From contig NZ_CP120374.1 of NCBI RefSeq assembly GCF_029892065.1, positions 620,001-684,000 on the forward strand: a stretch of 64,000 nt of DNA. The letters run 5' to 3'. Shown piece by piece: positions 1 through 64,000 of the stretch (the first letter of the stretch is position 1; each line of letters begins with the position of its first letter). Made by a program: the position numbers and the translations under genes. The notes under the pieces were generated by a model. That model ran no database searches and was not told the origin of the DNA. It was given only the letters and a program-made list of their open reading frames with translations. The stretch comes from Sinorhizobium garamanticum (GTDB taxonomy: Bacteria > Pseudomonadota > Alphaproteobacteria > Rhizobiales > Rhizobiaceae).

Positions 1-115
1 AGATCGTCATGCGCAGGTTGACCGCGTCCTGCGCATTGGCAAAACCGCTCCAGGCTAGCGGCGCGGCGATCGCCCATGCCGCGACCGCCGATTTCAACGA
101 CTTGTGATAGTTCAT
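1..115 (-). CDS. ABC transporter solute-binding protein, 5' end only (partial)
   Basis: Only the first 38 codons are in the window; the gene runs off the left edge. The N-terminus is a classic Sec signal peptide: a short basic start (MNYHKS), a hydrophobic core rich in Ala, Ile and Leu, and an Ala-x-Ala cleavage site (ANAQ) followed by a mature start resembling periplasmic sugar-binding proteins. A strong purine-rich ribosome site (GGAGGAGG, minus strand, 123-130) precedes the ATG. It lies directly downstream of a FAD oxidoreductase and a LacI regulator on the same strand, the usual make-up of a sugar or sugar-derivative uptake operon. The solute-binding call is inferred from signal peptide and context; no binding-fold sequence is visible. 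Confidence 0.6.
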   Translation of the reverse strand, partial: MNYHKSLKSAVAAWAIAAPLAWSGFANAQDAVNLRMTI

Positions 116-143
116 TCCCGTTCCTCCTCCAAAGATTGGGTGA

Positions 144-1760
144 TCAGTAGGCCGCGATATCCGGCCAGCGGATTTCGATGCCTTCCCGGGTGAGCTCTCG
201 CTGGAAGTCGCGCAGACGCTCGTCGTTTTCCTGGACCTGGTGAGGTTGCAGCTCCTTCTCAAGGCAATAGGCCGCGAGCATGCCGGCCACTTCGCCGATA
301 TTCCATTCGACCGGATGCAGGCGGTAGCAGCCGTTGGTGATGTGGGTGGTGCCGATGTTCTTGCCGGCCGGAATGAGGTTCTTCATCCGCTCAGGCAGGA
401 GCGCGCCAAGCGGGATCTCGAACGGGCAGGACGGCACGTCGATATAGTTGTCGCCGCCGGTCGAGGGATGCAGGTCGATGCGATACATGCCGATGCCGAC
501 ACTGTCGCGATAGCTCACGGCACCTTTTTCTCCGCGTACCGCATAGGAAAGATCCTGCTCGACGATGCGCGTGACCGGCTTGATGCGGCGGCTTTCGCGG
601 ATATAGGGCGCCATGGCGAGGCCATGTTCGGTGCCGGTGGTGTCGCCGCGCAGGCGAAGCCCGCGATAGCCCTGTCCGCCGTCGATGCGCGGCGCTTCCG
701 TCTGCAGCCAGTAGAAGACCGAATAGGAAAGATCGGCGGCGGACTTCAGGTGCTTCGCCTTCTCCTCCTCGGAAACGTCGATGATCGTGCCGTCCATATA
801 GTCGATCATCGGCCAGTTCACGAGGCAGATGTCGGATTCGTAGAAGCCGGGCTGGAAATTGCGGCGGGCCGCGATGCGGCGGAAGAGCCAAAGGTTTTCG
901 TCTCCGCCACCCTTGCGCTGGTCGGCATCGACGAGCAGCGGATCGTCGTCCGGGTTCGGCGTGAACGAGCGGGTCGTGAGTTCCAGTGTGCGCGGATGTG
1001 GCGCGGTGAAGCCAAGCAGCGGTCCGCCCCAGAAATGCGGTTGGTACTTGCGCCAGTAGTCGTAGTTCTCGGGCTTGTCGATCGTCTGATCGCCATCCAC
1101 GTGATCAACCGCGAAGCAGATCGAAATGGCCTGGACATTCTCCGGCTGCGCTCGCGGCGGCGCGCTCGGCTCGCCCGTGTCCGACTGCGCCTCGAAGCCC
1201 TTTGCATATTCCGTGCCGGTTATTGGCAGCAGGTCGCCGAGTTCGGTCGCATCGAGTATGTAGACGGCGGAAATGGTGATCTCCCGGCCGGTATCGCGAT
1301 GACGCACGGTGACGGAGCGCACCGTATCCCCATCCACGTCTGCGGCAACCGGACGATACGGCTGCAGCACCTTCAGCTTGCCCGCGCCGCGGTACGGCAT
1401 CAGCATGGCTTCCATGACCGCGAGGCTGACGCGCGGCTCAGCGCAGATGCGGCTCACCCAGCCGGCGCCGGGATTGAGATCACCCCAAGCGCGGGCACCC
1501 TCGGTCAGCGGATAGTTGTCGCGGTAATACTGGCGGATGCCGTTGCGCAGTTTCCGATAGGAGCGGGTGATGCCGAACTGCTCGACCCAGGTATGCTCGT
1601 CGGAAGGCACAGCCTGGCTGGTCGACTGGCCGCCAATCCAGTCAAATTCCTCGGTCATGATGACGTTGCGCCCCGCCCGGCAGGCTCCGAGCGCGGCCGC
1701 CACGCCGCCGAGACCGCCGCCCACTACCAGAATAGCTGTATGCATCTCTGTCACGTTCAT
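144..1760 (-). CDS. FAD-dependent oxidoreductase (FAD_oxidored family)
   Basis: About 538 residues. The N-terminus has a Rossmann dinucleotide motif (VVGGGLGGVAAALGA) followed by an acidic residue after the second strand (MTEEFDWIGGQ), which is the FAD-ADP binding signature. The length and the conserved GGQST and late GKNIG segments fit the FAD_oxidored proteins found beside carbohydrate ABC transporters; the substrate is unknown. The start was set at the ATG at 1760, which overlaps the TGA of the LacI gene by one base (TGATG) and implies translational coupling; an in-frame ATG 24 bases further upstream would lie inside the repressor gene, and a later ATG (MHTAIL) is also possible. It is probably co-transcribed with the repressor and the downstream binding protein. 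Confidence 0.8.
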   Translation of the reverse strand: MNVTEMHTAILVVGGGLGGVAAALGACRAGRNVIMTEEFDWIGGQSTSQAVPSDEHTWVEQFGITRSYRKLRNGIRQYYRDNYPLTEGARAWGDLNPGAGWVSRICAEPRVSLAVMEAMLMPYRGAGKLKVLQPYRPVAADVDGDTVRSVTVRHRDTGREITISAVYILDATELGDLLPITGTEYAKGFEAQSDTGEPSAPPRAQPENVQAISICFAVDHVDGDQTIDKPENYDYWRKYQPHFWGGPLLGFTAPHPRTLELTTRSFTPNPDDDPLLVDADQRKGGGDENLWLFRRIAARRNFQPGFYESDICLVNWPMIDYMDGTIIDVSEEEKAKHLKSAADLSYSVFYWLQTEAPRIDGGQGYRGLRLRGDTTGTEHGLAMAPYIRESRRIKPVTRIVEQDLSYAVRGEKGAVSYRDSVGIGMYRIDLHPSTGGDNYIDVPSCPFEIPLGALLPERMKNLIPAGKNIGTTHITNGCYRLHPVEWNIGEVAGMLAAYCLEKELQPHQVQENDERLRDFQRELTREGIEIRWPDIAAY

Positions 1761-2809
1761 CACGTCCGTTTCTTTGCGGGCCAAAAGGCGTGTGCAGGAC
1801 CAAGGGTCTCGCCCTCGACCGGTTCACAGGTCAGGAGAATTTGTTGGATGGGTGCGGCGCCCTCGATGCGGCGCACCAGCATGGCGGTCGCCTGCCGGCC
1901 CATTTCCTCGCGGGGAATGTTGAAGGAGGCGAACTGCACATGGCTGCGTTCGGCGCGAACATGGCTGCCGAGCACGACGGCCGAAAAGTCACCCGGAAGA
2001 GACAAGCCGCGCTCGCGGGCAGCGACTTCCACGCGCACCGCGTCGGCAAGTTCGACGAAAAAGGCCGCCGTCGCGCCTTTGGCAAAGACCGCAGCAAGGA
2101 TTTCGTCGGCCGGCCGGCCGACGGCATCGATATGGAGAACCAGGTCGGCGCCATCCCCTACCGCCGCGGAAAATCCATTCCAGCGATCGACGATGGACTC
2201 GGCCGGGCCTGAAGGACCGATATAGGCGAGCTTGGAATGCCCGAGCCCCCGCGCCTTCTCCACCAGCGCGCGGGTAGCGGTTGTGTAATCGCCACCGACG
2301 TAGGGAACGGGTCCGCCAGCGTCCTCGCGTCGGCCGATCGCCACGAATGGATAGTCTCCGGCAACGAGCTTCTTCAGTTCGGCCCGGTCGAATTCCCGGC
2401 CGAGCACCAGGCAGCCGTCCGCTATCCTCAACCGGTTGCCGTCAGCGAAAATCTTGCGGTCCTTGCCGACGCCCGCGCCCGTCAAAAGCAGAAGGTCGTA
2501 GTTCTGAGCCTGCGCCTCCTCCTCAATACCGAGCAGGAAGGGCAAGAAAAAGTCCGCCTGTTCACTCGGAAAGGCCGGTTCGTAGGTGAAGACGCCGAGG
2601 ATACGGTTGAGGCCCTTGGCCATACGCCGCGCGATCGGGTCGGGCACGTAGCCGGTCGTGCGGATGACCTGCTGGACCCGCTCGCGGGTTTCCTGCGGAA
2701 TGCGCGCGAGGGCTGTCTGAGCCCCGTTCAGAACAAGCGAAACGGTAGCCTGGCTGACGCCGGCCAGTTTCGCAATATCGTTCTGAGTCAAGCGCCTAGG
2801 GCCTGCCAC
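1760..2809 (-). CDS. LacI family transcriptional regulator
   Basis: The protein starts with a LacI helix-turn-helix (LTQNDIAKLAGVSQATVSLVLNG), followed by a hinge and a periplasmic-binding-like effector domain that runs to the end; about 349 residues, normal for the family. The longest open frame would start at 2848 inside a perfect palindrome, but a GTG at 2809 has a good ribosome site (GGGAGGAG) 5-8 bases upstream and puts the helix-turn-helix at the very N-terminus, so I prefer 2809. The gene leads the minus-strand operon with the FAD oxidoreductase and the binding protein. The palindrome just upstream suggests autorepression of the whole operon. The inducer is not predictable. Confidence 0.85.
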   Translation of the reverse strand: MAGPRRLTQNDIAKLAGVSQATVSLVLNGAQTALARIPQETRERVQQVIRTTGYVPDPIARRMAKGLNRILGVFTYEPAFPSEQADFFLPFLLGIEEEAQAQNYDLLLLTGAGVGKDRKIFADGNRLRIADGCLVLGREFDRAELKKLVAGDYPFVAIGRREDAGGPVPYVGGDYTTATRALVEKARGLGHSKLAYIGPSGPAESIVDRWNGFSAAVGDGADLVLHIDAVGRPADEILAAVFAKGATAAFFVELADAVRVEVAARERGLSLPGDFSAVVLGSHVRAERSHVQFASFNIPREEMGRQATAMLVRRIEGAAPIQQILLTCEPVEGETLGPAHAFWPAKKRT

Positions 2810-2838
2810 GGAAGCTCCTCCCTGCTCCTCCTGGCTGC

Positions 2839-2867
2839 TAATACGCATTAGCAGCTAATGCGTATTA
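2839..2867. promoter_or_regulatory. Perfect 29-bp palindrome, probable LacI-family operator
   Basis: Two exact 14-base inverted arms (TAATACGCATTAGC and its complement) flank a single central A. It sits 30 bases upstream of the preferred GTG start of the LacI gene, where repressor binding would block transcription of the operon. The perfect symmetry and position support an operator; which repressor binds is inferred from adjacency. Confidence 0.75.
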
Positions 2868-3184
2868 ACAAGATGAGATCGGCTGCTGTCAAGCAGAAAA
2901 GCCACGCAACAGGCTCGGAGCCTTGTTGTTCATCTTCAGCCCGATCCTCGAAGCCGCCTGCTACTGGTGACTCATGAATGAGTTGGCGGATTGTGACTTT
3001 CGCCGAAACCTGTGGGCCCCGGACTCGGCCTGATCGCGTGCGGCAACGCGTTCCTTGGCGGCCTGGTCATGGTCATCGTTGGACGAGAGCAACGGCACGC
3101 GGTCCGGGAAGTCGACCAAGATCCCACAAACAGGTTGTGGTAAAGCTGATGAGGCCGCCAGTAGTGATGGAGGACGAACATGAC
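2868..3184. other. Intergenic, no supported gene
   Basis: About 317 bases between the LacI operator and the nuclease remnant. Several short open frames overlap on both strands, none with a recognisable motif. The right part may be decayed sequence continuing the nuclease pseudogene. Confidence 0.4.
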
Positions 3185-3418
3185 CACGCCATCGAGCCAA
3201 AAGGTGTCGCCATCAACGACACAGGTCTCCCTGGCCGTGACACCACACATTGAGAAAGCGGCGCTGATTGTGTCTTGCGGCGGAACAGTTGCCCAGCCAT
3301 AGGCAGCACCAGCCGCAATCGCGGCCAAGGGCGCGACGAACAACCATGGCGACAAGGGCCTCCTGGCGCGCCTTGCCGGTCGCTGTTTCTGTCGTCGGAA
3401 TTTTACGACGGTCCCCAC
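3185..3418 (-). pseudogene. Thermonuclease (SNase-like) N-terminal remnant
   Basis: The reading frame encodes a basic N-terminus, a hydrophobic anchor (LFVAPLAAIAAGAAYG), and then VVDGDTFWLDGV, which matches the first conserved block of staphylococcal-nuclease-like proteins (VDGDTxxLDG). The expected next block (RIADIDTPE) and all later catalytic residues are absent; the frame continues into sequence with no resemblance to the family. A GTG at 3418 with a G-rich upstream stretch is a possible start. I read this as a truncated, dead gene. Confidence is limited because only a short block is recognisable. Confidence 0.45.
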
Positions 3419-3522
3419 CGCTTCCCCCGTCACAGGTGGAGTAAAGCAGAAAAACAACCATGCGTCGAGGCGAAGGCGGTCGGATGCGCTCGCAAGCCAG
3501 CAATCGTGTTCACCAACGGAAC

Positions 3523-3801
3523 ATGTTATTAATGGCAATGCCTGAAAGCGAACAGCAGTACGAGTTTTCTGAATTCTCCGGCGAATTTGTCGACGACGAC
3601 GTCATGGTCACTATCGGCATATACCGCCCAGCGGGCACGAATGGGGATTGGACGCTCGAGGTGGTCGACCAAGAAGGATACTCGACCGTTTGGGACGATC
3701 TCTTCTCTACTGACCGCGAAGCGTTTGAAGAATTCTTGGCAACCATCCAGCGGGACGGAATCCGCAGCTTTCTCGACCTATCCATTCACACGGTGCATTG
3801 A
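3523..3801 (+). CDS. Hypothetical small acidic protein
   Basis: About 92 residues, no recognised family. The sequence is acidic near the N-terminus (SEQQYEFSEFSGEFVDDD), has no signal peptide or membrane segment, and has a coherent soluble composition with alternating hydrophobic residues (MVTIGIYRPAG, WTLEVVDQEG). Start is uncertain: ATGs at 3523, 3532 and 3538 are all in frame and none has a strong ribosome site. It may be a real conserved hypothetical gene because the protein composition is more plausible than the frames opposite it, but this is a judgement from composition alone. Confidence 0.45.
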   Translation: MLLMAMPESEQQYEFSEFSGEFVDDDVMVTIGIYRPAGTNGDWTLEVVDQEGYSTVWDDLFSTDREAFEEFLATIQRDGIRSFLDLSIHTVH

Positions 3802-4124
3802 CGCTTCACCACGGCATTGCCGTTGTTGGCATTCACCACGCAAGGAAGGTCTGCCGGATAAACTCGCAAGCACGCGTATCCGCCGCATCTGTCGGGTTTA
3901 TTTGCAGGAGCGTACCGGAGGCGCGGAATCAGACCTTCCCTGTCGTCAGCTCGGGCCGATAGCTTTGTGCCGTAGCTCGATCGGATCTACATCTTTTCCC
4001 CGCATCCGACGAAGGCAACTGGATGCGCCCAGCCGGGAGTAGCTCGAGCTCGGCGCACCATTTGCAAAAGTGTACCTTCTGGAAAACCATAGCGAATCAG
4101 CCGCATTTGAAAGATGGAGGGCAC
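3802..4124. other. Intergenic upstream of AsmA gene
   Basis: 323 bases with no gene I can support. It must hold the promoter of the AsmA gene; no clear sigma-70 boxes or regulator sites were recognised. Confidence 0.4.
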
Positions 4125-7100
4125 ATGAAGCGCTTCTTTCTATGTCTTCTGGCGCTCAGTGCGCTCGCTGTCACTTCCATCGTCGTCTTGCCAAGCCTCG
4201 TTTCAGGCGACTGGATTCGCGGCGAACTCAGCAGGCAGCTTTCTGCTGCGACGGGCAGTTCAATTTCGCTCAATGGTCCTGTCAGGCTTTCTGCCTTCCC
4301 CCATCTCGCGGTTCTAGCTGAAGATGTCACCCTCTCCGCGGAAACGCATGGCGTCACAGCCGAATTCGGGGAGGTTGCAGGTTCTGTGACGCTGTCCTCC
4401 CTTTGGTCCGATCGCCTGCACATAAAAGAGATCAAGGTGGATCGACCCATGATCGTACTCGGGGAAGGCTCAGGTCGTGCATCGACGACACAGCCTGGAG
4501 GCAACGATCGGACCGAAGAGGGCGACCCACTTGCGGCCCTTGCCACCTTCTTCGAACGAAGCGCGATCGATTCAATCTCGATCGCCGGCGGCACGTTGAT
4601 ACGGAAAGACGCAGCAAGCCCCGAGCAGACCGTGACCGATGTCGACCTTTCGCTTTCGGCGCCCAGCATAGATGGTGAGCTATCTCTTTCGGCGAGCGCC
4701 CGAATGGAGGAGCGACGCTACGAGACCACCCTCACCATTTCCTCCTTGCGGTCACTGCTTGAACGCCGGCCAACCGACATGACCGCCTCGTTCCAAGCGG
4801 ATCCGGTGCCAGCATCCGGCTTCGCGGAGTTCGAGGCAGTCGGGCAAGTGGCCCTCAATGCCAATGGTAGCTATCAGATCCGCGGCGGCAAACTGCGTGC
4901 CGGCGAACAGGCGTTTGGCCTGGACGCGCTCTTCATACCAGGCAAGCGTCCCCGGATTCTCGCTGACCTCGATGCTGATCGGTTGGATTTGAGTCCATTT
5001 GTCGAGGCGACGTCGGGTTCTTCGCAATCAAAAGCAGGGTCGTCAGACCCCGCCTCCCCCGCAAGCCTGCGATTTCTGGCTGATTTCGACAGCGACATCA
5101 GCGTTCACGTCGGCACCTTGACCCTTGGCGACGTCTCGGCCTCCGACGTCTCGCTCGTGGCGAAGCTCAAAGACGGAGAGCTTTCTGCACGGCTCGAGCA
5201 CTTGGGTATTGATGCGGGCAGCATCGCCGCCAATATCAAAACCGATGTTCACGATGGCGAGCCGACCTTCCAGGGTCATATATCCAGCAACGGCCTCGAC
5301 ATCGGCAGACTGGCATCGTTGATGGAGCAATCGGTCCCACTGTCCGGTGCCCTGACGATAGATACCGCCTTTGCCTTTCGCGGCCTTAGCGAAGATGCCC
5401 TCCGAGAAACAATCAATCTCACTGGCAATATTGGCATGCACGACGCGACGTTTGTCGCGCCGAATATAGCTGATGAAAGCATGCGCGAGGTGAAGGCAAA
5501 GAAGCTTGCAATCAGGATCGAGGATCTCACAAAGCCGGTGCACCTGTCGGGCACGCTCGCATGGCGGGACAAGCCCCTTGCCGTCGAACTGCAAATCCCC
5601 GTCCGGGATCTGCTTCTGAAGAAAAATCCTGGCACAACTGACATCCCTCTCAAGCTTCAGATGCGCATGCCGGACGCATCCTTAGCCATCGATGGCAAGG
5701 CTGTCCTTCCGAGTCAGTATGTTGGAAAGCTCGATTTTTCCACGGCTGATCTTGATGCGTTCCTCGCCTGGCTCGGACGGGGCGGGGCAGAGAGCGTCGG
5801 CCCGATTGCATTCAAAGGCGAGGTCAGCACCAGCCCAACAGGCGTTTCGTTTGAGCGCGCCATTCTGTCGCTCAACGGCGTGCAAGCGAGCGGGAACGGG
5901 TCTGTCCAGTTCACGACGCCACTGAAGATATTCAGCGCCCTCAGCTTTGAGGAACTGAATTTTGCGCGCCTTGCCGGCGCGCAGTCGTCTGCTCCTGAAG
6001 CGAAAGCGAAAAAAGCGAAAGGAGACAAGACAAGCCCCGACGTTCCGCTGGATCTCTCTGCGCTCCAGTCGATCGACGCAACGATCAAAGTGGACGCAAA
6101 AAAACTCGGATACGGTCGCGTCTTCGCCGGACCGGTTGCAACAAGCCTCATCGTCTCCGATGGTGTCGCAAGCCTTGCCCTTCCAGAAAGCCCGTTTTAC
6201 GGCGGCCAAGTTACCGCAAGCCTGAAGGCCGATGGCTCCCAGTCGGAACCTTCGATCGCCTTGCAGGCGTCCATTTCGGGAGCCTCGGCAGCGCCGCTTC
6301 TGACCGACATGGCAGGCTTCCGGCATCTTGAGGGTGCGTTGCAGGCGGACTTCGACATTGCGGGCGCGGGCGGGACGACCAAGGCGCTCGCAAACACACT
6401 TCACGGGACCGCGATTGTCCGCTTTTCGGACGGCGCCATTCGCGGCCTCGATATTGCCGAGGTCTACAACAATCTCGTCGGCCTCATGTCATCAGGTTTC
6501 AAACAGGACGAGAAGAACGCAACCACGTTCACCGAACTTGGCGCGTCCTTTACCGTTGAGAGTGGTGTTGCGCGAACCGAAGATATCAAGCTTGTCGGCC
6601 CGCTGGTCCGTATGACCGGAAAAGGCGCGGCTAACCTGGCGGAGAGCTCCCTGAAATTTCGTCTCGATCCCCGGGTCGTCGCTTCGCTCAAAGGACAGGG
6701 AGCCGAGGTATCGACAGATGGCGTCGGGGTTCCAGTCGTCGTCGAGGGGAGCTTTGCCAATCCGCGGATCTATCCTGATCTCTCCGGATTGTTGAAGGAC
6801 CCAGGCGCCGCCTTGGCGACATTGAAGAAATTCGGACTGCCAACCGACAAGCTGCGGATTGACGACCTTCTCTCCAAAGGTGCAACCGGCGCATCGGTCA
6901 AAGACCTCGTCCGCGGCACCGCAGAAAAGATGCTGAAAGGAGAAGATAACGAGCTTTCCATCGAAGAAATTATTGCCGGCGAGGCGGCAGAGGGCGACCA
7001 GGCACTTCCGACAGCGCAGGCCGGCCAGGAGCCTGCCCCGCCCGAGGCGGCAAATGAGCAACCGCAGCAAGGTGCAGAACAGCCCGACCACGAATCGGGC

Positions 7101-7139
7101 GGCACGCTGAACAACCTATTCAATCAGTTACTTAGATAG
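4125..7139 (+). CDS. AsmA family protein
   Basis: About 1004 residues. It begins with a single N-terminal membrane anchor (KRFFLCLLALSALAVTSIVVL) followed by the AsmA signature region (LSRQLSAATGSSISLNGPVRLSAFP) and a long repetitive beta-rich periplasmic domain; the C-terminal AsmA_2-like part (residues about 700-900) includes a DGAIRGLDIA motif typical of the family. The last 60 residues are Pro, Gln, Glu and Ala rich and probably disordered. AsmA-like proteins are inner-membrane-anchored bridge-type proteins implicated in phospholipid transport and outer-membrane homeostasis. The start at 4125 has a good ribosome site (GATGGAGG) and places the anchor at the N-terminus; the open frame extends further upstream but without support. 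It appears monocistronic. Confidence 0.88.
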   Translation: MKRFFLCLLALSALAVTSIVVLPSLVSGDWIRGELSRQLSAATGSSISLNGPVRLSAFPHLAVLAEDVTLSAETHGVTAEFGEVAGSVTLSSLWSDRLHIKEIKVDRPMIVLGEGSGRASTTQPGGNDRTEEGDPLAALATFFERSAIDSISIAGGTLIRKDAASPEQTVTDVDLSLSAPSIDGELSLSASARMEERRYETTLTISSLRSLLERRPTDMTASFQADPVPASGFAEFEAVGQVALNANGSYQIRGGKLRAGEQAFGLDALFIPGKRPRILADLDADRLDLSPFVEATSGSSQSKAGSSDPASPASLRFLADFDSDISVHVGTLTLGDVSASDVSLVAKLKDGELSARLEHLGIDAGSIAANIKTDVHDGEPTFQGHISSNGLDIGRLASLMEQSVPLSGALTIDTAFAFRGLSEDALRETINLTGNIGMHDATFVAPNIADESMREVKAKKLAIRIEDLTKPVHLSGTLAWRDKPLAVELQIPVRDLLLKKNPGTTDIPLKLQMRMPDASLAIDGKAVLPSQYVGKLDFSTADLDAFLAWLGRGGAESVGPIAFKGEVSTSPTGVSFERAILSLNGVQASGNGSVQFTTPLKIFSALSFEELNFARLAGAQSSAPEAKAKKAKGDKTSPDVPLDLSALQSIDATIKVDAKKLGYGRVFAGPVATSLIVSDGVASLALPESPFYGGQVTASLKADGSQSEPSIALQASISGASAAPLLTDMAGFRHLEGALQADFDIAGAGGTTKALANTLHGTAIVRFSDGAIRGLDIAEVYNNLVGLMSSGFKQDEKNATTFTELGASFTVESGVARTEDIKLVGPLVRMTGKGAANLAESSLKFRLDPRVVASLKGQGAEVSTDGVGVPVVVEGSFANPRIYPDLSGLLKDPGAALATLKKFGLPTDKLRIDDLLSKGATGASVKDLVRGTAEKMLKGEDNELSIEEIIAGEAAEGDQALPTAQAGQEPAPPEAANEQPQQGAEQPDHESGGTLNNLFNQLLR

Positions 7140-7905
7140 AGAGAACCTCGCCTTGAGACGCAGAAGCCTAACGCTACGTCGAGATACAGCTTTCTCGACC
7201 ATTTTGCCTGCGGACAAGCGGCACCGGCTGCGAAGCCGCAAGGTGGTACTGTCGTCCAAAAGTTGTCGGCTCTCTACACGCCCACAGTCAGCCTACCCCT
7301 AGCGCCGTGCGCATCTTTAGACGCACAGGGCTACGGCATGAATCCTCAACGGATTCATGCCGCCAACATGACAAAGAGCGTACCAGGCGCAGGCGCTTCA
7401 GCGCCGTAGCCAGTTCGCGCGCAGCTTGACTGGTTAACAGGGCAGCCGCAGGAGGTTTCGCATAGCGCCGCCCGAAGGGCGGAAACCGGGACCGACTGCC
7501 CCCGGCAAGCTGCTCCGCTCGGGAAATCCCCAGCCCACCCTCGCCTCCCCTAAAAATCCCGCAAATGCAGGCGTTTGCGAAGATTGCTCTTGGAAAAGCG
7601 GTGTGAGAGTTGTACTAAATTTGCGGATTACAACTCGCGCCGACTGCCATTTCCAGAGCCAAAAGGGCCGAATACTGGGCCTTCTTCGGCGTCCTCGGCT
7701 ATGCGCAAGTTCGGCTTTCCCATCTCGGCCATCGTGCTTTCGACGATGCTGGTGCCGAACTTCGAGGGCTCCTTCCTGCGGTCGATGACCCTCGGCATGG
7801 GCGAGCCGAGCATTTTCACGCCTGATCACGGGTGTCAACCACACGACCGAATAAATCAGCCCCTCTGTATCAAACGCCGCGCAGGCCACGAAGGCGAAGA
7901 CTGGC
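7140..7905. other. Long intergenic region with hairpin repeat
   Basis: 766 bases between asmA and the recombinase-like fragment. It contains the hairpin repeat at 7299-7362. Open frames of 60-150 codons exist on both strands but show no motif and no consistent coding signal; the stretch probably marks the left boundary of the defence island. Confidence 0.4.
7299..7362. repeat. Rhizobial-type intergenic palindromic repeat
   Basis: Two adjacent hairpins: a small one with GTGCG/CGCAC arms around 7304-7325, and a strong one at 7334-7362 with perfect 12-bp arms (CGGCATGAATCC) and a 5-base loop. The arrangement resembles the mosaic intergenic elements common in Rhizobium and Sinorhizobium. It could also act as a transcription terminator for asmA. 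Confidence 0.55.
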
Positions 7906-8433
7906 GTGGCACCAAAGCCGGTTGAAGAATTTCCGAAACCGCTCTTCGATTGGACGGATGATCCGGCGGAATTCCAGCTTGCTCTGATTTATCATATGCG
8001 CCGACATGGAGACACGTATTGGCACCTCCATCGCGCCGTGACCGGTGAGAACGGAACCTTCGATCGCACGAACACTGTTGAGCTGGACGAAAGGCACCAA
8101 GGTGCCACGGTCGCTGGACAGTTTGATATCCTTTCCAGGATCGAGCGCCGCTATCGCCTGCCAGATGGCTATTTCAAGGGGAAACTGCCCCATCAATCTC
8201 GGTCGGCTTCGGGGCATGACGTCGGAAGCGATATCAGTGCCGCCGAACGGCGCCGGCTCGCCTGGCATCTGCCGGACGATTTCAATAACTTGCCCTTCAG
8301 CAAGCGCGAAGAAATTCTGGAATGGGTTCGCCGGGTGATTATCTCCGGCTCCACCGATTATCGGCGCTTTCAGGCGGCAGCAACCAGACAGCGATACGCC
8401 ATCCGGTGCGTTTCCGGCGTGCATGAATTTTAA
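7906..8433 (+). CDS. Conserved rhizobial hypothetical protein, probable truncated recombinase N-terminus
   Basis: 175 residues starting at a GTG at 7906, without signal peptide or membrane segment. From memory it resembles the N-terminal region of larger integrase or recombinase-like proteins in rhizobia: an acidic-aromatic start (PLFDWTDDPAEF), an HMRRHGDTYW segment and an LPDDFNNLPFSKREEILEWVRR helix. No catalytic tyrosine or serine recombinase residues are present, and the frame ends abruptly after RYAIRC, so it is likely a 3'-truncated fragment. It sits immediately left of a toxin-antitoxin pair, consistent with a breakpoint made when the island was acquired. The functional assignment is weak. 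Confidence 0.4.
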   Translation: MAPKPVEEFPKPLFDWTDDPAEFQLALIYHMRRHGDTYWHLHRAVTGENGTFDRTNTVELDERHQGATVAGQFDILSRIERRYRLPDGYFKGKLPHQSRSASGHDVGSDISAAERRRLAWHLPDDFNNLPFSKREEILEWVRRVIISGSTDYRRFQAAATRQRYAIRCVSGVHEF

Positions 8434-8489
8434 ATGAAAATACTTGCACAATCCTTCCTCTGCCCTATCTTGAAGGTCAGGTGACAAAC

Positions 8490-9083
8490 ATGGCCAGATT
8501 GGACGAACTGAAACAACATCTGATCCCGGGCAAGGTCTATCGCAGGGCAGACCTGACGCGATGGACCGCCTCTGTGGATCGGGACATCAGGAAGTTGCTG
8601 GATGCCGGCGAGCTGACAAAGCTCTCCGGCGGCGTCTACGTGCGCCCGAAACCCACCAGCTTCGGGCGCGCTCCGGCCAGTGACCACGATCTCGTGGAAG
8701 CGTTTCTCAAGGACAAGCGGTTTCTGCTGCTGACGCCGAATGCCTATAATGCGCTCGGCGTCGGCGCTACACAGCTTTATAACGAAACCGTTGTGTATAA
8801 CAGGAAGCGCCATGGCCGCTTCAAGCTTGGCAACCGGGTCTATGATTTCCGGATGAAGCCTGAGTTTCCAGCGGTCGCAACCAAAGAATTCCTACTGGTC
8901 GATCTGGTCAACAGTCTTAAGCGGCTTGCCGAGGACGAAACCCAGGTACTGGAACGCGCGAGGGTGGTGGCGAGAGAACTCGATCAGAATGCCTTGCGAC
9001 AGGCCGCTGAAGACTATGGCGGCGTGCGGGCCAAGAAGTTCTTCAAAGACGTCTTCGCCGAATTGGAAGCTGCTGATGGCTGA
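8490..9083 (+). CDS. AbiEi-type antitoxin (DUF6088-like, winged-helix)
   Basis: About 197 residues. The N-terminal part reads like the AbiEi antitoxin winged helix (YRRADLTRWTASVDRDIRKLLDAGELTKLSGGVYVRP), followed by the domain seen in type IV-like antitoxins that precede AbiEii toxins. Start set at the ATG at 8490, preceded by AGGTGA; a GTG at 8481 is also in frame. The gene overlaps the toxin gene by 8 bases (ATGGCTGA), typical of a co-translated pair. AbiEi proteins are known to repress their own promoter by binding inverted repeats, so the short upstream region 8434-8489 is the expected control site. Known role: neutralising the nucleotidyltransferase toxin and limiting phage infection. 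Confidence 0.75.
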   Translation: MARLDELKQHLIPGKVYRRADLTRWTASVDRDIRKLLDAGELTKLSGGVYVRPKPTSFGRAPASDHDLVEAFLKDKRFLLLTPNAYNALGVGATQLYNETVVYNRKRHGRFKLGNRVYDFRMKPEFPAVATKEFLLVDLVNSLKRLAEDETQVLERARVVARELDQNALRQAAEDYGGVRAKKFFKDVFAELEAADG

Positions 9084-10014
9084 TTATCTGCATCGGCACC
9101 CGGAATTTGCAGACCTGCTTCGCATTGTCGGCGAGGAAATCGGCATTCTCCCTGCCCTCGTCGAGAAAGACTATTGGATCATGCATTGCCTCTTCGGCCT
9201 GAAGCAGGCAGGTTACTCCTTCGAATTGAAAGGCGGCACATCGCTTTCCAAAGGCTTCGGAATTATCGACCGCTTCTCCGAAGACATCGATCTCAGGATA
9301 AATCCGCCTGAAGGAATGACTGTCGCCGTCGGCCGCAATCAGGACAAACCGAAACAGATCGAAAGCCGGCGGAATTTCTATGACAGGCTGGCAGAAGAAA
9401 TCTCGATCGACGGAATAACCAGCATTGAGCGGGATCATATCTTCGATGACGAGAAGTTTCGAAGCGGCGGCATCCGCGTGCATTATCCCGCCGCAACCTC
9501 CGATGAAACGGACCTGAAGGAAGGCGTTCTCCTGGAAATCGGATTCGACGATGTTACACCAAACCGGCCGGTCGACATCAGCTCATGGGCATACGATTTT
9601 GCAGCCGACAAGGTGGACATTGCTGACAATCGCGCGCTCGGTATCGCCTGCTACCATCCCGGCTACACACTAGTGGAAAAGCTTCAGACCATTTCCACGA
9701 AATTCCGCAAGCAGCGCGAAACCGAGGAATTCCCCGCGAACTTCCTGCGCCACTATTATGATGTCTACGCGCTTCTCGGAAATACCGAGGTTCTCGAATT
9801 TCTCGGCAGCGACCGCTACTTCGCGCACAAGGAAAAGCGGTTCCGGTCTGAGGAGCGGGACCTGACGGTCAATCTAGCCTTCAACATCACTAACGACGCC
9901 GTCTTCGCTGAATATCAGGCAGCCTATCGCAGCACGAGGTCCCTATATTATCGAGAGCGTCCCACCTTCGAACAGATCATTGAGCGTATAAGAGAATTCG
10001 CGCCGCAGCTTTGA
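9076..10014 (+). CDS. Nucleotidyltransferase AbiEii/AbiGii-type toxin
   Basis: 312 residues with the DNA polymerase beta-like nucleotidyltransferase motifs of the AbiEii/AbiGii family: GGTSLSK at residues 53-59 and SEDIDL at 68-73 (the metal-binding acidic pair), preceded by EKDYWI at 30-35, a hallmark of these toxins. Family members modify tRNA or otherwise stall growth when the antitoxin is lost, aborting phage infection. The ATG at 9076 overlaps the antitoxin gene end. The length matches full-length family members and no damage is visible, so the pair looks functional. Confidence 0.85.
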   Translation: MADYLHRHPEFADLLRIVGEEIGILPALVEKDYWIMHCLFGLKQAGYSFELKGGTSLSKGFGIIDRFSEDIDLRINPPEGMTVAVGRNQDKPKQIESRRNFYDRLAEEISIDGITSIERDHIFDDEKFRSGGIRVHYPAATSDETDLKEGVLLEIGFDDVTPNRPVDISSWAYDFAADKVDIADNRALGIACYHPGYTLVEKLQTISTKFRKQRETEEFPANFLRHYYDVYALLGNTEVLEFLGSDRYFAHKEKRFRSEERDLTVNLAFNITNDAVFAEYQAAYRSTRSLYYRERPTFEQIIERIREFAPQL

Positions 10015-10321
10015 TGGAATTGGGGCACAATCGCCTTGAACCGGCTCGCCCCCGACCCCTGGCTGATTTTCTCAAACCATTGATAGGTATGCATGCGATG
10101 TGGACGGTAGCGCCCTCTAAGCCAAGGGGCGTTGGCATGACAGACACGAAAAACTCAGTTCAAAGCGGTAGGTAACGCTCTGAAGATTTGTCGGTAAGGA
10201 CATAAAACATGCTACCGCCCGCCCAACGTTTAGTTGAACATCGTGGAAATTCAATTTTTTGCCTGGAAATTCTTTTCGAAATCACACTACGTTGCTGGGG
10301 CAACTTCTTGGAGAGCAGCGC
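10015..10321. other. Intergenic between AbiEii and the ABC-3C system
   Basis: About 307 bases, clearly more AT-rich toward the right end (TTCAATTTTTTG near 10250-10261). It presumably holds the promoter of the ABC-3C operon. No regulator site recognised. Confidence 0.4.
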
Positions 10322-11502
10322 TTGCAAGTAGCCAATCAGTATAATGCATCCGGCTCGCTAGCCGGCTATCTCTATCAATGCAGATTGGCTTTACTTCTTG
10401 CGATCCGCGAAATGAAGGTCAAGCCGAATTGCCATATCTCGATTGAAAAGTTCGATGATATAGCTTTCCATGAAGAAGATCTCGCGCATTGCGTCGTCCA
10501 AGCCAAGCATCATATCGGTCCGAAGGACGTCACCGATAACAGTGTCGATGTCTGGAAAACCCTTCGCATCTGGATTTCGCAACTGAGGACAGGCTCCTTC
10601 TCGAATGCCGACACGCGACGGTTTCTGATCACTACCGCGACGACGCCTGACGATGGAGTCCTCGCCATGCTGCGCGCTAACTGTGGGCCCGCGGAACGCA
10701 AGACAGCAAGAGCGGCTGGCGGCGGTGGCGCGCACATCGGCCAACAAGTCATCCGAGGCGGCCGTAACGACTTCCTGGCGCTGACCGACGAGGAAGCCGA
10801 CGTATTGCTCGCTTCAATTACCGTGGTGGATGGCGCGCCAGATCTGCTCTTGACGAAGTCGAAGGCGAGCTTCGCATCCTATCGGCCAGTTCCGCCGATA
10901 AGGTTGCGCAATCACTTGAAGGCTGGTGGCTAGGGGCGGTTGCGAAACGCCTCGTTGGCGTCGAGACAACGGATATTCCGGTACAGCACATTGCAATCAA
11001 GGCACAGGAATTTGCCGCACTTTACTGTCCGGTTGGTCTGCCTGTCAGCGATCCCAGTGAATTTGGCGAGCGGCCCTACTCGATCCAAGATGAAGACGAG
11101 ACCTACGTCAAGCAGATGCGTCTGATCCAGTTGCCGGAGACGGCGATAAAACGCGGAATTCAAGATTTCTACCGGTCGAATACTCAACGAGCGAAATGGG
11201 CACGAGAGAACCTTCTACTCGATGGCGACGTCGCGCGATTTGAGGCAAAGCTTCAGGATTCCTGGGGACGCAAATTCGACGAAGAGTGCGGCGACGCCCA
11301 CACAGCCGATGACGCTTCAAAGAACGCAATGGGGCGAAAGGTTTTTTACTGGGCGAGCCAGCAGCAAATCGAATTCCGCAATGTGATCGAGACCTGGATC
11401 ACGGCAGGGTCGTTTCACGGGTTGGCGGATCGGGTGAAGGTGGGCTGGCATCCGAACTACTTAGATCATCTTTCGGTCGGAGCTGATAATGCCGCGGCTT
11501 GA
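10322..11502 (+). pseudogene. ABC-3C first component with PD-(D/E)xK-like N-terminus, frameshifted
   Basis: Read as two frames joined near 10848-10850. The first part (to about residue 180) has GSLAGYLYQCRLALL, then EKFDDIAF and VVQAKHH, matching the D...QxK layout of restriction-endonuclease-fold nucleases of the Cap4/Mrr kind. The second frame continues smoothly (SADKVAQSLEGWWLGAVAKRL) into a C-terminal domain ending WHPNYLDHL. The register changes by one base at GATCTGCTCTTGACG with no slippery heptamer, so a 1-base deletion or sequencing error is most likely. Start chosen at the TTG at 10322, with TGGAGAG six bases upstream; a TTG at 10259 is also possible. The end overlaps the next gene by 14 bases. 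In ABC-3C systems this gene supplies the effector that binds the middle component through its C-terminal domain. Confidence 0.65.
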
Positions 11503-11998
11503 TCCCTGGACCCGGCGCCCGCCTGAAGAAGCGAACCTCTTTGGCCCTTCGTTTCTCTGCGCGCTTTCGCACGAATTTTTGCGCGACTTCACCAAGGACG
11601 GCCGCGATGGCGCGTCGCTCTTCTTGCTGATCCTCGCGCTTTCGACCGCCTTGCACCGAAGCAGCCGGGAGCGGCTGCCCTATTCGACGGTCACATCGCT
11701 CTATGCCTGGGTGCAGGATAACGAGGATCTGCTCATCGGATTTGCGTCGAGAGCCCAGAACCTCACGCCCTATTTGAAGGAGGCCGTGCTGTTCGGGCTC
11801 GCGACAAAGACGATCGCTGTTGATGGCGCGGGAAACCTTCGGCCAGGAGAGCGCCGTGCAACCTTTCCAAAGTCGTTCATGGACGACACCACCGCAGAAA
11901 CCAAAGAAATCATAGATAGATCGAAGTTCATGGGTAGATGGCTTGCAAAATCCGGATCTGAAACCTCCGTCGCAGCGGCGTTGGGAGTACGCCCATGA
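11489..11998 (+). CDS. ABC-3C system middle component
   Basis: 169 residues, starting at an ATG that overlaps the upstream gene by 14 bases, preceded by GGAG. Sequence features such as RPPEEANLFGPSFLCALSH at the start, helical LFLLILALSTALHRSSRE, and a winged-helix-like C-terminal half fit the small middle-component proteins of three-component ABC systems, placed exactly between an effector-type gene and a DUF3732 ATPase. It overlaps the ATPase gene by four bases (ATGA). The known role, inferred from the family description, is to bridge the SMC-like ATPase and the effector. The motif content alone is weak; the call leans on gene order and overlap. Confidence 0.7.
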   Translation: MPRLDPWTRRPPEEANLFGPSFLCALSHEFLRDFTKDGRDGASLFLLILALSTALHRSSRERLPYSTVTSLYAWVQDNEDLLIGFASRAQNLTPYLKEAVLFGLATKTIAVDGAGNLRPGERRATFPKSFMDDTTAETKEIIDRSKFMGRWLAKSGSETSVAAALGVRP

Positions 11999-13929
11999 GT
12001 TTCATCATCAAGGCAATCGTTATCTATAGCCACGCCGGCGAACAGCAGATCGTGCCTTTTCGTGAAACCGGTCTGAATATCATCACGGGCAAATCCAAGA
12101 CCGGCAAATCGGCGATCATTGATATCGTCGACTACTGCCTTGGTCGCGGCAGCTACAATGTCGCCGAGGGAACGATCCGCAAGAAGGTGTCATGGTTCGG
12201 TCTGCACATTGCCAAGGGCGAGGACGAGGTATTCATCGCCCGTGACAACCCAGGTCCGGGCGCCGGCACGGGTTCCATGGTGTTTTTCTGCCGCGGTCGA
12301 AACCTCGCCTATCCCTCCCTCGATGAGATAACGAAAAACACCACCGAGGAGAGCCTCAAGGAGTTCGTGACGCGATTTGCGGGGATCCAGGAGAACGAGC
12401 ACCGACCAACTTCAGGCACCCGCCCGCCATTGGAAGCAGATATCGGACACGCGCTTTGCCTTTGCTTCCAGAAGCAGAACACCATCGCCAGCCAGGACCA
12501 GCTCTTCCATCGGATGAACGAGCAGTTCCTGCCTCAAGCGATGAAAGACACCCTCCCCTACTTTCTCGGGGCCGTCGATGAAGATCATTTCCGGCTTTTC
12601 GCGGAGTTGGACGAACTCCAAAAGAAGTTGCGGCTTCTGGAAGCTCAGCAGGCCAAGCATGTGCAGGCAGTCGATGTCAGCCGGTCGCGATTGACGAGGA
12701 TCCTGAACGAAGGAAAGAAGGTCGGACTGATCCGACAGGACTATCAGGCTGTGGACGATAGTGTTTTCGCCTTCCTGGCAAGGATCGGGGAGAGCGCTAT
12801 CGATCAACCCGACCTCACATCCGATTTCGGGGAGACCATTGCGCGCCTCCGTGGGGAGCAGAGCACGCTGCAGGAGCGTCTGGGAGACCTCAATCAGGAC
12901 GTTCGAGCCGCGCGAGCCTTTTTCTCCGACCAGACCGAATATTCCCGCGAGGTCAGCGAACAGCGATCCCGCCTAAAGAGCATCGAGCTCTTCAAGACCG
13001 ACATTGAATCGCCGGACCAATGCCCGTTCTGCGATTCGCAACTGGAATCCCCTATTCCACGCGTTACGCAGGTCCGGGACTCGTTGCGGCGGGTCAGCAC
13101 CCAGCTTGATGGCCTCTACCGCGACAACCCACATATCCAACGGCATATCGCGGATCTCGAAAGCAAGATTGGCGAAGCCACCGACAATCTGAAGCTGGTT
13201 CAAAGGGAGCTACAGCGCGCTGTCCTCGATGATGAGGCAGCCAAGGCCCGTCAGGACCTGATCGTGTCGCGCGGCCGCTTCCTGGGCCGGCTCGCGGAAT
13301 TTCTTGAATCGATGGCGCCGGATCGGGACGACGTGGAGCTTGCAGCAGAGATCGAGCAGGTCAAAGGCTTGATTGCTGCGGTTCGCTCCCGCATCAACAG
13401 CGACGATATTGAGTCACGACTGCAGACGATCCTGAGCTTCATCAGCCAGAAGATGACAGACTATTCCGGCCTGCTCGACCTGGAACACAGTGGAAGCTCG
13501 CTGCGGTTGGACGTCAAGAAGCTCACGGTGGTCGCCAATACCTTCGATGGGCCGATCCCGCTGAACCGCATGGGAAGTGGCGAAAACTGGGTGGGCTATC
13601 ACGTGCTCAGCCACCTTGCGATCCACTGGTGGCTTCGCGAACGGGACCGCCCCGTACCTGGCTTCCTCATTTTCGATCAGCCCACACAAGCCTACTATCC
13701 ACCGGATATCTCGGAAGGCGGACTCGAGCAGATTGAAAAGGATGCCGATCGGGCCGCTGTGAAAGCCTTGTTCAAGCTGATGGCTCACGCGTGCCAGGAG
13801 ATCAGGCCTGCCTTCCAGCTGATCGTTCTCGATCATGCTCATCTCACCGATGACTGGTTCGAAGACGCTATCGTAAGGGAATGGCGGGGAGATAGAGCGC
13901 TCGTGCCATACCACTGGCAGGAACGATAG
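11995..13929 (+). CDS. DUF3732 SMC/Rad50-like ABC ATPase of an ABC-3C conflict system
   Basis: 644 residues. Walker A is GKSKTGKS at residues 32-39; a long coiled-coil middle contains a zinc-hook-like CPFC at about 343-346; the C-terminal half has an ABC signature-like MGSGENWVGYH near 525 and Walker B FLIFDQP near 557. This split-nucleotide-binding layout is that of Rad50/SMC-like DUF3732 ATPases, which sense DNA or nucleoprotein states in anti-phage or anti-plasmid systems. The start overlaps the middle component by ATGA. It appears intact, so the sensor and bridge are complete even though the effector gene upstream is frameshifted. Confidence 0.85.
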   Translation: MSFIIKAIVIYSHAGEQQIVPFRETGLNIITGKSKTGKSAIIDIVDYCLGRGSYNVAEGTIRKKVSWFGLHIAKGEDEVFIARDNPGPGAGTGSMVFFCRGRNLAYPSLDEITKNTTEESLKEFVTRFAGIQENEHRPTSGTRPPLEADIGHALCLCFQKQNTIASQDQLFHRMNEQFLPQAMKDTLPYFLGAVDEDHFRLFAELDELQKKLRLLEAQQAKHVQAVDVSRSRLTRILNEGKKVGLIRQDYQAVDDSVFAFLARIGESAIDQPDLTSDFGETIARLRGEQSTLQERLGDLNQDVRAARAFFSDQTEYSREVSEQRSRLKSIELFKTDIESPDQCPFCDSQLESPIPRVTQVRDSLRRVSTQLDGLYRDNPHIQRHIADLESKIGEATDNLKLVQRELQRAVLDDEAAKARQDLIVSRGRFLGRLAEFLESMAPDRDDVELAAEIEQVKGLIAAVRSRINSDDIESRLQTILSFISQKMTDYSGLLDLEHSGSSLRLDVKKLTVVANTFDGPIPLNRMGSGENWVGYHVLSHLAIHWWLRERDRPVPGFLIFDQPTQAYYPPDISEGGLEQIEKDADRAAVKALFKLMAHACQEIRPAFQLIVLDHAHLTDDWFEDAIVREWRGDRALVPYHWQER

Positions 13930-13966
13930 TCGCAATGAGAGGCGTGGTCCCAACGACAGGAACCCG

Positions 13967-14119
13967 TCCCCAGAGCGCGGCGATGGTGTTCCGGCTAACC
14001 TCCTTGCCAAAAATTTTTGACAGCTCACCGTGGGAGACCGGCTGGAAATATCCCACCGCCATCAGCACTATTGCCTCGAACTCCGACAGCGCCCGGCCTC
14101 TCCTCGCGTCGGCGTCGAA
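13967..14119 (-). pseudogene. ScpB-like fragment
   Basis: A short minus-strand stretch reads RGRALSEFEAIVLMAVGYFQ and then ELSKIFGKEVSRNTIAAL, which resembles the winged-helix region of rhizobial ScpB (SMC-ScpAB complex) paralogues. The N-terminal half and the C-terminal strand are missing, so this is a fragment, probably left at the right border of the defence island. It is convergent with the DUF3732 gene. Recognition rests on about 45 residues. Confidence 0.45.
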
Positions 14120-14728
14120 GACGAGCGAATGATCTCTCGGCGAACCTTGGCCGAGTGCGGTGTTGCCAGTCGCCGGCACGATTCTTGAGGCGGCGGCTAC
14201 CCAGCGCTGGCGATCAGCCCCCGCTTTGCACCTGTCGATTTTGAAGTTTGTGTTTTGCGGCGAGGATTTAGCATTTGATCGTAGCGCTTTGGCGTACTGG
14301 ATCGTGGTTTTCGGCTATGGTGGATAGTATGGAGTAGTAAATGGTTGCGGGGGCCTGACTGCACGGAGACTTGTAAATTTTTCCGCCTCAAACCGGCTTT
14401 ACGGCGACAATGTCCGCTTAGCGTCCCTTCCAGACCTTACCTCGGAAGCTGCGATCGACGCGTCTCGACCCAAGGCTGTCATTCGCCGAGAGCACCCGGA
14501 ATCTCCGGTCTTGACCCCGGAGCGGCCCTTCATTTGCCAATCTCGACTGGCGCCACCTTCCTGAGAACGCGGGCGCAAGCCAAGAGATTGCGTTCAGGAC
14601 CCCGTGAACGAGACACACGCGTCTTGCTCAACTCCGGAGAAGTTACCGGTCTCCTGTTGCGGCTCGACATTCCGGCTTATATGCCAGCGCCCGGCTCGCC
14701 GGCATGTCTTCCGTCCGGACCATAATCT
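14120..14728. other. Intergenic, no supported gene
   Basis: 609 bases between the ScpB-like fragment and the marC pseudogene. Open frames up to 126 codons show no motif. Nothing further recognised. Confidence 0.4.
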
Positions 14729-15490
14729 CTAAATCGGGCGTTCCGCGAAGACGCCGATCATTGCCAGGCTGTGTAGGATCACTTGCAAGCCGAGAGCGAC
14801 CTGAGTAACGCCAAGAACAACGGCAAATACCTGAAGCGCCGTTCCACCAAATTTCAGGATGGTTTCGGCAAACAGCATCGCCGTCCAGTCCAATGCTAGG
14901 ATTCGCAGCACAGTGCCGCCTACGGTCAACTCGGCGTCGTATCGATTCCCGGCCAGCGTTGCGAACACGATCACCGCTGCAACCCCATAGGGCGTGACTA
15001 TCGTCGGGGAACGCCAGCGGCGTGAAGGCCAGTTTGAGATCGGGCGGTTGGCTGACCGGTTTCGGGGGATTTGCGGTGCTGGCAGATTGCTGCAGCACTG
15101 TTTGCAGAGCCACAAGAAACAGAATCACGCCGCCGGTCAGGGCGAGCACCGGCAATGAGATCTCGAAATTCTCGAGCATGCTGCGTCCGAGCAGACCGGC
15201 AAGGGCAAGCGCGGCTGCGGAAAACAGAATCGCTCTTCCCTGCGTCTTGCCCACGAACGGAACCAGAATCTTGATCGGGCCAAGCATCAGGAACAGCATG
15301 AGAAAAATTTTGCGTGCACCAAATTCCGGTCCCCCGGGGCCGTTCCGGATGGCACTTGCGCGAATGCGGGCATCGCGAGGAGCACCGAGAGCGCCGCCAT
15401 CAGGCAAAGTGACGTCAGGCGGTTTCGGCCGAACCGTCGCGGCACGAAAACTTTTGGATCACCGTTGCAGTAGCAGGTGGCAATCGCCAT
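14729..15490 (-). pseudogene. MarC family inner-membrane protein, two frameshifts
   Basis: MarC-like sequence is spread over three frames. An N-terminal signal-like segment (LSVLLAMPAFAQ) lies in one frame, then after a shift at a G/C run near 15340 comes KIFLMLFLMLGPIKILVPFV, and after a second shift at the CCCC run near 15005 comes TIVTPYGVAAVIVF with the final membrane segments to 14729. The segment after the second helix is also shorter than in intact MarC by roughly ten residues, so not everything can be a base-calling error. MarC proteins are multi-pass membrane proteins of unknown function, despite the name. The upstream start (ATG 15490) is tentative. Confidence 0.7.
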
Positions 15491-15582
15491 TGCTTTCACC
15501 AGAATCCACGCACCTACTGTCCGGGTGGACGGACGCCGTCACAAGCGGAAAAGCCAGTAGAGAGCACTCGGTATCGTGTTCG

Positions 15583-18500
15583 CTAGCCAATCGCGACACG
15601 AACGTCGTGCGTCAGCCCGTCGTCACTAAGTGGAATGATTCCGTCGGCAAGAACGGTTCCGTCCAATGTAACGGAACGCACTCCCCGGCTGGCTTTCTTT
15701 GAGTTGTCGAAACGGATGCGGTATGTCGCCGATCCATGCTTGTAGCTCAACTCGTAACCTGACCAACTTGCCGGAACACAGGGCTCAAACCGGAGGGTCT
15801 GGTCTTGTCGGCGCAGTCCAAGGGTGGCTTCCAGCGCCACTCGATACAACCAGGCGGCTGATCCGGTGTACCATGTCCAGCCACCACGTCCGGTATGGGG
15901 CGGTGCGCCATAGACGTCGGCGCTGACGACATAGGGCTCGACCATGTAATGCTCGGCATCCCGCTTCGTCGAAGCGTGATTGATCGGATTGAGCAGGTTC
16001 CAAAGCTCGAGCGCCCGATCGCCGTCTCCCTGGAGTGCGGAAGCGAGCGCGACCCACGTGGCTGCATGGGTATACTGTCCGCCATTTTCCCTTATGCCGG
16101 GGACATAGCCCTTGATATAGCCCGGCTGCAGGGATCCCTTGTCGAACGGCGGGTCGAACAACTGGATCAGTTTGTCCCGCCGGCGCACGAGCCTTTCATG
16201 GACGGCGCCCATCGCCCTCGACGCGCGCTCGCTGTCGGCACTGCCGGAGATGACGGCCCAAGCCTGTGGAATGGCATCGATCTGGCACTCGTCGTTGGCG
16301 GATGAACCGAGAGGCGTGCCGTCGTCAAAATAGGCGCGGCGATACCAAGCCCCGTCCCAGGCGTTTGCTTCCAGGGCAGCGCGCAGTTCCTCGGCCCGTT
16401 CGAGGCACCAACTGGCACGGCCTTCGTCGCCGTGCGAAGACGCGGTCGTCGCAAATGACTTCAGTACGGTCAAGAAGAACCAGCCGTTCCAGACGCTTTC
16501 GCCTCTCCCCCCGGCTCCGACCTTGTTCATGCCGTCGTTCCAGTCGCCCGTTCCCATCAGCGGCAAGCCGTGGCGGCCGAGCCGGAACCCGTGTTCCAAC
16601 GCCCGGACGCAGTGCTCGTAGACCGTAGCGGCCTCGTCGCTGCGTTCGGGAATGCCGAAGTGCTCTTCCTGGTCCTCCTTCAGCGCCGGCGATGTGATGA
16701 ATGGCACCCGCTCATCGAGCAGGCGGACATCGCCAGTGGTCGAAACATAGTGGTGAACCACGAAAGGCAGAAAATACAGGTCATCGGTCATGCGCGTGCG
16801 CACCCCGACGCCGGACGGAGGATGCCACCAGTGTTGGACGTCGCCCTCCGTGAATTGGCGGCCGGCCGCCCGCAGAATCTGCGAACGAGTCTCATTCGGC
16901 GCACTGTGGACCAATGCCATCACATCCTGGAGCTGATCCCTGAAGCCGAACGCGCCTCCGGACTGATAGAACGCGGAGCGCGCCCAGACTCGACAAGCGA
17001 GCACCTGGTACAACAGCCACCGATTCATCATCAAGTTCAAGCCGATGTCCGGCGTTGAAACCTGCACGGCATTGAGAATGTCGTCCCACTGGCGAGATGT
17101 GGCGGCGAAGCTTTCACGAGCACGGCCGACGTCGGCGTGGTCGCCAACAAGCCGGCGGACCTCGTCGAGCCCTGCTGCCTGTCCAAGAACAAAGATAATC
17201 TCCTTGCTCTCGCCGGGTGCCAACGAAATACCTACCATCAGTGCTCCGCAGGGATCTTGCAGGGGACCGAAACTTTCCCCCAGGCTGGTTCGCTCCAAGG
17301 CCGCCGGCCGAAAAACGGAACCGTATCTGCCCAGAAACTCTGTGCGATCTGCCGTGGCGGAATTCGCGGCTGGGCTGGCGGCCACAAACGCCAGATTTCC
17401 AGCAAAGTCGGCGGCCCATGGGTTCCGCGCCACGATGGCTCCCGAATGGGCATCGCGTTCGCAGACGACCTGCATCGCAGCGTCTTCACGATGTGTCCCC
17501 AGAACCCACTCGACGTAATACGTTGCCGACAGATGCCGACTTTGGGAGTCATTGTTGGTCAACCCGAGACGAACGAGCTTGATCTCGCCGTTCGGCGGGA
17601 CATGCACGGTCAACGTCTGCTGGAGCTTTCGGCTGTCACTTTCATAGCGGCTGTAGCCCTGGCCATGATGAACAGTCACGAACGCCCGATGTCCGAGCGG
17701 CAAGGGCGTTGGCGTCCAGACCTCTCCGGTCTCTTCGTCCCGCAAGTAAACGACCTCGCCAGGCGTGTCTGAAACCGGGTCGTTCGACCAAGGCGTCAGC
17801 CGGTTCATCTGGCTGTTGACGGACCATGTATAGCCAAGCCCGGCTTCGGTCGTCAGGCAGCCAAGCCTCGGGTTTGCGATGACGTTGCTCCAGGGTGCCG
17901 GGGGCAGCGCCGGCGGTTGCGATTTGACCCCGTCTACTGCAACGACGTATTCACGTCCGTCAGCGGTGAAGCCTCCGAATCCATTCCAAAACAGCAAATC
18001 CTTGTCCGGGGCGGCAGTGGGTTCCGCGAGTACCTGGCTTGCTCGAGATGCCGTCATCTTTGAGGAAGGCCATGCGACCGAGGATTGCCGATCAAGCTGA
18101 ATGGCGAGTGAGCCCGATTTACTCGACAAGACGACGCGCGCGGCGGCGGCGACCGTTTCCACATGATCGTCGGAGGCGGTGGCCGCTGGCAAGACAAAGA
18201 TTCCTCCACGCTTGCCCAGCATTTCGGCTTCCGAGCCGGCTTGCAGTTTCCTGATCAGTCGCCTCGTGCTGCTGGCGCCACGCTCATCAAACAAGACAAG
18301 GTCAAATGGCAGAGCTCGGCGGCGGCAGAAGTCGTGCGCAATCGTGACCTCACGAACAAGGGCCTCGTTGCTGTCGCTATCGATGCGAACCAACACGATC
18401 GGAAGATCGCCGGAAATTCCATGAGACCACAGGGTCGCTCGGTCCAATCGACTTTTCTTGAAGAGAACCGTCCGCCGCGTGGTCGGATTAGCAAACGCGA

Positions 18501-19488
18501 TACTGCCCGCCAGGCGGTTAAATCGGGAGACCTTGTTTGCAGTCAGCTTCAAGTCGCGACGTTCGGTTTGATAATTCTCCAGCGCGTCAGAGAATGTCTC
18601 ATCGACCGCATCGATACTCGAGTATCGCTCGGCGATTGCCCGGACTGCCAGTTGGTTGTCGGCGGCTCCCGTCACGAAAGCTACGCGCGCGATGGCGCCT
18701 GGCTCCAGATTGACTTTCCGTCGGAGACAGAAGACCGCATCGAGTACGGGGCCTGTCGTCCTGGAAAGCGTTGTGCCTGCGTCAAATGCCGCGGGATTTT
18801 CCGGCGTGCGGCCGCGTCCGAGGAATCTCAGTCTATCGGTCTCATACTCGAGCACCTCGCCGACCTGCTGACTAGATGAGGAAACATGAATTGCCCAGAC
18901 TGGTCTTTCTTCTGCATGGCGCGGCCTGCGACGCGCAAACAGGGCGCCCGTAACATCGTCGTAGTCTGTTTCCACGAAGAGCTTGGCAAACGCCGGGTGC
19001 GCCCTGTCCGCGCGGCGATTGTTCAGGCAGACCTCAGAATAGCTGGTGAATTCGAGGCTTCGTTTCCTCTTGCCATGGTTGACGACCGTAAGCGCCCGCA
19101 CTTCTGCGTCGGCATCTGGTGCGATGCAGACTTTCCAGGAAATATCGATGTCTTCGGCACCACAGCGGAACTCGGCCCTGTCTCCATGAAAAGCGTGCTC
19201 GTAGATGTTCGCAGGTCGGAAGACTGGTTGCTTTCCGATGGACCACAGCGTGTTGTTTGCCAGGTCTCGAACGAAGCAAAACTGCCCCCAGCAATCTCGT
19301 GTGACGTCCTCCCGCCATCGAGTAACGTCAAGATCCCCCCACGTGCCGCAACCGGCACCTGCGGCAGTGACCATAACGCTGTAGCGACCGTTGGAGAGCA
19401 ATGCGATCGCATGCCCGGAATCCATCACCTCGGGAGCGCTACTGCGTCTCGCCGTAGACACGTCATGGCCGTCGACCGATTTTGCCAT
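15583..19488 (-). CDS. Stand-alone GH94 glucan phosphorylase-like protein (NdvB C-terminal-half homologue)
   Basis: About 1301 residues, no signal peptide or membrane segment. The N-terminal part (LLSNGRYSVMVTAAGAGCG, VTRWREDVTRDCWG) is the GT36/GH94 beta-sandwich of cyclic beta-1,2-glucan synthases; the same sandwich seems to recur at about residues 510-760 (PRLGCLTTEAGLGYTWSVN). The C-terminal (alpha/alpha)6 barrel has MGTGDWNDGMN near residue 985, whose Asp is the general acid of GH94 phosphorylases. NdvB is about 2800 residues with a GT84 domain; here only the second half exists, as in cytosolic 1,2-beta-oligoglucan phosphorylases. Likely reaction: phosphorolysis of beta-1,2-glucan to glucose 1-phosphate. 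Start at ATG 19488 after TAGGAAA. It is downstream of the aldolase and phosphatase genes on the same strand. Confidence 0.8.
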   Translation of the reverse strand: MAKSVDGHDVSTARRSSAPEVMDSGHAIALLSNGRYSVMVTAAGAGCGTWGDLDVTRWREDVTRDCWGQFCFVRDLANNTLWSIGKQPVFRPANIYEHAFHGDRAEFRCGAEDIDISWKVCIAPDADAEVRALTVVNHGKRKRSLEFTSYSEVCLNNRRADRAHPAFAKLFVETDYDDVTGALFARRRPRHAEERPVWAIHVSSSSQQVGEVLEYETDRLRFLGRGRTPENPAAFDAGTTLSRTTGPVLDAVFCLRRKVNLEPGAIARVAFVTGAADNQLAVRAIAERYSSIDAVDETFSDALENYQTERRDLKLTANKVSRFNRLAGSIAFANPTTRRTVLFKKSRLDRATLWSHGISGDLPIVLVRIDSDSNEALVREVTIAHDFCRRRALPFDLVLFDERGASSTRRLIRKLQAGSEAEMLGKRGGIFVLPAATASDDHVETVAAAARVVLSSKSGSLAIQLDRQSSVAWPSSKMTASRASQVLAEPTAAPDKDLLFWNGFGGFTADGREYVVAVDGVKSQPPALPPAPWSNVIANPRLGCLTTEAGLGYTWSVNSQMNRLTPWSNDPVSDTPGEVVYLRDEETGEVWTPTPLPLGHRAFVTVHHGQGYSRYESDSRKLQQTLTVHVPPNGEIKLVRLGLTNNDSQSRHLSATYYVEWVLGTHREDAAMQVVCERDAHSGAIVARNPWAADFAGNLAFVAASPAANSATADRTEFLGRYGSVFRPAALERTSLGESFGPLQDPCGALMVGISLAPGESKEIIFVLGQAAGLDEVRRLVGDHADVGRARESFAATSRQWDDILNAVQVSTPDIGLNLMMNRWLLYQVLACRVWARSAFYQSGGAFGFRDQLQDVMALVHSAPNETRSQILRAAGRQFTEGDVQHWWHPPSGVGVRTRMTDDLYFLPFVVHHYVSTTGDVRLLDERVPFITSPALKEDQEEHFGIPERSDEAATVYEHCVRALEHGFRLGRHGLPLMGTGDWNDGMNKVGAGGRGESVWNGWFFLTVLKSFATTASSHGDEGRASWCLERAEELRAALEANAWDGAWYRRAYFDDGTPLGSSANDECQIDAIPQAWAVISGSADSERASRAMGAVHERLVRRRDKLIQLFDPPFDKGSLQPGYIKGYVPGIRENGGQYTHAATWVALASALQGDGDRALELWNLLNPINHASTKRDAEHYMVEPYVVSADVYGAPPHTGRGGWTWYTGSAAWLYRVALEATLGLRRQDQTLRFEPCVPASWSGYELSYKHGSATYRIRFDNSKKASRGVRSVTLDGTVLADGIIPLSDDGLTHDVRVAIG

Positions 19489-19571
19489 CAACGTTTTCCT
19501 ACCTTAACGACAAGTCGGATCGCCGACTCAGCCTGCGCAAGGGCGATGCCACCCCAGCGCTCCGCAGGATG

Positions 19572-20141
19572 CTAGCCAGCGAGGTGTCCATTCCAGATCC
19601 TCACTGCGGGTATCTCGTGGTAGTAGGCGAGAACGCTCAACGTGCCCGTATTCAGGAGAAAATGCTGTCCTGCACGCGGTGACAACCCAATCCATCTCGC
19701 CGCGAGCACGCGCAGCACGTGCCCATGTGCGAAGAGGGCAACATCGCCGTCAGCAGCTCGCGCCCGGGCCACGACCTGATCCACACGAGCACCAACTTGC
19801 GACGGTGTCTCGCCGCCCGGGCATCCATCCCGGAAAATCAACCAGTCCGCTCTTTTGGCCTCGATTTGAAGAGGCGTCAGGCCCTCGTATTCGCCGTAAT
19901 TCCATTCCTTCAAGCCTGGATCGACGATGGCCCTCTCGCCGAGGCCCGCCAAGTCACAAGTCTCCCGGGCGCGCTGCAGCGGGCTTACGAGAACGAGCGC
20001 AAACGTCTGCCTAGACAGCACTGGCCGCATCCTTTCCGCCTGTCGTCGTCCGTTATCGGTCAAGGCGACGTCTGTTGTGCCGGTGTGCTGTCCGCTTAGG
20101 CTCCACTCAGTCTCCCCATGCCTGATCACGAATACGTTCAC
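19572..20141 (-). CDS. Histidine phosphatase family protein (phosphoglycerate mutase-like)
   Basis: 189 residues. The N-terminus carries the catalytic RHGETEWS motif, and LKEWNYGEYEG and ALFAHGHVLRVLAARW match the second half of the active site (second catalytic His in AHGH). Start set at a GTG at 20141, which has AGGAGG seven bases upstream and puts RHG close to the N-terminus; the frame remains open further upstream. It lies between the class I aldolase and the GH94 gene on the same strand. A sugar-phosphate or phosphoglycerate phosphatase role is plausible; substrate cannot be told from sequence. Confidence 0.82.
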   Translation of the reverse strand: MNVFVIRHGETEWSLSGQHTGTTDVALTDNGRRQAERMRPVLSRQTFALVLVSPLQRARETCDLAGLGERAIVDPGLKEWNYGEYEGLTPLQIEAKRADWLIFRDGCPGGETPSQVGARVDQVVARARAADGDVALFAHGHVLRVLAARWIGLSPRAGQHFLLNTGTLSVLAYYHEIPAVRIWNGHLAG

Positions 20142-20245
20142 GTCCAGCCCTCCTGGCTCAGACGTTGCAGGGTGCCGACCAGCCGGCGCCAGCATGCGCC
20201 GCCAGCGGAATCACTGGTCGCACGACTGGCCGTGATACCGGTGCA

Positions 20246-21268
20246 CTACCCGCCGGCTGATATCGCCTCCATCTGATCGGTGTACGTCCCGAGACTGGCC
20301 GCCCCGTTGCAGCGAGCCCGGTGGTAAAGAGCCTGCTGACCCAGCTTCAGGTTCTCGTCGCGCCCATGCCACGCCGTCAACGCCGGATCCTGGAGTGCGC
20401 GCCCATAGGAAAAACTAATGTTCCAGGGCTTGGGGCCGGGCAGTCGGTTGATCGCGTTGAGGTGAGCGGTGGCAGTCCGGTCGTCCTGGCCGCCCGACAG
20501 GAACACGATGCCGGGGACCGCCGCGGGGACGTGCCGACGCAAACAGCGGAGTGTGGCGACTGCAACCTCCTGCACCTTAGCCGGACGAGAGCACGCCTCG
20601 CCCGCGATCACCATGTTGGGCTTGAGCAGCATGTGCTCCAGCACGACACGCTGCTCGAAGAGGGCCTGGAACACGGCGTGAAGGACCACGCCAGTGACCT
20701 CTTCGCAGCGCTCGATTGTGTGCGATCCGTCCATCAACACTTCCGGTTCGACGATCGGCACGAGATGCTGCTCCTGACAGAGCGCAGCGTATCGGCCCAG
20801 GGCGTGTGCATTGGCACTCACGCATGCGGTGCTCGGCAGGCCGTCCGCAATACGAATGACTGCCCGCCACTTCGCGAAGCATGCCCCCATACCGCGGTAC
20901 TCGGAAAGGCGGTCCCGGAGTCCGTCGAGCCCTTCGGTGATCTTCTCGTCGGAGGAGCCGGCGAGATGCTTTGCGCCGGTATCGACCTTGATGCCAGGAA
21001 GGATTCCCTGGTCGGAAAGGAGCTGGGCGAGCGGTACTCCACCCGAGCTCTTTTGGCGGATAGTCTCGTCGTACATGATGACTCCGCTGATGAACTCTGC
21101 CGCGCCCAAGAAGAGCATTTCACGGTAGGTGCGTCGGCTTTCCTCGGTGGATTGGATTCCAAGCGCGTCGAACCGCTTGGTCAAAGTGGGGACGGTTTCA
21201 TCCGCCGCCAGAATGCCCTTCCCCTTTGCGACTAGCGCCGTCGCGATGCTCCCCAGATCGTGATTCAT
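20246..21268 (-). CDS. Class I fructose-bisphosphate aldolase
   Basis: 340 residues covering the full eukaryote-like class I aldolase: GKGILAADET near the N-terminus, the Schiff-base lysine motif LLKPNMVI in the second half, EPEVLMDG before it, and GIVFLSGGQ and the ISFSYGRALQ C-terminal block. It cleaves fructose 1,6-bisphosphate to glyceraldehyde 3-phosphate and dihydroxyacetone phosphate. Ribosome site AGAGGATG precedes the ATG. It opens the minus-strand run that continues with the histidine phosphatase and the GH94 protein, and is divergent from phosphoketolase. A near-consensus FixK-like site lies 51 bases upstream. Confidence 0.9.
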   Translation of the reverse strand: MNHDLGSIATALVAKGKGILAADETVPTLTKRFDALGIQSTEESRRTYREMLFLGAAEFISGVIMYDETIRQKSSGGVPLAQLLSDQGILPGIKVDTGAKHLAGSSDEKITEGLDGLRDRLSEYRGMGACFAKWRAVIRIADGLPSTACVSANAHALGRYAALCQEQHLVPIVEPEVLMDGSHTIERCEEVTGVVLHAVFQALFEQRVVLEHMLLKPNMVIAGEACSRPAKVQEVAVATLRCLRRHVPAAVPGIVFLSGGQDDRTATAHLNAINRLPGPKPWNISFSYGRALQDPALTAWHGRDENLKLGQQALYHRARCNGAASLGTYTDQMEAISAGG

Positions 21269-21714
21269 CGTGCATCCTCTGGTCTTTTAGACAATATCAG
21301 TCGAGATCAGAACTGGCTATGACTTCGATCAAGAGGGCGCGAAATTGAACTTCGCGTGGCCAGCTCCAACGCATGCCGCGACGATCAGTACTTCGTCTGT
21401 TGGGACAATGAGCAAGACGATGCGGCGTTTACGTTCGAAGTCGGTAGCTCTGCCGTTGTATCGGCGGGTGAATGGATCTGGCTTCAGGATGCGTGCTTCG
21501 CTGTGCTGCGTCGACCAAATCTTCGTGCCCCAAAGGCATCTGCAACGCTGCATTTCGCGGTCCGAGTCGTGGTGCCATTTATGTCCGAACTGGACAGCCG
21601 AATTGATTCAACGCAGTGCCCAGTCGATGAAATTGAAGTAACATTCTCTATTCGCTCCATGGCTGCCCAGCCGCAGCATGGAACGGCGCACGCTTATCTC
21701 AGGAGGAGCGACCC
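21269..21714. other. Divergent promoter region between aldolase and phosphoketolase
   Basis: 446 bases. It holds the FixK-like near-match at 21319-21332. Overlapping open frames of up to 150 codons on both strands show no motif, so I leave them out. Confidence 0.45.
21319..21332. promoter_or_regulatory. Near-consensus FixK/FNR-type site
   Basis: ATGACTTCGATCAA matches TTGAC-N4-ATCAA at all but the first position. It is 51 bases upstream of the aldolase start and about 380 upstream of phosphoketolase, so it fits the aldolase promoter best. Confidence 0.4.
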
Positions 21715-24180
21715 ATGTCTTCCACCAAGACTGCAACCGGCAAGGATCACGGCACTGTCGAGAATTCAGCGGCGACTCGTCCTCTGTCGACTGAGGAACT
21801 GCATCTGATCGATGCTTACTGGCGGGCTTCCAACTACCTCTCTGTTGGCCAGATCTACCTGCTCGACAACCCGCTGCTCAGAGAGCCGCTGAAGCGCGAG
21901 CACATCAAGCCGCGATTGCTCGGCCATTGGGGGACTTCCCCCGGCCTCAACATGCTCTATGTGCACCTCAACCGGGTCATCAAGCGCGACGACCTCAACA
22001 TGATCTACGTCATAGGCCCCGGCCACGGCGGGCCGTCACTCGTCGCTCACGCCTACCTCGAAGGCACCTACAGCGAGGTCTATCCGAATATCAGCCAGGA
22101 TGTGGCGGGCATGAAGCGGCTTTTCAAGCAGTTCAGCTTCCCCGGCGGCATACCGAGCCACGTCGCGCCCGAGACACCCGGCAGCATCCACGAGGGCGGC
22201 GAGCTCGGATATGCGCTCAGCCATGCCTATGGCGCGGCATTCGATAACCCCGACCTGATCGTCGCCTGCGTCGTCGGCGACGGGGAAGCCGAGACCGGGC
22301 CGCTTGCCACCGGATGGCAGGGCAACAAGTTCCTCAACCCGGCCCGCGACGGCTGCGTGCTGCCGATCCTGCACCTGAACGGCTACAAGATCGCCAACCC
22401 CTGCTTCCTCGCCCGCATTCCCGAGGAAGAATTGCGCAAGTTCTTCGAGGGCATGGGTTACAGGCCCTATTTCGTCGAAGGCCGTGATCCCGAGGACGTC
22501 CACCAGAAGCTCGCAGGCGTGCTCGACACCGTGGTCGGCGAAATCAAGGAAATCTGGGCCAATGCCCGCACGAACGGCAATCTCAAGCGCCCGGCATGGC
22601 CGATGATTGTCTTCCGGACGCCAAAGGGCTGGACATGCCCGCCGGAGATCGATGGCAAGAAATGCGAGGACTACTGGCGATCGCATCAGGTGCCCATGGG
22701 CGAGATGGACAAGCCGGAGCATATCCGCATTCTCGAACAATGGATGAAAAGCTACCGGCCCGAGGACCTTTTCGACGAGACTGGCCGGCTCAAGTCCGAA
22801 ATCGCGTCCCTCGCTCCTGAGGGCCATCGCCGAATGAGCGACAATCCGCATGCCAATGGCGGGCTCGTTTTGCGTGATCTGAAGATGCCGGACTTCAGGG
22901 ATTACGCCGTGGAGGTCACCAGCCATGGCGCGACTATGGCCGAGTCGGCCCGCGCGATGGGCAAGTTCCTGCGCGACGTGATGAAGGCGAACATGGAGAG
23001 CAAGAACTTCCGGCTGTTCAGCCCGGACGAGAACAACTCCAATCGCTGGCAGGATGTGCTTGAGGTGACCAACCGCTGCTACATGGCGGAGATCTATCCG
23101 GAAGACGACCATCTCTCGCCGGATGGCCGTGTCATGGAGGTGCTCAGCGAGCACCAGTGCCAGGGATGGCTGGAAGGCTACCTGCTCACCGGCCGCCACG
23201 GCTTCTTCTCCTGCTACGAAGCCTTCATCCACATCATCGACTCGATGTTCAACCAGCACGCCAAGTGGCTGAAGGTGTGCAACGAGATCCCGTGGCGCAG
23301 ACCCATCGGATCGCTGAACTATTTCTTGAGTTCCCATGTCTGGCGGCAGGACCACAACGGCTTCAGCCATCAGGATCCGGGCTTCATCGACCACGTCGTC
23401 AACAAGAAGGCGGACGTGATCCGCGTCTACCTGCCGCCGGATGCCAACACGCTGCTGTGCGTGACGGACCACTGCCTGCGCAGCCGCGACTACGTCAACT
23501 TGGTCGTCGCCGGCAAGCAGCCGGCACCGCAATGGCTGACGATGTCGGAGGCCGTCCGCCACTGCGCCATGGGCGTCAGCATCTGGGATTGGGCGAGCAG
23601 CGACAAGGGCAGCGAACCGGATGTCGTCATGGCCTGCTGCGGCGACGTTCCGACGCTTGAAACGCTGGCGGCGGTGCAATTGCTCCGCGAGCATCTGCCG
23701 GAGTTGAAGGTCCGCGTCATCAATGTCGTCAACCTGATGAAGCTGCAGCCGGCGGAAGAGCATCCGCATGGGCTGTCGGACCGCGATTTCGACGGCCTGT
23801 TCACGAGGGACAAGCCGATCATCTTCGCCTTCCACGGCTACCCGTGGCTGATCCACCGGCTCACCTATCGCAGAAAGAACCACCCCAACCTTCATGTGCG
23901 CGGCTACAAGGAGGAAGGCACGACCACGACCCCGTTCGACATGGTGGTGCTGAACGAGCTCGACCGGTTCCACCTCGTCGAGGACGTCATCGACCGGCTG
24001 CCGCAACTCGGTGCGCGCGCGGCCTATTTCAAGCAGGCAATTCACGCGAAACTGATCGAGCATCGCGAATATATCGAAAAATATGGCGACGACATGCCTG
24101 CGATCATCGGATGGAAATGGGGCCCGAAGAGTGAAGCCGGCAAATTTCAGGGAACGTCTACTGAAGGGGACAATGTTTAA
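21715..24180 (+). CDS. xfp: Xylulose-5-phosphate/fructose-6-phosphate phosphoketolase
   Basis: 821 residues, full length. The N-terminal XFP domain has [10 protein letters not shown] and [16 protein letters not shown], the thiamine-diphosphate motif [14 protein letters not shown] near residue 188, and [11 protein letters not shown]. The middle and C-terminal domains include the [14 protein letters not shown] block. The enzyme splits xylulose 5-phosphate or fructose 6-phosphate with phosphate into acetyl phosphate plus glyceraldehyde 3-phosphate or erythrose 4-phosphate. A strong ribosome site (GGAGGAG) precedes the ATG. Its acetyl phosphate can be used by the AckA and Pta encoded 8-12 kb downstream, and its glyceraldehyde 3-phosphate enters glycolysis next to the aldolase. 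Confidence 0.95.
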
Positions 24181-24284
24181 GGACAACTCGTGTCCGAGAT
24201 TCACGAGTGATAGTACCGATAGTTTAGTCTTCCATGGACATCGACCGCATTGTCCTCAGGAGACCGCCTGACGGAGCAGAAGCC

Positions 24285-25604
24285 ATGCCCGAGATGCTCT
24301 CGACCGACGCCGATCTCCACGGGCAGCCGACCGAGGAGAACCTTGGGCGACTACAGTTCACGACATTGCTCTACTACCTGCAAGTCACCAATCCGGACAA
24401 CGGCCTGGTTCGTGACAAAACGGACCCGAGGGCCCCGGCAAGCATCGCGGCAATCGGCATGGCGCTGGCCACAATTCCCGTTGTCGTGGAACGCGGCGTC
24501 ATCATCCGCGAATTCGCGGCCAAGATCACTCGCAAGCGATTGCGGTTCTTGATCGAGCTTCCACAGGGACCAGAGCCGGACGCTTCTGGCTACAAAGGCT
24601 TCTTCTACCATTTCCTCGACATCGAGACCGGCGGCCGGGTCTGGCAATCCGAATTATCGACCATCGATTCGGCCTTCCTCTTCGCCGGCGCACTGACCGT
24701 TGCCACCTATTTCGACCAGGACACGGCCGACGAAGCGGAGATTCGGCAACTTGCCACGGCGCTTTACGAGCGCGCCGACTGGAACTGGGCTCGCGATCAC
24801 GGCCCCACCCTCACTCACGGCTGGCGGCCGGAAAGTGGGTTCATTCCTTACCGGTGGCGCGGATATGATGAGGGAATGCTTCTCTATATCCTCGGCTTGG
24901 GGTCGCCGACCTATCCCTTGCCCGCAGAATCCTACACCGCCTATACGGAAAGCTACGAATGGAGGAATATGTTCGGCCGCGAGCTGCTCTATTCGGGCCC
25001 ACTCTTTACGCACCAGCTTTCCCATATGTGGGTTGATTTTCGCGGCATCCGCGACGCCTTCATGCGCGAGCACGATAGCGACTACTTCCAAAACAGCCGA
25101 CAGGCGACGTTCGTGCAGCAGGAATATGCGATTCGCAATCCGATGGATTTCGTCGGTTACGGCGCGCACTGCTGGGGGTTCACCGCAAGTGACGGGCCTG
25201 GTTGGGTCACGCGAGTGGTCAACGGCGTCAAGCGGGAGTTCTTTGATTACATCGCGCGCGGCGCGCCATTCGGGCCTGATGACGGGACGGTTTCGCCATG
25301 GGTTGTTATCGCTTCGCTGCCATTCGCTCCTGAAATCGTCATTCCGACAGCCCGCAACTTTGCCCGAATGAACCTCGGCATGACGCGACTGTACGGTTTC
25401 AAACCGTCTTTCAATCAGTCATTTGTGGTGGAAGACAGTCCCACCGGATGGTGGGTCACTCCGTACCACTTTGGCATCGACCAAGGACCGGTTGTGCTAA
25501 TGGTTGAAAACTACCGGACGGGCTTGCTCTGGGACATTATGCGCCGATGCGAACCCATTGTGACGGGGCTGCGCAAGGCCGGGTTCACCGGGGGCTGGCT
25601 GTGA
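24285..25604 (+). CDS. Glycoamylase-domain protein (PF10091, GH144-type beta-1,2-glucanase-like)
   Basis: About 439 residues without signal peptide, so probably cytosolic. Features of the PF10091/GH144 family: GFFYHFLDIETG, ELSTIDSAFLFAGAL, RWRGYDEGMLLYILGLGSP, then FTHQLSHMWVDFRG and AHCWGFTASDGPG. Characterised GH144 enzymes are endo-beta-1,2-glucanases, and a related domain sits in the middle of cyclic beta-1,2-glucan synthases. Start at ATG 24285 is preferred because GGAG lies 8-12 bases upstream; an ATG at 24234 lacks a site. It follows phosphoketolase on the same strand by about 100 bases and is likely co-transcribed. With the GH94 protein it could break beta-1,2-glucans down. Confidence 0.8.
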   Translation: MPEMLSTDADLHGQPTEENLGRLQFTTLLYYLQVTNPDNGLVRDKTDPRAPASIAAIGMALATIPVVVERGVIIREFAAKITRKRLRFLIELPQGPEPDASGYKGFFYHFLDIETGGRVWQSELSTIDSAFLFAGALTVATYFDQDTADEAEIRQLATALYERADWNWARDHGPTLTHGWRPESGFIPYRWRGYDEGMLLYILGLGSPTYPLPAESYTAYTESYEWRNMFGRELLYSGPLFTHQLSHMWVDFRGIRDAFMREHDSDYFQNSRQATFVQQEYAIRNPMDFVGYGAHCWGFTASDGPGWVTRVVNGVKREFFDYIARGAPFGPDDGTVSPWVVIASLPFAPEIVIPTARNFARMNLGMTRLYGFKPSFNQSFVVEDSPTGWWVTPYHFGIDQGPVVLMVENYRTGLLWDIMRRCEPIVTGLRKAGFTGGWL

Positions 25605-25755
25605 CACGCATGCTCATGGAAGGGCGGAAGGTCTGCCGCTCGAGTTACCTCTTCGCGCTCGCCTCCCTTTCGTAACCCGTCCTCGAACTGCCCGGCCGCT
25701 ACTGCCGCCTTTTGCATCTCGGATAACACGCGCGGGGCTGTAGAGCGCAGACTGC

Positions 25756-26115
25756 TTGAGTCGTCGGAAGCGACCGACATGGAACAACGAACAACAGCAA
25801 ATTCCGCTCAAGGTAACCGCAGCTCGCTTTGTGCGCACTGTCAGGATTTTTGCGAGTTCCGAGGTCGGACTCAAAGCAAAGCTCCTGTTTGCCGCACTGA
25901 TAGCGCTGCTTTGCGGGCTGAATGCCCTTAACGTCGTAAACAACTACGTCGGCCGAAACTTCATGACTGCGATTGCCGATCGCCAGATGGCTGAATTCAT
26001 CCGGCAGGCGATCCTTTACGTCGCTGTTTTCGCGGCTCTCACGGTCGTCGGTGTCTTCGCCCGTTTTGCCGAAGAACGACTGGCATTGCTTTGGCGCGAA
26101 TTCCTTACCCGGCGC
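25756..26115 (+). pseudogene. SbmA/BacA-like ABC transporter, N-terminal fragment
   Basis: About 120 residues resembling the start of ABC_membrane_2 exporters (SbmA/BacA/YddA type): a hydrophobic helix LLFAALIALLCGLNALNVVNNYVG, the FMTAIADRQMAEF segment, a second helix, and RFAEERLALLWREFLTRR. The sequence then switches without a stop into transposase sequence at about 26116, so the remaining transmembrane helices and the ATPase domain are lost. The only start in frame at the left is a TTG at 25756. Confidence 0.7.
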
Positions 26116-26520
26116 ATTGGCCGCTCGAAGGGTGGCATGACCACCAAGATCCTCGCGTTGAGCGACGCGCTCGGCAATCTTGTGCGCTTCGAACTCCTGC
26201 CGGCCATCGCTTCGACACGGTCGGCGTCGAGCCGCTGATCGAAGGCATCGATTTCGGTGGCCTCATCGCCGACAAGGCATTCGACAGCGATGCCATCATC
26301 GCCGATCTCAACGCGCGGTGCCAAGATCGTCATCTCTCAACACCCAAGACGCGCGAGACCACTGCCGCTCGATCGCGAACTCTACAAATGGCGGTATCTC
26401 ATCGAAAACTTCTTCTGTAGGCTCAAGGAGTTCAAGCGCATCGCCATGAGAGCCGACAAAACCGACCAGAGCTTCTCCGCAATAATCTATCTCGCAGCCG
26501 CCGTCATCAATTCACGATGA
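26116..26520 (+). mobile_element. Degenerate IS5-family (IS427-like) transposase fragment
   Basis: Transposase similarity runs through three frames: GRSKGGMTTKILALSDALG, then RFDTVGVEPLIEGIDFGG and KAFDSDAIIADLNAR, then KIVISQHPRR, YLIENFFCRLKEFKRIA and AAAVINSR to the stop at 26520. This is the C-terminal DDE half of an IS5-group transposase with two frameshifts; the N-terminal half and left terminal repeat are missing. It interrupts the ABC transporter fragment. Confidence 0.8.
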
Positions 26521-26591
26521 ATCCCCACGGGCCTTAGAGCGTCGGATTGAAATCCGAAGCGGCCGCATTCTTACGATTAACTGCCCGCGAC

Positions 26592-26653
26592 AGCAGCATT
26601 TCAAAGTGCTACAGCGAGCCGTGTGCGTTCTAAAGGGACGCGCGGCTGTGTAG
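26592..26653. repeat. RIME-like rhizobial intergenic hairpin
   Basis: An imperfect hairpin: CTACAGCGAGCCGTGTGCGT pairs with ACGCGCGGCTGTGTAG across a short loop, preceded by CAGCATTTCAAAGTG. This closely resembles the rhizobial intergenic mosaic elements containing CTACAGCGTCC and GGACGCGC. It abuts the 3' end of the glycogen phosphorylase gene and may help terminate its transcript. Confidence 0.5.
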
Positions 26654-26658
26654 TGAAG

Positions 26659-29169
26659 TCAAGGTATGGGGCAAGGTCTCGCGTCCCAGATTTCGGCCGC
26701 ATATTCGGCGATCGTGCGGTCGCTTGAGAACCTTCCCGAATTCGCGACATTGAGCAGCGCTTTCCGGGTCCATGCTCGAGAATCGCCATAAAGCGACTGC
26801 AACCGCTGGTCCGCTTCCAGATACGAGGTGAGGTCCGCCAAATGCCTGAAGACGTCGCCGCTCGTCAGAAGGACATTGCGGAGCGCATCGACGACATCGG
26901 GATCATAACGGCAAAAATGCCCGGACAGGATCAGGTCCAGCACCGCGCGGGTTTCGGGTTCGTTGTCGTAGTGCCAACGCGGATTGTACCAGCCGCGGCT
27001 CCCCGCGACCTCGTCCGCCGTCAGCCCGAACAGGAAGAAATTCTCCTCGCCCGCCGCCTCGGCCATTTCGATCGTCGCTCCATCGCGGGTACCGATCGTC
27101 AGTGCGCCATTCATCATGAACTTCATGTTGCTGGTGCCACTCGCTTCATATCCAGCCGTCGAAATCTGGTTGGAGACGTCGCTGGCGGGGATGAGACGCT
27201 CCGCCAGCGATACACAGTAATCCGGCAGGAAGACGACCTTGAGACGCCCGCGCACCACGGGGTCGGCGTCTATCGTGGCGGCGAGATTGTTGAGGAATTT
27301 GATTATGATCTTCGCCACATGGTAAGCGGGCGCCGCCTTTCCCGAGAAGAAGAAGGTGCGCGGCGCTATATCGACGCCGGGATCTTCGCGGATGCGGTTG
27401 TAGAACGCCACGATCCTCAGCGCGTTCAGTAATTGCCGCTTGTATTCATGTATGCGTTTGACCTGGCTGTCGAAGATCGCCTCGGGATCGACAATGATCC
27501 CGGCGCTTGCTCTCAGCCAATCGGCAAAGCTGCGCTTCGCCATCCGCTTGGCCTCGCGCGCGGCATCGAGAAAACCGCTGTCGTCGACGAGCGGCTTCAT
27601 TTTTTCGAGTTCCGCAAGATTTGTGATCCATCCATCGCCGATGCATTCGCTTATGCAATGGGCAAGGTCAGGATTCGACATCAGAAGCCAACGTCGTGGC
27701 GTCACGCCATTCGTCTTGTTGTTGAACCGGCCGGGGAATATCTCCGCGAGGTCTTTGACGGTTGTTTCGCGCAGCAGCCTCGAATGGATCTTGGCAACCC
27801 CGTTGGTGCTGTGCGAGCCGACAATGGCAAGATTGGCCATGCGAACCAGGCGCTCGCCACCTGGCTCGATCAGGCTCGCCCGGTCGACGCGGCCCTGGTC
27901 CCCGGGGAAACGGGCGAGGATCTCGTCCCGTAGCCGCCGGTCGATCTCGAGAATGATCTCTAGGTGGCGCGGCAGCATCAATTCAAACCAGCGCAGCGGC
28001 CATTTCTCCAGCGCCTCGGGCAGAAGCGTGTGGTTGGTGTAGGCGAGACAACGCCGCGTGAGATCCCAGGCGTCATCCCAGCCCAAGTCCGCTTCATCGA
28101 GCAAGATGCGCATCAGCTCCGCAACCGCGAGGCTCGGATGCGTGTCGTTGAGCTGGATGGCTACCTTGTCGGGCAGCAGATGCCAATCGGAGTTATTCAA
28201 GCGAAAGCGCCGGATGAGGTCGGCCAGCGAACATGCGACCAGGAAATATTCCTGAACGAAACGAAGGCCCTGTCCCATGCTGGTCGAATCGTCGGGGTAA
28301 AGGACCCGCGTGACGGTCTCGGCCGTCAGCCTCTGCGCCAGCGCGCTGACGAACTCACCGGCGCTGAAGGCCTGGAAGTCGAAGCTTTCCGGCGTTGCGG
28401 CGGCCCAAAGCCGCAGCGTGTTAATAGTGCTGCCGCCAAAACCCACGATCGGCCGGTCGTGCGGTATGCCGAGCAGGTGGGACGGCATACCGACATACGC
28501 CCGCAAATTCCCGCCGCGAACCTCGAAGGAGCAGCCAAGCCTGATCTCCACCGCATCCTGCGGTCGGGCGACCTCCCAAGGATCCGGCCGGCGCAACCAG
28601 TTGTCCGGCTGCTCGCGCTGCCAGCCATCGACAATCGTCTGCTTGAAAATCCCATATTCGTAGCGCAGCCCGTAGCCCATCGCCGGCAGTTGCATGGTCG
28701 CCATCGAGTCCAGGAAACAGGCCGCGAGCCGGCCAAGACCGCCATTGCCCAGACCGGCGTCGGGCTCCTCGGCGAGTATGGCCAATTCGTCTATATGCTT
28801 CTGTTCGAACAGCCGCCTGGCGAGGGGGCCGAGACCGAGATTGAGAATGTTGTTGCTGAGTGATCGCCCGATCAGGAACTCCATGGACAGATAATAGACC
28901 CACTTGGGTTTCTCTCTGCCGTAGGTGTGCTCCGTACGTTGCCAGCGCTGCGAGAGCACATCTCTGACCGATCGGGCAATCGCCTCGTAACGCTCGCGGC
29001 TGCCTGCGTCCTCCGGGGCGATAACGTTGTCGAAGAGTAAATGACGCTCATAGAGCCCGTCGTGGCTTCCCCTGAATTTGATCGGCCCGCAGCCATAGTA
29101 TGTGGGCAACTCGTGCGAGGTGGGAGACTTGGAGTTTTGCGGCCGGGCCTCTGCTTTCTCGTTGCTCAT
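26659..29169 (-). CDS. glgP: Glycogen/starch/alpha-glucan phosphorylase
   Basis: 836 residues, full length for family GT35. N-terminal GREKPKWVYYLSMEFLIGRSLSNN, GNGGLGRLAACFLDSMAT in the first domain, the GFGGSTINTLRLW segment, and the pyridoxal-phosphate block EASGTSNMKFMMNGALTIGT near residue 675 whose Lys binds the cofactor. It releases glucose 1-phosphate from glycogen. It is transcribed against the phosphoketolase unit. Glycogen use together with the GH94 phosphorylase, aldolase and phosphoketolase suggests mobilisation of carbon reserves. Confidence 0.95.
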   Translation of the reverse strand: MSNEKAEARPQNSKSPTSHELPTYYGCGPIKFRGSHDGLYERHLLFDNVIAPEDAGSRERYEAIARSVRDVLSQRWQRTEHTYGREKPKWVYYLSMEFLIGRSLSNNILNLGLGPLARRLFEQKHIDELAILAEEPDAGLGNGGLGRLAACFLDSMATMQLPAMGYGLRYEYGIFKQTIVDGWQREQPDNWLRRPDPWEVARPQDAVEIRLGCSFEVRGGNLRAYVGMPSHLLGIPHDRPIVGFGGSTINTLRLWAAATPESFDFQAFSAGEFVSALAQRLTAETVTRVLYPDDSTSMGQGLRFVQEYFLVACSLADLIRRFRLNNSDWHLLPDKVAIQLNDTHPSLAVAELMRILLDEADLGWDDAWDLTRRCLAYTNHTLLPEALEKWPLRWFELMLPRHLEIILEIDRRLRDEILARFPGDQGRVDRASLIEPGGERLVRMANLAIVGSHSTNGVAKIHSRLLRETTVKDLAEIFPGRFNNKTNGVTPRRWLLMSNPDLAHCISECIGDGWITNLAELEKMKPLVDDSGFLDAAREAKRMAKRSFADWLRASAGIIVDPEAIFDSQVKRIHEYKRQLLNALRIVAFYNRIREDPGVDIAPRTFFFSGKAAPAYHVAKIIIKFLNNLAATIDADPVVRGRLKVVFLPDYCVSLAERLIPASDVSNQISTAGYEASGTSNMKFMMNGALTIGTRDGATIEMAEAAGEENFFLFGLTADEVAGSRGWYNPRWHYDNEPETRAVLDLILSGHFCRYDPDVVDALRNVLLTSGDVFRHLADLTSYLEADQRLQSLYGDSRAWTRKALLNVANSGRFSSDRTIAEYAAEIWDARPCPIP

Positions 29170-29352
29170 AGAGATGCCCCCTTAACCGTCTGTAGCGGGA
29201 CCTTCGGCCCCGGCGGCCTCAAGTGATTGGAATTGCTTTCGGTATCACGACGATGGTGGCGCGCTCGTCAGGAAGGCAGCGCCCAGCCCACAGCCTTCTG
29301 AGGAAAGGGTAAGTGCGCGGATCCCGGAGATCCGTGACCGCCCTTCGGTCCT

Positions 29353-30021
29353 CTACGACTCGTGCTTTGGAAAATGATCCACGACGCCAACGACGCCGCG
29401 GACGCTTTCGGCTGCAACGCGCGCCGCCTTCCTGCATTCCTCCGTCGAGACATTCCCCCACAAATGTACCACGCCGCTTGCTACCGTCACCGTTACATCC
29501 TGCCCTTCGAGACCGGTGTTCTCGCTTAGGCGGATCATAACGCTGCGACGGATGGCTTCGTCACCGGGCGCCGTTCCATCTGGCTTGGCGGAGATGATCG
29601 CCTCGAGAAGATCCGCGCGGCTCACAATGCCGACCACGGCACCAGCTCTCATCACCGGAAGGCGCTTGATGCCGTGCTCCTCCATCAGGTAAGCGACGCG
29701 CGCCAGTGACGTGTCCTCGTCGACAGAAACCGGATTACGGCTCATCACATCGGCGACTTTCCACGCGTTGCTCTTGATGTATAGGTTGGCCCTCTCCTCC
29801 GGAGATAAGGACTCGTCGACGAGTGTCGCGATGGCTCGATGCCCTAACTCAGTCCTTCGCAACAGGTCACCCTCGGTGATGAGGCCAACGAGTTGCCCTT
29901 CATCGTCGATGACCGGGATACCACTGATATGATTGGCGAGCATCACTTCTGCGGCCTGCTTGACGCTGTTGTCCGGCGAGACCTTGATAACTCTTATCTT
30001 CATCACGTCTCTGACCAGCAT
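29353..30021 (-). CDS. Tandem CBS domain protein with C-terminal BON domain
   Basis: 222 residues. Two CBS motifs occupy about residues 1-65 (VRDVMKIRVIKVSPDNSVKQ ... GLITEGDLL) and 90-145 (VADVMSRNPVSVDEDTSLAR ... GIVSRADLL), and a BON domain lies at about 150-218 (VTVTVASGVVHLWGNVSTEE). CBS pairs bind adenosine nucleotides or sense ionic conditions; the BON part often binds membranes. Such CBS-BON proteins are common near energy-stress genes in rhizobia. No partner enzyme is fused. It follows glgP upstream on the same strand by about 180 bases and may have its own promoter. Confidence 0.88.
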   Translation of the reverse strand: MLVRDVMKIRVIKVSPDNSVKQAAEVMLANHISGIPVIDDEGQLVGLITEGDLLRRTELGHRAIATLVDESLSPEERANLYIKSNAWKVADVMSRNPVSVDEDTSLARVAYLMEEHGIKRLPVMRAGAVVGIVSRADLLEAIISAKPDGTAPGDEAIRRSVMIRLSENTGLEGQDVTVTVASGVVHLWGNVSTEECRKAARVAAESVRGVVGVVDHFPKHES

Positions 30022-30282
30022 CGCGCGCCAACTCCCAAGTAGAATAGGGCCACAGCCTTGCCTTCCACAAAATAGCTCTCCGGCAACGCTTAGACAACTC
30101 AGGCACTCGGCGGGTTGCGTAAGCTTCTCTTGGGCCTAACCAGTCTTCGCAGGTGCCTCTCGTGGCTGCGAGGTTAAATTTCCGCTGGCCAAGAGCCCTC
30201 GCCGCGTCGTGGCGGAACGCAAGCGTGGAACGGGCCCCTGACAGCGATGACTGGGGTCTGATCGAAGGGTCAGCTAAAATAG

Positions 30283-30897
<615 letters not shown>

Positions 30898-30941
30898 TAG
30901 GGCAGGACGCGTCTGGGAACCGCGGGTCGCAACCGGGGGCA

Positions 30942-31727
30942 TCAGTCGATGATGTGATAGCCGCCATCGACGTAGAGCACCTGACCGGTTATGAGCCGCG
31001 CCGCGTCGTGGGCGAGAAAGGCGGTTGCCACGCCGACATCATCGATGTCGACGAGCTCGCGCGTCGGCGACTTGATTTTCGTCTTTTCGAGCAGCGCATC
31101 GAATTCGGGGATACCCGAAGCGGCGCGGGTCGCAAGAGCCCCGGGCGAGATAGCCTGCACGCGGATACCCTTGGGGCCGAGTTCGGCGGCGATGTAGCGC
31201 ACGGCGCTTTCGAGCGCGGCCTTGGCGACGCCCATGATGTTGTAGTTCTCCACGACCACCTGTGAGCCGTAGTAGGTCATGGTGAAAAGCGTGCCGCCAT
31301 TCTTCATCAGCGGTTCGGCGAGATGAGCCATCCGAATGAAGGACCAACAGGATATCTCCATCGTCGTTAGGAACCCCTCGCGCGGAACGTCGGTCACGCG
31401 CCCGCCGAGCGTATCCTTCGGCGAAAAGGCGATCGAGTGGACAAGGAAATCGAGCTCTCCCCAGGTCTCGCCGATGCGCTCGAAGACCGCCTCGATCTGG
31501 CCGGGAACGGCGACGTCGAGCGGCAGGAAGATCGGCGCTTCGAGCTCGCGTGCCAGCGGCTCCACATAGGGCTTCGCCTTGTCGTTGAGATAGGTGACCG
31601 CGACCTCCGCGCCGAAGGCGCGAAATGCACGGGCGCAGCCCCAGGCGATCGAACGGTCGTTGGCAATGCCGACGATGAGGCCCTTGCGGCCTTCGAGGAT
31701 CTTGGCCTTCACGGCGGGAATGGACAT
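30942..31727 (-). CDS. fabI: Enoyl-[acyl-carrier-protein] reductase
   Basis: 261 residues of the FabI short-chain dehydrogenase type: GLIVGIANDRSIAWGCA at the N-terminus, DFLVHSIAFSP in the middle, the catalytic pair in YYGSQVVVENYNIMGVAKAA (Tyr-x6-Lys), and the C-terminal GQVLYVDGGYHI. It reduces enoyl-ACP in fatty-acid elongation with NADH or NADPH. GGAGG precedes the ATG. It is the last gene of a tight operon, 18 bases after ackA. A second fabI copy outside the main fatty-acid locus, coupled to acetate genes and a PhaC-like hydrolase, suggests a lipid role during low-oxygen growth, perhaps as an electron sink. Confidence 0.92.
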   Translation of the reverse strand: MSIPAVKAKILEGRKGLIVGIANDRSIAWGCARAFRAFGAEVAVTYLNDKAKPYVEPLARELEAPIFLPLDVAVPGQIEAVFERIGETWGELDFLVHSIAFSPKDTLGGRVTDVPREGFLTTMEISCWSFIRMAHLAEPLMKNGGTLFTMTYYGSQVVVENYNIMGVAKAALESAVRYIAAELGPKGIRVQAISPGALATRAASGIPEFDALLEKTKIKSPTRELVDIDDVGVATAFLAHDAARLITGQVLYVDGGYHIID

Positions 31728-31745
31728 GAGCTCGCCTCCGGTGGA

Positions 31746-32930
31746 TCAATCTGCAGGGGTACGAATGAGCGCCAGCGTATGGCGTGCGATCATCAATTCC
31801 TCGTCGGTTGGCAGGACATGGAGCGCGACGCGGCTCTTAGGCGTGGAGATCAGCATGGCGCCGGCCTCGTTCGCCGCCGGGTCGAGTTCGGCGCCGAGCC
31901 AGGCGAGACCTTCCACGATGCGGGCGCGGATCGGAGCGGAGTTCTCGCCCACTCCCGCCGTGAAGACGAAGGCATCGATCCCGCCGAGTGCGGCCGCGAG
32001 CATCCCTGCGTTGAGCCCGCATCGATAAACGAAATGGTCGATGGCGAGTGCCGCATGCGGATCGTCGCTCGCGAGAAGATCGCGCATGTCGTTCGAGAGG
32101 CCGGAGAGCCCCTTGAGCCCGGCGTCGTGGTAGAGGAGGTCCGAGACGGCTTCTGCACTCATGCCTTTCTGGATGATCAGGTAGAGGACGACGCCGGGAT
32201 CGAGCTGGCCCGGCCGTGTGCCCATCGGCAGGCCGTCGAGTGCCGTGAAGCCCATCGTGCTTTCGATGCTCAGGCCGTCACGCAGGGCGCACATCGAAGC
32301 CCCGCTGCCGAGATGGGCGACGATCACCCGGCCCCGGGCCACTTGCGGTGCCACGTCGCGCAGCCGCTCGGCGACGTATTCATAGGAGAGGCCGTGGAAA
32401 CCGTAGCGCCGCACGCCCTGGTCATAGAAGGCGCGCGGCAGGGCGTAGCAATCCGTATGCTTGGCGTGGCCGCGGTGGAAGGCCGTGTCAAAGCAGGCGA
32501 CCTGCGGCACGTCCGCGTTGATCTCCATTGCAAGACGGATCGGCGCCAGATTGTTGGGCTGATGCAGGGGTGCGAGATCCTGGTAGCTGGCAAGGCGATC
32601 AAGCACCGTGGCATCGATCAGCACGGGCTGCGCATAATCGGGGCCGCCATGCACCACCCGGTGACCGATCGCGTGAAGCTCGAAGCCGTCGAGCGTCCGC
32701 AGCCATTCGCGCGCCGCCGCGATTGCCGCCGGAAGGTCGCGAACGGCATCCGCGGCATAGCTTCGGTCGATAAGGGGCGCGCCGTCGCCCGCCTTTGCCA
32801 GCAGATGTGGCCGGTTGCCGATACCGCCGATCTGCCCCCGCACCTCGCGCTTGAGGTCCGCGCCAGCGATCCCGAACACCTGGAACTTCAGGCTTGACGA
32901 GCCGGCATTGACGACAAGGAGCGCCTCCAT
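31746..32930 (-). CDS. ackA: Acetate kinase
   Basis: 394 residues. Characteristic acetate-kinase segments: [14 protein letters not shown] at the N-terminus, [45 protein letters not shown] and [10 protein letters not shown]. It interconverts acetyl phosphate plus ADP with acetate plus ATP, thus capturing energy from phosphoketolase or Pta. The start lies three bases after the pta stop, so it is translationally coupled in the order DUF3141-pta-ackA-fabI. Confidence 0.95.
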
Positions 32931-32933
32931 GGC

Positions 32934-33887
32934 TCAGACCGCCACTTGCGGTGCTCGCCGCCGCGCCGCGTAGAGTGCGGCTACGGCGCACGAAGCGAGA
33001 CGGGTGCGAACCGAGTCCGCTCGCGAGGTGAGCACGATCGGCACCCGCGCGCCGAGGACGATGCCGGCGGCGTCGGCGTGGGCGAGGAAGGTCAGGTTCT
33101 TTGCCAGCATGTTCCCGGCCTCGAGGTCCGGCACCACCAGGATCTGGGCGTGGCCGGCTACGGGCGACTTGATACCCTTGATCCGTGCCGCTTCCGGGTC
33201 AATCGCATTGTCGAAGGCGAGCGGGCCGTCGAGCAGGCCGCCGGTAATCTGACCGCGCTCGGCCATCTTGCAAAGCGCGGCGGCTTCGATCGTCGAAGGA
33301 ATCTTCGTCGTCACCGTCTCGACCGCCGAGAGAATGGCAACACGGGGTTCGCCGAGACCGATCGTCACCCATAGATCGATCGCATTCTGCACGATGTCGC
33401 GCTTGGCCTCGAGTTCCGGGAAGATGTTGATCGCGGCGTCGGTGATGAAGAGCGTGTCGGCGTGCCCCGGGACATCCATGATGAAGACGTGGCTGATCCG
33501 CCGCGCGGTCCTGAGACCGGTAGCGGAAGCGGCGACCTCATGCATCAGTTCGTCGGTATGGAGACTGCCCTTCATCAGGAGCTCGCCCCTGCCCTCACGG
33601 ATCATTTCCACCGCCTTCGCCGCCGCCGCATGGCTATGGGGTACGTCGATGATCTCCCGCCGACCAAGATCGAGCCGGTGTTCCGCTGCGACGTTGCGGA
33701 TCTTGGCCTCCGGGCCGACGAGTATCGGTGTGATGAGTCCCGCATCCGCGGCTTCGAGGGCACCGCGCAGCGAGGTCTCGTCACAGGGATGCGCCACGAT
33801 GGTAACTGCAGGCGCCTCCGCTTGAGCGGCGGCGATCAGGCGGTCATATTTGGACGGCTGGGGCGTCAGTGCAGTCACTTCGGACAC
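32934..33887 (-). CDS. pta: Phosphate acetyltransferase (short Pta/Ptb type)
   Basis: About 317 residues. It has the phosphotransacetylase fold without the long N-terminal regulatory region: AHPCDETSLRGALEAADAG, GELLMKGSLHTDELM, VFIMDVPGHADTLFITDAAI and the C-terminal LVVPDLEAGNMLAKNLTFLA. It transfers acetyl between acetyl phosphate and CoA. I prefer the GTG at 33887, which has AAGGAG about eight bases upstream, to a GTG at 33911 that overlaps the end of the DUF3141 gene. It is followed immediately by ackA. Confidence 0.9.
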   Translation of the reverse strand: MSEVTALTPQPSKYDRLIAAAQAEAPAVTIVAHPCDETSLRGALEAADAGLITPILVGPEAKIRNVAAEHRLDLGRREIIDVPHSHAAAAKAVEMIREGRGELLMKGSLHTDELMHEVAASATGLRTARRISHVFIMDVPGHADTLFITDAAINIFPELEAKRDIVQNAIDLWVTIGLGEPRVAILSAVETVTTKIPSTIEAAALCKMAERGQITGGLLDGPLAFDNAIDPEAARIKGIKSPVAGHAQILVVPDLEAGNMLAKNLTFLAHADAAGIVLGARVPIVLTSRADSVRTRLASCAVAALYAARRRAPQVAV

Positions 33888-33907
33888 GTCGAAAACTCCT
33901 TCCTCGA

Positions 33908-36112
33908 TCACGATGCGCCGTGATCGCGAGCGGCCTTGCGCGCGACGATCGGCACCGGTGGTTCGCTGTCGAGACCGAAAAGGGCCGCAACGCGTTGCAG
34001 TCTCTCGGCGGCGACGCCCGTCAGGGGACCGGGCGCCTCCAGCACTTGCCGAAGCGCGGCGAAGGCCGCCCGGCGTTCCTTGCTTCCTTCCGGCAGCAGC
34101 TTAGGAAGCGCCGCGAGCGCGGCCTCCTCGTCGATCAACAGCATGAAGTATTGCGCGCGCATCAGCGCCTTGAACTCGGCAAGTGTCAATTGCTTGGCTG
34201 CGGGATGGGAGCGCCGGAGCCGACGGACCGCCTCGAAGCCGCGCTCGTCGGCACCGCCGCGCGCCATACCGACGAAAAGGAGCGCCCTGGCGAGAGCCTC
34301 GCGAAGGCCACCCTCGGGCATCGCGGCCTTGAGCTCAGCGATCCGCGTATCCACGAGCGCCTGATGAAGCAGGCTTTTCGCGGCCTTGCGCGGCGGCCGG
34401 GAGGATTTCGTATCGATGCCGAGCGCAGCCTGGAGGGCGGAGGCTCCGTAGATCGTCTGGAAGGTCTGCTCCGAAAGATGCTCGGCCGCCCGACGCCAGG
34501 CCTCCAGACCGTCGACGATCTGACGAGACGCGGTTCCCTGCAGCGCCAGGAACGGGTTGTCCGAGGCGGTCGGCTTACGGTTTTCACGGACATGCTCTGC
34601 GCCGGCATCTATCCACGCCATGAAGGGGTTGCTGGAGCCGAACAGTTCATACTGGAGACGCAGCGGATGCATGCGTCGCATCGCCTCGGCCATCGGCAGT
34701 GTCGCCATAGCCCTGATCGCGGGCTGCAGATAGGTGCGGTAAAGCGCCAGGTTGATCTCCGAGACCTTCGCCGCGGCAGCGAAGCGGCGCTCGTCCTCCA
34801 AATCGTTGCCGCCGAGCGCGCGGATATCGTCAAGCGTGCGCGCCTCGCAACGCATGACCCATTCGCCAGCCACGAGGTCCCGCCCCTCGGCAACATCGCT
34901 GGCCGGCTTCAGCACCGCCTCGTAAAGGCCGGGCGGCAGCACATCGATCAGGTCGATGTTGGAGGCAAACTCGTCGTGCTCCTTCCGGGCGACGCCGGCC
35001 GAAACGAAGATACCGAGGTGCCCGATCTTCTCGTGAACGGTGTAGACGATGGTCTGGCCGTGTGCGCGGATTTCGTCAACGCTGTCGTAAAGATCCAGAA
35101 TCCAGTCGAGCGCCTGTTGCGGTGGGGTGATATTGTCACCCTTGGAGCAGAATACGACGATCGGCGAGCGGATGTTGCGCAGATCGACGGCGGTGCCGTC
35201 GGAGGTGCGTATCTCGCCTGTGGCGAGCTTGTTGCCAATGAAGAGTTCGTCGACGATGAACTGCATCTCCTCGGCGTTGAGCGTCACATGCCCTCCCCAC
35301 CAGCGTTCGAAGCCGAGATAGCGATCCGCCTCCGTGTCAATCTTCGAATAGAGATTGTACTGCTTGGTCCAGAGCGTGTTGGCGGGATTCTGGTTCTCGA
35401 AGTTCTGCACCAGCCAGGCACCGTCGAATATGCCGGCGCCGAGATCGCTGGCGAGCGCCGTGAGCCAACTGCCGCCCAGCAGGCCTCCCGAATAGCGCAT
35501 CGGATACTGCCCCTTCACGCCGGCCCAGTAGGAAAGAGGGGAGCCTGCAATGATGATCGGGCCGAAGAGTTCCGGGCGGAGCGCAGCAAGCATCATCACA
35601 GCCCAACCCGCCTGACAATTGCCGATCACGCATGGCTTGCCGTCGGCGCCGGGATGGCGGGTAATCACGGTTTCGAGGAACACTGCTTCGGCACGGGCGA
35701 TATCCTCGATCGTCTGGCCTGGGACCGGCTCGGGAAGAAACCCGATGAAATAGCAAGGGTGGCCGGCCTTCAGTGCAACGCCGATTTCGCTGTCGGCCTT
35801 GAACCCGCCGATGCCCGGTCCATGACCCGCGCGCGGATCGACAACGACAAAGGGCCGCTTCAACGGGTCGACCACGATGCCTTTGGGCGGAACGATGCGC
35901 ACGAGCGCGTAATTCACCGGCCGGGCGAGCGTGCGGCCGTCCAGAAGGAGTTCTGCCTCGTAGTTGAGCACGTGGGGCGCGACGCGCGCGGTGTGTTCCT
36001 CGTACTGTTCCGCACGCTGCCGCATGATGTCGAGAAACAGGACCGAACGCTGCCAGGCATCGATCGAATAGGCGAAGACGTCTGCGAATGTCGGGATGGT
36101 GGGCTGAGGCAT
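33908..36112 (-). CDS. DUF3141 protein, PhaC-like alpha/beta hydrolase
   Basis: 734 residues. The N-terminal half is an alpha/beta hydrolase related to polyhydroxyalkanoate synthases: VVVDPRAGHGPGIGGFK, then a nucleophile elbow with cysteine (GNCQAGWA), an acid in VFCSKGDNITPP and a histidine in EKIGHLGIFVS. The C-terminal 300 residues are helical and lack known motifs. No signal peptide. It is the first gene of the operon with pta, ackA and fabI, and the conserved FixK site at 36190 lies 77 bases upstream. Possible roles include a hydroxyacyl-CoA thioesterase or transferase; I cannot name the substrate. Genes of this kind recur beside pta-ackA in proteobacteria, as I recall. Confidence 0.85.
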   Translation of the reverse strand: MPQPTIPTFADVFAYSIDAWQRSVLFLDIMRQRAEQYEEHTARVAPHVLNYEAELLLDGRTLARPVNYALVRIVPPKGIVVDPLKRPFVVVDPRAGHGPGIGGFKADSEIGVALKAGHPCYFIGFLPEPVPGQTIEDIARAEAVFLETVITRHPGADGKPCVIGNCQAGWAVMMLAALRPELFGPIIIAGSPLSYWAGVKGQYPMRYSGGLLGGSWLTALASDLGAGIFDGAWLVQNFENQNPANTLWTKQYNLYSKIDTEADRYLGFERWWGGHVTLNAEEMQFIVDELFIGNKLATGEIRTSDGTAVDLRNIRSPIVVFCSKGDNITPPQQALDWILDLYDSVDEIRAHGQTIVYTVHEKIGHLGIFVSAGVARKEHDEFASNIDLIDVLPPGLYEAVLKPASDVAEGRDLVAGEWVMRCEARTLDDIRALGGNDLEDERRFAAAAKVSEINLALYRTYLQPAIRAMATLPMAEAMRRMHPLRLQYELFGSSNPFMAWIDAGAEHVRENRKPTASDNPFLALQGTASRQIVDGLEAWRRAAEHLSEQTFQTIYGASALQAALGIDTKSSRPPRKAAKSLLHQALVDTRIAELKAAMPEGGLREALARALLFVGMARGGADERGFEAVRRLRRSHPAAKQLTLAEFKALMRAQYFMLLIDEEAALAALPKLLPEGSKERRAAFAALRQVLEAPGPLTGVAAERLQRVAALFGLDSEPPVPIVARKAARDHGAS

Positions 36113-36189
36113 AAAAATCTACTCCTCGGCTTGACCGAAGTTCGGTCCCAATCTCTGATCGCATATAAAGCAATGCTGCCTGCCGAGCA

Positions 36190-36203
36190 TTGATCTCCAT
36201 CAA
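36190..36203. promoter_or_regulatory. FixK/FNR site upstream of DUF3141-pta-ackA-fabI
   Basis: TTGATCTCCATCAA is a perfect TTGAT-N4-ATCAA palindrome, 77 bases upstream of the DUF3141 start. The spacing suits an activator site for the minus-strand operon. Strong candidate for control by the FixK-like protein at 38645-39289 or another FixK. Confidence 0.75.
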
Positions 36204-36298
36204 AAGCAACCGAATCGGACTGAACGGCAACCGGAGGGCCTCGAAATGCGTGGCTAATAAACTGGCTCACATGGGGGCTTGTGGCCGTCCCGTGTCCT

Positions 36299-36312
36299 TT
36301 GATTGTGATCAA
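36299..36312. promoter_or_regulatory. FixK/FNR site upstream of the block scar
   Basis: TTGATTGTGATCAA is a perfect site. It matches, in position and flanks (ATCAATGCCAGC), the site at 41881 upstream of the 2-TM gene, so it belonged to the promoter of the deleted block copy. Confidence 0.72.
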
Positions 36313-36643
36313 TGCCAGCCGCATGTTTTTGCGTATCATCCTATTTGAACAATCAGTCGTGACCTTTCCTGCTTGCTTGGGAATTAAGCGTTTTCGCCGC
36401 GGCAATTGAATTCTCGCCCGGCCTTTAGAAGGGGGAGCGCAGAGATGGAACAATTGTGCTGCGGTCAACCAATTGCCGCCGTTCATCACCGCACCGGGGC
36501 AGACGGACATCCTTTTCAATGTGATGAACGTCTTTGTCCTGTCCTGCATCGCCTACGAACGCGATCTCGGCCCGAGCACCGAGGCGATCGTGCCGTTCAT
36601 CGACCGCTTCGATCCGGACGACGAGCGTGGTCGCCGATTAGAG
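36313..36643 (+). pseudogene. Scar joining the start of a 2-TM gene to the end of a DUF2950 gene
   Basis: The left part (to about 36545) parallels 41895-42146: the same leader GAGCGCAGAGATGGA and then PPFITAPGQTD(I/V)LFNVM. At about 36550 the sequence switches to a match with 50145-50236: DLGPSTEAIVPFIDRFDPDD, ending in a stop. In the window those two ends are 8 kb apart, bracketing the HlyD-SulP-PPK2-DUF3300-DUF2950 block. So this is the residue of a second copy of that block after an internal deletion. The open frame here (from a TTG at 36473) is not the frame started by the ATG at 36445, which confirms a dead locus. Confidence 0.8.
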
Positions 36644-36670
36644 GAGGATGAGGGGCGCATTCGCCTTGAG

Positions 36671-36684
36671 TTGACGCGCATCAA
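36671..36684. promoter_or_regulatory. FixK/FNR-type site at the CAX gene
   Basis: TTGACGCGCATCAA matches TTGAC-N4-ATCAA exactly. Its last base is the first base of an ATG at 36684 that opens the CAX frame, so if functional the true CAX start is further downstream. It also lies at the end of the scar ORF; chance occurrence is possible. Confidence 0.5.
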
Positions 36685-36713
36685 TGCGCTGCAAGCAGTG
36701 TAGCCGCAGTTTC

Positions 36714-37907
36714 ATGGGCGCATTCTGCGGCGTGCGCCTGAGACCGGAGGACGATCCGATTCGCGATTTCCACGATAGACGCTCCATTGTGCCGCCGCCA
36801 TCCGCGGCCAACGCTGCAAGGGCCGCTCTGAGTGAGCTTCGGCGAACCCCTCTCCTTGTGCTTATCCTCTTCGTTCCCGCCGTCATTCTCCTGGAGCAAG
36901 TGTCGCCCGAGGCGCACACCTTGCTGTTCTTCCTGTCGGTCGCAGCGATCGTGCCGCTCGCGGCACTGCTGAGCCGCGCGACCGAGGCCGTCGCGGCGAA
37001 ATTGGGCGACACCCTCGGCGCCTTGCTCAACGCCACGCTCGGCAATCTGACCGAACTCGTGATTTCGCTCGCGGCCCTGCATGCGGGCCAACATCTATTG
37101 GTCAAGGCGTCGATTGCGGGCGCGATTGTCACCAATACGCTGTTCATGCTTGGCGGCGCGTTTCTCGTCGGCGGTCTCAAGCATCACCTGCAGGAGTTCA
37201 ACAGGGTTAGCGCACGCTTTCAGGCTAGCCTGTTGTTCCTTGCCACGATCGCCATTCTGGTCCCCTCCCTGATCAGCGAAGTGGACCGCGTCCCTGCCGG
37301 CACCTTCTCACAGCAACTGAGCTTGGGTCTCTCGCTGCTCCTCATCGCCGTCTATGGCCTTGGCATGCTGTTCTCCCTGAAGACGCACCGGGAGCTTTTC
37401 GCCAGCGGCGGCCATGTCGACGAGGATGAGAAACCGTGGCCGCTTGCGGTCGGGATCGTTGTGTTGGTTGGCGTCACGCTCTTCGTCGCGATGGTCAGTG
37501 AGATCTTCGTCGGCTCAGTACAGGTCGCTGCTCAACGTCTCGGGATGACGCCTGCCTTCGTCGGGTTCATCGTCGTAGCCTTAGTGGGCGGAGCTGCGGA
37601 AATGACAACCGCTTTCTCGGCGGCGCGCGCCAATCGCCTCGATCTCAGCGTCGGCATCGCATTGGGCAGCGCCGCGCAGATCGCGCTTTTCGTCGCCCCG
37701 GTCCTAGTGCTCGTCAGCTACTTTGTTGGTCCGGAGCCGATGTCCCTGCAGTTCTGGCCCGGAGCGGTCGCAATGATGCTGATCGCAACGATGGCCGCAA
37801 CGCTCTTGTCTAACGGTGGGCGCGCAGCTTGGTATGCCGGCGTCATGGCGTTGGCGGTCTATGCCATTTTCGGGCTCACGCTGTTTCTCTTGCCGCCATC
37901 GGCGTGA
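36714..37907 (+). CDS. Calcium/proton exchanger (CAX family)
   Basis: About 397 residues with eleven or so hydrophobic helices. Both cation-binding repeats are visible: GNLTELVISLAAL in the first half and GGAAEMTTAFSAARANRLD in the second, with a short acidic loop (DEDEK) between halves. CAX proteins exchange cytosolic Ca2+ (or Na+) for protons. Start is uncertain: 36684 overlaps a FixK-like site, 36714 is the next ATG, and GTGs at 36732 and 36789 are also in frame; none has a good ribosome site, so a leaderless or short-leader transcript from that site is possible. Confidence 0.82.
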   Translation: MGAFCGVRLRPEDDPIRDFHDRRSIVPPPSAANAARAALSELRRTPLLVLILFVPAVILLEQVSPEAHTLLFFLSVAAIVPLAALLSRATEAVAAKLGDTLGALLNATLGNLTELVISLAALHAGQHLLVKASIAGAIVTNTLFMLGGAFLVGGLKHHLQEFNRVSARFQASLLFLATIAILVPSLISEVDRVPAGTFSQQLSLGLSLLLIAVYGLGMLFSLKTHRELFASGGHVDEDEKPWPLAVGIVVLVGVTLFVAMVSEIFVGSVQVAAQRLGMTPAFVGFIVVALVGGAAEMTTAFSAARANRLDLSVGIALGSAAQIALFVAPVLVLVSYFVGPEPMSLQFWPGAVAMMLIATMAATLLSNGGRAAWYAGVMALAVYAIFGLTLFLLPPSA

Positions 37908-37940
37908 GTTCGCAGGCATCCGCCACTCACGGTCTTGGCC

Positions 37941-38045
37941 CCTAAAGCGCTTCGCGTTCAAATGTATTTCACGCACCGCGCTTTATGTCTTTGTTTTCAT
38001 GTCGTCATCCAAAACCGCTGCGCACTTTTGGGCGACATGCATTAG
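37941..38045. repeat. Sinorhizobium-type intergenic repeat
   Basis: AAAGCGCTTCGCGTTCAAA ... CACGCACCGCGCTTT forms a hairpin with AAAGCGC/GCGCTTT arms, followed by CCGCTGCGCACTTTTGGGCG and a terminal CATGCATTAG. I recognise this as a recurrent intergenic element of Sinorhizobium genomes. It includes the stop codon of the K+ channel gene and lies between two convergent genes, so it may also terminate both transcripts. Confidence 0.5.
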
Positions 38046-38527
38046 TCCTGCCCGGGTGTCCTCGTGAAGTACAAACGCTGGATCACGGCCATCATCAGAG
38101 CCGTTGCCCATCCGAAGATGATCCAGCCATTGACGGCCTCGAAAGTGGCAACCTGGCGCCAGTCTCTGCCGAGAACGATGTCGCCATAGCCAACCGTCGT
38201 GAAGGTGACGGTCGAGAAGTAGAGCGCCTCTTCAAAGTTTGGCAGCGCCTGCGCAAGATAGTAGAAGGTTGCCCAGAGCACGACATCAAGCGCGATTGGA
38301 GCGATCAGGTAGATTATCCAGACGACGGTCACCAGCATCGGGTAGCGCAGCAGCAAGTCTCGGCGTTCTTTTTCCAACCTGCGAAAAACACCAAGTCCGG
38401 CGGACATGAAAGATGCTTGAACGGCGACTGTTGCCGCAATGAGACCACACGCTATGGCCAGCCGAAATAGCACCCACGCCTCCACCACGGCGGATCGACC
38501 AGAACGCGCTATTGCCGCCACCGGCAA
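38042..38527 (-). CDS. Two-TM potassium channel family protein
   Basis: 161 residues. The selectivity filter TTVGYGD follows a pore helix (EALYFSTVTF) and is flanked by hydrophobic helices. An additional pair of N-terminal hydrophobic helices (VLFRLAIACGLIAATVAVQ, MLVTVVWIIYLIAPIALDVVLW) gives about four membrane segments. No cytosolic RCK domain, so gating is not evident. It may set membrane potential alongside CAX and MscS in this region. Confidence 0.85.
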   Translation of the reverse strand: MPVAAIARSGRSAVVEAWVLFRLAIACGLIAATVAVQASFMSAGLGVFRRLEKERRDLLLRYPMLVTVVWIIYLIAPIALDVVLWATFYYLAQALPNFEEALYFSTVTFTTVGYGDIVLGRDWRQVATFEAVNGWIIFGWATALMMAVIQRLYFTRTPGQD

Positions 38528-38644
38528 TGTAGCAAAGACTGCCTGATCGGTGAATAGTGTCGTCAGGGGGCGCTAAGTTCCGCCTGGCCCGTTGCCAAAA
38601 AGTGCCTTCCGCCCCTGCAGCACAAAGATCGATATTGGGCATCA

Positions 38645-39289
38645 CTAAAGACACAAGTTCTGAAGCGCGCGATACTCAAGGATCTCGATGCCGCGAGCAC
38701 CGAGCAAGTTGATAATGCGCTTGTTCTTCAGCTTCGTAAGCGAACGCGAAACGGTCTCGATCGTCAACCCGAGATAGTCGGCGACATCGACGCGGGGCAT
38801 GGATAGTTCGAGCCTATACGAATGACCCGAACGATCGGACATTTCGAGTAGGAATGCCGCGACTCTTTCGACGGCGCTTTGGCGGCCAATGACCAATTGG
38901 TGTTCCTGAGCAGACAAGAAGTTCTCCAACACCGCCGGCAACAAACCCTGCCAGATAAGCGGATCCTCGTGGAGGCTGACGCTCTTTACACCAGTGACAC
39001 CTATCGCTTCTGCGTTGGAGCGGTGCAGGTCCTCATTTTGCAGACCGAACCAGTTTCCTCCGAAATGGAATGCAAGAATTTGTCGTCGGCCGTTCGCAAG
39101 CACGCGGTACACGCGAACAGCCCCGAATTCTACCCGGTAGGCCTGACCGGCCCTTTCCCCGGAAGAGTAAATGCATTGTCCGTTGACGAAGCTGCTGATC
39201 GGCATCGACTCGACTTGCCCCTGCGTGAGCGGCCCCATGGGGACGGCACCTATGAACCTCCCCGGAGAAGCCAATATTGACGTATGCAT
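38645..39289 (-). CDS. Crp/Fnr family regulator, FixK-like
   Basis: 214 residues. A cNMP-binding-like beta barrel (residues about 25-110, GERAGQAYRVEFGAVRVYRV) precedes a long dimer helix and a Crp/Fnr helix-turn-helix (MPRVDVADYLGLTIETVSRSLTKL). The E-x2-SR recognition pattern in IETVSRSL predicts binding to TTGAT-N4-ATCAA half-sites. The N-terminus lacks the four-cysteine iron-sulfur cluster of FNR, so activity probably depends on expression or an upstream FixLJ-like cascade, as in rhizobial FixK. Several matching sites lie within 10 kb, making it the likely local regulator. Confidence 0.88.
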   Translation of the reverse strand: MHTSILASPGRFIGAVPMGPLTQGQVESMPISSFVNGQCIYSSGERAGQAYRVEFGAVRVYRVLANGRRQILAFHFGGNWFGLQNEDLHRSNAEAIGVTGVKSVSLHEDPLIWQGLLPAVLENFLSAQEHQLVIGRQSAVERVAAFLLEMSDRSGHSYRLELSMPRVDVADYLGLTIETVSRSLTKLKNKRIINLLGARGIEILEYRALQNLCL

Positions 39290-39428
39290 TATTCGACTCC
39301 CAAGACTGTGCCCCTTGCCTTACAAGGATCCTGATCCAGTGGACCTTCCTTGTATTCTGCGGGCTGAACAGCGAGCAGACCGTTCGGGCGTCGGCTCCGA
39401 CGTCCAGGCAAAGCGCCAAACTTTCTAG

Positions 39429-39704
39429 TTAGATGAGACCTTTCGCCGGCCCGAGCGCTTGCTCAATCTCTGCCGCCAGACTGTCTACCAAGCTCCTGAA
39501 CTCCGCGCGGCGCTCCTCGCGTACATGAAAAGGAAGCTGATCGGCGTGAGCAAGCGCGTTTTCAGCGGCTGCGAAGTCCTCACACATCCCCCTGAAGCTC
39601 TCGTCGCGGATCGACAACTCCCTGATCTGCAACGTGCGTGCCGGAAACCGCCGCAAGGCCGCTGCCAGGCCGTGTTCCTCGTCACTCCCTGATCGCGCGT
39701 TCAT
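39429..39704 (-). CDS. Conserved small hypothetical protein
   Basis: 91 residues, mostly helical and charged, no signal peptide: AALRRFPARTLQIRELSIRD, then ESFRGMCEDFAAAENAL and SLVDSLAAEIEQAL. The pattern recalls a family of short cytosolic proteins widespread in rhizobia with unknown function. GGAGGCGGAG precedes the ATG at 39704; the frame upstream is open but unsupported. It is divergent from the TPR regulator gene. Confidence 0.6.
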   Translation of the reverse strand: MNARSGSDEEHGLAAALRRFPARTLQIRELSIRDESFRGMCEDFAAAENALAHADQLPFHVREERRAEFRSLVDSLAAEIEQALGPAKGLI

Positions 39705-39849
39705 TTCGCTCCGCCTCCGAATTCGAAATGAAATACAACTATAATTGATCTCTGTAATATATATTGCGCTTTGCCCGGGTGGGGACGTAAGATACGGGAG
39801 CTTACAGTACCGCTGGACACAAGCTTGCGTTGTGTTGATGGGGGCGGAC

Positions 39850-41601
39850 ATGGTAGCAGACCAGGGGGGCGTCCGGGTCGAACCGACAACTGCTCTACCC
39901 ACCGACGCGGAAATCCTTGCACAACTCGATCGAATTCGGTTCAGCACCGAGTTCGATGCGCCGGACCGTGCCCGCAAGTTCCTGGCCTACGTGATTGAGG
40001 AGACCGTTGCAGGTCGGGCCGACCGTATAAAGGCGTATTCGATAGCAACCGAGGTCTTCGGTAGAGACTCCTCTTTCGACGCTCAAACTGATCCAGCCGT
40101 GCGGATTGAAGCGGGCCGTATTCGTCGCGCGCTCGAACGCTACTATCTCGTGTCGGGCCGCAACGACCCGATCATGATCAGGATACCGAAAGGCGCCTAC
40201 GTGCCAACGTTCGAAAGGCGCGTCGACACGCAGAGCGCGGCTGACCTCGGCCCCTCTGTAAGCGCCAGATCGGATCCTTCCGTTCAACATTTTCGACGAC
40301 GGATTTGGTTCGGAATTGCGGCGCTTGCTTTAGCCCTTGGCGGCCTGGCAGCAAGTGCTCTTCTTCGCCATGATGTCACTGCAGAGAGCGGCACGAATAC
40401 CGGCCGCGTTCGGCCCAACATCCCGAAGCTGGTTGTCGCTCCGTTTGAGGACCTCTCCGGAACATCGCAATCGGCGATGATAACGCGGGGACTCGCTGAC
40501 GAGGTTGTCAGCAAAATCGCCAGGTTCAAGGAGATCATCGTCGTCACCCGCGAAAACCCCGATGACTCGTCGGACACCGACGACGGACCGGCCTATGCGC
40601 TGGAGGGGCGGGTCCGGATCGATGGCGAAAGGCTTCGGCTTGGGATAAGACTTGTACTACTGTCCGACGGGTCGGTGATGTGGACAAACAACTATGACGA
40701 GAGCTTAGCAACGCATAAAATCATCGAACTGCAAGAGAAGGCCGCCGCCGCCGTGGCGACCGCTGTGGCACAACCCTATGGCGTTGTTTTCCAGGCGAAT
40801 GCCACGCAGTTCACGCAGTCAATTCCGGACGATTGGGAAGCATATGCGTGCACCTTGGCCTACTATGGTTATCGCAGCGATTTGAACCCGCAAACGCATG
40901 CGTCCGTTCAGGAATGCCTTCAGCATGCGACCCGCCAATTTCCGAACTACGCTACGGCTTGGGCGCTTCTGTCAATGACCTATATCGACGAGCTCCGTTT
41001 CCGGTATCGCCTTGATCAGTCGTCCCCGGTGTCGTTGGAGCGGGCGATCGAGGCAGCGGTACGCGCTGTGGAACTGGATCCCCAGGACGTGCGCGCCCTG
41101 CAAGCACAGATGCTCACTCTTTTCTTCCGGGGCGAAGTTGATGCTGCCTTGGCGGTGGGGGCGCGCGCGTTTGCCATCAATCCTAACGACACTGAACTCG
41201 CCGGCGAATATGGTTTCCGGCTTGCCCTGTCGGGTCAATGGCGTCCCGGTTGCGAGCTCTTATCGGAAACCGTCGCGCGGAACCCAGGCCCGGTAGGATA
41301 TTTCGAGGCGGCCTTGGCGGTCTGCGCCTATATCAGAGGCGATTACGTGGCCGCTGAGCGATGGGCGCACTTGGCCGACCTTCGCGCCAATCCGATTTAT
41401 CGCGTCATATTGCTTGCCATTCTTGGGAAGCTCGGCAAGTCGGACCAGGCACACGAAGAACAGAAATGGCTGGAAACGAACGCACCAGGCTTCCTCGAGA
41501 ACATCCGAAAGGAGGTCGCTTTGCGAATTCGTCGTCCAGAGGACCAGCAGCACTTCATCGAAGGTTTGCGCGAGGCGGGCATATCGGTCCCCGAAAATTG
41601 A
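39850..41601 (+). CDS. Membrane TPR protein with N-terminal DNA-binding-like domain (adenylate cyclase-type regulator)
   Basis: About 583 residues. The N-terminal 100 residues (ARKFLAYVIEETVAGRADRIKAYSIATEVFGRD and RIEAGRIRRALERYY) form a helical domain found in rhizobial 'adenylate cyclase' TPR proteins and likely contact DNA. A single transmembrane helix (FGIAALALALGGLAASALL) follows, then a TolB-like/FlgO-like region (LVVAPFEDLSGTSQSAMI to about residue 290) and TPR repeats to the end. No cyclase catalytic residues are present. Such proteins are seen as one-component signalling proteins. Start is uncertain among ATGs at 39838 and 39850; the second follows GGGGGCGG. Confidence 0.7.
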   Translation: MVADQGGVRVEPTTALPTDAEILAQLDRIRFSTEFDAPDRARKFLAYVIEETVAGRADRIKAYSIATEVFGRDSSFDAQTDPAVRIEAGRIRRALERYYLVSGRNDPIMIRIPKGAYVPTFERRVDTQSAADLGPSVSARSDPSVQHFRRRIWFGIAALALALGGLAASALLRHDVTAESGTNTGRVRPNIPKLVVAPFEDLSGTSQSAMITRGLADEVVSKIARFKEIIVVTRENPDDSSDTDDGPAYALEGRVRIDGERLRLGIRLVLLSDGSVMWTNNYDESLATHKIIELQEKAAAAVATAVAQPYGVVFQANATQFTQSIPDDWEAYACTLAYYGYRSDLNPQTHASVQECLQHATRQFPNYATAWALLSMTYIDELRFRYRLDQSSPVSLERAIEAAVRAVELDPQDVRALQAQMLTLFFRGEVDAALAVGARAFAINPNDTELAGEYGFRLALSGQWRPGCELLSETVARNPGPVGYFEAALAVCAYIRGDYVAAERWAHLADLRANPIYRVILLAILGKLGKSDQAHEEQKWLETNAPGFLENIRKEVALRIRRPEDQQHFIEGLREAGISVPEN

Positions 41602-42039
41602 GTCTGAACAAGCCTCTGCCGCAACGCCGCGTCGCTCAGGTGCAGTTTCGGCGGCCATTGAACTGAAGGACGCCGTCTCCCGCATGCTCCGCCTCGAGCG
41701 TGGCGGCAAGTGCGCCTCATGCAACGCACTCTTGCAGATGGTACGCCGCCTGCGGCCACGTTGCAGTAACATACCGTAGCATACGTCATTCGACGTTCAC
41801 CATCCGTGCGTCTCCTCTTACAGATGCCATCGAGGCAGTTCACCATCGAGGTAATCGAGCGACCGTGTCACGTGTCGACATTGACTGCGATCAATGCCAG
41901 CGGGGCACATTTCGCGTATCATTATATTTGAATAATCAAGATGATCTGTCCCGAGCTCTCTCTTTTTCTACTTTGGAATTCAGCGCTTTCGTCTAGCAAT
42001 TGAGTTCACGGCCGGCCTTCAGCAAAGAGGAGCGCAGAG
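41602..42039. other. Upstream region of the 2-TM/HlyD/SulP block
   Basis: 438 bases with no gene supported. It contains the FixK-like site at 41881-41894 and the leader that is duplicated at 36313-36445. Confidence 0.5.
41881..41894. promoter_or_regulatory. FixK/FNR-type site upstream of the 2-TM gene
   Basis: TTGACTGCGATCAA, identical to the 14-mer at 47561. It is 146 bases upstream of the ATG at 42040 and conserved in the duplicate leader at 36299, where it is TTGATTGTGATCAA. Confidence 0.75.
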
Positions 42040-42537
42040 ATGGAAGAGTCGTTGCATCCGGCCGCAGTTGACCATTTGCCACCTTTCATCACCGCGCCGG
42101 GGCAGACGGACGTCCTGTTCAACGTGATGATCGTCTTCGTCCTGTTGCTAATCTTCCTGATCGGTATCCTGTACCTGCGGCTGCACGCGCTGCCCGAACA
42201 CATGGCACATGGCGCCAGCAAAGTGCAGTTGCAGATTGTCGGCGCTTTGGCGCTGATCGCGCTCTTCACCCACAATCATCTGTTCTGGATCGCCGCCCTG
42301 CTGCTCGCCATGATCGAATTCCCGGATTTTTCATCCCCGGTCAGATCGATGGCCCGTTCGCTGTCGAAGATTGCCGGTCGCGACGAGGAGACGGACGAGG
42401 CAGGAACAAATGCGATCGAACCAGCGGCGAGGCCACTCGATCCCCAACCAAGCAAGCCGCCACCGGACCCGCCGCAATGGGCGCCGATCGAGATGACGCC
42501 CGCCACGGGGCACGAAAAGGTGGAGCGGAGGGGCTGA
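42040..42537 (+). CDS. Small two-TM membrane protein
   Basis: 165 residues. Two hydrophobic segments (VMIVFVLLLIFLIGILYL and IVGALALIALF with LFWIAALLLAMIEF) follow an N-terminus with PPFITAPGQTDVLFN. The C-terminal 50 residues are Pro-rich and charged (PQPSKPPPDPPQ) and probably cytosolic or periplasmic and disordered. AAAGAGGAG precedes the ATG. It stands three bases before the HlyD-like gene, so the two probably act together in one membrane complex. A 5' fragment of a paralogue survives at 36.4 kb. Confidence 0.75.
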   Translation: MEESLHPAAVDHLPPFITAPGQTDVLFNVMIVFVLLLIFLIGILYLRLHALPEHMAHGASKVQLQIVGALALIALFTHNHLFWIAALLLAMIEFPDFSSPVRSMARSLSKIAGRDEETDEAGTNAIEPAARPLDPQPSKPPPDPPQWAPIEMTPATGHEKVERRG

Positions 42538-42540
42538 ACC

Positions 42541-43770
42541 ATGCTGGAATTCCTGATCTGCTCGCTGCTTACCATCTTTCCTGACTACCTGTTCCGCCGC
42601 TATGTCCAGGGCAAGCGCATCGGTCGCGAAATCAATCTCTATTCAATGTGGTTCGAGCTGCGCTACGGTATCACCGCCTGCGTGATCCTCACCGTGTCGC
42701 TGATCACGATGATCTTCTACTTCCACCCCTCGACCACCAACGTCACCGCCGTGTTCCGTACCGTCACGATTTTGCCCGAGGCGAATGGCCGCGTGGCCGA
42801 GGTCTATGTCGACCTCAACGAGAAGGTTGCGGCCGGCACCCCGCTCTTCCGCCTCGACAACACAGAGCAGCAGGCCGCGCTCGAGACTGCCCGCCGGCGC
42901 GTGGCCGAAATCGACGCCGAGACGACCGTCGCCCACACGGAGCTCGCGTCTGCCGACGGCCTCATCGCACAGGCGGAGGGCGCTTACCTCCAGGCGCTGA
43001 ACGAGCTTGAGACGCAGGTCGAATTGAACCAGCGCAACCCCAACATTGTCGCGAAGCGGGAAATCGAGCGGCTGCAGGTCGCCGCCGACGGTCGCAAAGG
43101 CGCGCTCGATGCCGCCGTTTCGAACAAGCAGACGCTGGAGACGAAGATCGCCTCGCTGCTGCCGGCGCAGAAGGCTAGCGCCGAGGCGGCACTCGCCCAG
43201 GCTCAGGTCGACTTGGACAAGACGACGGTGCGTGCCGGCGTTGCCGGCACCGTGCAGCAATTTACCCTTCGGCCTGGCGACATCGTCAATCCGATGATCC
43301 GCACCGCCGGCATCCTCGTGCCCGATCAGCGCCGCATCGGACTGATCGCCGGCTTCGGCCAGATCGAGGCGCAGGTGATGAAGGCCGGAATGATCGCCGA
43401 GGCGACCTGCATCGGCAAGCCCTTCACCATCATCCCGATGGTCGTTACCGAGGTGCAGGACGTCATCGCCGCTGGCCAGTATCGGCCAACGGACCTGCTC
43501 GTCGACGCCCAGCAACTGGCACGCCCCGGCACACTGACGGCTTATCTGGAGCCGCTCTATCAGAGTCAGTTCAGCGGCATTCCGCCGGGAAGCAGTTGCA
43601 TCGCCAACGCCTATACCAGCAATCATGACGCGCTCCATGAACCCGGCATCAGCACGCCACGCTGGCTGTACCTACATGTCATCGACGCCGTCGGGCTGGT
43701 GCACGCGGCGATCCTCCGGCTGCAGGCGCTGCTCTTGCCCGTCCAGACGCTCGTCCTTACAGGTCACTGA
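42541..43770 (+). CDS. HlyD family membrane-fusion protein
   Basis: 409 residues. A short N-terminal membrane segment (ITACVILTVSLITMIFYF) is followed by the lipoyl-like half (VTILPEANGRVAEVYVDLNEKVAAGTPLF), a long coiled coil (about residues 110-230) and the second half (VRAGVAGTVQQFTLRPGDIVNP). This is the architecture of EmrA/HlyD adaptor proteins linking an inner-membrane pump to an outer-membrane exit. No ATPase or MFS pump gene is adjacent; the 2-TM partner just upstream is the likely membrane subunit, as in two-gene DUF-HlyD exporters. The SulP transporter gene begins 16 bases downstream. Confidence 0.85.
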   Translation: MLEFLICSLLTIFPDYLFRRYVQGKRIGREINLYSMWFELRYGITACVILTVSLITMIFYFHPSTTNVTAVFRTVTILPEANGRVAEVYVDLNEKVAAGTPLFRLDNTEQQAALETARRRVAEIDAETTVAHTELASADGLIAQAEGAYLQALNELETQVELNQRNPNIVAKREIERLQVAADGRKGALDAAVSNKQTLETKIASLLPAQKASAEAALAQAQVDLDKTTVRAGVAGTVQQFTLRPGDIVNPMIRTAGILVPDQRRIGLIAGFGQIEAQVMKAGMIAEATCIGKPFTIIPMVVTEVQDVIAAGQYRPTDLLVDAQQLARPGTLTAYLEPLYQSQFSGIPPGSSCIANAYTSNHDALHEPGISTPRWLYLHVIDAVGLVHAAILRLQALLLPVQTLVLTGH

Positions 43771-43786
43771 TCCGGAGGCAACCGGC

Positions 43787-45487
43787 ATGGGGCTGACCCT
43801 TCCTCGCCTACCGCTGCTTGCGAACCTTGCCGGCTACCGGGCGAGTTGGCTGCGCAGCGATGTCTCCGCCGGGCTCGCGATCGCCGCGGTCGGCTTGCCG
43901 AGCGCCATCGCCTATCCGGCCATCGCCGGCCTGCCGCCGGAGACTGGCCTTTACGCCAGCATCACACCCTTGATCGCCTATGCCCTCGTCGGTCCCTCGC
44001 AACGCCTGATCGTCGGGCCGGACGCCGCGACCATGACCGTGCTGGCTGCGGTGCTTGCCACGGTCTATGCGGTGCCTGGCGTCACCGCGGATCGGGTCAC
44101 GGTGGCGGCGTTGCTGGCGCTCGCAGTCGGCGCGCTGTGTCTGATCGCCCGCGCGGTGCGGCTCGGCGTGCTCGCGACCTTTCTGTCGCGGCCGATCCTG
44201 ATCGGCTTCTTCGCCGGCATCTCGCTTTCGATCCTGATCGGTCAGATAGATCGGGTCACCGGCATCGACATCGAGGCTGATGGCCTAATCGCTCCAATCC
44301 TCGAACTTATCGCCAAGGCGGCCGCGATCCACTGGCCGTCGCTCGCATTGGCGGCCGCGTCATTCGCGCTGCTGCAGGCAGCGCGCATCATGCAATCGCC
44401 CATACCCGGGCCGGTACTGGTTGTCGCGCTGTCCGTGCTCTTGTCCGCCCTTTTCGATTTCGAAGGGCACGGCATCGCCGTCGTCGGCGACATCCCCGAT
44501 GGCCTGCCGTCGTTGACGCTGCCGTCGATCGCGGGCCTCCCCTTCCAGTCGCTCCTGCTCGGCGCCGGCGCCATCTTTCTGGTGAGCTTCGGCTCCGGCA
44601 TCATCGCCGCCCGCAGCTTCGGGGCCAAGGGCGGCTACCTGGTCGATCCCAACCGCGAACTCGAAGGCTTCGGCGCGGCGAACATCGCTGCCGGGCTGTT
44701 CGGGACTTTTCCCGTCACTGCTTCAGACTCGCGCACGGCAGTGAACTTCAGCGTCGGCGGCCGGTCGCAGATCGCGAGCATCGTGGCGGCCGCGGCCCTG
44801 ATGGCGGTTCTCCTGTACTTCGGCGATGTGCTGCGCATCCTGCCGATCCCGACGCTCGGCGCGGTGCTGGTCGCAACCGCGCTCAGCCTCATCGATATTT
44901 CCGCACTCAAGGAGATCTGGCGTATCAGCCGCATCGAATTCGTCTTCGCGCTGATCGCGATGTCCGGGCCGATCAGCTTCGGCGTTCTGGAAGGCGTGGT
45001 CACAGCAATCGCCGCAACGCTGGTCTACGTATTGCACAAGACCATGTTTCCGCGCGACGCCCTGCTCGGCCGGCTCGTCGGCCGTGACGGCTTCTACAAG
45101 CTCCACCGCAACCCGGCGGCGCGGCCGGTGCCCGGCCTTGCCGTCTTCATGGTCCAGGGCAGCCTGCTGTTCTTCAACACCGACTATGTCCGCCAACGCC
45201 TGCGCGCCGTCACCGACGCGCTGCCCGCCGATACCCGCTGGTTTGTCATGGACGCGAGCGCCATCGCCCAGATCGACAGTTCCGCAGCCGCCATGCTCGA
45301 TGAGGTTCACGACGATCTCGGCAGGCGCGGCATCGCGCTTGCGATCGCCGAGCTGCATTTCGAAGCGCGCGAAATCCTCGAACGAGCCGGCGTGATCGCG
45401 AAGATCGGCCCCACGATGATCTTCGAGGATCTCGATGACGCGCTGGACGCCTTCGAGAAAAGCGCTGCGGAAACAGCCGCGCCGTAG
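43787..45487 (+). CDS. SulP family anion transporter with STAS domain
   Basis: 566 residues: a conserved SulP core starting LRSDVSAGLAIAAVGLPSAIAYPAIAGLPPETGLYAS, about eleven hydrophobic helices, and a C-terminal STAS domain (from about residue 440; WFVMDASAIAQIDSSAAAML). Substrate could be sulfate, bicarbonate or another anion; STAS may sense nucleotides. CCGGAGG precedes the ATG at 43787. Part of the block with HlyD upstream and PPK2 downstream. Confidence 0.9.
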   Translation: MGLTLPRLPLLANLAGYRASWLRSDVSAGLAIAAVGLPSAIAYPAIAGLPPETGLYASITPLIAYALVGPSQRLIVGPDAATMTVLAAVLATVYAVPGVTADRVTVAALLALAVGALCLIARAVRLGVLATFLSRPILIGFFAGISLSILIGQIDRVTGIDIEADGLIAPILELIAKAAAIHWPSLALAAASFALLQAARIMQSPIPGPVLVVALSVLLSALFDFEGHGIAVVGDIPDGLPSLTLPSIAGLPFQSLLLGAGAIFLVSFGSGIIAARSFGAKGGYLVDPNRELEGFGAANIAAGLFGTFPVTASDSRTAVNFSVGGRSQIASIVAAAALMAVLLYFGDVLRILPIPTLGAVLVATALSLIDISALKEIWRISRIEFVFALIAMSGPISFGVLEGVVTAIAATLVYVLHKTMFPRDALLGRLVGRDGFYKLHRNPAARPVPGLAVFMVQGSLLFFNTDYVRQRLRAVTDALPADTRWFVMDASAIAQIDSSAAAMLDEVHDDLGRRGIALAIAELHFEAREILERAGVIAKIGPTMIFEDLDDALDAFEKSAAETAAP

Positions 45488-45550
45488 TGCCGTCCTCCGC
45501 GGCGCCGATATCGCAACGGTTGAAAAGAAGCAGCCAGATGGGAGAGCAGC

Positions 45551-46429
45551 ATGGTCAAGAACGGCAAGAACGGCAAAAAGGATAAGGCAAAGAATAAAAA
45601 CAAGGACAAGAACAAGGAAAAGAACAGGAAAGTCGCCGAGTTGCAGGAGACGGTGACCAACTCGAACGGCAACTATGCCAAGGAACTCGCCCGATTGCAG
45701 GTGGAGATCGCCCACCTGCAAGCCTGGGTGAAGAAGAGCGGGGCGAGGATCGTCATCGTCTTCGAGGGGCGCGACGCGGCCGGCAAGGGCGGCGTGATCA
45801 AGCGCATCACCGAGCGCGTCAGCCCACGCGTCTTCCGCGTCGTCGCCCTGCCGGCGCCGACCGACCGGGAGAAGACCCAGATCTACATGCAGCGCTATAT
45901 CCAGCAGTTGCCGGCGGCCGGCGAGATCGTGATATTCGACCGCTCCTGGTACAATCGGCCCGGCGTCGAGCGCGTGATGGGCTTCTGCACCGAGGAGAAA
46001 GCGCGGCGTTTCCTTGAGCTTGCGCCCCGTTTCGAGGCGGCGATGATCGAAAGCGGCATCCTCCTGCTCAAATATTTCCTCGACGTCAGCGAAGAGGAAC
46101 AGGAAAAGCGCTTCCGCCAGCGCATCGACGACCCGCTGCGCCAGTGGAAACTAAGCCCGATGGACGTTGAATCCTATCGCCGCTGGTGGGACTATACGCG
46201 CGCCTATGATGAGATGATCCGCATGACGGACACCGACTTTGCCCCTTGGTGGATCGTGCCGTCCAACGACAAGAAGCGCGCGCGCATCAACTGCATCTCG
46301 CACATGCTTGCCTCGATACCCTACGAACGGGTGAAGTTCGCCGAACCCGAACTTGGCAGGCGCCAGAAGCGGCCCGAAGACTACGCTGTGGATACCCATA
46401 CCCGCCGGATAGTGCCGGACGTTTTCTGA
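45551..46429 (+). CDS. ppk2: Polyphosphate kinase 2
   Basis: 292 residues. A Lys-rich tail (residues 3-27) precedes the PPK2 domain: Walker A FEGRDAAGKGG at 71-81, lid region, Walker B FDRSWYNRPGVERVMGF, and the C-terminal DDPLRQWKLSPMD. PPK2 enzymes phosphorylate nucleoside di- or monophosphates from polyphosphate, or the reverse. The 64-base gap after SulP allows co-transcription. Basic tail may bind polyphosphate. PPK2 next to a CYTH triphosphatase gene (52.6 kb) suggests polyphosphate turnover. Confidence 0.92.
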   Translation: MVKNGKNGKKDKAKNKNKDKNKEKNRKVAELQETVTNSNGNYAKELARLQVEIAHLQAWVKKSGARIVIVFEGRDAAGKGGVIKRITERVSPRVFRVVALPAPTDREKTQIYMQRYIQQLPAAGEIVIFDRSWYNRPGVERVMGFCTEEKARRFLELAPRFEAAMIESGILLLKYFLDVSEEEQEKRFRQRIDDPLRQWKLSPMDVESYRRWWDYTRAYDEMIRMTDTDFAPWWIVPSNDKKRARINCISHMLASIPYERVKFAEPELGRRQKRPEDYAVDTHTRRIVPDVF

Positions 46430-46551
46430 ACGGCAATACCTGCTTGTCGTATTTCCCTGCTGGCGAACCGCCTGACGCGTCGCCTGCAGGGAGGCGGTTG
46501 CGGCACCCTGCAGGCCGCAAGCGCTCTCACCCGGCGGCGGCGCGCCGCGCC

Positions 46552-47022
46552 TCAGGCCTTGTCCGGCGACCAGTCGAGGAAGAAGCCGACATCACCGGGC
46601 ATGCCGCCCGGGAAATTGATGATCATCGCCTTCAGCTTGTAGCCCTGCGGCTTGCCGAAGGTCTGGTAGCGCTCGTAGAACTCCTTGGCCTTGCCCTGCA
46701 GCGTTTGCGGCCAGTCGCGATCGGCGCTGTTGATCGCACGGCCGCTGTCGGTGCAGAGCGAGGACGGGAAGCTATAGACCATGGCTTCGAATTTGCCGTC
46801 CTTGACCGCGTTCTGGACGAGGCGGCGAACAACGGCAATTTCCTGCTCCGAGACGTGTTTCTCGAGGAAATCGGCGGCAAAATCGGCGAGCTTCTGCTCC
46901 TGCATCGAGCGCAGCTTCCGCTCCTTGTCCATCTCCTCCATCTCCCGCTCGAGCATCTGCATGCGAAGCTGCTCGGCGCTGAGCGGTGCTGCACCTGGAT
47001 CGAGGTCTTTGTTTTCCGGCAT
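46552..47022 (-). CDS. Conserved hypothetical cytosolic protein
   Basis: 156 residues, no family recognised. The N-terminal half is a charged helix, likely coiled coil (SAEQLRMQMLEREMEEMDKE); the second half (QNAVKDGKFEAMVYSFPSSL, AKEFYERYQTFGKPQGYKL, IINFPGGMPGDVGFF) looks globular. No signal peptide. Start set at the ATG at 47022 with GTGGAGCACGTG before it; a GTG at 47034 is in frame. It is the only minus-strand gene in the block and is convergent with ppk2. Confidence 0.6.
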   Translation of the reverse strand: MPENKDLDPGAAPLSAEQLRMQMLEREMEEMDKERKLRSMQEQKLADFAADFLEKHVSEQEIAVVRRLVQNAVKDGKFEAMVYSFPSSLCTDSGRAINSADRDWPQTLQGKAKEFYERYQTFGKPQGYKLKAMIINFPGGMPGDVGFFLDWSPDKA

Positions 47023-47624
47023 CACGTGCTCCACTTCAAGTCAAGAGGACGAATGGCTGCTCATAGGGACGTACATAAGAGGCGCGAGCCATGCCTGACG
47101 GATGACCCCACGACAAGAGCAGTGAGGGGCAGGAGGGTAAGCCTGTCGGAATGCACCTCGGTTGAAGGTGCCCTCGTGCGCGATCGTCATGTCCCCTCCA
47201 AATCGCATGCAGTTGTTGCATTCACGCGTTTCAGCTCGTCGGGCACAGCATTGCGGTGGACGGTGTTGCGCGTTCGGTGGGACGCGCCCGCTCTACATCG
47301 GCAACTTTAGAAATGAGCAGACGGCATGTCATTGATTTGAGACAAATGCGATTTCGCCGCCTGGTCCTCCTTGGAGCTCCCGGCACGCTGACGCGTCCGA
47401 CCGGGTAGTGGACCTAAGGTGCTCGCGGCCTGCATGCCCGGCGGGCGCAGCAACCCACGAGGAGCACGGCCCACCGGCGTTCAGGAAATACTGGTTGAGT
47501 GGCTGTCGCCTCACCTTGAAGGCACCTGCGCCACAAGGGCGCGGAGGATTTTTTCACATGTTGACTGCGATCAACGACTTCAGCCTCGGTCACGTAATAA
47601 AAGGGAGAAGGAAGGATTCGAGTA
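47023..47624. other. Divergent upstream region with FixK-like site
   Basis: About 600 bases. The right end holds the site at 47561. A weaker site-like string (TTGATTTGAGACAA, 47332-47345) has two mismatches. No gene supported inside. Confidence 0.4.
47561..47574. promoter_or_regulatory. FixK/FNR-type site upstream of the secreted micropeptide
   Basis: TTGACTGCGATCAA, an exact copy of the 14-mer at 41881. It is 50 bases upstream of the ATG of the 50-residue gene at 47625 and would drive that gene and DUF3300/DUF2950 behind it. Confidence 0.75.
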
Positions 47625-47777
47625 ATGAGCAAATTCTCGAGAATTCGCACGGCGGCGATTGCACTCTTTGCGATACTGGGCGCCTCGGCACCAGCTTCTG
47701 CGGAATTCGACTATTACGAGGGCATTGACCCAGCACAGCGACCCGCCAGGAAGCCCGCGACCATCGTTCAACCATGA
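47625..47777 (+). CDS. Secreted 50-residue small protein
   Basis: A complete short gene: ATG to TGA, 50 codons. The N-terminus is a textbook signal peptide (SKFSRIRT basic, then IALFAILGASAPASA with Ala-x-Ala cleavage), leaving a mature peptide of about 24 residues starting EFDYYEGIDPAQR. AAGGAAGGA lies about nine bases upstream of the ATG, and a perfect FixK-like site is 50 bases upstream. It precedes the DUF3300 gene by 78 bases on the same strand. Function unknown; export to the periplasm is predicted. It could be an accessory of the following DUF3300/DUF2950 proteins. Confidence 0.7.
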   Translation: MSKFSRIRTAAIALFAILGASAPASAEFDYYEGIDPAQRPARKPATIVQP

Positions 47778-47855
47778 GCCCATCCGGCGCGATGGTGCGA
47801 TGACCGTCGCGTCGCGCACCAGAATTTGGCCGCAAGGCTCTTCCGGGGGAGGAAA

Positions 47856-49250
47856 ATGGACAAAAACCAGATCCTCATGCTTTGCCGCGCCGCGGCAGTT
47901 GCGCTGGCGCTCCTTACACCTTGTAGTCTCGCGTTGGCCCAGCAAAAGGAAATACCTCCACCGCCTGCGCCGGCTGAGGCCGCACCCGAGCCGCTCAGCG
48001 ACGACGAGCTCGAAGTCCTGGTCGCCCGGATTGCACTCTATCCGGACGAGCTGGTGGCGCTCATCTCGGCCGCCTCGCTTTATCCGCTGCAGATCGTCGA
48101 GGCCGAGCGGTTCCTCGAGGCCCGCAAGAAAAAGTCCGAGCTGAAGCCGAAGGATGACTGGGACGGCAGCGTGATCTCGCTCCTGAACTATCCCGAGATC
48201 GTCAAGATGATGAGCGAGGATCTCGAATGGACGCAGAGTTTCGGGGAGGCGATCGCCAATCAGCAGAAGGACGTGCTGATCGCCATCCAGCAATTGCGTG
48301 ACGAGGCGGTCGCCAAGGACATCATCAAGACGGACGACAAGATCAAGGTGGTCGAGGAGGGCGACAATATCGTCATCCAGTCGGCGAGCCCCGAGACGAT
48401 CTACGTGCCGCAATATCCGCCTGAAATGCTCTACGAGCCGGACTACGTGCCTGCGCCGATCAGCTATTACGAAGAGCCCTATCCCGCCTATTGGTATCCG
48501 GGCGCAGCCTTCTTCGCCGGTGCGGTCACCGGCGCGATCTTCGGTGCCATTGTCGACTGGGACGACTGGGGCGTCTGGGGCGGCCGCTGGGACGGCGACA
48601 TCGATGTCGACTGCAACAAGTGCTTCAACAACATCGACTTCGACGGCAAGGTCAACTGGAACGACATCGACTGGAAGAATGTCGACCGCAGCAAGATCAG
48701 CTTCGACCGCGACCAGCTCCAGAAGTTCGACCGCACCAACATCAAGAACAACCTCAAGGCCAACGGCAACAACAACCTGCGCAACCGCGCCGCCGCGATC
48801 AATCGCGACCGCCCGCAGGCACGCCCGGGCGGCGCCGGCCAGCTCAAGGACGTGCGCAAGAGCACCCTCGAGGGGTTGAAGGCCCAACCGAGACGGGATG
48901 CCGCGGCGCGGCCGGCCGCACGGCCTGGCGGCGGACAGGCGGTGGCCAAAACGAAATCTGGAGGCGGAAAGCCGAGCGTCAATCGCCCCAAGGGCCAGAA
49001 GTCCTCGCAGGTGAACCGGCCGGCCGGCAAGAAGAAGATGGCCTCCAAGGCGCAGAACCGGCCGAAGAAGCCGTCGGGCCTCGGCAATGTCAATTCCGGC
49101 CGGCGCGAGGTTGCCTCCTCGCGGCGCGGTGGCCACAGCATGGGTGGCGGTCATCGCGGCGGTGGGCGGCCCCAGATGAGTCGCGGCGGCGGCAGGCCGC
49201 CGATGCACCGTGGCGGCGGGGGCCGTGGCGGTGGTGGACGCAGGCGCTGA
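47856..49250 (+). CDS. DUF3300 family periplasmic protein
   Basis: 464 residues. Signal peptide (LCRAAAVALALLTPCSLALAQ), then DUF3300: LSDDELEVLVARIALYPDEL, AASLYPLQIVEAERFL and ASPETIYVPQYPPE. A central acidic Trp-rich zone (DWDDWGVWGGRWDGDID) and Asn-rich stretch precede a strongly basic Gly-, Arg- and Pro-rich C-terminus (about residues 310-464), likely disordered and nucleic-acid or polyanion binding. GGGGAGGAAA precedes the ATG at 47856. It is 17 bases upstream of the DUF2950 gene; the two families are typically neighbours, so a joint envelope role is likely, though unknown. Confidence 0.85.
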   Translation: MDKNQILMLCRAAAVALALLTPCSLALAQQKEIPPPPAPAEAAPEPLSDDELEVLVARIALYPDELVALISAASLYPLQIVEAERFLEARKKKSELKPKDDWDGSVISLLNYPEIVKMMSEDLEWTQSFGEAIANQQKDVLIAIQQLRDEAVAKDIIKTDDKIKVVEEGDNIVIQSASPETIYVPQYPPEMLYEPDYVPAPISYYEEPYPAYWYPGAAFFAGAVTGAIFGAIVDWDDWGVWGGRWDGDIDVDCNKCFNNIDFDGKVNWNDIDWKNVDRSKISFDRDQLQKFDRTNIKNNLKANGNNNLRNRAAAINRDRPQARPGGAGQLKDVRKSTLEGLKAQPRRDAAARPAARPGGGQAVAKTKSGGGKPSVNRPKGQKSSQVNRPAGKKKMASKAQNRPKKPSGLGNVNSGRREVASSRRGGHSMGGGHRGGGRPQMSRGGGRPPMHRGGGGRGGGGRRR

Positions 49251-49267
49251 GCGGAGGGAGAACGGCC

Positions 49268-50236
49268 ATGACCAAACTTTTGCACACCCTTCTCCTCGGA
49301 TCGGCGCTCTCGCTTGCGGGCGGCCTTGCAAGTATCGACGCCGCCGTCGCGCAGGCGCAGCAGCCAGAGCAGGCGCAGCAACCGCCGGGCATCGACGACT
49401 ACGCCGCGGCCGAAGATCCGCCGGCCTTCGACGATCCGGCCAAAGCGGTGGAGGCCTTCAAGGCGAGGCTGGCCGCCAACGACTTCGACGGGCTGGCAAA
49501 GCTGCTAGGCCTCGATGCGGCAAAGGCGAAGACCGGCGAAGGGGCGATGGAAACCTTCGCGCTCATTCGCGAGGGGGCGGCCCGCAACGTTGTGGTGCGC
49601 GACCTTGACGAACGCAAGATCCTCGAGATCGGCGACCGCCTCTGGCCGCTGCCGTTTCCGCTCACCAAAGGTGAGGACGGCAAATGGGCCTTCGACACCT
49701 ATGTCGGGCTGGAGGAGATCGTCAACCGTCGTGTCGGCGAGAACGAGCTCGAGGCGATCGAGGCGGCGCGCGCCTATGTCCAGGCGCAGAAGGATTACGC
49801 TTCGCAGGACCGCGACGCCGACGGTGTCCTCGAACATGCCCAGAAGCTGATCAGCACCCCCGGCCAGACCGACGGCCTCTACTGGCCGGCCGAGCAGGGC
49901 GATGGCGAGAGCCCGGTGGGCGACGCGATCAGCGAGGCGGCGCTGGAGAAGGCGAAGGCGGGTGAGGGCTATTTTGGCTACCGCTTCCGCATCCTGACGT
50001 CGCAAGGCGACAACATCGCCGGCGGCAGATACGACTATGTCATCAACGGCAATATGATCGCCGGATTCGGCCTGATCGCCTGGCCGGTCAAATATGCCGA
50101 GACCGGCGTCAAGACCTTCGTCGTCAACCAGCAGGGTATCGTTTACGAGGCAGATCTCGGTCCGAGCACCGAGGCGATCGTGCCGTTCATCGACCGCTTC
50201 GATCCCGACGACAAGTGGAGCGTGGTGGCTGACTGA
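49268..50236 (+). CDS. DUF2950 family periplasmic protein
   Basis: 322 residues. Signal peptide (LLHTLLLGSALSLAGGLA ... AVAQA), then DUF2950: FDDPAKAVEAFKARLAANDF, LPLTK-like PFPLTKGEDGKWAFDT, ENELEAIEAARAYVQAQKDY, and the conserved end DLGPSTEAIVPFIDRFDPDDKW. Function unknown. The end of a second copy of this gene is present in the scar at 36.55-36.64 kb. It ends 140 bases before the MscS channel. Confidence 0.85.
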   Translation: MTKLLHTLLLGSALSLAGGLASIDAAVAQAQQPEQAQQPPGIDDYAAAEDPPAFDDPAKAVEAFKARLAANDFDGLAKLLGLDAAKAKTGEGAMETFALIREGAARNVVVRDLDERKILEIGDRLWPLPFPLTKGEDGKWAFDTYVGLEEIVNRRVGENELEAIEAARAYVQAQKDYASQDRDADGVLEHAQKLISTPGQTDGLYWPAEQGDGESPVGDAISEAALEKAKAGEGYFGYRFRILTSQGDNIAGGRYDYVINGNMIAGFGLIAWPVKYAETGVKTFVVNQQGIVYEADLGPSTEAIVPFIDRFDPDDKWSVVAD

Positions 50237-50376
50237 GTGCTGACCTGTGAGCGGCGCGGTGCCATTCGGACGGTTTACGGACGCTTTGCCCATACCCTCT
50301 TCTCGCCCGGGCAAGCACGGCCCCAGCGAACCGATCGCCTGCGCTGGTGCAAAGAAAAGATAACGGGGTTATTGCG

Positions 50377-52482
50377 ATGCTCAAGCGTGTTCACGGTGGC
50401 GCATTGCTCGCCTCGCTCCTTTTGCTTCTGCGGCTCGTTTTTGGCTTCGCCGCTCCTGTGGCCGCCCAAGAACTGACGGCCGCGCCGCCTCCGGCCAAGG
50501 TGCAGCAACTGATCGAGTTGCTCGACGATCCAGAGGTTCGCCAATGGCTGGTGTCCAAGCAGACGGCTGCGCCGGCGGCACCGGCGCCGCCAACCGGGCT
50601 TGCCTCCCAATGGGTCGCGGAAATCAGGAAGCACTTGGGCGGGATGCGGGATGCGGTTCCACGGATGGTTCCCGAATGGCGGGCCGCGAAGGATCGCATC
50701 GCCAGCGATATGCAGAGCCAGGGAACGATGCCCATTCTGCGGGGGTTCGCCTTCCTGTTGCTCGTCGGCTATGGCGCCGAATACTTGCTACGCTATTTCC
50801 TGCGGCGTAATGCCGAGCGCAATGCTGCCCAGTACGGAGGCGGTCTTGGCGCCTTCATCCACATCGCACCGCTTGTCGCCTTCGCGATCGCCGCAATTGC
50901 CACTTTCGTGCTTTCCGATTGGCCGCCCCGCCTCGAGGCCGCGATCGCGCCGCTGCTCATTGCCTGGATCGTCGCCCGCCTGCTGATTGCTGTCGTGTCC
51001 GCTGTGTTCAAGCCGACAGCCGAGTTGGCCGCGACGCCGCAGGCGGGGGAGCATGCCACGCTTGCCCCGGACGACGCCAAGTTCTGGTTCAATCGATCCG
51101 TGTTGTTCATCTGTGCATTCGCCGTTGTGTGGGCCGTTGGCGATCTGATGCAGGCACTTTCATTTCCGGTAGACGTTCATGACCTCGTCACGGCCGTTCT
51201 CGGGCTCGTCATTCTCGGTCTGGCGATCGACACGGTGCTTCGCCGGCCTGGCCAGTCGGTGACGGCCGCGCGCCGGATGCTCCGCAATGCGATGATTATC
51301 GCCTTCGTGGCACTGCTGTGGCTCCTTTGGGTTGCGGGCATGAAGGTGCTGTTCTGGATCGGTATCTATGTTCTCGGCTTGCCGCCGCTCTTGCGCTTTA
51401 CCAGCGCGACGACGAGGACGATGCTCGACACCTCGGCGACCGACGGCATGCGCGTGCTGCGCCATGTGGTGATCGAGCGGGGCGCCCGGCTGGTGATCAT
51501 TGGGCTCGCGGCTGCCTGGCTCGCTGTCGTCTTCCGCTTCAACGGCAGTTCGATGATGCAGGACGATGCCTTCAACCGCATCTTCCGTGGCGTGCTTGCG
51601 GGCATCGTCATCCTGCTCGCGGCAGATCTCATCTGGCAACTGGCAAAGGAGCTCATCAATCAGCGTCTGAAGCAGGCGAGCGTTGACGTCGCGGACCCGG
51701 CGCAGCTCGCGCGTGATATGCGCCTGCGTACGCTGCTGCCGATCCTGCGAAACTTCCTGGCCGCCTTCATTGCCATAGTCGCGGTGCTGATGGTTCTTTC
51801 CGGCCTTGGTATCGCGATCGGTCCCCTGATCGCCGGTGCGGGCGTCTTCGGCGTCGCAATCGGCTTCGGCTCGCAGACGCTGGTCAAGGACGTCATCAGC
51901 GGCATCTTCTATATGATGGACGATGCCTTCCGCGTCGGCGAATATATCCAGAGCGGCAGCTATATGGGGACTGTCGAATCCTTCAGCATCCGCTCCGTCA
52001 AGCTGCGCCACCACCGCGGTCCTGTGTTCACCGTGCCGTTCGGCTCGCTCGGCGCCGTGCAGAACATGAGCCGCGACTGGGTGATCGACAAGTTCAAGAT
52101 CAACGTTTCCTACGACACCGATGTCGCCAAGGTGAAGAAGGTGGTGAAGGGTGTCGGCGCGACGCTGCTCGAGGATCCGGAGTTGGGGCCGCTGATCATT
52201 GAAACGGTGAAGATGAAGGGCGTCGAGCAGTTCGGCGATTATGGCGTGACGTTGAGCTTCGCGATGAAGACCAAGCCGGGAAACCAGACCCAGATCCGGC
52301 GGCGGGCGCAGGCCCTGATCAAGGAAGCCTTCAAGACGAATGGCATCTCGTTTGCCTCCCCGACGGTGCAGGTCGCGGGCGACGATACGCAATCGACGAC
52401 GGCTGCGGCCGCCGCAACCCGCGATGCAATCGCCAAGAAGAATGCGGTCTTAAACCAGGGAGGCGAGGCTGCGGCGGAATAG
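50377..52482 (+). CDS. Mechanosensitive channel, MscS family (large, with N-terminal extension)
   Basis: About 701 residues. Signal-like N-terminus (HGGALLASLLLLLRLVFGF), a periplasmic segment rich in Pro and Ala, several transmembrane helices, then the MscS core: GLGIAIGPLIAGAGVFGVAIGFGSQTLVKDVISG, VGEYIQSGSYMGTVESFSIRS and VPFGSLGAVQNMSRDW. The pore helix and beta domain are intact; the C-terminal cytosolic cage follows. Larger than E. coli MscS and closer to the YbiO/MscK-like group in layout. Start at the ATG at 50377 is preferred, though a GTG at 50347 is in frame. Protects against hypo-osmotic shock. Confidence 0.88.
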   Translation: MLKRVHGGALLASLLLLLRLVFGFAAPVAAQELTAAPPPAKVQQLIELLDDPEVRQWLVSKQTAAPAAPAPPTGLASQWVAEIRKHLGGMRDAVPRMVPEWRAAKDRIASDMQSQGTMPILRGFAFLLLVGYGAEYLLRYFLRRNAERNAAQYGGGLGAFIHIAPLVAFAIAAIATFVLSDWPPRLEAAIAPLLIAWIVARLLIAVVSAVFKPTAELAATPQAGEHATLAPDDAKFWFNRSVLFICAFAVVWAVGDLMQALSFPVDVHDLVTAVLGLVILGLAIDTVLRRPGQSVTAARRMLRNAMIIAFVALLWLLWVAGMKVLFWIGIYVLGLPPLLRFTSATTRTMLDTSATDGMRVLRHVVIERGARLVIIGLAAAWLAVVFRFNGSSMMQDDAFNRIFRGVLAGIVILLAADLIWQLAKELINQRLKQASVDVADPAQLARDMRLRTLLPILRNFLAAFIAIVAVLMVLSGLGIAIGPLIAGAGVFGVAIGFGSQTLVKDVISGIFYMMDDAFRVGEYIQSGSYMGTVESFSIRSVKLRHHRGPVFTVPFGSLGAVQNMSRDWVIDKFKINVSYDTDVAKVKKVVKGVGATLLEDPELGPLIIETVKMKGVEQFGDYGVTLSFAMKTKPGNQTQIRRRAQALIKEAFKTNGISFASPTVQVAGDDTQSTTAAAAATRDAIAKKNAVLNQGGEAAAE

Positions 52483-52586
52483 CTGACAAAATGTCAAAAA
52501 GGACGCCCCTTGTCCCGGATGAATGAAGAGCACGTTTGCGCAAGGCAGAATATGGTTCGCGACGCGGCGCACGCATAGGCAAAATA

Positions 52587-53102
52587 ATGGCAATAGAGAT
52601 CGAACGTAAGTTTCAGGTCTTGGATGATCGTTGGCGGAAGAGCGCCTCGGCGGGCTCCGCACTTCGGCAAGCCTACCTCATTGCAACAAAAAACCGTACG
52701 CTGCGCGTGAGGACAATTGACGCCGAGCGCGCGACTTTGACAGCCAAGTTCCGCAGAGACCGTATGCGACGCGAGGAGTATGAATATGCAATACCGTATT
52801 CCGACGCGCTGCAGATGTTCGAGTTCGCGTTGGGCATCGTCGAGAAGACTCGATACCAGGTTCGCTATGCTGATCATCTCTGGCATATCGACGTCTATTC
52901 CGGGGCAAATAGTGGCCTGGTCGTCGCTGAAATAGAATTGCGCAACTGTTGGGATGATCCCCCGCATCCGAAATGGCTCGGTCCTGAGATCACAGAGAAT
53001 CCGCTGTACTCAAATCGCGCACTGGCAATGAGAAGTCGCACCTCAACTGAAATGTCGCCCTCGCCGTCGCCGGTTGGACGATCGGACTCGACTACAGACT
53101 GA
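52587..53102 (+). CDS. CYTH domain protein (inorganic triphosphatase-like)
   Basis: 171 residues. It starts with the signature EIERKFQV of CYTH phosphatases and has RTLRVRTIDAERATLTAKFRR, VEKTRYQVRY and VVAEIELRNCWDDP, which make the cationic tunnel that binds triphosphates. Family members hydrolyse inorganic triphosphate, thiamine triphosphate or short polyphosphate, or act with PPK systems. The open frame begins earlier at 52536 but ATG 52587 puts the motif at the N-terminus. It follows mscS by 100 bases on the same strand. Confidence 0.85.
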   Translation: MAIEIERKFQVLDDRWRKSASAGSALRQAYLIATKNRTLRVRTIDAERATLTAKFRRDRMRREEYEYAIPYSDALQMFEFALGIVEKTRYQVRYADHLWHIDVYSGANSGLVVAEIELRNCWDDPPHPKWLGPEITENPLYSNRALAMRSRTSTEMSPSPSPVGRSDSTTD

Positions 53103-53608
53103 CTGCCTACGACGTTTTCGAATTGGCCGGCGTCGCCAATCGCTTCCCACCTGCCGACGCGGCCGCGCTTAATGACGCGACAGCGGCAGTGGTAGTCGCC
53201 GCCTCTGGCCTCATTGATAGGCTGAGTGCCCCTGCGCTGCGTTTCCGATTTCTTGGCATCGCTTCTTCCTCCGCCTTTGATCCTCTCTCAAAATGGTCAG
53301 GGTACCGACCCGTCGGCGCAAGCCGTCTTCGGCTGAATCGGATTTATCGAGTTTGAAATCGGTGGCGCCGATTTCGGAATCGAATGAGCGCGATTTATTT
53401 TGACTTGCAGGCACTTCGGGGCAAGTTGAATCGACTCTTTCAGGTGCGAACGCCGTTCGTTTGGACAGACTTTCTGAATCAAAAATGTTGAAGGGGGAAT
53501 CGAATGATCGCAATTTGTCTCAACGTGCCTGCACGTTGAGATGCGATCGGGACGACGTGTTACGCATCGTCCCGACCTGGGCATTTGGGCGGGTTTCTGC
53601 CACTGTTC
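53103..53608. other. Intergenic with diffuse direct repeats
   Basis: 506 bases. Two loosely similar stretches (GGAATCGAATGAGCGCGATT near 53383 and GGAATCGAATGATCGCAATT near 53499) recur about 115 bases apart. No gene recognised. Confidence 0.35.
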
Positions 53609-54358
53609 CTATTCGCGGTCGTCGCCATCGAGGATGCGCATGACGACCGCGCCGTCGAGCGCCTGAGCGTCGGACAGCGCCTTGATCAGGCCGTTGAAAG
53701 CACTCTTGCGTTCGCTAAGGATCGCTGTCGCCTGGTTCAACGCCGTCTCCAGCCGGTCATGGACACGGGCGGCCAACTCGGGATTGCGGTCGAGCACGTC
53801 GCCCGGGCTGCGATGCGGCCGATAAAGCAGCGGATGCTCGGCGCCGAAGCCCAGCGTCCGCTCGATGTCAAACGCCATTCTGGTCGCCCGCGCCAGATCG
53901 CTGTCGTCCGTGCCGCCGGAGCCGCCGGAGATGCGTTTGAGGACAAGCGCCTCGGCGGCCCGTCCGGCCATCAGCATGGCGAGCATGTTTGCGTGCCACT
54001 CCGGGGTGTCGTTTCCCGATGGATGGAAGCCGAGCAGATTGTAGCCGCCCTGTCCGGTGTCGATATTGAGGCCGCGGATCGGCCCGAGGTCGAGAGCATG
54101 GTGAACGACCGCATGTCCGGCTTCGTGGATCGCAAACCGCCAGCGGAGGTCGATAGGCACGGGCGGACGATTGCTGCGGATGCCGTCCTCGATATCCTGA
54201 TAGCGCATGGCCCGCTTGCCGCGGCGCGCCTTCAATCTCGCCTCGCGGACAATGCGCTCGATATCGGCCCCGGTCAGCCCCATGGCCCGTGTCGCCAGGC
54301 GCCGCAACACGGCAGCTTCGGCTCCGGACGCGTTCGGTGTCCTGGCTACATCGCTCAT
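53609..54358 (-). CDS. M41-type zinc peptidase domain, split FtsH-like protease (protease half)
   Basis: 249 residues. It opens with part of an AAA lid (ATRAMGLTGADIERIVREARLKARR) and then the M41 peptidase: zinc motif HEAGH at 78-82, GYNLLGFHPSG, MLAMLMAGRAAEALVL, and a conserved acidic stretch SGGTDDSDLARAT that should supply the third zinc ligand. No transmembrane segment. The ATG overlaps the TGA of the ATPase gene (ATGA), so the two are translated together. In FtsH, ATPase and peptidase are one chain; here they are separated inside the lid. Confidence 0.85.
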   Translation of the reverse strand: MSDVARTPNASGAEAAVLRRLATRAMGLTGADIERIVREARLKARRGKRAMRYQDIEDGIRSNRPPVPIDLRWRFAIHEAGHAVVHHALDLGPIRGLNIDTGQGGYNLLGFHPSGNDTPEWHANMLAMLMAGRAAEALVLKRISGGSGGTDDSDLARATRMAFDIERTLGFGAEHPLLYRPHRSPGDVLDRNPELAARVHDRLETALNQATAILSERKSAFNGLIKALSDAQALDGAVVMRILDGDDRE

Positions 54359-55362
54359 GAGCGCCCCCCTTTCCTTTCAGTTTGTTCACCATCTCGTTCT
54401 GCCGGGAGATTTGGAGACCACTCATCCTGCCGCTCGCCATCAGCCGCCGCAGTCGGCGCATCGTCATCCGTCTGTTCCGCTACGCCTGTTCCGTTTCGCC
54501 GGGTATCTGCGACAAGGGTGGCAAGATCGGAACCGAGATGATGGGCGAGGATCTCGGCAAGGGTCGGCACATCCGGCTTCGGGATCTCGATATGCGTCTC
54601 CAGACGGCCTGATCGTTTGATGGCCTTGTCGATGTCGTCCGGACGATTGGTCGCGCCGATGACGATCACGCCCTCGCTCTTCACCGCCCCGTCCAGCAGC
54701 TCAAGGCACTTGTTGACGATGGTGTTCCAGTAGTCCGCATATTCCCGCTCGGCGGGCTGGCGCTTGCCGATCCCGTCGATCTCGTCGATGAACAGAATGC
54801 AGGGCGCGATCGCCCGGGCTTCCGCGAAAGTTTTGACCATCTTGTCGACCACGTCGTTCAGATGCCCGCCCTGCAGCCAGGTCGAGACGGAGGTCACCAC
54901 CAGCGGGATCTGCAAGTTGTTGCAGAGCGCCCTTGCAAAAGTGGTCTTGCCCGTTCCGGGCCGACCGAACAGCAGCAGCTTCGTGCTCATGTCGGACCAG
55001 TTAAGAGTCCCGGCATTGTAGTCGGCAAGATCGGCCTTGAGATCGAGCGCCCAGTCGCGGGCCTTGCCGTAGCCGGACAGGGTCTCGACGGTCAGCGACG
55101 GTTTGCCGCCGCCGCCGCTTGCGGAAGACGGGGGCTGCGGCTGGATGATCTCGGCACCGGAAGGTTTCGGTTTCTTCCGCCAGCCGGAGGACGTGTCGTC
55201 GGAATCCGACGGCTTCTTGCCGTCCGATCCGCCGCTATCCTTGTCCTTCTGTGACTGGCTTTGCGATACGGTCTTGCGCGATACCGGGCTTTTGGCGGGC
55301 TTTTCATCGTCTCCTGATTGCCGAGAACCGCATCGGCCTTTTTCGCAGCGCTGCGTAAACAT
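54355..55362 (-). CDS. AAA ATPase, split FtsH-like protease (ATPase half)
   Basis: 335 residues. The first 85 residues are Ser-, Lys-, Asp- and Gly-rich and disordered. The AAA domain follows: Walker A FGRPGTGKT at 132-140, Walker B ILFIDEIDG near 188, sensor GATNRPDDIDKAI and arginine-finger region SGRLETHIEIPKPD. After the second region it ends in a low-complexity tail rather than the peptidase. No membrane anchor, so the complex is probably cytosolic, unlike FtsH. AGGA is six bases upstream of the ATG. It overlaps the peptidase gene by four bases. Confidence 0.85.
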   Translation of the reverse strand: MFTQRCEKGRCGSRQSGDDEKPAKSPVSRKTVSQSQSQKDKDSGGSDGKKPSDSDDTSSGWRKKPKPSGAEIIQPQPPSSASGGGGKPSLTVETLSGYGKARDWALDLKADLADYNAGTLNWSDMSTKLLLFGRPGTGKTTFARALCNNLQIPLVVTSVSTWLQGGHLNDVVDKMVKTFAEARAIAPCILFIDEIDGIGKRQPAEREYADYWNTIVNKCLELLDGAVKSEGVIVIGATNRPDDIDKAIKRSGRLETHIEIPKPDVPTLAEILAHHLGSDLATLVADTRRNGTGVAEQTDDDAPTAAADGERQDEWSPNLPAERDGEQTERKGGRS

Positions 55363-55386
55363 GGCATCCTAATTCTGCACTCCCCA

Positions 55387-56322
55387 TCACTCTGGAAGCG
55401 GAATGTGCTCATCCCGGTCGTCGACCGGAAGATCGAAGCGCCCCTCGCCCCAGTTCTGTGCCCGCCATTCAACCTTGGCTTCCTCGATACGCTCCCTAGA
55501 TGAGGCGACGAAGTTCCACCAGATGTAGCGTGGGCCGGAAAGTGTCGCCCCGCCTAAGATCATCAGCCGCGCGCCTTTTTCCCCGGCTGCGACCGTGATC
55601 CTGTCGCCAGGACGAAACACCATCATCTGGGGTGCTTCGAACTCCCGGCCGGCGATCGAGATCGAGCCTTCGACAATGTAGATGCCCCGGTCCTCATGAT
55701 TGTCCGGCATCGGCAGGCGAGCGCCTGCTTCAAGCTTAACATCGGCATAGAATGTTTCGGAAAACATGGTCGCGGGAGCGAACTTGCCATAGGCGTTCCC
55801 GAGAATGAGCCTCACCGACACACCATGATCCTCGATCATCGGCAGCGTCTCCTTGCCGTGGTGTTCGAACATCGGCGCCATTTCTTCGTGGCTTTCCGGC
55901 AAAGCCAGCCAGGTCTGTACCCCGAACAAGCCGTTCGGCCCTGTCCGCGCCGCTGCGGATGTCCGCTCGGAATGAGAAACACCTCGCCCCGCGACCATCC
56001 AGTTCAACTCACCGGGACGGATGATCTGGTCAGCCCCGGTGCTGTCACGGTGGTGAAAGTCACCGCGATACAGATAGGTGACCGTGCCAAGACCGATATG
56101 GGGGTGCGGCCGAACATCGATGCCCTGGCCGGTCAACAGCTCGGCCGGGCCAGCCTGGTCGAAGAAAATGAACGGTCCCACCATCTGCCGCTTCGGCGCC
56201 GGCAGGGCGCGCCGAACCTCGAAGCCACCAAGGTCACGGGCCCGAGGAACGATTAGGGTCTCGATCGCGTCGATGCCGACCTCGTCAGGACAGCCCGGTT
56301 CGATTGCAGGGTTCCAACTCAT
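55387..56322 (-). CDS. Pirin family protein (bicupin)
   Basis: 311 residues. The N-terminal cupin has VRPHPHIGLGTVTYLYRGD (metal-binding His-x-His, and His later), then GRGVSHSERT; the C-terminal domain follows with DRGIYIVEGSISIAG. Pirins bind iron or copper; some are quercetinases and others redox-sensing regulators. Motif A (56443-56462) lies 121 bases upstream of its start. The ATPase gene of the split protease starts 25 bases downstream on the same strand. Confidence 0.9.
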   Translation of the reverse strand: MSWNPAIEPGCPDEVGIDAIETLIVPRARDLGGFEVRRALPAPKRQMVGPFIFFDQAGPAELLTGQGIDVRPHPHIGLGTVTYLYRGDFHHRDSTGADQIIRPGELNWMVAGRGVSHSERTSAAARTGPNGLFGVQTWLALPESHEEMAPMFEHHGKETLPMIEDHGVSVRLILGNAYGKFAPATMFSETFYADVKLEAGARLPMPDNHEDRGIYIVEGSISIAGREFEAPQMMVFRPGDRITVAAGEKGARLMILGGATLSGPRYIWWNFVASSRERIEEAKVEWRAQNWGEGRFDLPVDDRDEHIPLPE

Positions 56323-56442
56323 GCGCCTTCACCTCATCCCTTTGGCGATCTCCTGCCTGCGTAGAGCGCAGGGGTCGCTGCATGGCTCCAAGTGACTAAC
56401 GGGTGAGCGCCCCCAAGACTAGTTGCGCGGCGCGGTGAGCTG

Positions 56443-56462
56443 TGTCGCAAAAAGCGGAACGC
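56443..56462 (+). promoter_or_regulatory. Motif copy A (upstream of pirin), probable LysR operator
   Basis: TGTCGCAAAAAGCGGAACGC. One of four copies in the 56-63 kb region. It sits 121 bases upstream of the pirin start; it also lies close to the 3' end of the first LysR gene. Confidence 0.55.
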
Positions 56463-56488
56463 GCAGTCGATGTGTCAACACGCAGATC

Positions 56489-57364
56489 CTACAAATGCGG
56501 ATTTCTTTCGAATGATTCGATCAGGAACTCGGAGAGGATGCGCACTTTTCGCGCGGGGTGCGGGCTGGGTGGCCGCACGACGTAGACCCCACCGACCGGT
56601 AGCGGAAAACGGGTCATGACTGGAACGAGCGCGCCGGACGCAAGATATTCATGGGTAACACAATCGGGAAGCCACGCTATACCAAGCCCTGCTGCGGCCG
56701 CGCTGGCGAGCGCCGCGCCGTTGTCGGAACTGAAGCGACCCTGCGGCTGCACAGTGACGACCTTGTCGCCATCCATAAACCGCCACGCCTCGGCACCGAC
56801 CAGGGCTTGATGAGCGGCGATTTCGTCCGGCTTTTCAGGCGAACCATGCGTCCTGATATAGTCCGGGCTCGCCACCAGCTTGCCGTAGATCTGACCAACG
56901 CGCCTTGCAATCAGGTTCGAGTCGCGCAGGGCGCCGACCCGGATTGCGCAATCGAACCCGTTCGCAATCAGATCGACGAACCGATCGCTATACTCGGCAT
57001 GGATCTGAAGCTGCGGGTGGTGGCGCGCCATCTCTGCCAGCACGGGCGCAAAATACAGCGGGCCTGATGTGAGAGGGACGGCCACCCGCAGGCGCCCGCG
57101 AAGGTCACCGTCGGGCAATATCGTTTCCCGTGCGATGTCGATCTCGGCGCAGATCCTTGCTGCATAATCGCGAAACGTGCCCCCGGCTTCCGTCAGCCCG
57201 GCACCACGGGTCGTTCGTGCAAGAAGCTGGATACCGAGCGCTTCCTCAAGCCGGATGAGGCGCCGACTGACCATTGACTTGGAGATCCCCAGTCGACGTG
57301 CCGCGGGAGAAACGCCCCCGGCATCGGCAACTTCGACAAATGTCCGCAGATCGTCGATGTCCAA
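56489..57364 (-). CDS. LysR family regulator (copy 1)
   Basis: About 291 residues. A LysR helix-turn-helix (LRTFVEVADAGGVSPAARRLGISKSMVSRRL) and a full effector domain. It shares most residues with the LysR at 59427, for example KSMVSRRL, YSDRFVDLIA, NLIARRVG and VVRPPSPHPARKVR. I set the start at a TTG at 57364 because TTGGACATCGAC aligns with the start of copy 2 and the upstream codons fall in the shared motif D. It is downstream of the LLM oxidoreductase gene. Confidence 0.85.
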   Translation of the reverse strand: MDIDDLRTFVEVADAGGVSPAARRLGISKSMVSRRLIRLEEALGIQLLARTTRGAGLTEAGGTFRDYAARICAEIDIARETILPDGDLRGRLRVAVPLTSGPLYFAPVLAEMARHHPQLQIHAEYSDRFVDLIANGFDCAIRVGALRDSNLIARRVGQIYGKLVASPDYIRTHGSPEKPDEIAAHQALVGAEAWRFMDGDKVVTVQPQGRFSSDNGAALASAAAAGLGIAWLPDCVTHEYLASGALVPVMTRFPLPVGGVYVVRPPSPHPARKVRILSEFLIESFERNPHL

Positions 57365-57367
57365 TTG

Positions 57368-57387
57368 GCGTTCCCCGCTTTGCAATA
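57368..57387 (-). promoter_or_regulatory. Motif copy D (at the LysR copy 1 start)
   Basis: Minus strand TATTGCAAAGCGGGGAACGC, a divergent form of the shared motif with the GGGGAACGC half intact. It is directly before the LysR start and likely doubles as ribosome-site region; autoregulation is plausible. Confidence 0.4.
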
Positions 57388-57404
57388 CAGCCTGGCGTTC
57401 ATGC

Positions 57405-58436
57405 CTATCGCGCTGCCCTCACGATTGGTGCGACTTCAGTGCCGAGAAGTTCGATCGATGTCTTCATCGCTGCCGTGTCGAGAGAGGCTGTGCTCATCTG
57501 GAAGGTGATGCGCGAAACGCCGCCAAGCGTCTCACTGGCCTGCAGCATCTTGGCTGCGACCGTCTTCGGGTCACCGACCAGGAATGCGCCCTGCGGACCT
57601 GTCATGCCTTCGAACTGCTGGCGCGTCGGCGGCGACCAGCCGCGTTCGCGACCGATCTTCGTCGTCAGATGCGCCCATCCGGGGAAGAAGGCATCCTTCG
57701 CTGCCGTACTGGTTTCGCCGACGAAGCCCATTGCATGCACGCCGACCTTGAGCGTCTCGGTGCTGTGCCCTGCACGCTTGCCAGCTTCGCGATAGAGATC
57801 GACAAGCGGGCGGAAGCGCTCGAAGCTCCCGCCGATGATTGCGATCATCAGCGGAAGGCCAAGCGAACCGGCACGAGCGAAGGATTGCGGCGTGCCGCCG
57901 ACCCCGATCCATAATGGTAGCTGTGGTTGATGGGGACGCGGAAAAACACCTTGCCCTTTGAGGGCCGGACGGAAGCGACCTTCCCATGTAATATTGGTCG
58001 TCTCGCCAAGCTTGAGAAACAGGTCTAGCTTCTCCGCAAAAAGGTCGTCATAGTCGCGTGTGTCCAGACCGAATAGCGGATAGGCTTCCACGAAGGAACC
58101 TCGGCCGACAACGACTTCCGCACGGCCTTTGGAAATCAGATCGAGAGTTGCGAACTCCTGAAAAACCCGCACCGGGTCGGCGGCACTCAGAACCGTCACC
58201 GCACTCGTCAATCTGATCCGGCCGGTCCGGGCCGCTGCCGCAGCCAGAATGACAGTCGGTGCGGAGTCGAGAAACTCCCTGCGATGATGCTCGCCTATGC
58301 CGAAGACATCGAGCCCGACGCGGTCCGCGACGACGACCTCCTCAACGAGTTCGGCCATACGCTCGGTCGCCGAAGGAAGCCTGCCTGTGGTCGGATCCGA
58401 GAGGATGGCTGCAAAACTGTCGATACCGATTTCCAT
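57405..58436 (-). CDS. LLM class flavin-dependent oxidoreductase
   Basis: 343 residues, full-length luciferase-like monooxygenase: GLDVFGIGEHHRREFLDSAP, VTVLSAADPVRVFQEFATLDLIS, GRAEVVVGRGSFVEAYPLF and PLWIGVGGTPQSFARA. These TIM-barrel enzymes use FMN or F420 for monooxygenation or reduction of diverse substrates; this subgroup resembles alkanal monooxygenase-like proteins of unknown substrate. It ends 40 bases before the LysR copy 1 start on the same strand. Confidence 0.9.
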   Translation of the reverse strand: MEIGIDSFAAILSDPTTGRLPSATERMAELVEEVVVADRVGLDVFGIGEHHRREFLDSAPTVILAAAAARTGRIRLTSAVTVLSAADPVRVFQEFATLDLISKGRAEVVVGRGSFVEAYPLFGLDTRDYDDLFAEKLDLFLKLGETTNITWEGRFRPALKGQGVFPRPHQPQLPLWIGVGGTPQSFARAGSLGLPLMIAIIGGSFERFRPLVDLYREAGKRAGHSTETLKVGVHAMGFVGETSTAAKDAFFPGWAHLTTKIGRERGWSPPTRQQFEGMTGPQGAFLVGDPKTVAAKMLQASETLGGVSRITFQMSTASLDTAAMKTSIELLGTEVAPIVRAAR

Positions 58437-58613
58437 TTTGGTCCTTGAATATTTGTCAGCCTAAGCCGGCGACTGACGCTGGAAATTCATCATGCGCACA
58501 ATCAAGCCGGTGCAGATACTTCGAGCTGTCATGAAAAAGGGACGACGAGGTTCAACGCACCGTCCGGGCACTTGCGATACGTTCATCGAGAACCCCGTCA
58601 TCCCCGTTAGGTT

Positions 58614-59273
58614 CTAGTGCCCACTTTGGGTGGTCGGCACCGGCGTGTTGAGAAGCTGCTGCTCCCAAAGATACGCGATGCCGCTGCCGCCGAAGTGCTG
58701 GATGAGAATCTCGGTCAGCTCCTCGACATGCTCGGTGCGCGCCCAATCGCGTTGCCATTCGCCCGCCAGCGCCATCACGGTCATCACGTTTGCGCCGGCC
58801 GCGATCATTCGCTGGATGGCAACTTCGTGAGACTCCTTCGAAATCCCGCCCGACGCGTCGGTGATCACGGTCACGTCCCAGCCTTCGCCGGCGGCCTGGA
58901 TGACAGGCATGGCGACGCAGACCTCGGTCCACAGGCCGGCGATGATCAGCTGCTTGCGGCCGGTCGCCTTGACGACGTTCACCACATTCTCGTCCTGCCA
59001 GGTGTTCACCCAGGTGCGATCGATGACTTCCTGGCCAGGGAACACGTCGGTGATCTGCTTAAAGAGAAGTCCACCGCGCGCCGCGATCACGCTGGTGAGA
59101 ATGGTCGGAACATTGAAGGCTTTTGCCAGCTTCGCCAGCGCGGTCGTGTTGTTGACCACCATATGAGGATCATGGCTGTTCAGGTTCGCCAGCTGGTAAG
59201 GCTGATGATCGATCAGAACGAGGACGGAATCTTCGGGGCGGAGAAGTGAGTCAAGGCCGTTACGAAAGGTCAT
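58614..59273 (-). CDS. Isochorismatase-like hydrolase (YcaC-type)
   Basis: 219 residues. Cysteine-hydrolase fold with LVLIDHQPYQLANLNSHDP (Asp), an Arg/Lys after RGGLLFKQITDVFPG, and the catalytic Cys in GLWTEVCVAMPVI. The match to YcaC-like proteins is good. Motif B lies 130 bases upstream and the second LysR gene is divergent. Substrate unknown. Confidence 0.88.
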   Translation of the reverse strand: MTFRNGLDSLLRPEDSVLVLIDHQPYQLANLNSHDPHMVVNNTTALAKLAKAFNVPTILTSVIAARGGLLFKQITDVFPGQEVIDRTWVNTWQDENVVNVVKATGRKQLIIAGLWTEVCVAMPVIQAAGEGWDVTVITDASGGISKESHEVAIQRMIAAGANVMTVMALAGEWQRDWARTEHVEELTEILIQHFGGSGIAYLWEQQLLNTPVPTTQSGH

Positions 59274-59402
59274 GGTTTCATCCTATGTTAGCGGTTTATT
59301 GAAGCGCGTTTGCTCAAAAGACATGCGCCCTCGAGGCGCTACCGCGGGACGAAACTTGTCATTCCTGTTTGTGATGCGGTAGTGCTCGTTCCTGATGAGC
59401 TG

Positions 59403-59422
59403 TGTCGCAAAACGGGGAACGC
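59403..59422 (+). promoter_or_regulatory. Motif copy B (between hydrolase and LysR copy 2)
   Basis: TGTCGCAAAACGGGGAACGC. Lies four bases before the LysR copy 2 start and 130 upstream of the hydrolase, so one site could serve both directions. Confidence 0.55.
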
Positions 59423-59426
59423 CAAA

Positions 59427-60323
59427 GTGGACATTGAGGACTTGCGGACTTTTGTTGAAGTAGCGGATGCCGGAGGCGTTTCAGCTGCCGCGCTGCGACT
59501 TGGCATCTCCAAGTCGATGGTCAGCCGACGGCTCATGCGGCTCGAAGCGGAGCTTGGTGTCCAGCTCCTTGCCCGATCCACCCGCGGGGCTTCCCTGACC
59601 GAGGCCGGCGCAACGTTCCGGGACTATGCAGCCAGGGTTTCCGCCGAGATCGATGTGGCCAGGGAAACAATTGTGCCCGCCGGTGAGCTCCGCGGCCGCC
59701 TCAGGGTTGCCGCGCCGCTTTCCTTCGGTCCGACGCATTTCGCAGCGGTGATTGCGCAAATGGCACGCCGCCATCCTCATCTTCAGATCCAGACCTGTTA
59801 CAGTGATCGCTTCGTGGATCTGATCGCGGAAGGCTATGATTGTGCGATCCGCGTTGGCACACTTCAGGACTCCAGCCTGATCGCAAGACGCGTCGGTCCC
59901 CTCTATGGGAGTTTCGTTGCAAGCCCGGACTATATCAAAGCCCATGGCTCTCCGGAGACACCGGACGAGCTTGTCGCCCATCAGGCTCTCATGCAGGGAA
60001 CGGAAACCTGGCAAGTGATGGATGGAGACAAGGTGATAACCGTTCGCCCACAGGGACGCTTCAAGGCCGACAACGGGGTTGCTCTCGCTGTCGCCGCAGT
60101 AGCCGGTTTGGGTATCGCCGCGCTCCCTGACGAGCTTATAAAAGATTATCTGGCCTCAGGCGAGTTGGTTCCGGTCATGAAACGCCATCCACCAACCCCG
60201 ATCGGGATATATGTCGTCAGACCGCCCGGGCAGCATCCTGCAAGAAAAGTCCGGGTCCTGACCGAAATGCTGATCGAGTGCTTCGACCATGGCCCGGCAT
60301 TGCCGAAAACAGCTTACCCGTAG
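59427..60323 (+). CDS. LysR family regulator (copy 2)
   Basis: About 298 residues, paralogue of the LysR at 56489-57364. Helix-turn-helix LRTFVEVADAGGVSAAALRLGISKSMVSRRLMRL and effector domain with DRFVDLIAEGYDCAIRVGTL. Start taken at the GTG at 59427, with GGGGAAC seven bases upstream, giving VDIEDLRTF as in copy 1. The open frame starts earlier at 59310, but that part overlaps the upstream site region. Divergent from the hydrolase gene, a typical LysR arrangement. Confidence 0.85.
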   Translation: MDIEDLRTFVEVADAGGVSAAALRLGISKSMVSRRLMRLEAELGVQLLARSTRGASLTEAGATFRDYAARVSAEIDVARETIVPAGELRGRLRVAAPLSFGPTHFAAVIAQMARRHPHLQIQTCYSDRFVDLIAEGYDCAIRVGTLQDSSLIARRVGPLYGSFVASPDYIKAHGSPETPDELVAHQALMQGTETWQVMDGDKVITVRPQGRFKADNGVALAVAAVAGLGIAALPDELIKDYLASGELVPVMKRHPPTPIGIYVVRPPGQHPARKVRVLTEMLIECFDHGPALPKTAYP

Positions 60324-60409
60324 TATCGCGGCACTCTTCCCAACGACGTCCGCGATGCCTCGGCTGGCGATCAGCAACGGCATCTTGAGATCGTCAGATC
60401 ATTCGGAAA

Positions 60410-61366
60410 TCAGGGCACCATCACAACGCGCCCCAACGGCTTGGCTGTCTGCGCATACTCATGCGCCTTTGATGCTTCATGCAACGGAAACACGCGATCG
60501 ATCACAACCTCCATGCGTCCCTCGGCCACGGCCTCGAGAAGTTGGCTGACGGTCCTGTATACGGCCGGCCTCTCGAAAAGCGGCCCCATGAAGACGCCGT
60601 GAAGCGTTTGATTGTTCTGCATCGGTTGCCAGAGGTCGACATTGAGGCTTCCGCCACCTGCATTCCCGACGAATACGAGGCGACCCTCGGGCGCGAGTGC
60701 GGATAGCGAGGCCTGCAAGGTCGAACCGACAGGATCGATGACGAGGTCGGCACCCTTGCGGCCGGTCAGCCGAAGAACCTCCTCCACGACATCCTTCTCC
60801 AGGCGATCGATGACATGTGGTGCGCCGAGGCCGCTCAGGCCTGCCTGTCTCTCACTGCCGCTGGCCACGGCGATGACGGTCGCACCGATGTCGCGGGCCA
60901 GTTGGATGGCCGCCAGACCAACTCCGCCGGCGGCAGCCTGAATCAGGACCGTCTCGGTTTCATGCAAGCCGCCTTTGGTGATCAGACAGTGATAGACCGT
61001 GCCGAAGGAAATCGGCAGCGCGGCGGCCTGTGATATGTCCACGCCGTCCGGGACAAGCCATGTCCGTGAGGCGGGAACGGACCAGAGTTCCGCATGTGAC
61101 CCATGCATATCGAAGGCAGTCACTTTTTCACCGACTGCCCGGTCGCGGACATTTTCACCAACCGATATTACGGTCCCGGCAGCCGCGTAGCCGACGATCC
61201 AAGGGGTTTGCTGTGGCGTCGACCGGCGGTTGATCAGATCGCCGCCCTCGATCGAAATCGCCTCGACGGCAATCAGAACATCCTCTGGCCCGCAAGTCGG
61301 ATCGGGCACATCGGCATATCTCAAGACTGCCGGAGGACCGGGGTTGTCGTAGACTGCGGCTTTCAT
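60410..61366 (-). CDS. Quinone oxidoreductase-like NADPH dehydrogenase (zinc-independent MDR)
   Basis: 318 residues. Medium-chain reductase pattern: PEDVLIAVEAISI near the N-terminus, GYAAAGTVISVGENV, and the nucleotide motif QAAAGGVGLAAIQLA, followed by GADLVIDPVGS. The zinc-binding cysteines of alcohol dehydrogenases are absent, so it belongs with quinone or enone reductases, which detoxify electrophiles. It lies between LysR copy 2 and the Kef-like gene on the minus strand. Confidence 0.88.
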   Translation of the reverse strand: MKAAVYDNPGPPAVLRYADVPDPTCGPEDVLIAVEAISIEGGDLINRRSTPQQTPWIVGYAAAGTVISVGENVRDRAVGEKVTAFDMHGSHAELWSVPASRTWLVPDGVDISQAAALPISFGTVYHCLITKGGLHETETVLIQAAAGGVGLAAIQLARDIGATVIAVASGSERQAGLSGLGAPHVIDRLEKDVVEEVLRLTGRKGADLVIDPVGSTLQASLSALAPEGRLVFVGNAGGGSLNVDLWQPMQNNQTLHGVFMGPLFERPAVYRTVSQLLEAVAEGRMEVVIDRVFPLHEASKAHEYAQTAKPLGRVVMVP

Positions 61367-61417
61367 GTGCTTTTCCTTTTTGATGAGGGAAGCTTGCGAT
61401 GGAGTACCTGCCGCTGT

Positions 61418-63174
61418 CTATTTCGACACTGCTACTCCGCTCAACGGCTCAGGAACGTGCCGGACGTGCAGGCGGTCGCTGCCGGACATGGCGTCTCCCT
61501 GCACCTGCTCGGACAGTCGCTCGTTGTCCCGTTGACGGACATCTTCGGCGGCTTCCTCCACGTCAAGCTCGGCGTAACCCAATGCGCGCAGGCCCTCCGC
61601 TCCCATCATGTAGGCGGATTCGACCGTCTCGCGAATCTGATAGTGCACGCCGGCGCGGATCAGGTCGACCGCATGGCCGCGATCATAGCTGCGCACGAGA
61701 ATCTTTGCCTGCGGGAATTCATGCTGCGCCAGCTCCACGATCTGCATTGCGGCCTTCGGGTCGTCGATGCAGATCATCAGTGCTTCGGCGGAACCCGCGC
61801 CGGAATGGCGCAGAGTATCGAGCCGGGTGCCGTCGCCGAAAAAGACCTTGAACCCGAACCGTCCCGCTTCACGGATCCGATCGGGACTCATATCAATCAC
61901 GGAGAGCCTGACTCCCTTGGAAAGCAGCAGTTGCGAAGCGATCTGTCCGAAGCGGCCGAAACCGATGATGAGCACCCTTCCATTGAGATCCCGGGCCGCC
62001 TCAACGCCCTCCATGGATGCCTCGCTTCGCAGCAGCCGGTCTGCCACGATCATGAGAAGAGGCGTCAGAGCCATGGAGAAGATCACGACGGTGGTGAACA
62101 GTGCGTTCTCGCGCGCATCAATCACGCCGCCTGTAGACGCGGCGGCGTAGAGCACAAAGGCGAATTCGCCGCCCTGCAGGAACATCGAGGTGCGGTGCAA
62201 TGCTTGATGACCGGAACTGCCAAATGAACGTGCAACCGTATAGACCACGGCGCCTTTTGCGACGGTGAATGCGACCAGCATGGACAGTAGAAGCCACCAT
62301 TCCGCGGCAACGACGGAAAGGTCGAGCGACATGCCGACGGCCATGAAGAACAGGCCCATCAGCAGGCCACGAAACGGCTCGATATCGCCCTCGATCTGGT
62401 GCCGGTAGCTGGAGCTCGACAGCATCACCCCGGCGAGGAATGCGCCCATCGCCATGGAAAGACCAGCGCCGGCCATCAGCAGTGCTGCTCCAAGTACCAC
62501 CAGCAGCGCGCCCGCCGTCATCACTTCGCGCGTTCGCGCACGCGCCAGCAAGGCGAAAAATGGGTTCAGGCCCCATCTTGATACGCCCAAAAGAACCAGT
62601 AACGCGCCAAGCGCCAGCAAAACCTCGATCCACCCCGACTGTCGTTGGGACAGAGGCGACAGGAAGGCGACCACCGCCAGAAGCGGCACGATCATCAGAT
62701 CCTCGAAGAGGAGGATGGAGACCGATTTCTGGCCCTCGGCACTCGAAATCTCGCCGCGCTCCTGCAGGACCGACATGATGACGGCCGTCGAGGAAAGGAC
62801 GAAACCTGCCCCGGCGATGAAGGCCACAGGGCCGGAAAGGCCAAAGACCAGCATGCCCGTCAGCGTAAGGGCTGCGGTTGCAGCCGCACGAGGCCCAGTC
62901 CGAAGATCTGGCCACGCATGGCCCACAGCTTGTATGGGCGCAACTCCAGTCCGATGACGAACAGGAACATCACCACGCCGAGCTCCGAGAAATGCAGGAT
63001 GGACAGGGCATCTGCGAAGAGCCCGAAGATCGACGGACCGACAAGCACGCCGGCAGCGAAATAGCCCAGAACCGAACCGAGGCCGAGCCGCCGAAACAAG
63101 GGCACCGCGACAACGGCCGCCCCCATCAGGACGATCGCAGGTCCGATCGTCTGCCCCAGGCTCGCTTCAGCCAT
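61418..63174 (-). pseudogene. KefB/KefC-like CPA2 K+/H+ antiporter with TrkA-N domain, single frameshift
   Basis: The N-terminal 95 residues (MAEASLGQTIGPAIVLMG, VLVGPSIFGLF, FVIGLELRPYKLWAMRGQIFGLG) lie in one frame and the rest in another, with the shift at about 62890 in GTGCGGCTGC. The second frame continues with STAVIMSVLQERGE, many membrane helices and an RCK/TrkA-N domain (VLIIGFGRFGQIASQLLLSKG). Together they make a complete glutathione-type Kef antiporter of about 585 residues. One missing or extra base explains the break; if real, only a truncated protein is made. Motif C lies 138 bases upstream of the start. The family is gated by glutathione adducts, fitting an electrophile-response cluster. 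Confidence 0.8.
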
Positions 63175-63837
63175 GCATTCGCCCTTCCGATCTCACATGC
63201 TTGAGCAACCGGCGCCGGCCAAAGAACGACCACGCCCCGCCATTCAGTTTCTCCACCGCGTTTGGTATCGTTGCAGTTTTAGGCTGAGTAGTCCCCACAT
63301 TCGCAAAACCGTGTCGCAAGAAGTGGAACGCAAGTCCCTGGCTTCAGCGATACAGCTCGCCCGTGGCTGACCTGCAACGCTGAATCCTGCCTCGGATAGC
63401 CTGCCGCTCTCTTGCGTTGACTTACGCCAGCCACCATCCGCGATGCAGATCACAGCGTTTCTTCCGTATTTATCAGCTTCAACGCTCAGAACAGTTGCGG
63501 GGCACGTACGCCTCTAAGCGCAGAAGCTCTGCAAAGTAGACAGGTTGAAGAACATCATCAGGGTGCCGACCTGGACGCAGAGGTGAACTTCTGGTGCCTC
63601 AGCTCGATCCGTGCGCAGACAAATGAACCGCGATGTCGGCGATCCGGCTGCATGATCTGCCGATCTGAAGGCGCGAGGGCCAAGTCCATTCGGTGTTCCG
63701 CGTTTGGCGACACAGCTTCACGCGATGGTGGACTATCACATTGGGTTCCCGGGATGCCATCAAGTCTTCAGACAACGGCCGGACCGTCACGCATGATCCC
63801 AACCGCCACATTTTGATTAACCCACGGAACGTCTCCA
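63175..63837. other. Intergenic region before the right-edge element
   Basis: 663 bases with motif C at 63312 but no gene recognised. Several frames on both strands have no motif. Confidence 0.4.
63312..63331 (+). promoter_or_regulatory. Motif copy C (upstream of the Kef-like gene)
   Basis: TGTCGCAAGAAGTGGAACGC. It lies 138 bases upstream of the Kef-like start in the same orientation and distance range as copies A and B to their minus-strand genes. Confidence 0.5.
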
Positions 63838-64000
63838 TGCCTCCAACCTCAACCCCCGGCCTGCCGCTCAGCCGCCGCGATGCCGAGCGCGACACCGTCG
63901 TCGCCGAGCGGGACATTGCGGTGGCGCAAGCCGCCAATGCGCAGGCCATGCTGTCGGACAGTGAGGCCAGCAAATCGTCCGAGGTGATCGAGCCGATCGA
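63838..64000 (+). CDS. Possible IS66-family TnpC N-terminus (partial)
   Basis: An open frame from an ATG at 63838 to the right edge (54 codons) reads PLSRRDAERDTVVAERDIAV and QAANAQAMLSDSEA, resembling the charged coiled-coil N-terminus of IS66 TnpC transposases. It could instead be a chance frame; the TnpB gene that normally precedes TnpC is not visible. Confidence 0.35.

Follow-up and report, generated by a model that had tools for sequence, protein, structure and literature searches.

Promoter-capture (promoter co-opting) deletions have been selected in Escherichia coli in the laboratory, as described in eLife 2017;6:e25100 (PMC5526668), and in the events described there a deletion takes out the stretch that separates a promoter from a gene farther downstream, a feature that they share with the locus described here. 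In Sinorhizobium meliloti, a 37-kb region of pSymA (SMa0631-SMa0697) is reported to be rich in FixK motifs, with the consensus TTGAT-N4-ATCAA, and to carry a Crp/Fnr regulator and an HlyD gene (PMC5596199). Genes of the DUF3300 and DUF2950 families are described as always paired, with DUF3300 upstream, and as induced in two transcriptome studies cited in Sci Rep 2015;5:16825 (PMC4653623).

The window, a stretch of 64,000 nucleotides, corresponds to C2:620001-684000 of the Sinorhizobium garamanticum genome (6.83 Mb in three contigs; G000), placed in Sinorhizobium/Ensifer by its plasmid matches and the named loci of relatives. The segment under study is preceded by a minus-strand operon in which DUF3141 comes first and which also comprises genes for phosphotransacetylase, acetate kinase and an enoyl-reductase-like protein. 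Past this segment lie cax, a calcium/proton antiporter gene of the Na_Ca_ex family (family match E 4.5e-34; 36684-37907, plus strand, the ORF having its first ATG at 36684), an ion-channel gene, a regulator of the Crp type, a gene whose protein has weak TPR matches and then an intact block (42040-50236, plus strand). The block is composed of 2-TM, HlyD-like (weak match), SulP, PPK2, DUF3300 and DUF2950 genes, and an MscS-type channel follows. It has its own FixK-type boxes at 41881-41894 and 47561-47574. The latter, TTGACTGCGATCAA, is located about 300 bases upstream of DUF3300, and the identical 14 bases precede the 2-TM gene; the block therefore probably comprises at least two FixK-type transcription units. 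The same genome harbors a second DUF3300-DUF2950 pair at C2:1405608 and a second 2-TM-HlyD pair at C1:3257907, so that parts of the block are multi-copy. Elsewhere in the window, an intergenic repeat of about 105 bp behind cax (37942-38048), with 44 matches in its own genome including itself, resembles the RIME elements of rhizobia, and an AbiEii-type nucleotidyltransferase gene stands beside ABC-3C middle component (MC3) and DUF3732 genes (8926-13929), possibly forming a defence cluster.

The remnant upstream of cax

The segment 36287-36542 aligned with 41867-42145, which contains the promoter, the leader and the start of the 2-TM gene of the intact block (score 199; BLAST 74.0%, E 8.7e-42), while 36548-36637 aligned with 50138-50232, the end of the DUF2950 gene (score 120, E 2.0e-24; BLAST piece of 88.8% over 80 columns). 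The best of 500 dinucleotide-preserving shuffles scored only 30 and 33, respectively. Apart from itself and these two parental stretches, 36100-36800 had no match in the window below E 0.45. In the intact block about 8.0 kb separate the parental stretches; in the remnant 5 bases do, with order and strand unchanged and the interior missing. The sequence-only reading had matched 36299 to about 36545 with 41881-42146, and the sequence from about 36550 with 50145-50236, ends that it placed 8 kb apart. The pairwise alignments bear out each of these statements, and similarity no better than chance, which would have spoken against them, was not seen.

The homology starts 12 bases before a FixK/FNR box, TTGATTGTGATCAA (36299-36312), which has no mismatch to the consensus and is identical in S. 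garamanticum, Sinorhizobium psoraleae CCBAU 65732 (G017) and Ensifer sp. IC3342 (G027), and it ends at about the DUF2950 stop. All of the parts lie on the plus strand. The putative promoter of the lost block consists of this box and a -10-like TATCAT (36334-36339), 35 bases from start to start as against 36 in the intact copy, and its core (36294-36347) extends from the box to a transcript start predicted from the spacing. The same kind of putative FixK promoter thus heads both the remnant and the intact copy, as had been claimed. In local alignments, the core is followed by a leader homologous to that of the 2-TM gene (36348-36444), partly kept in IC3342, a stub of the 2-TM gene start (36445-36542) and a stub of the DUF2950 gene end (36548-36641). 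The joint between the stubs (36538-36548) shares about 1 nt. A second FixK-like box, TTGACGCGCATCAA (36671-36684, one mismatch), occupies the same position as the box of stand-alone cax genes. A structured RNA was considered and dropped, as Rfam gave no match in 35800-42200 and the fold z-score of 36347-36646 was -0.17.

The genus set consisted of 33 genomes, including that of the window, and 28 had some match to the query. Only two of the 33, S. garamanticum and S. psoraleae, matched it over its whole length (85% in the latter). The joint is the same in both, apart from an extra TCCTG in S. garamanticum, which places a single deletion before their split. IC3342 has no joint and matches both flanks of a gap at 36421-36643: its leader runs directly into the sequence behind the DUF2950 stop, so the coding scar is gone while the leader and cax are kept. 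No further short form was found in 297 evenly drawn family genomes (14 with a match at E 1e-8, S. psoraleae and IC3342 not being among those reported) or in the plasmid collection, where none of the 84 matching records covered 80% of the query.

Taken together, 36287-36641 is best read as the scar of an internal deletion in a diverged copy of the FixK-type block upstream of cax, to which we assign a probability of about 0.85 from the sequence comparisons. This reading is favored by homology at both ends, collinear and on one strand with the interior gone, by the joint shared by two genomes, by the decay, by the kept promoter sequence and by the DUF2950-cax order of relatives; against it, no intact DUF3141-block-cax arrangement was seen in the genomes compared, and both S. 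garamanticum and S. psoraleae still have an open fusion frame. The ancestor of S. garamanticum, S. psoraleae and IC3342 would have carried a diverged, FixK-driven block (2-TM ... DUF3300-DUF2950) directly upstream of cax. An illegitimate deletion would then have fused the 2-TM gene, at codon ~30, to the final ~30 codons of DUF2950, and the gene stubs would have been decaying since, to the point of being gone in IC3342. The scar is most likely an ordinary deletion relic, the putative FixK promoter of which can read into cax.

The retained promoter and cax

In the three pairs among S. garamanticum, S. psoraleae and IC3342, 0, 1 and 1 of the 54 sites of the promoter core differ. As compared to the four-fold sites of cax, this conservation gave Fisher P values of 0.015, 0.0015 and 0.0012, although these pairs are interdependent and the segment is short. 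Between S. garamanticum and IC3342, the remainder of the leader and the spacer preceding cax have likewise changed less than the four-fold sites (P 0.00085 and 0.00016). There is no terminator-like site on the plus strand between the promoter core and cax; the promoter is kept upstream of the gene, on the same strand. The window contains six FixK boxes at no more than one mismatch, versus 1.31 expected. The cax-proximal box is present in S. garamanticum and IC3342 and degraded in S. psoraleae, where the distal box is perfect.

These observations raise the prospect of a promoter-capture deletion kept by selection, in which the interior loss put cax close behind the FixK promoter of the block and that promoter was kept since cax uses it. 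A low-oxygen operon would thus have been short-circuited, with its FixK promoter feeding cax and its dead genes being discarded, and in S. psoraleae the distal site would be the only good FixK site of cax. The core is far more conserved than the stubs, IC3342 lost the stubs and kept the promoter, and the DUF3141 operon is absent in S. psoraleae, so that the distal box there is not kept for that operon. However, besides the dependence among the pairs and the wider conservation between S. garamanticum and IC3342, cax has its own box in both of these genomes, and the distal promoter may be no more than an unused leftover. We therefore regard selected capture as a tentative reading, somewhat less probable than its absence. 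From the sequence, the distal promoter would be active and read into cax beside the FixK-like box of cax itself.

Boxes with no more than two mismatches were located within 700 bases before five of the nine other cax loci that do not stand behind DUF2950 (G001, G002, G010, G011 and the C65 locus of S. psoraleae), and none was found in the same range before cax in G012, G022, G023 and the partial C56 locus of S. psoraleae. At the same settings, none of the 13 cax genes behind DUF2950 had a box, the stretch scanned in these relatives being the one before cax. The cax gene of a further locus (L089, G024) also has a box. Thus, cax appears to have more than one link to FixK, and the scar provides it with a second box.

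By alignment with relatives, the translation start of cax is expected near 36759. At 36759-36761 the window genome has ATT, where cax of S. psoraleae and IC3342 begins with ATG. Translation may start at an upstream in-frame ATG (36684 or 36714) or at the ATT itself; alternatively, this base may have been read wrongly in sequencing.

The probable lost block and the fate of its stubs

We counted 26 cax loci at ≥65% identity in 23 genomes, leaving out paralogues of lower identity (26-30%) and, in G014, a fragment of 43 residues; 25 of them, including that of the window, were placed together, and the 26th is G024:C18 (L089). In 13 of the 26, cax is preceded by DUF2950 on its own strand, the order expected of the intact ancestor. 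In four loci (G006, G007, G019 and G021) cax follows DUF2950 immediately, and the other nine have a gap of about 1.6-1.9 kb, i.e. one gene-length, which in the two inspected cases, Sinorhizobium sp. 8-89 (G028) and G015, holds an ORF of about 420-455 codons. In Sinorhizobium sp. 8-89, one contig stops with the 2-TM gene and a different one carries SulP...DUF2950...cax, so a full 2-TM...DUF2950-cax unit is likely there; on a single contig, such a unit was seen nowhere in the genomes examined. G014 displays the opposite outcome to the scar: immediately after the DUF2950 gene of a block comes a broken cax fragment (L075, 5576-5704), the block having been kept and cax lost.

The sequence-only reading had proposed that a second, diverged copy once stood beside the acetate operon. 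An intact copy between DUF3141 and cax, which it suggested looking for in related genomes, was found in none of the 33 genus genomes, nor was an intact ancestor at the same place found in the 297 sampled family genomes; in the relatives, no more than part of the order, DUF2950-cax, is seen, and at different sites. The DUF3141-headed operon beside the scar is common to S. garamanticum and IC3342. S. psoraleae has no DUF3141 gene at its scar; of this side it retains only part of the sequence that precedes DUF3141 in S. garamanticum. The downstream neighbour of the lost copy was probably cax.

The three short-form cax genes form one clade in the protein tree (support 99/99), with the cax behind DUF2950 of Sinorhizobium sp. 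8-89 as the nearest (88/91). In the cax DNA tree the short forms are supported at 88/98, and Sinorhizobium sp. 8-89 is not their sister. The leader and 2-TM start of the remnant group with G022/G023 (87/83) and not with the window's own copy, a modest grouping in a tree with 7 of 13 inner branches open and three rows with long branches. The DUF2950 stub scores alike against many relatives and is too short to place. The lost copy was therefore probably an old, separate version of the block: a diverged second copy that lost its interior, as had been proposed, rather than a recent duplicate of the window's own block at 41.8-50.2 kb, a candidate that we rejected on this grouping.

Two independent deletions, one in the line of S. 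garamanticum and S. psoraleae and another in that of IC3342, would explain why IC3342 falls outside the other two in the cax tree and has different breakpoints, and the other block of IC3342 is collapsed as well, with truncated PPK2 directly behind a truncated regulator-like gene. Nevertheless, a single early deletion, after which the scar was lost in IC3342, would account for these observations too, and we consider two events the less probable course. In that other block of IC3342 (L047, 7954-9353), fragments of the TPR-like gene lead into a PPK2 gene that is preserved from residue 117 onward, and the 2-TM, HlyD and SulP genes are absent.

The decay of the stubs bears on whether the short form is a gene of its own, conserved under selection, an outcome that would have refuted the sequence-only reading. 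The parental ATG (36445-36447) is out of phase with the rest of the stub in S. garamanticum and missing in S. psoraleae, with different length changes in each. Between these genomes, 16 of 100 sites differ in the 2-TM stub and 8 of 88 in the DUF2950 stub, rates no lower than that of the four-fold sites of cax (20 of 241), and the pN/pS of the scar is 0.69 (24 changes, one genome pair) versus 0.11 for cax. At 36494-36703, and likewise in S. psoraleae, there is an open frame that is in phase with both parent genes; an in-phase junction is expected by chance one time in three, and this open frame is probably a chance survival. With its starts broken differently, its near-neutral drift and its loss in IC3342, a new small chimeric gene is very improbable, and we dropped it. 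Equally improbable is the earlier claim that the block is a transposable unit, with the scar as a decayed insertion: its modules do occur in several copies and orders across the genus, but no pair of repeats of 18 or more bases flanks the intact block at its outer edges (whole block searched), none of the 40 window ORFs scanned (37 of the 46 listed and three others) matched a transposase family, and the joint shares only about 1 nt.

Comparison with known systems

A search of titles and abstracts, with subscription journals largely outside its coverage, found no description of this scar. The 340-375 kb stretch of S. meliloti pSymA, which is probably the FixK-motif-rich region SMa0631-SMa0697, contains relatives of cax, Crp, TPR-like, 2-TM, HlyD-like, PPK2, DUF3300 and DUF2950 and no match to SulP. 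The order of these relatives differs from that in the window, and S. meliloti showed no short form. Unlike the always-paired DUF3300-DUF2950 genes described in PMC4653623, the scar retains no more than the final ~30 codons of a single DUF2950 gene.

The scar is an ordinary but well-documented deletion relic of an already known kind. Together with the DUF2950-cax neighbours in other relatives, it provides a three-species series of block loss in which the promoter stays, with the fused scar present twice and removed once. In contrast to the laboratory-selected deletions as described in PMC5526668, it is a natural event in two or three species, promoter use is putative, and the downstream gene, cax, seems to have had its own FixK box. 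The locus would open natural promoter capture by deletion to testing in harmless laboratory rhizobia; otherwise, it represents ordinary genome decay.
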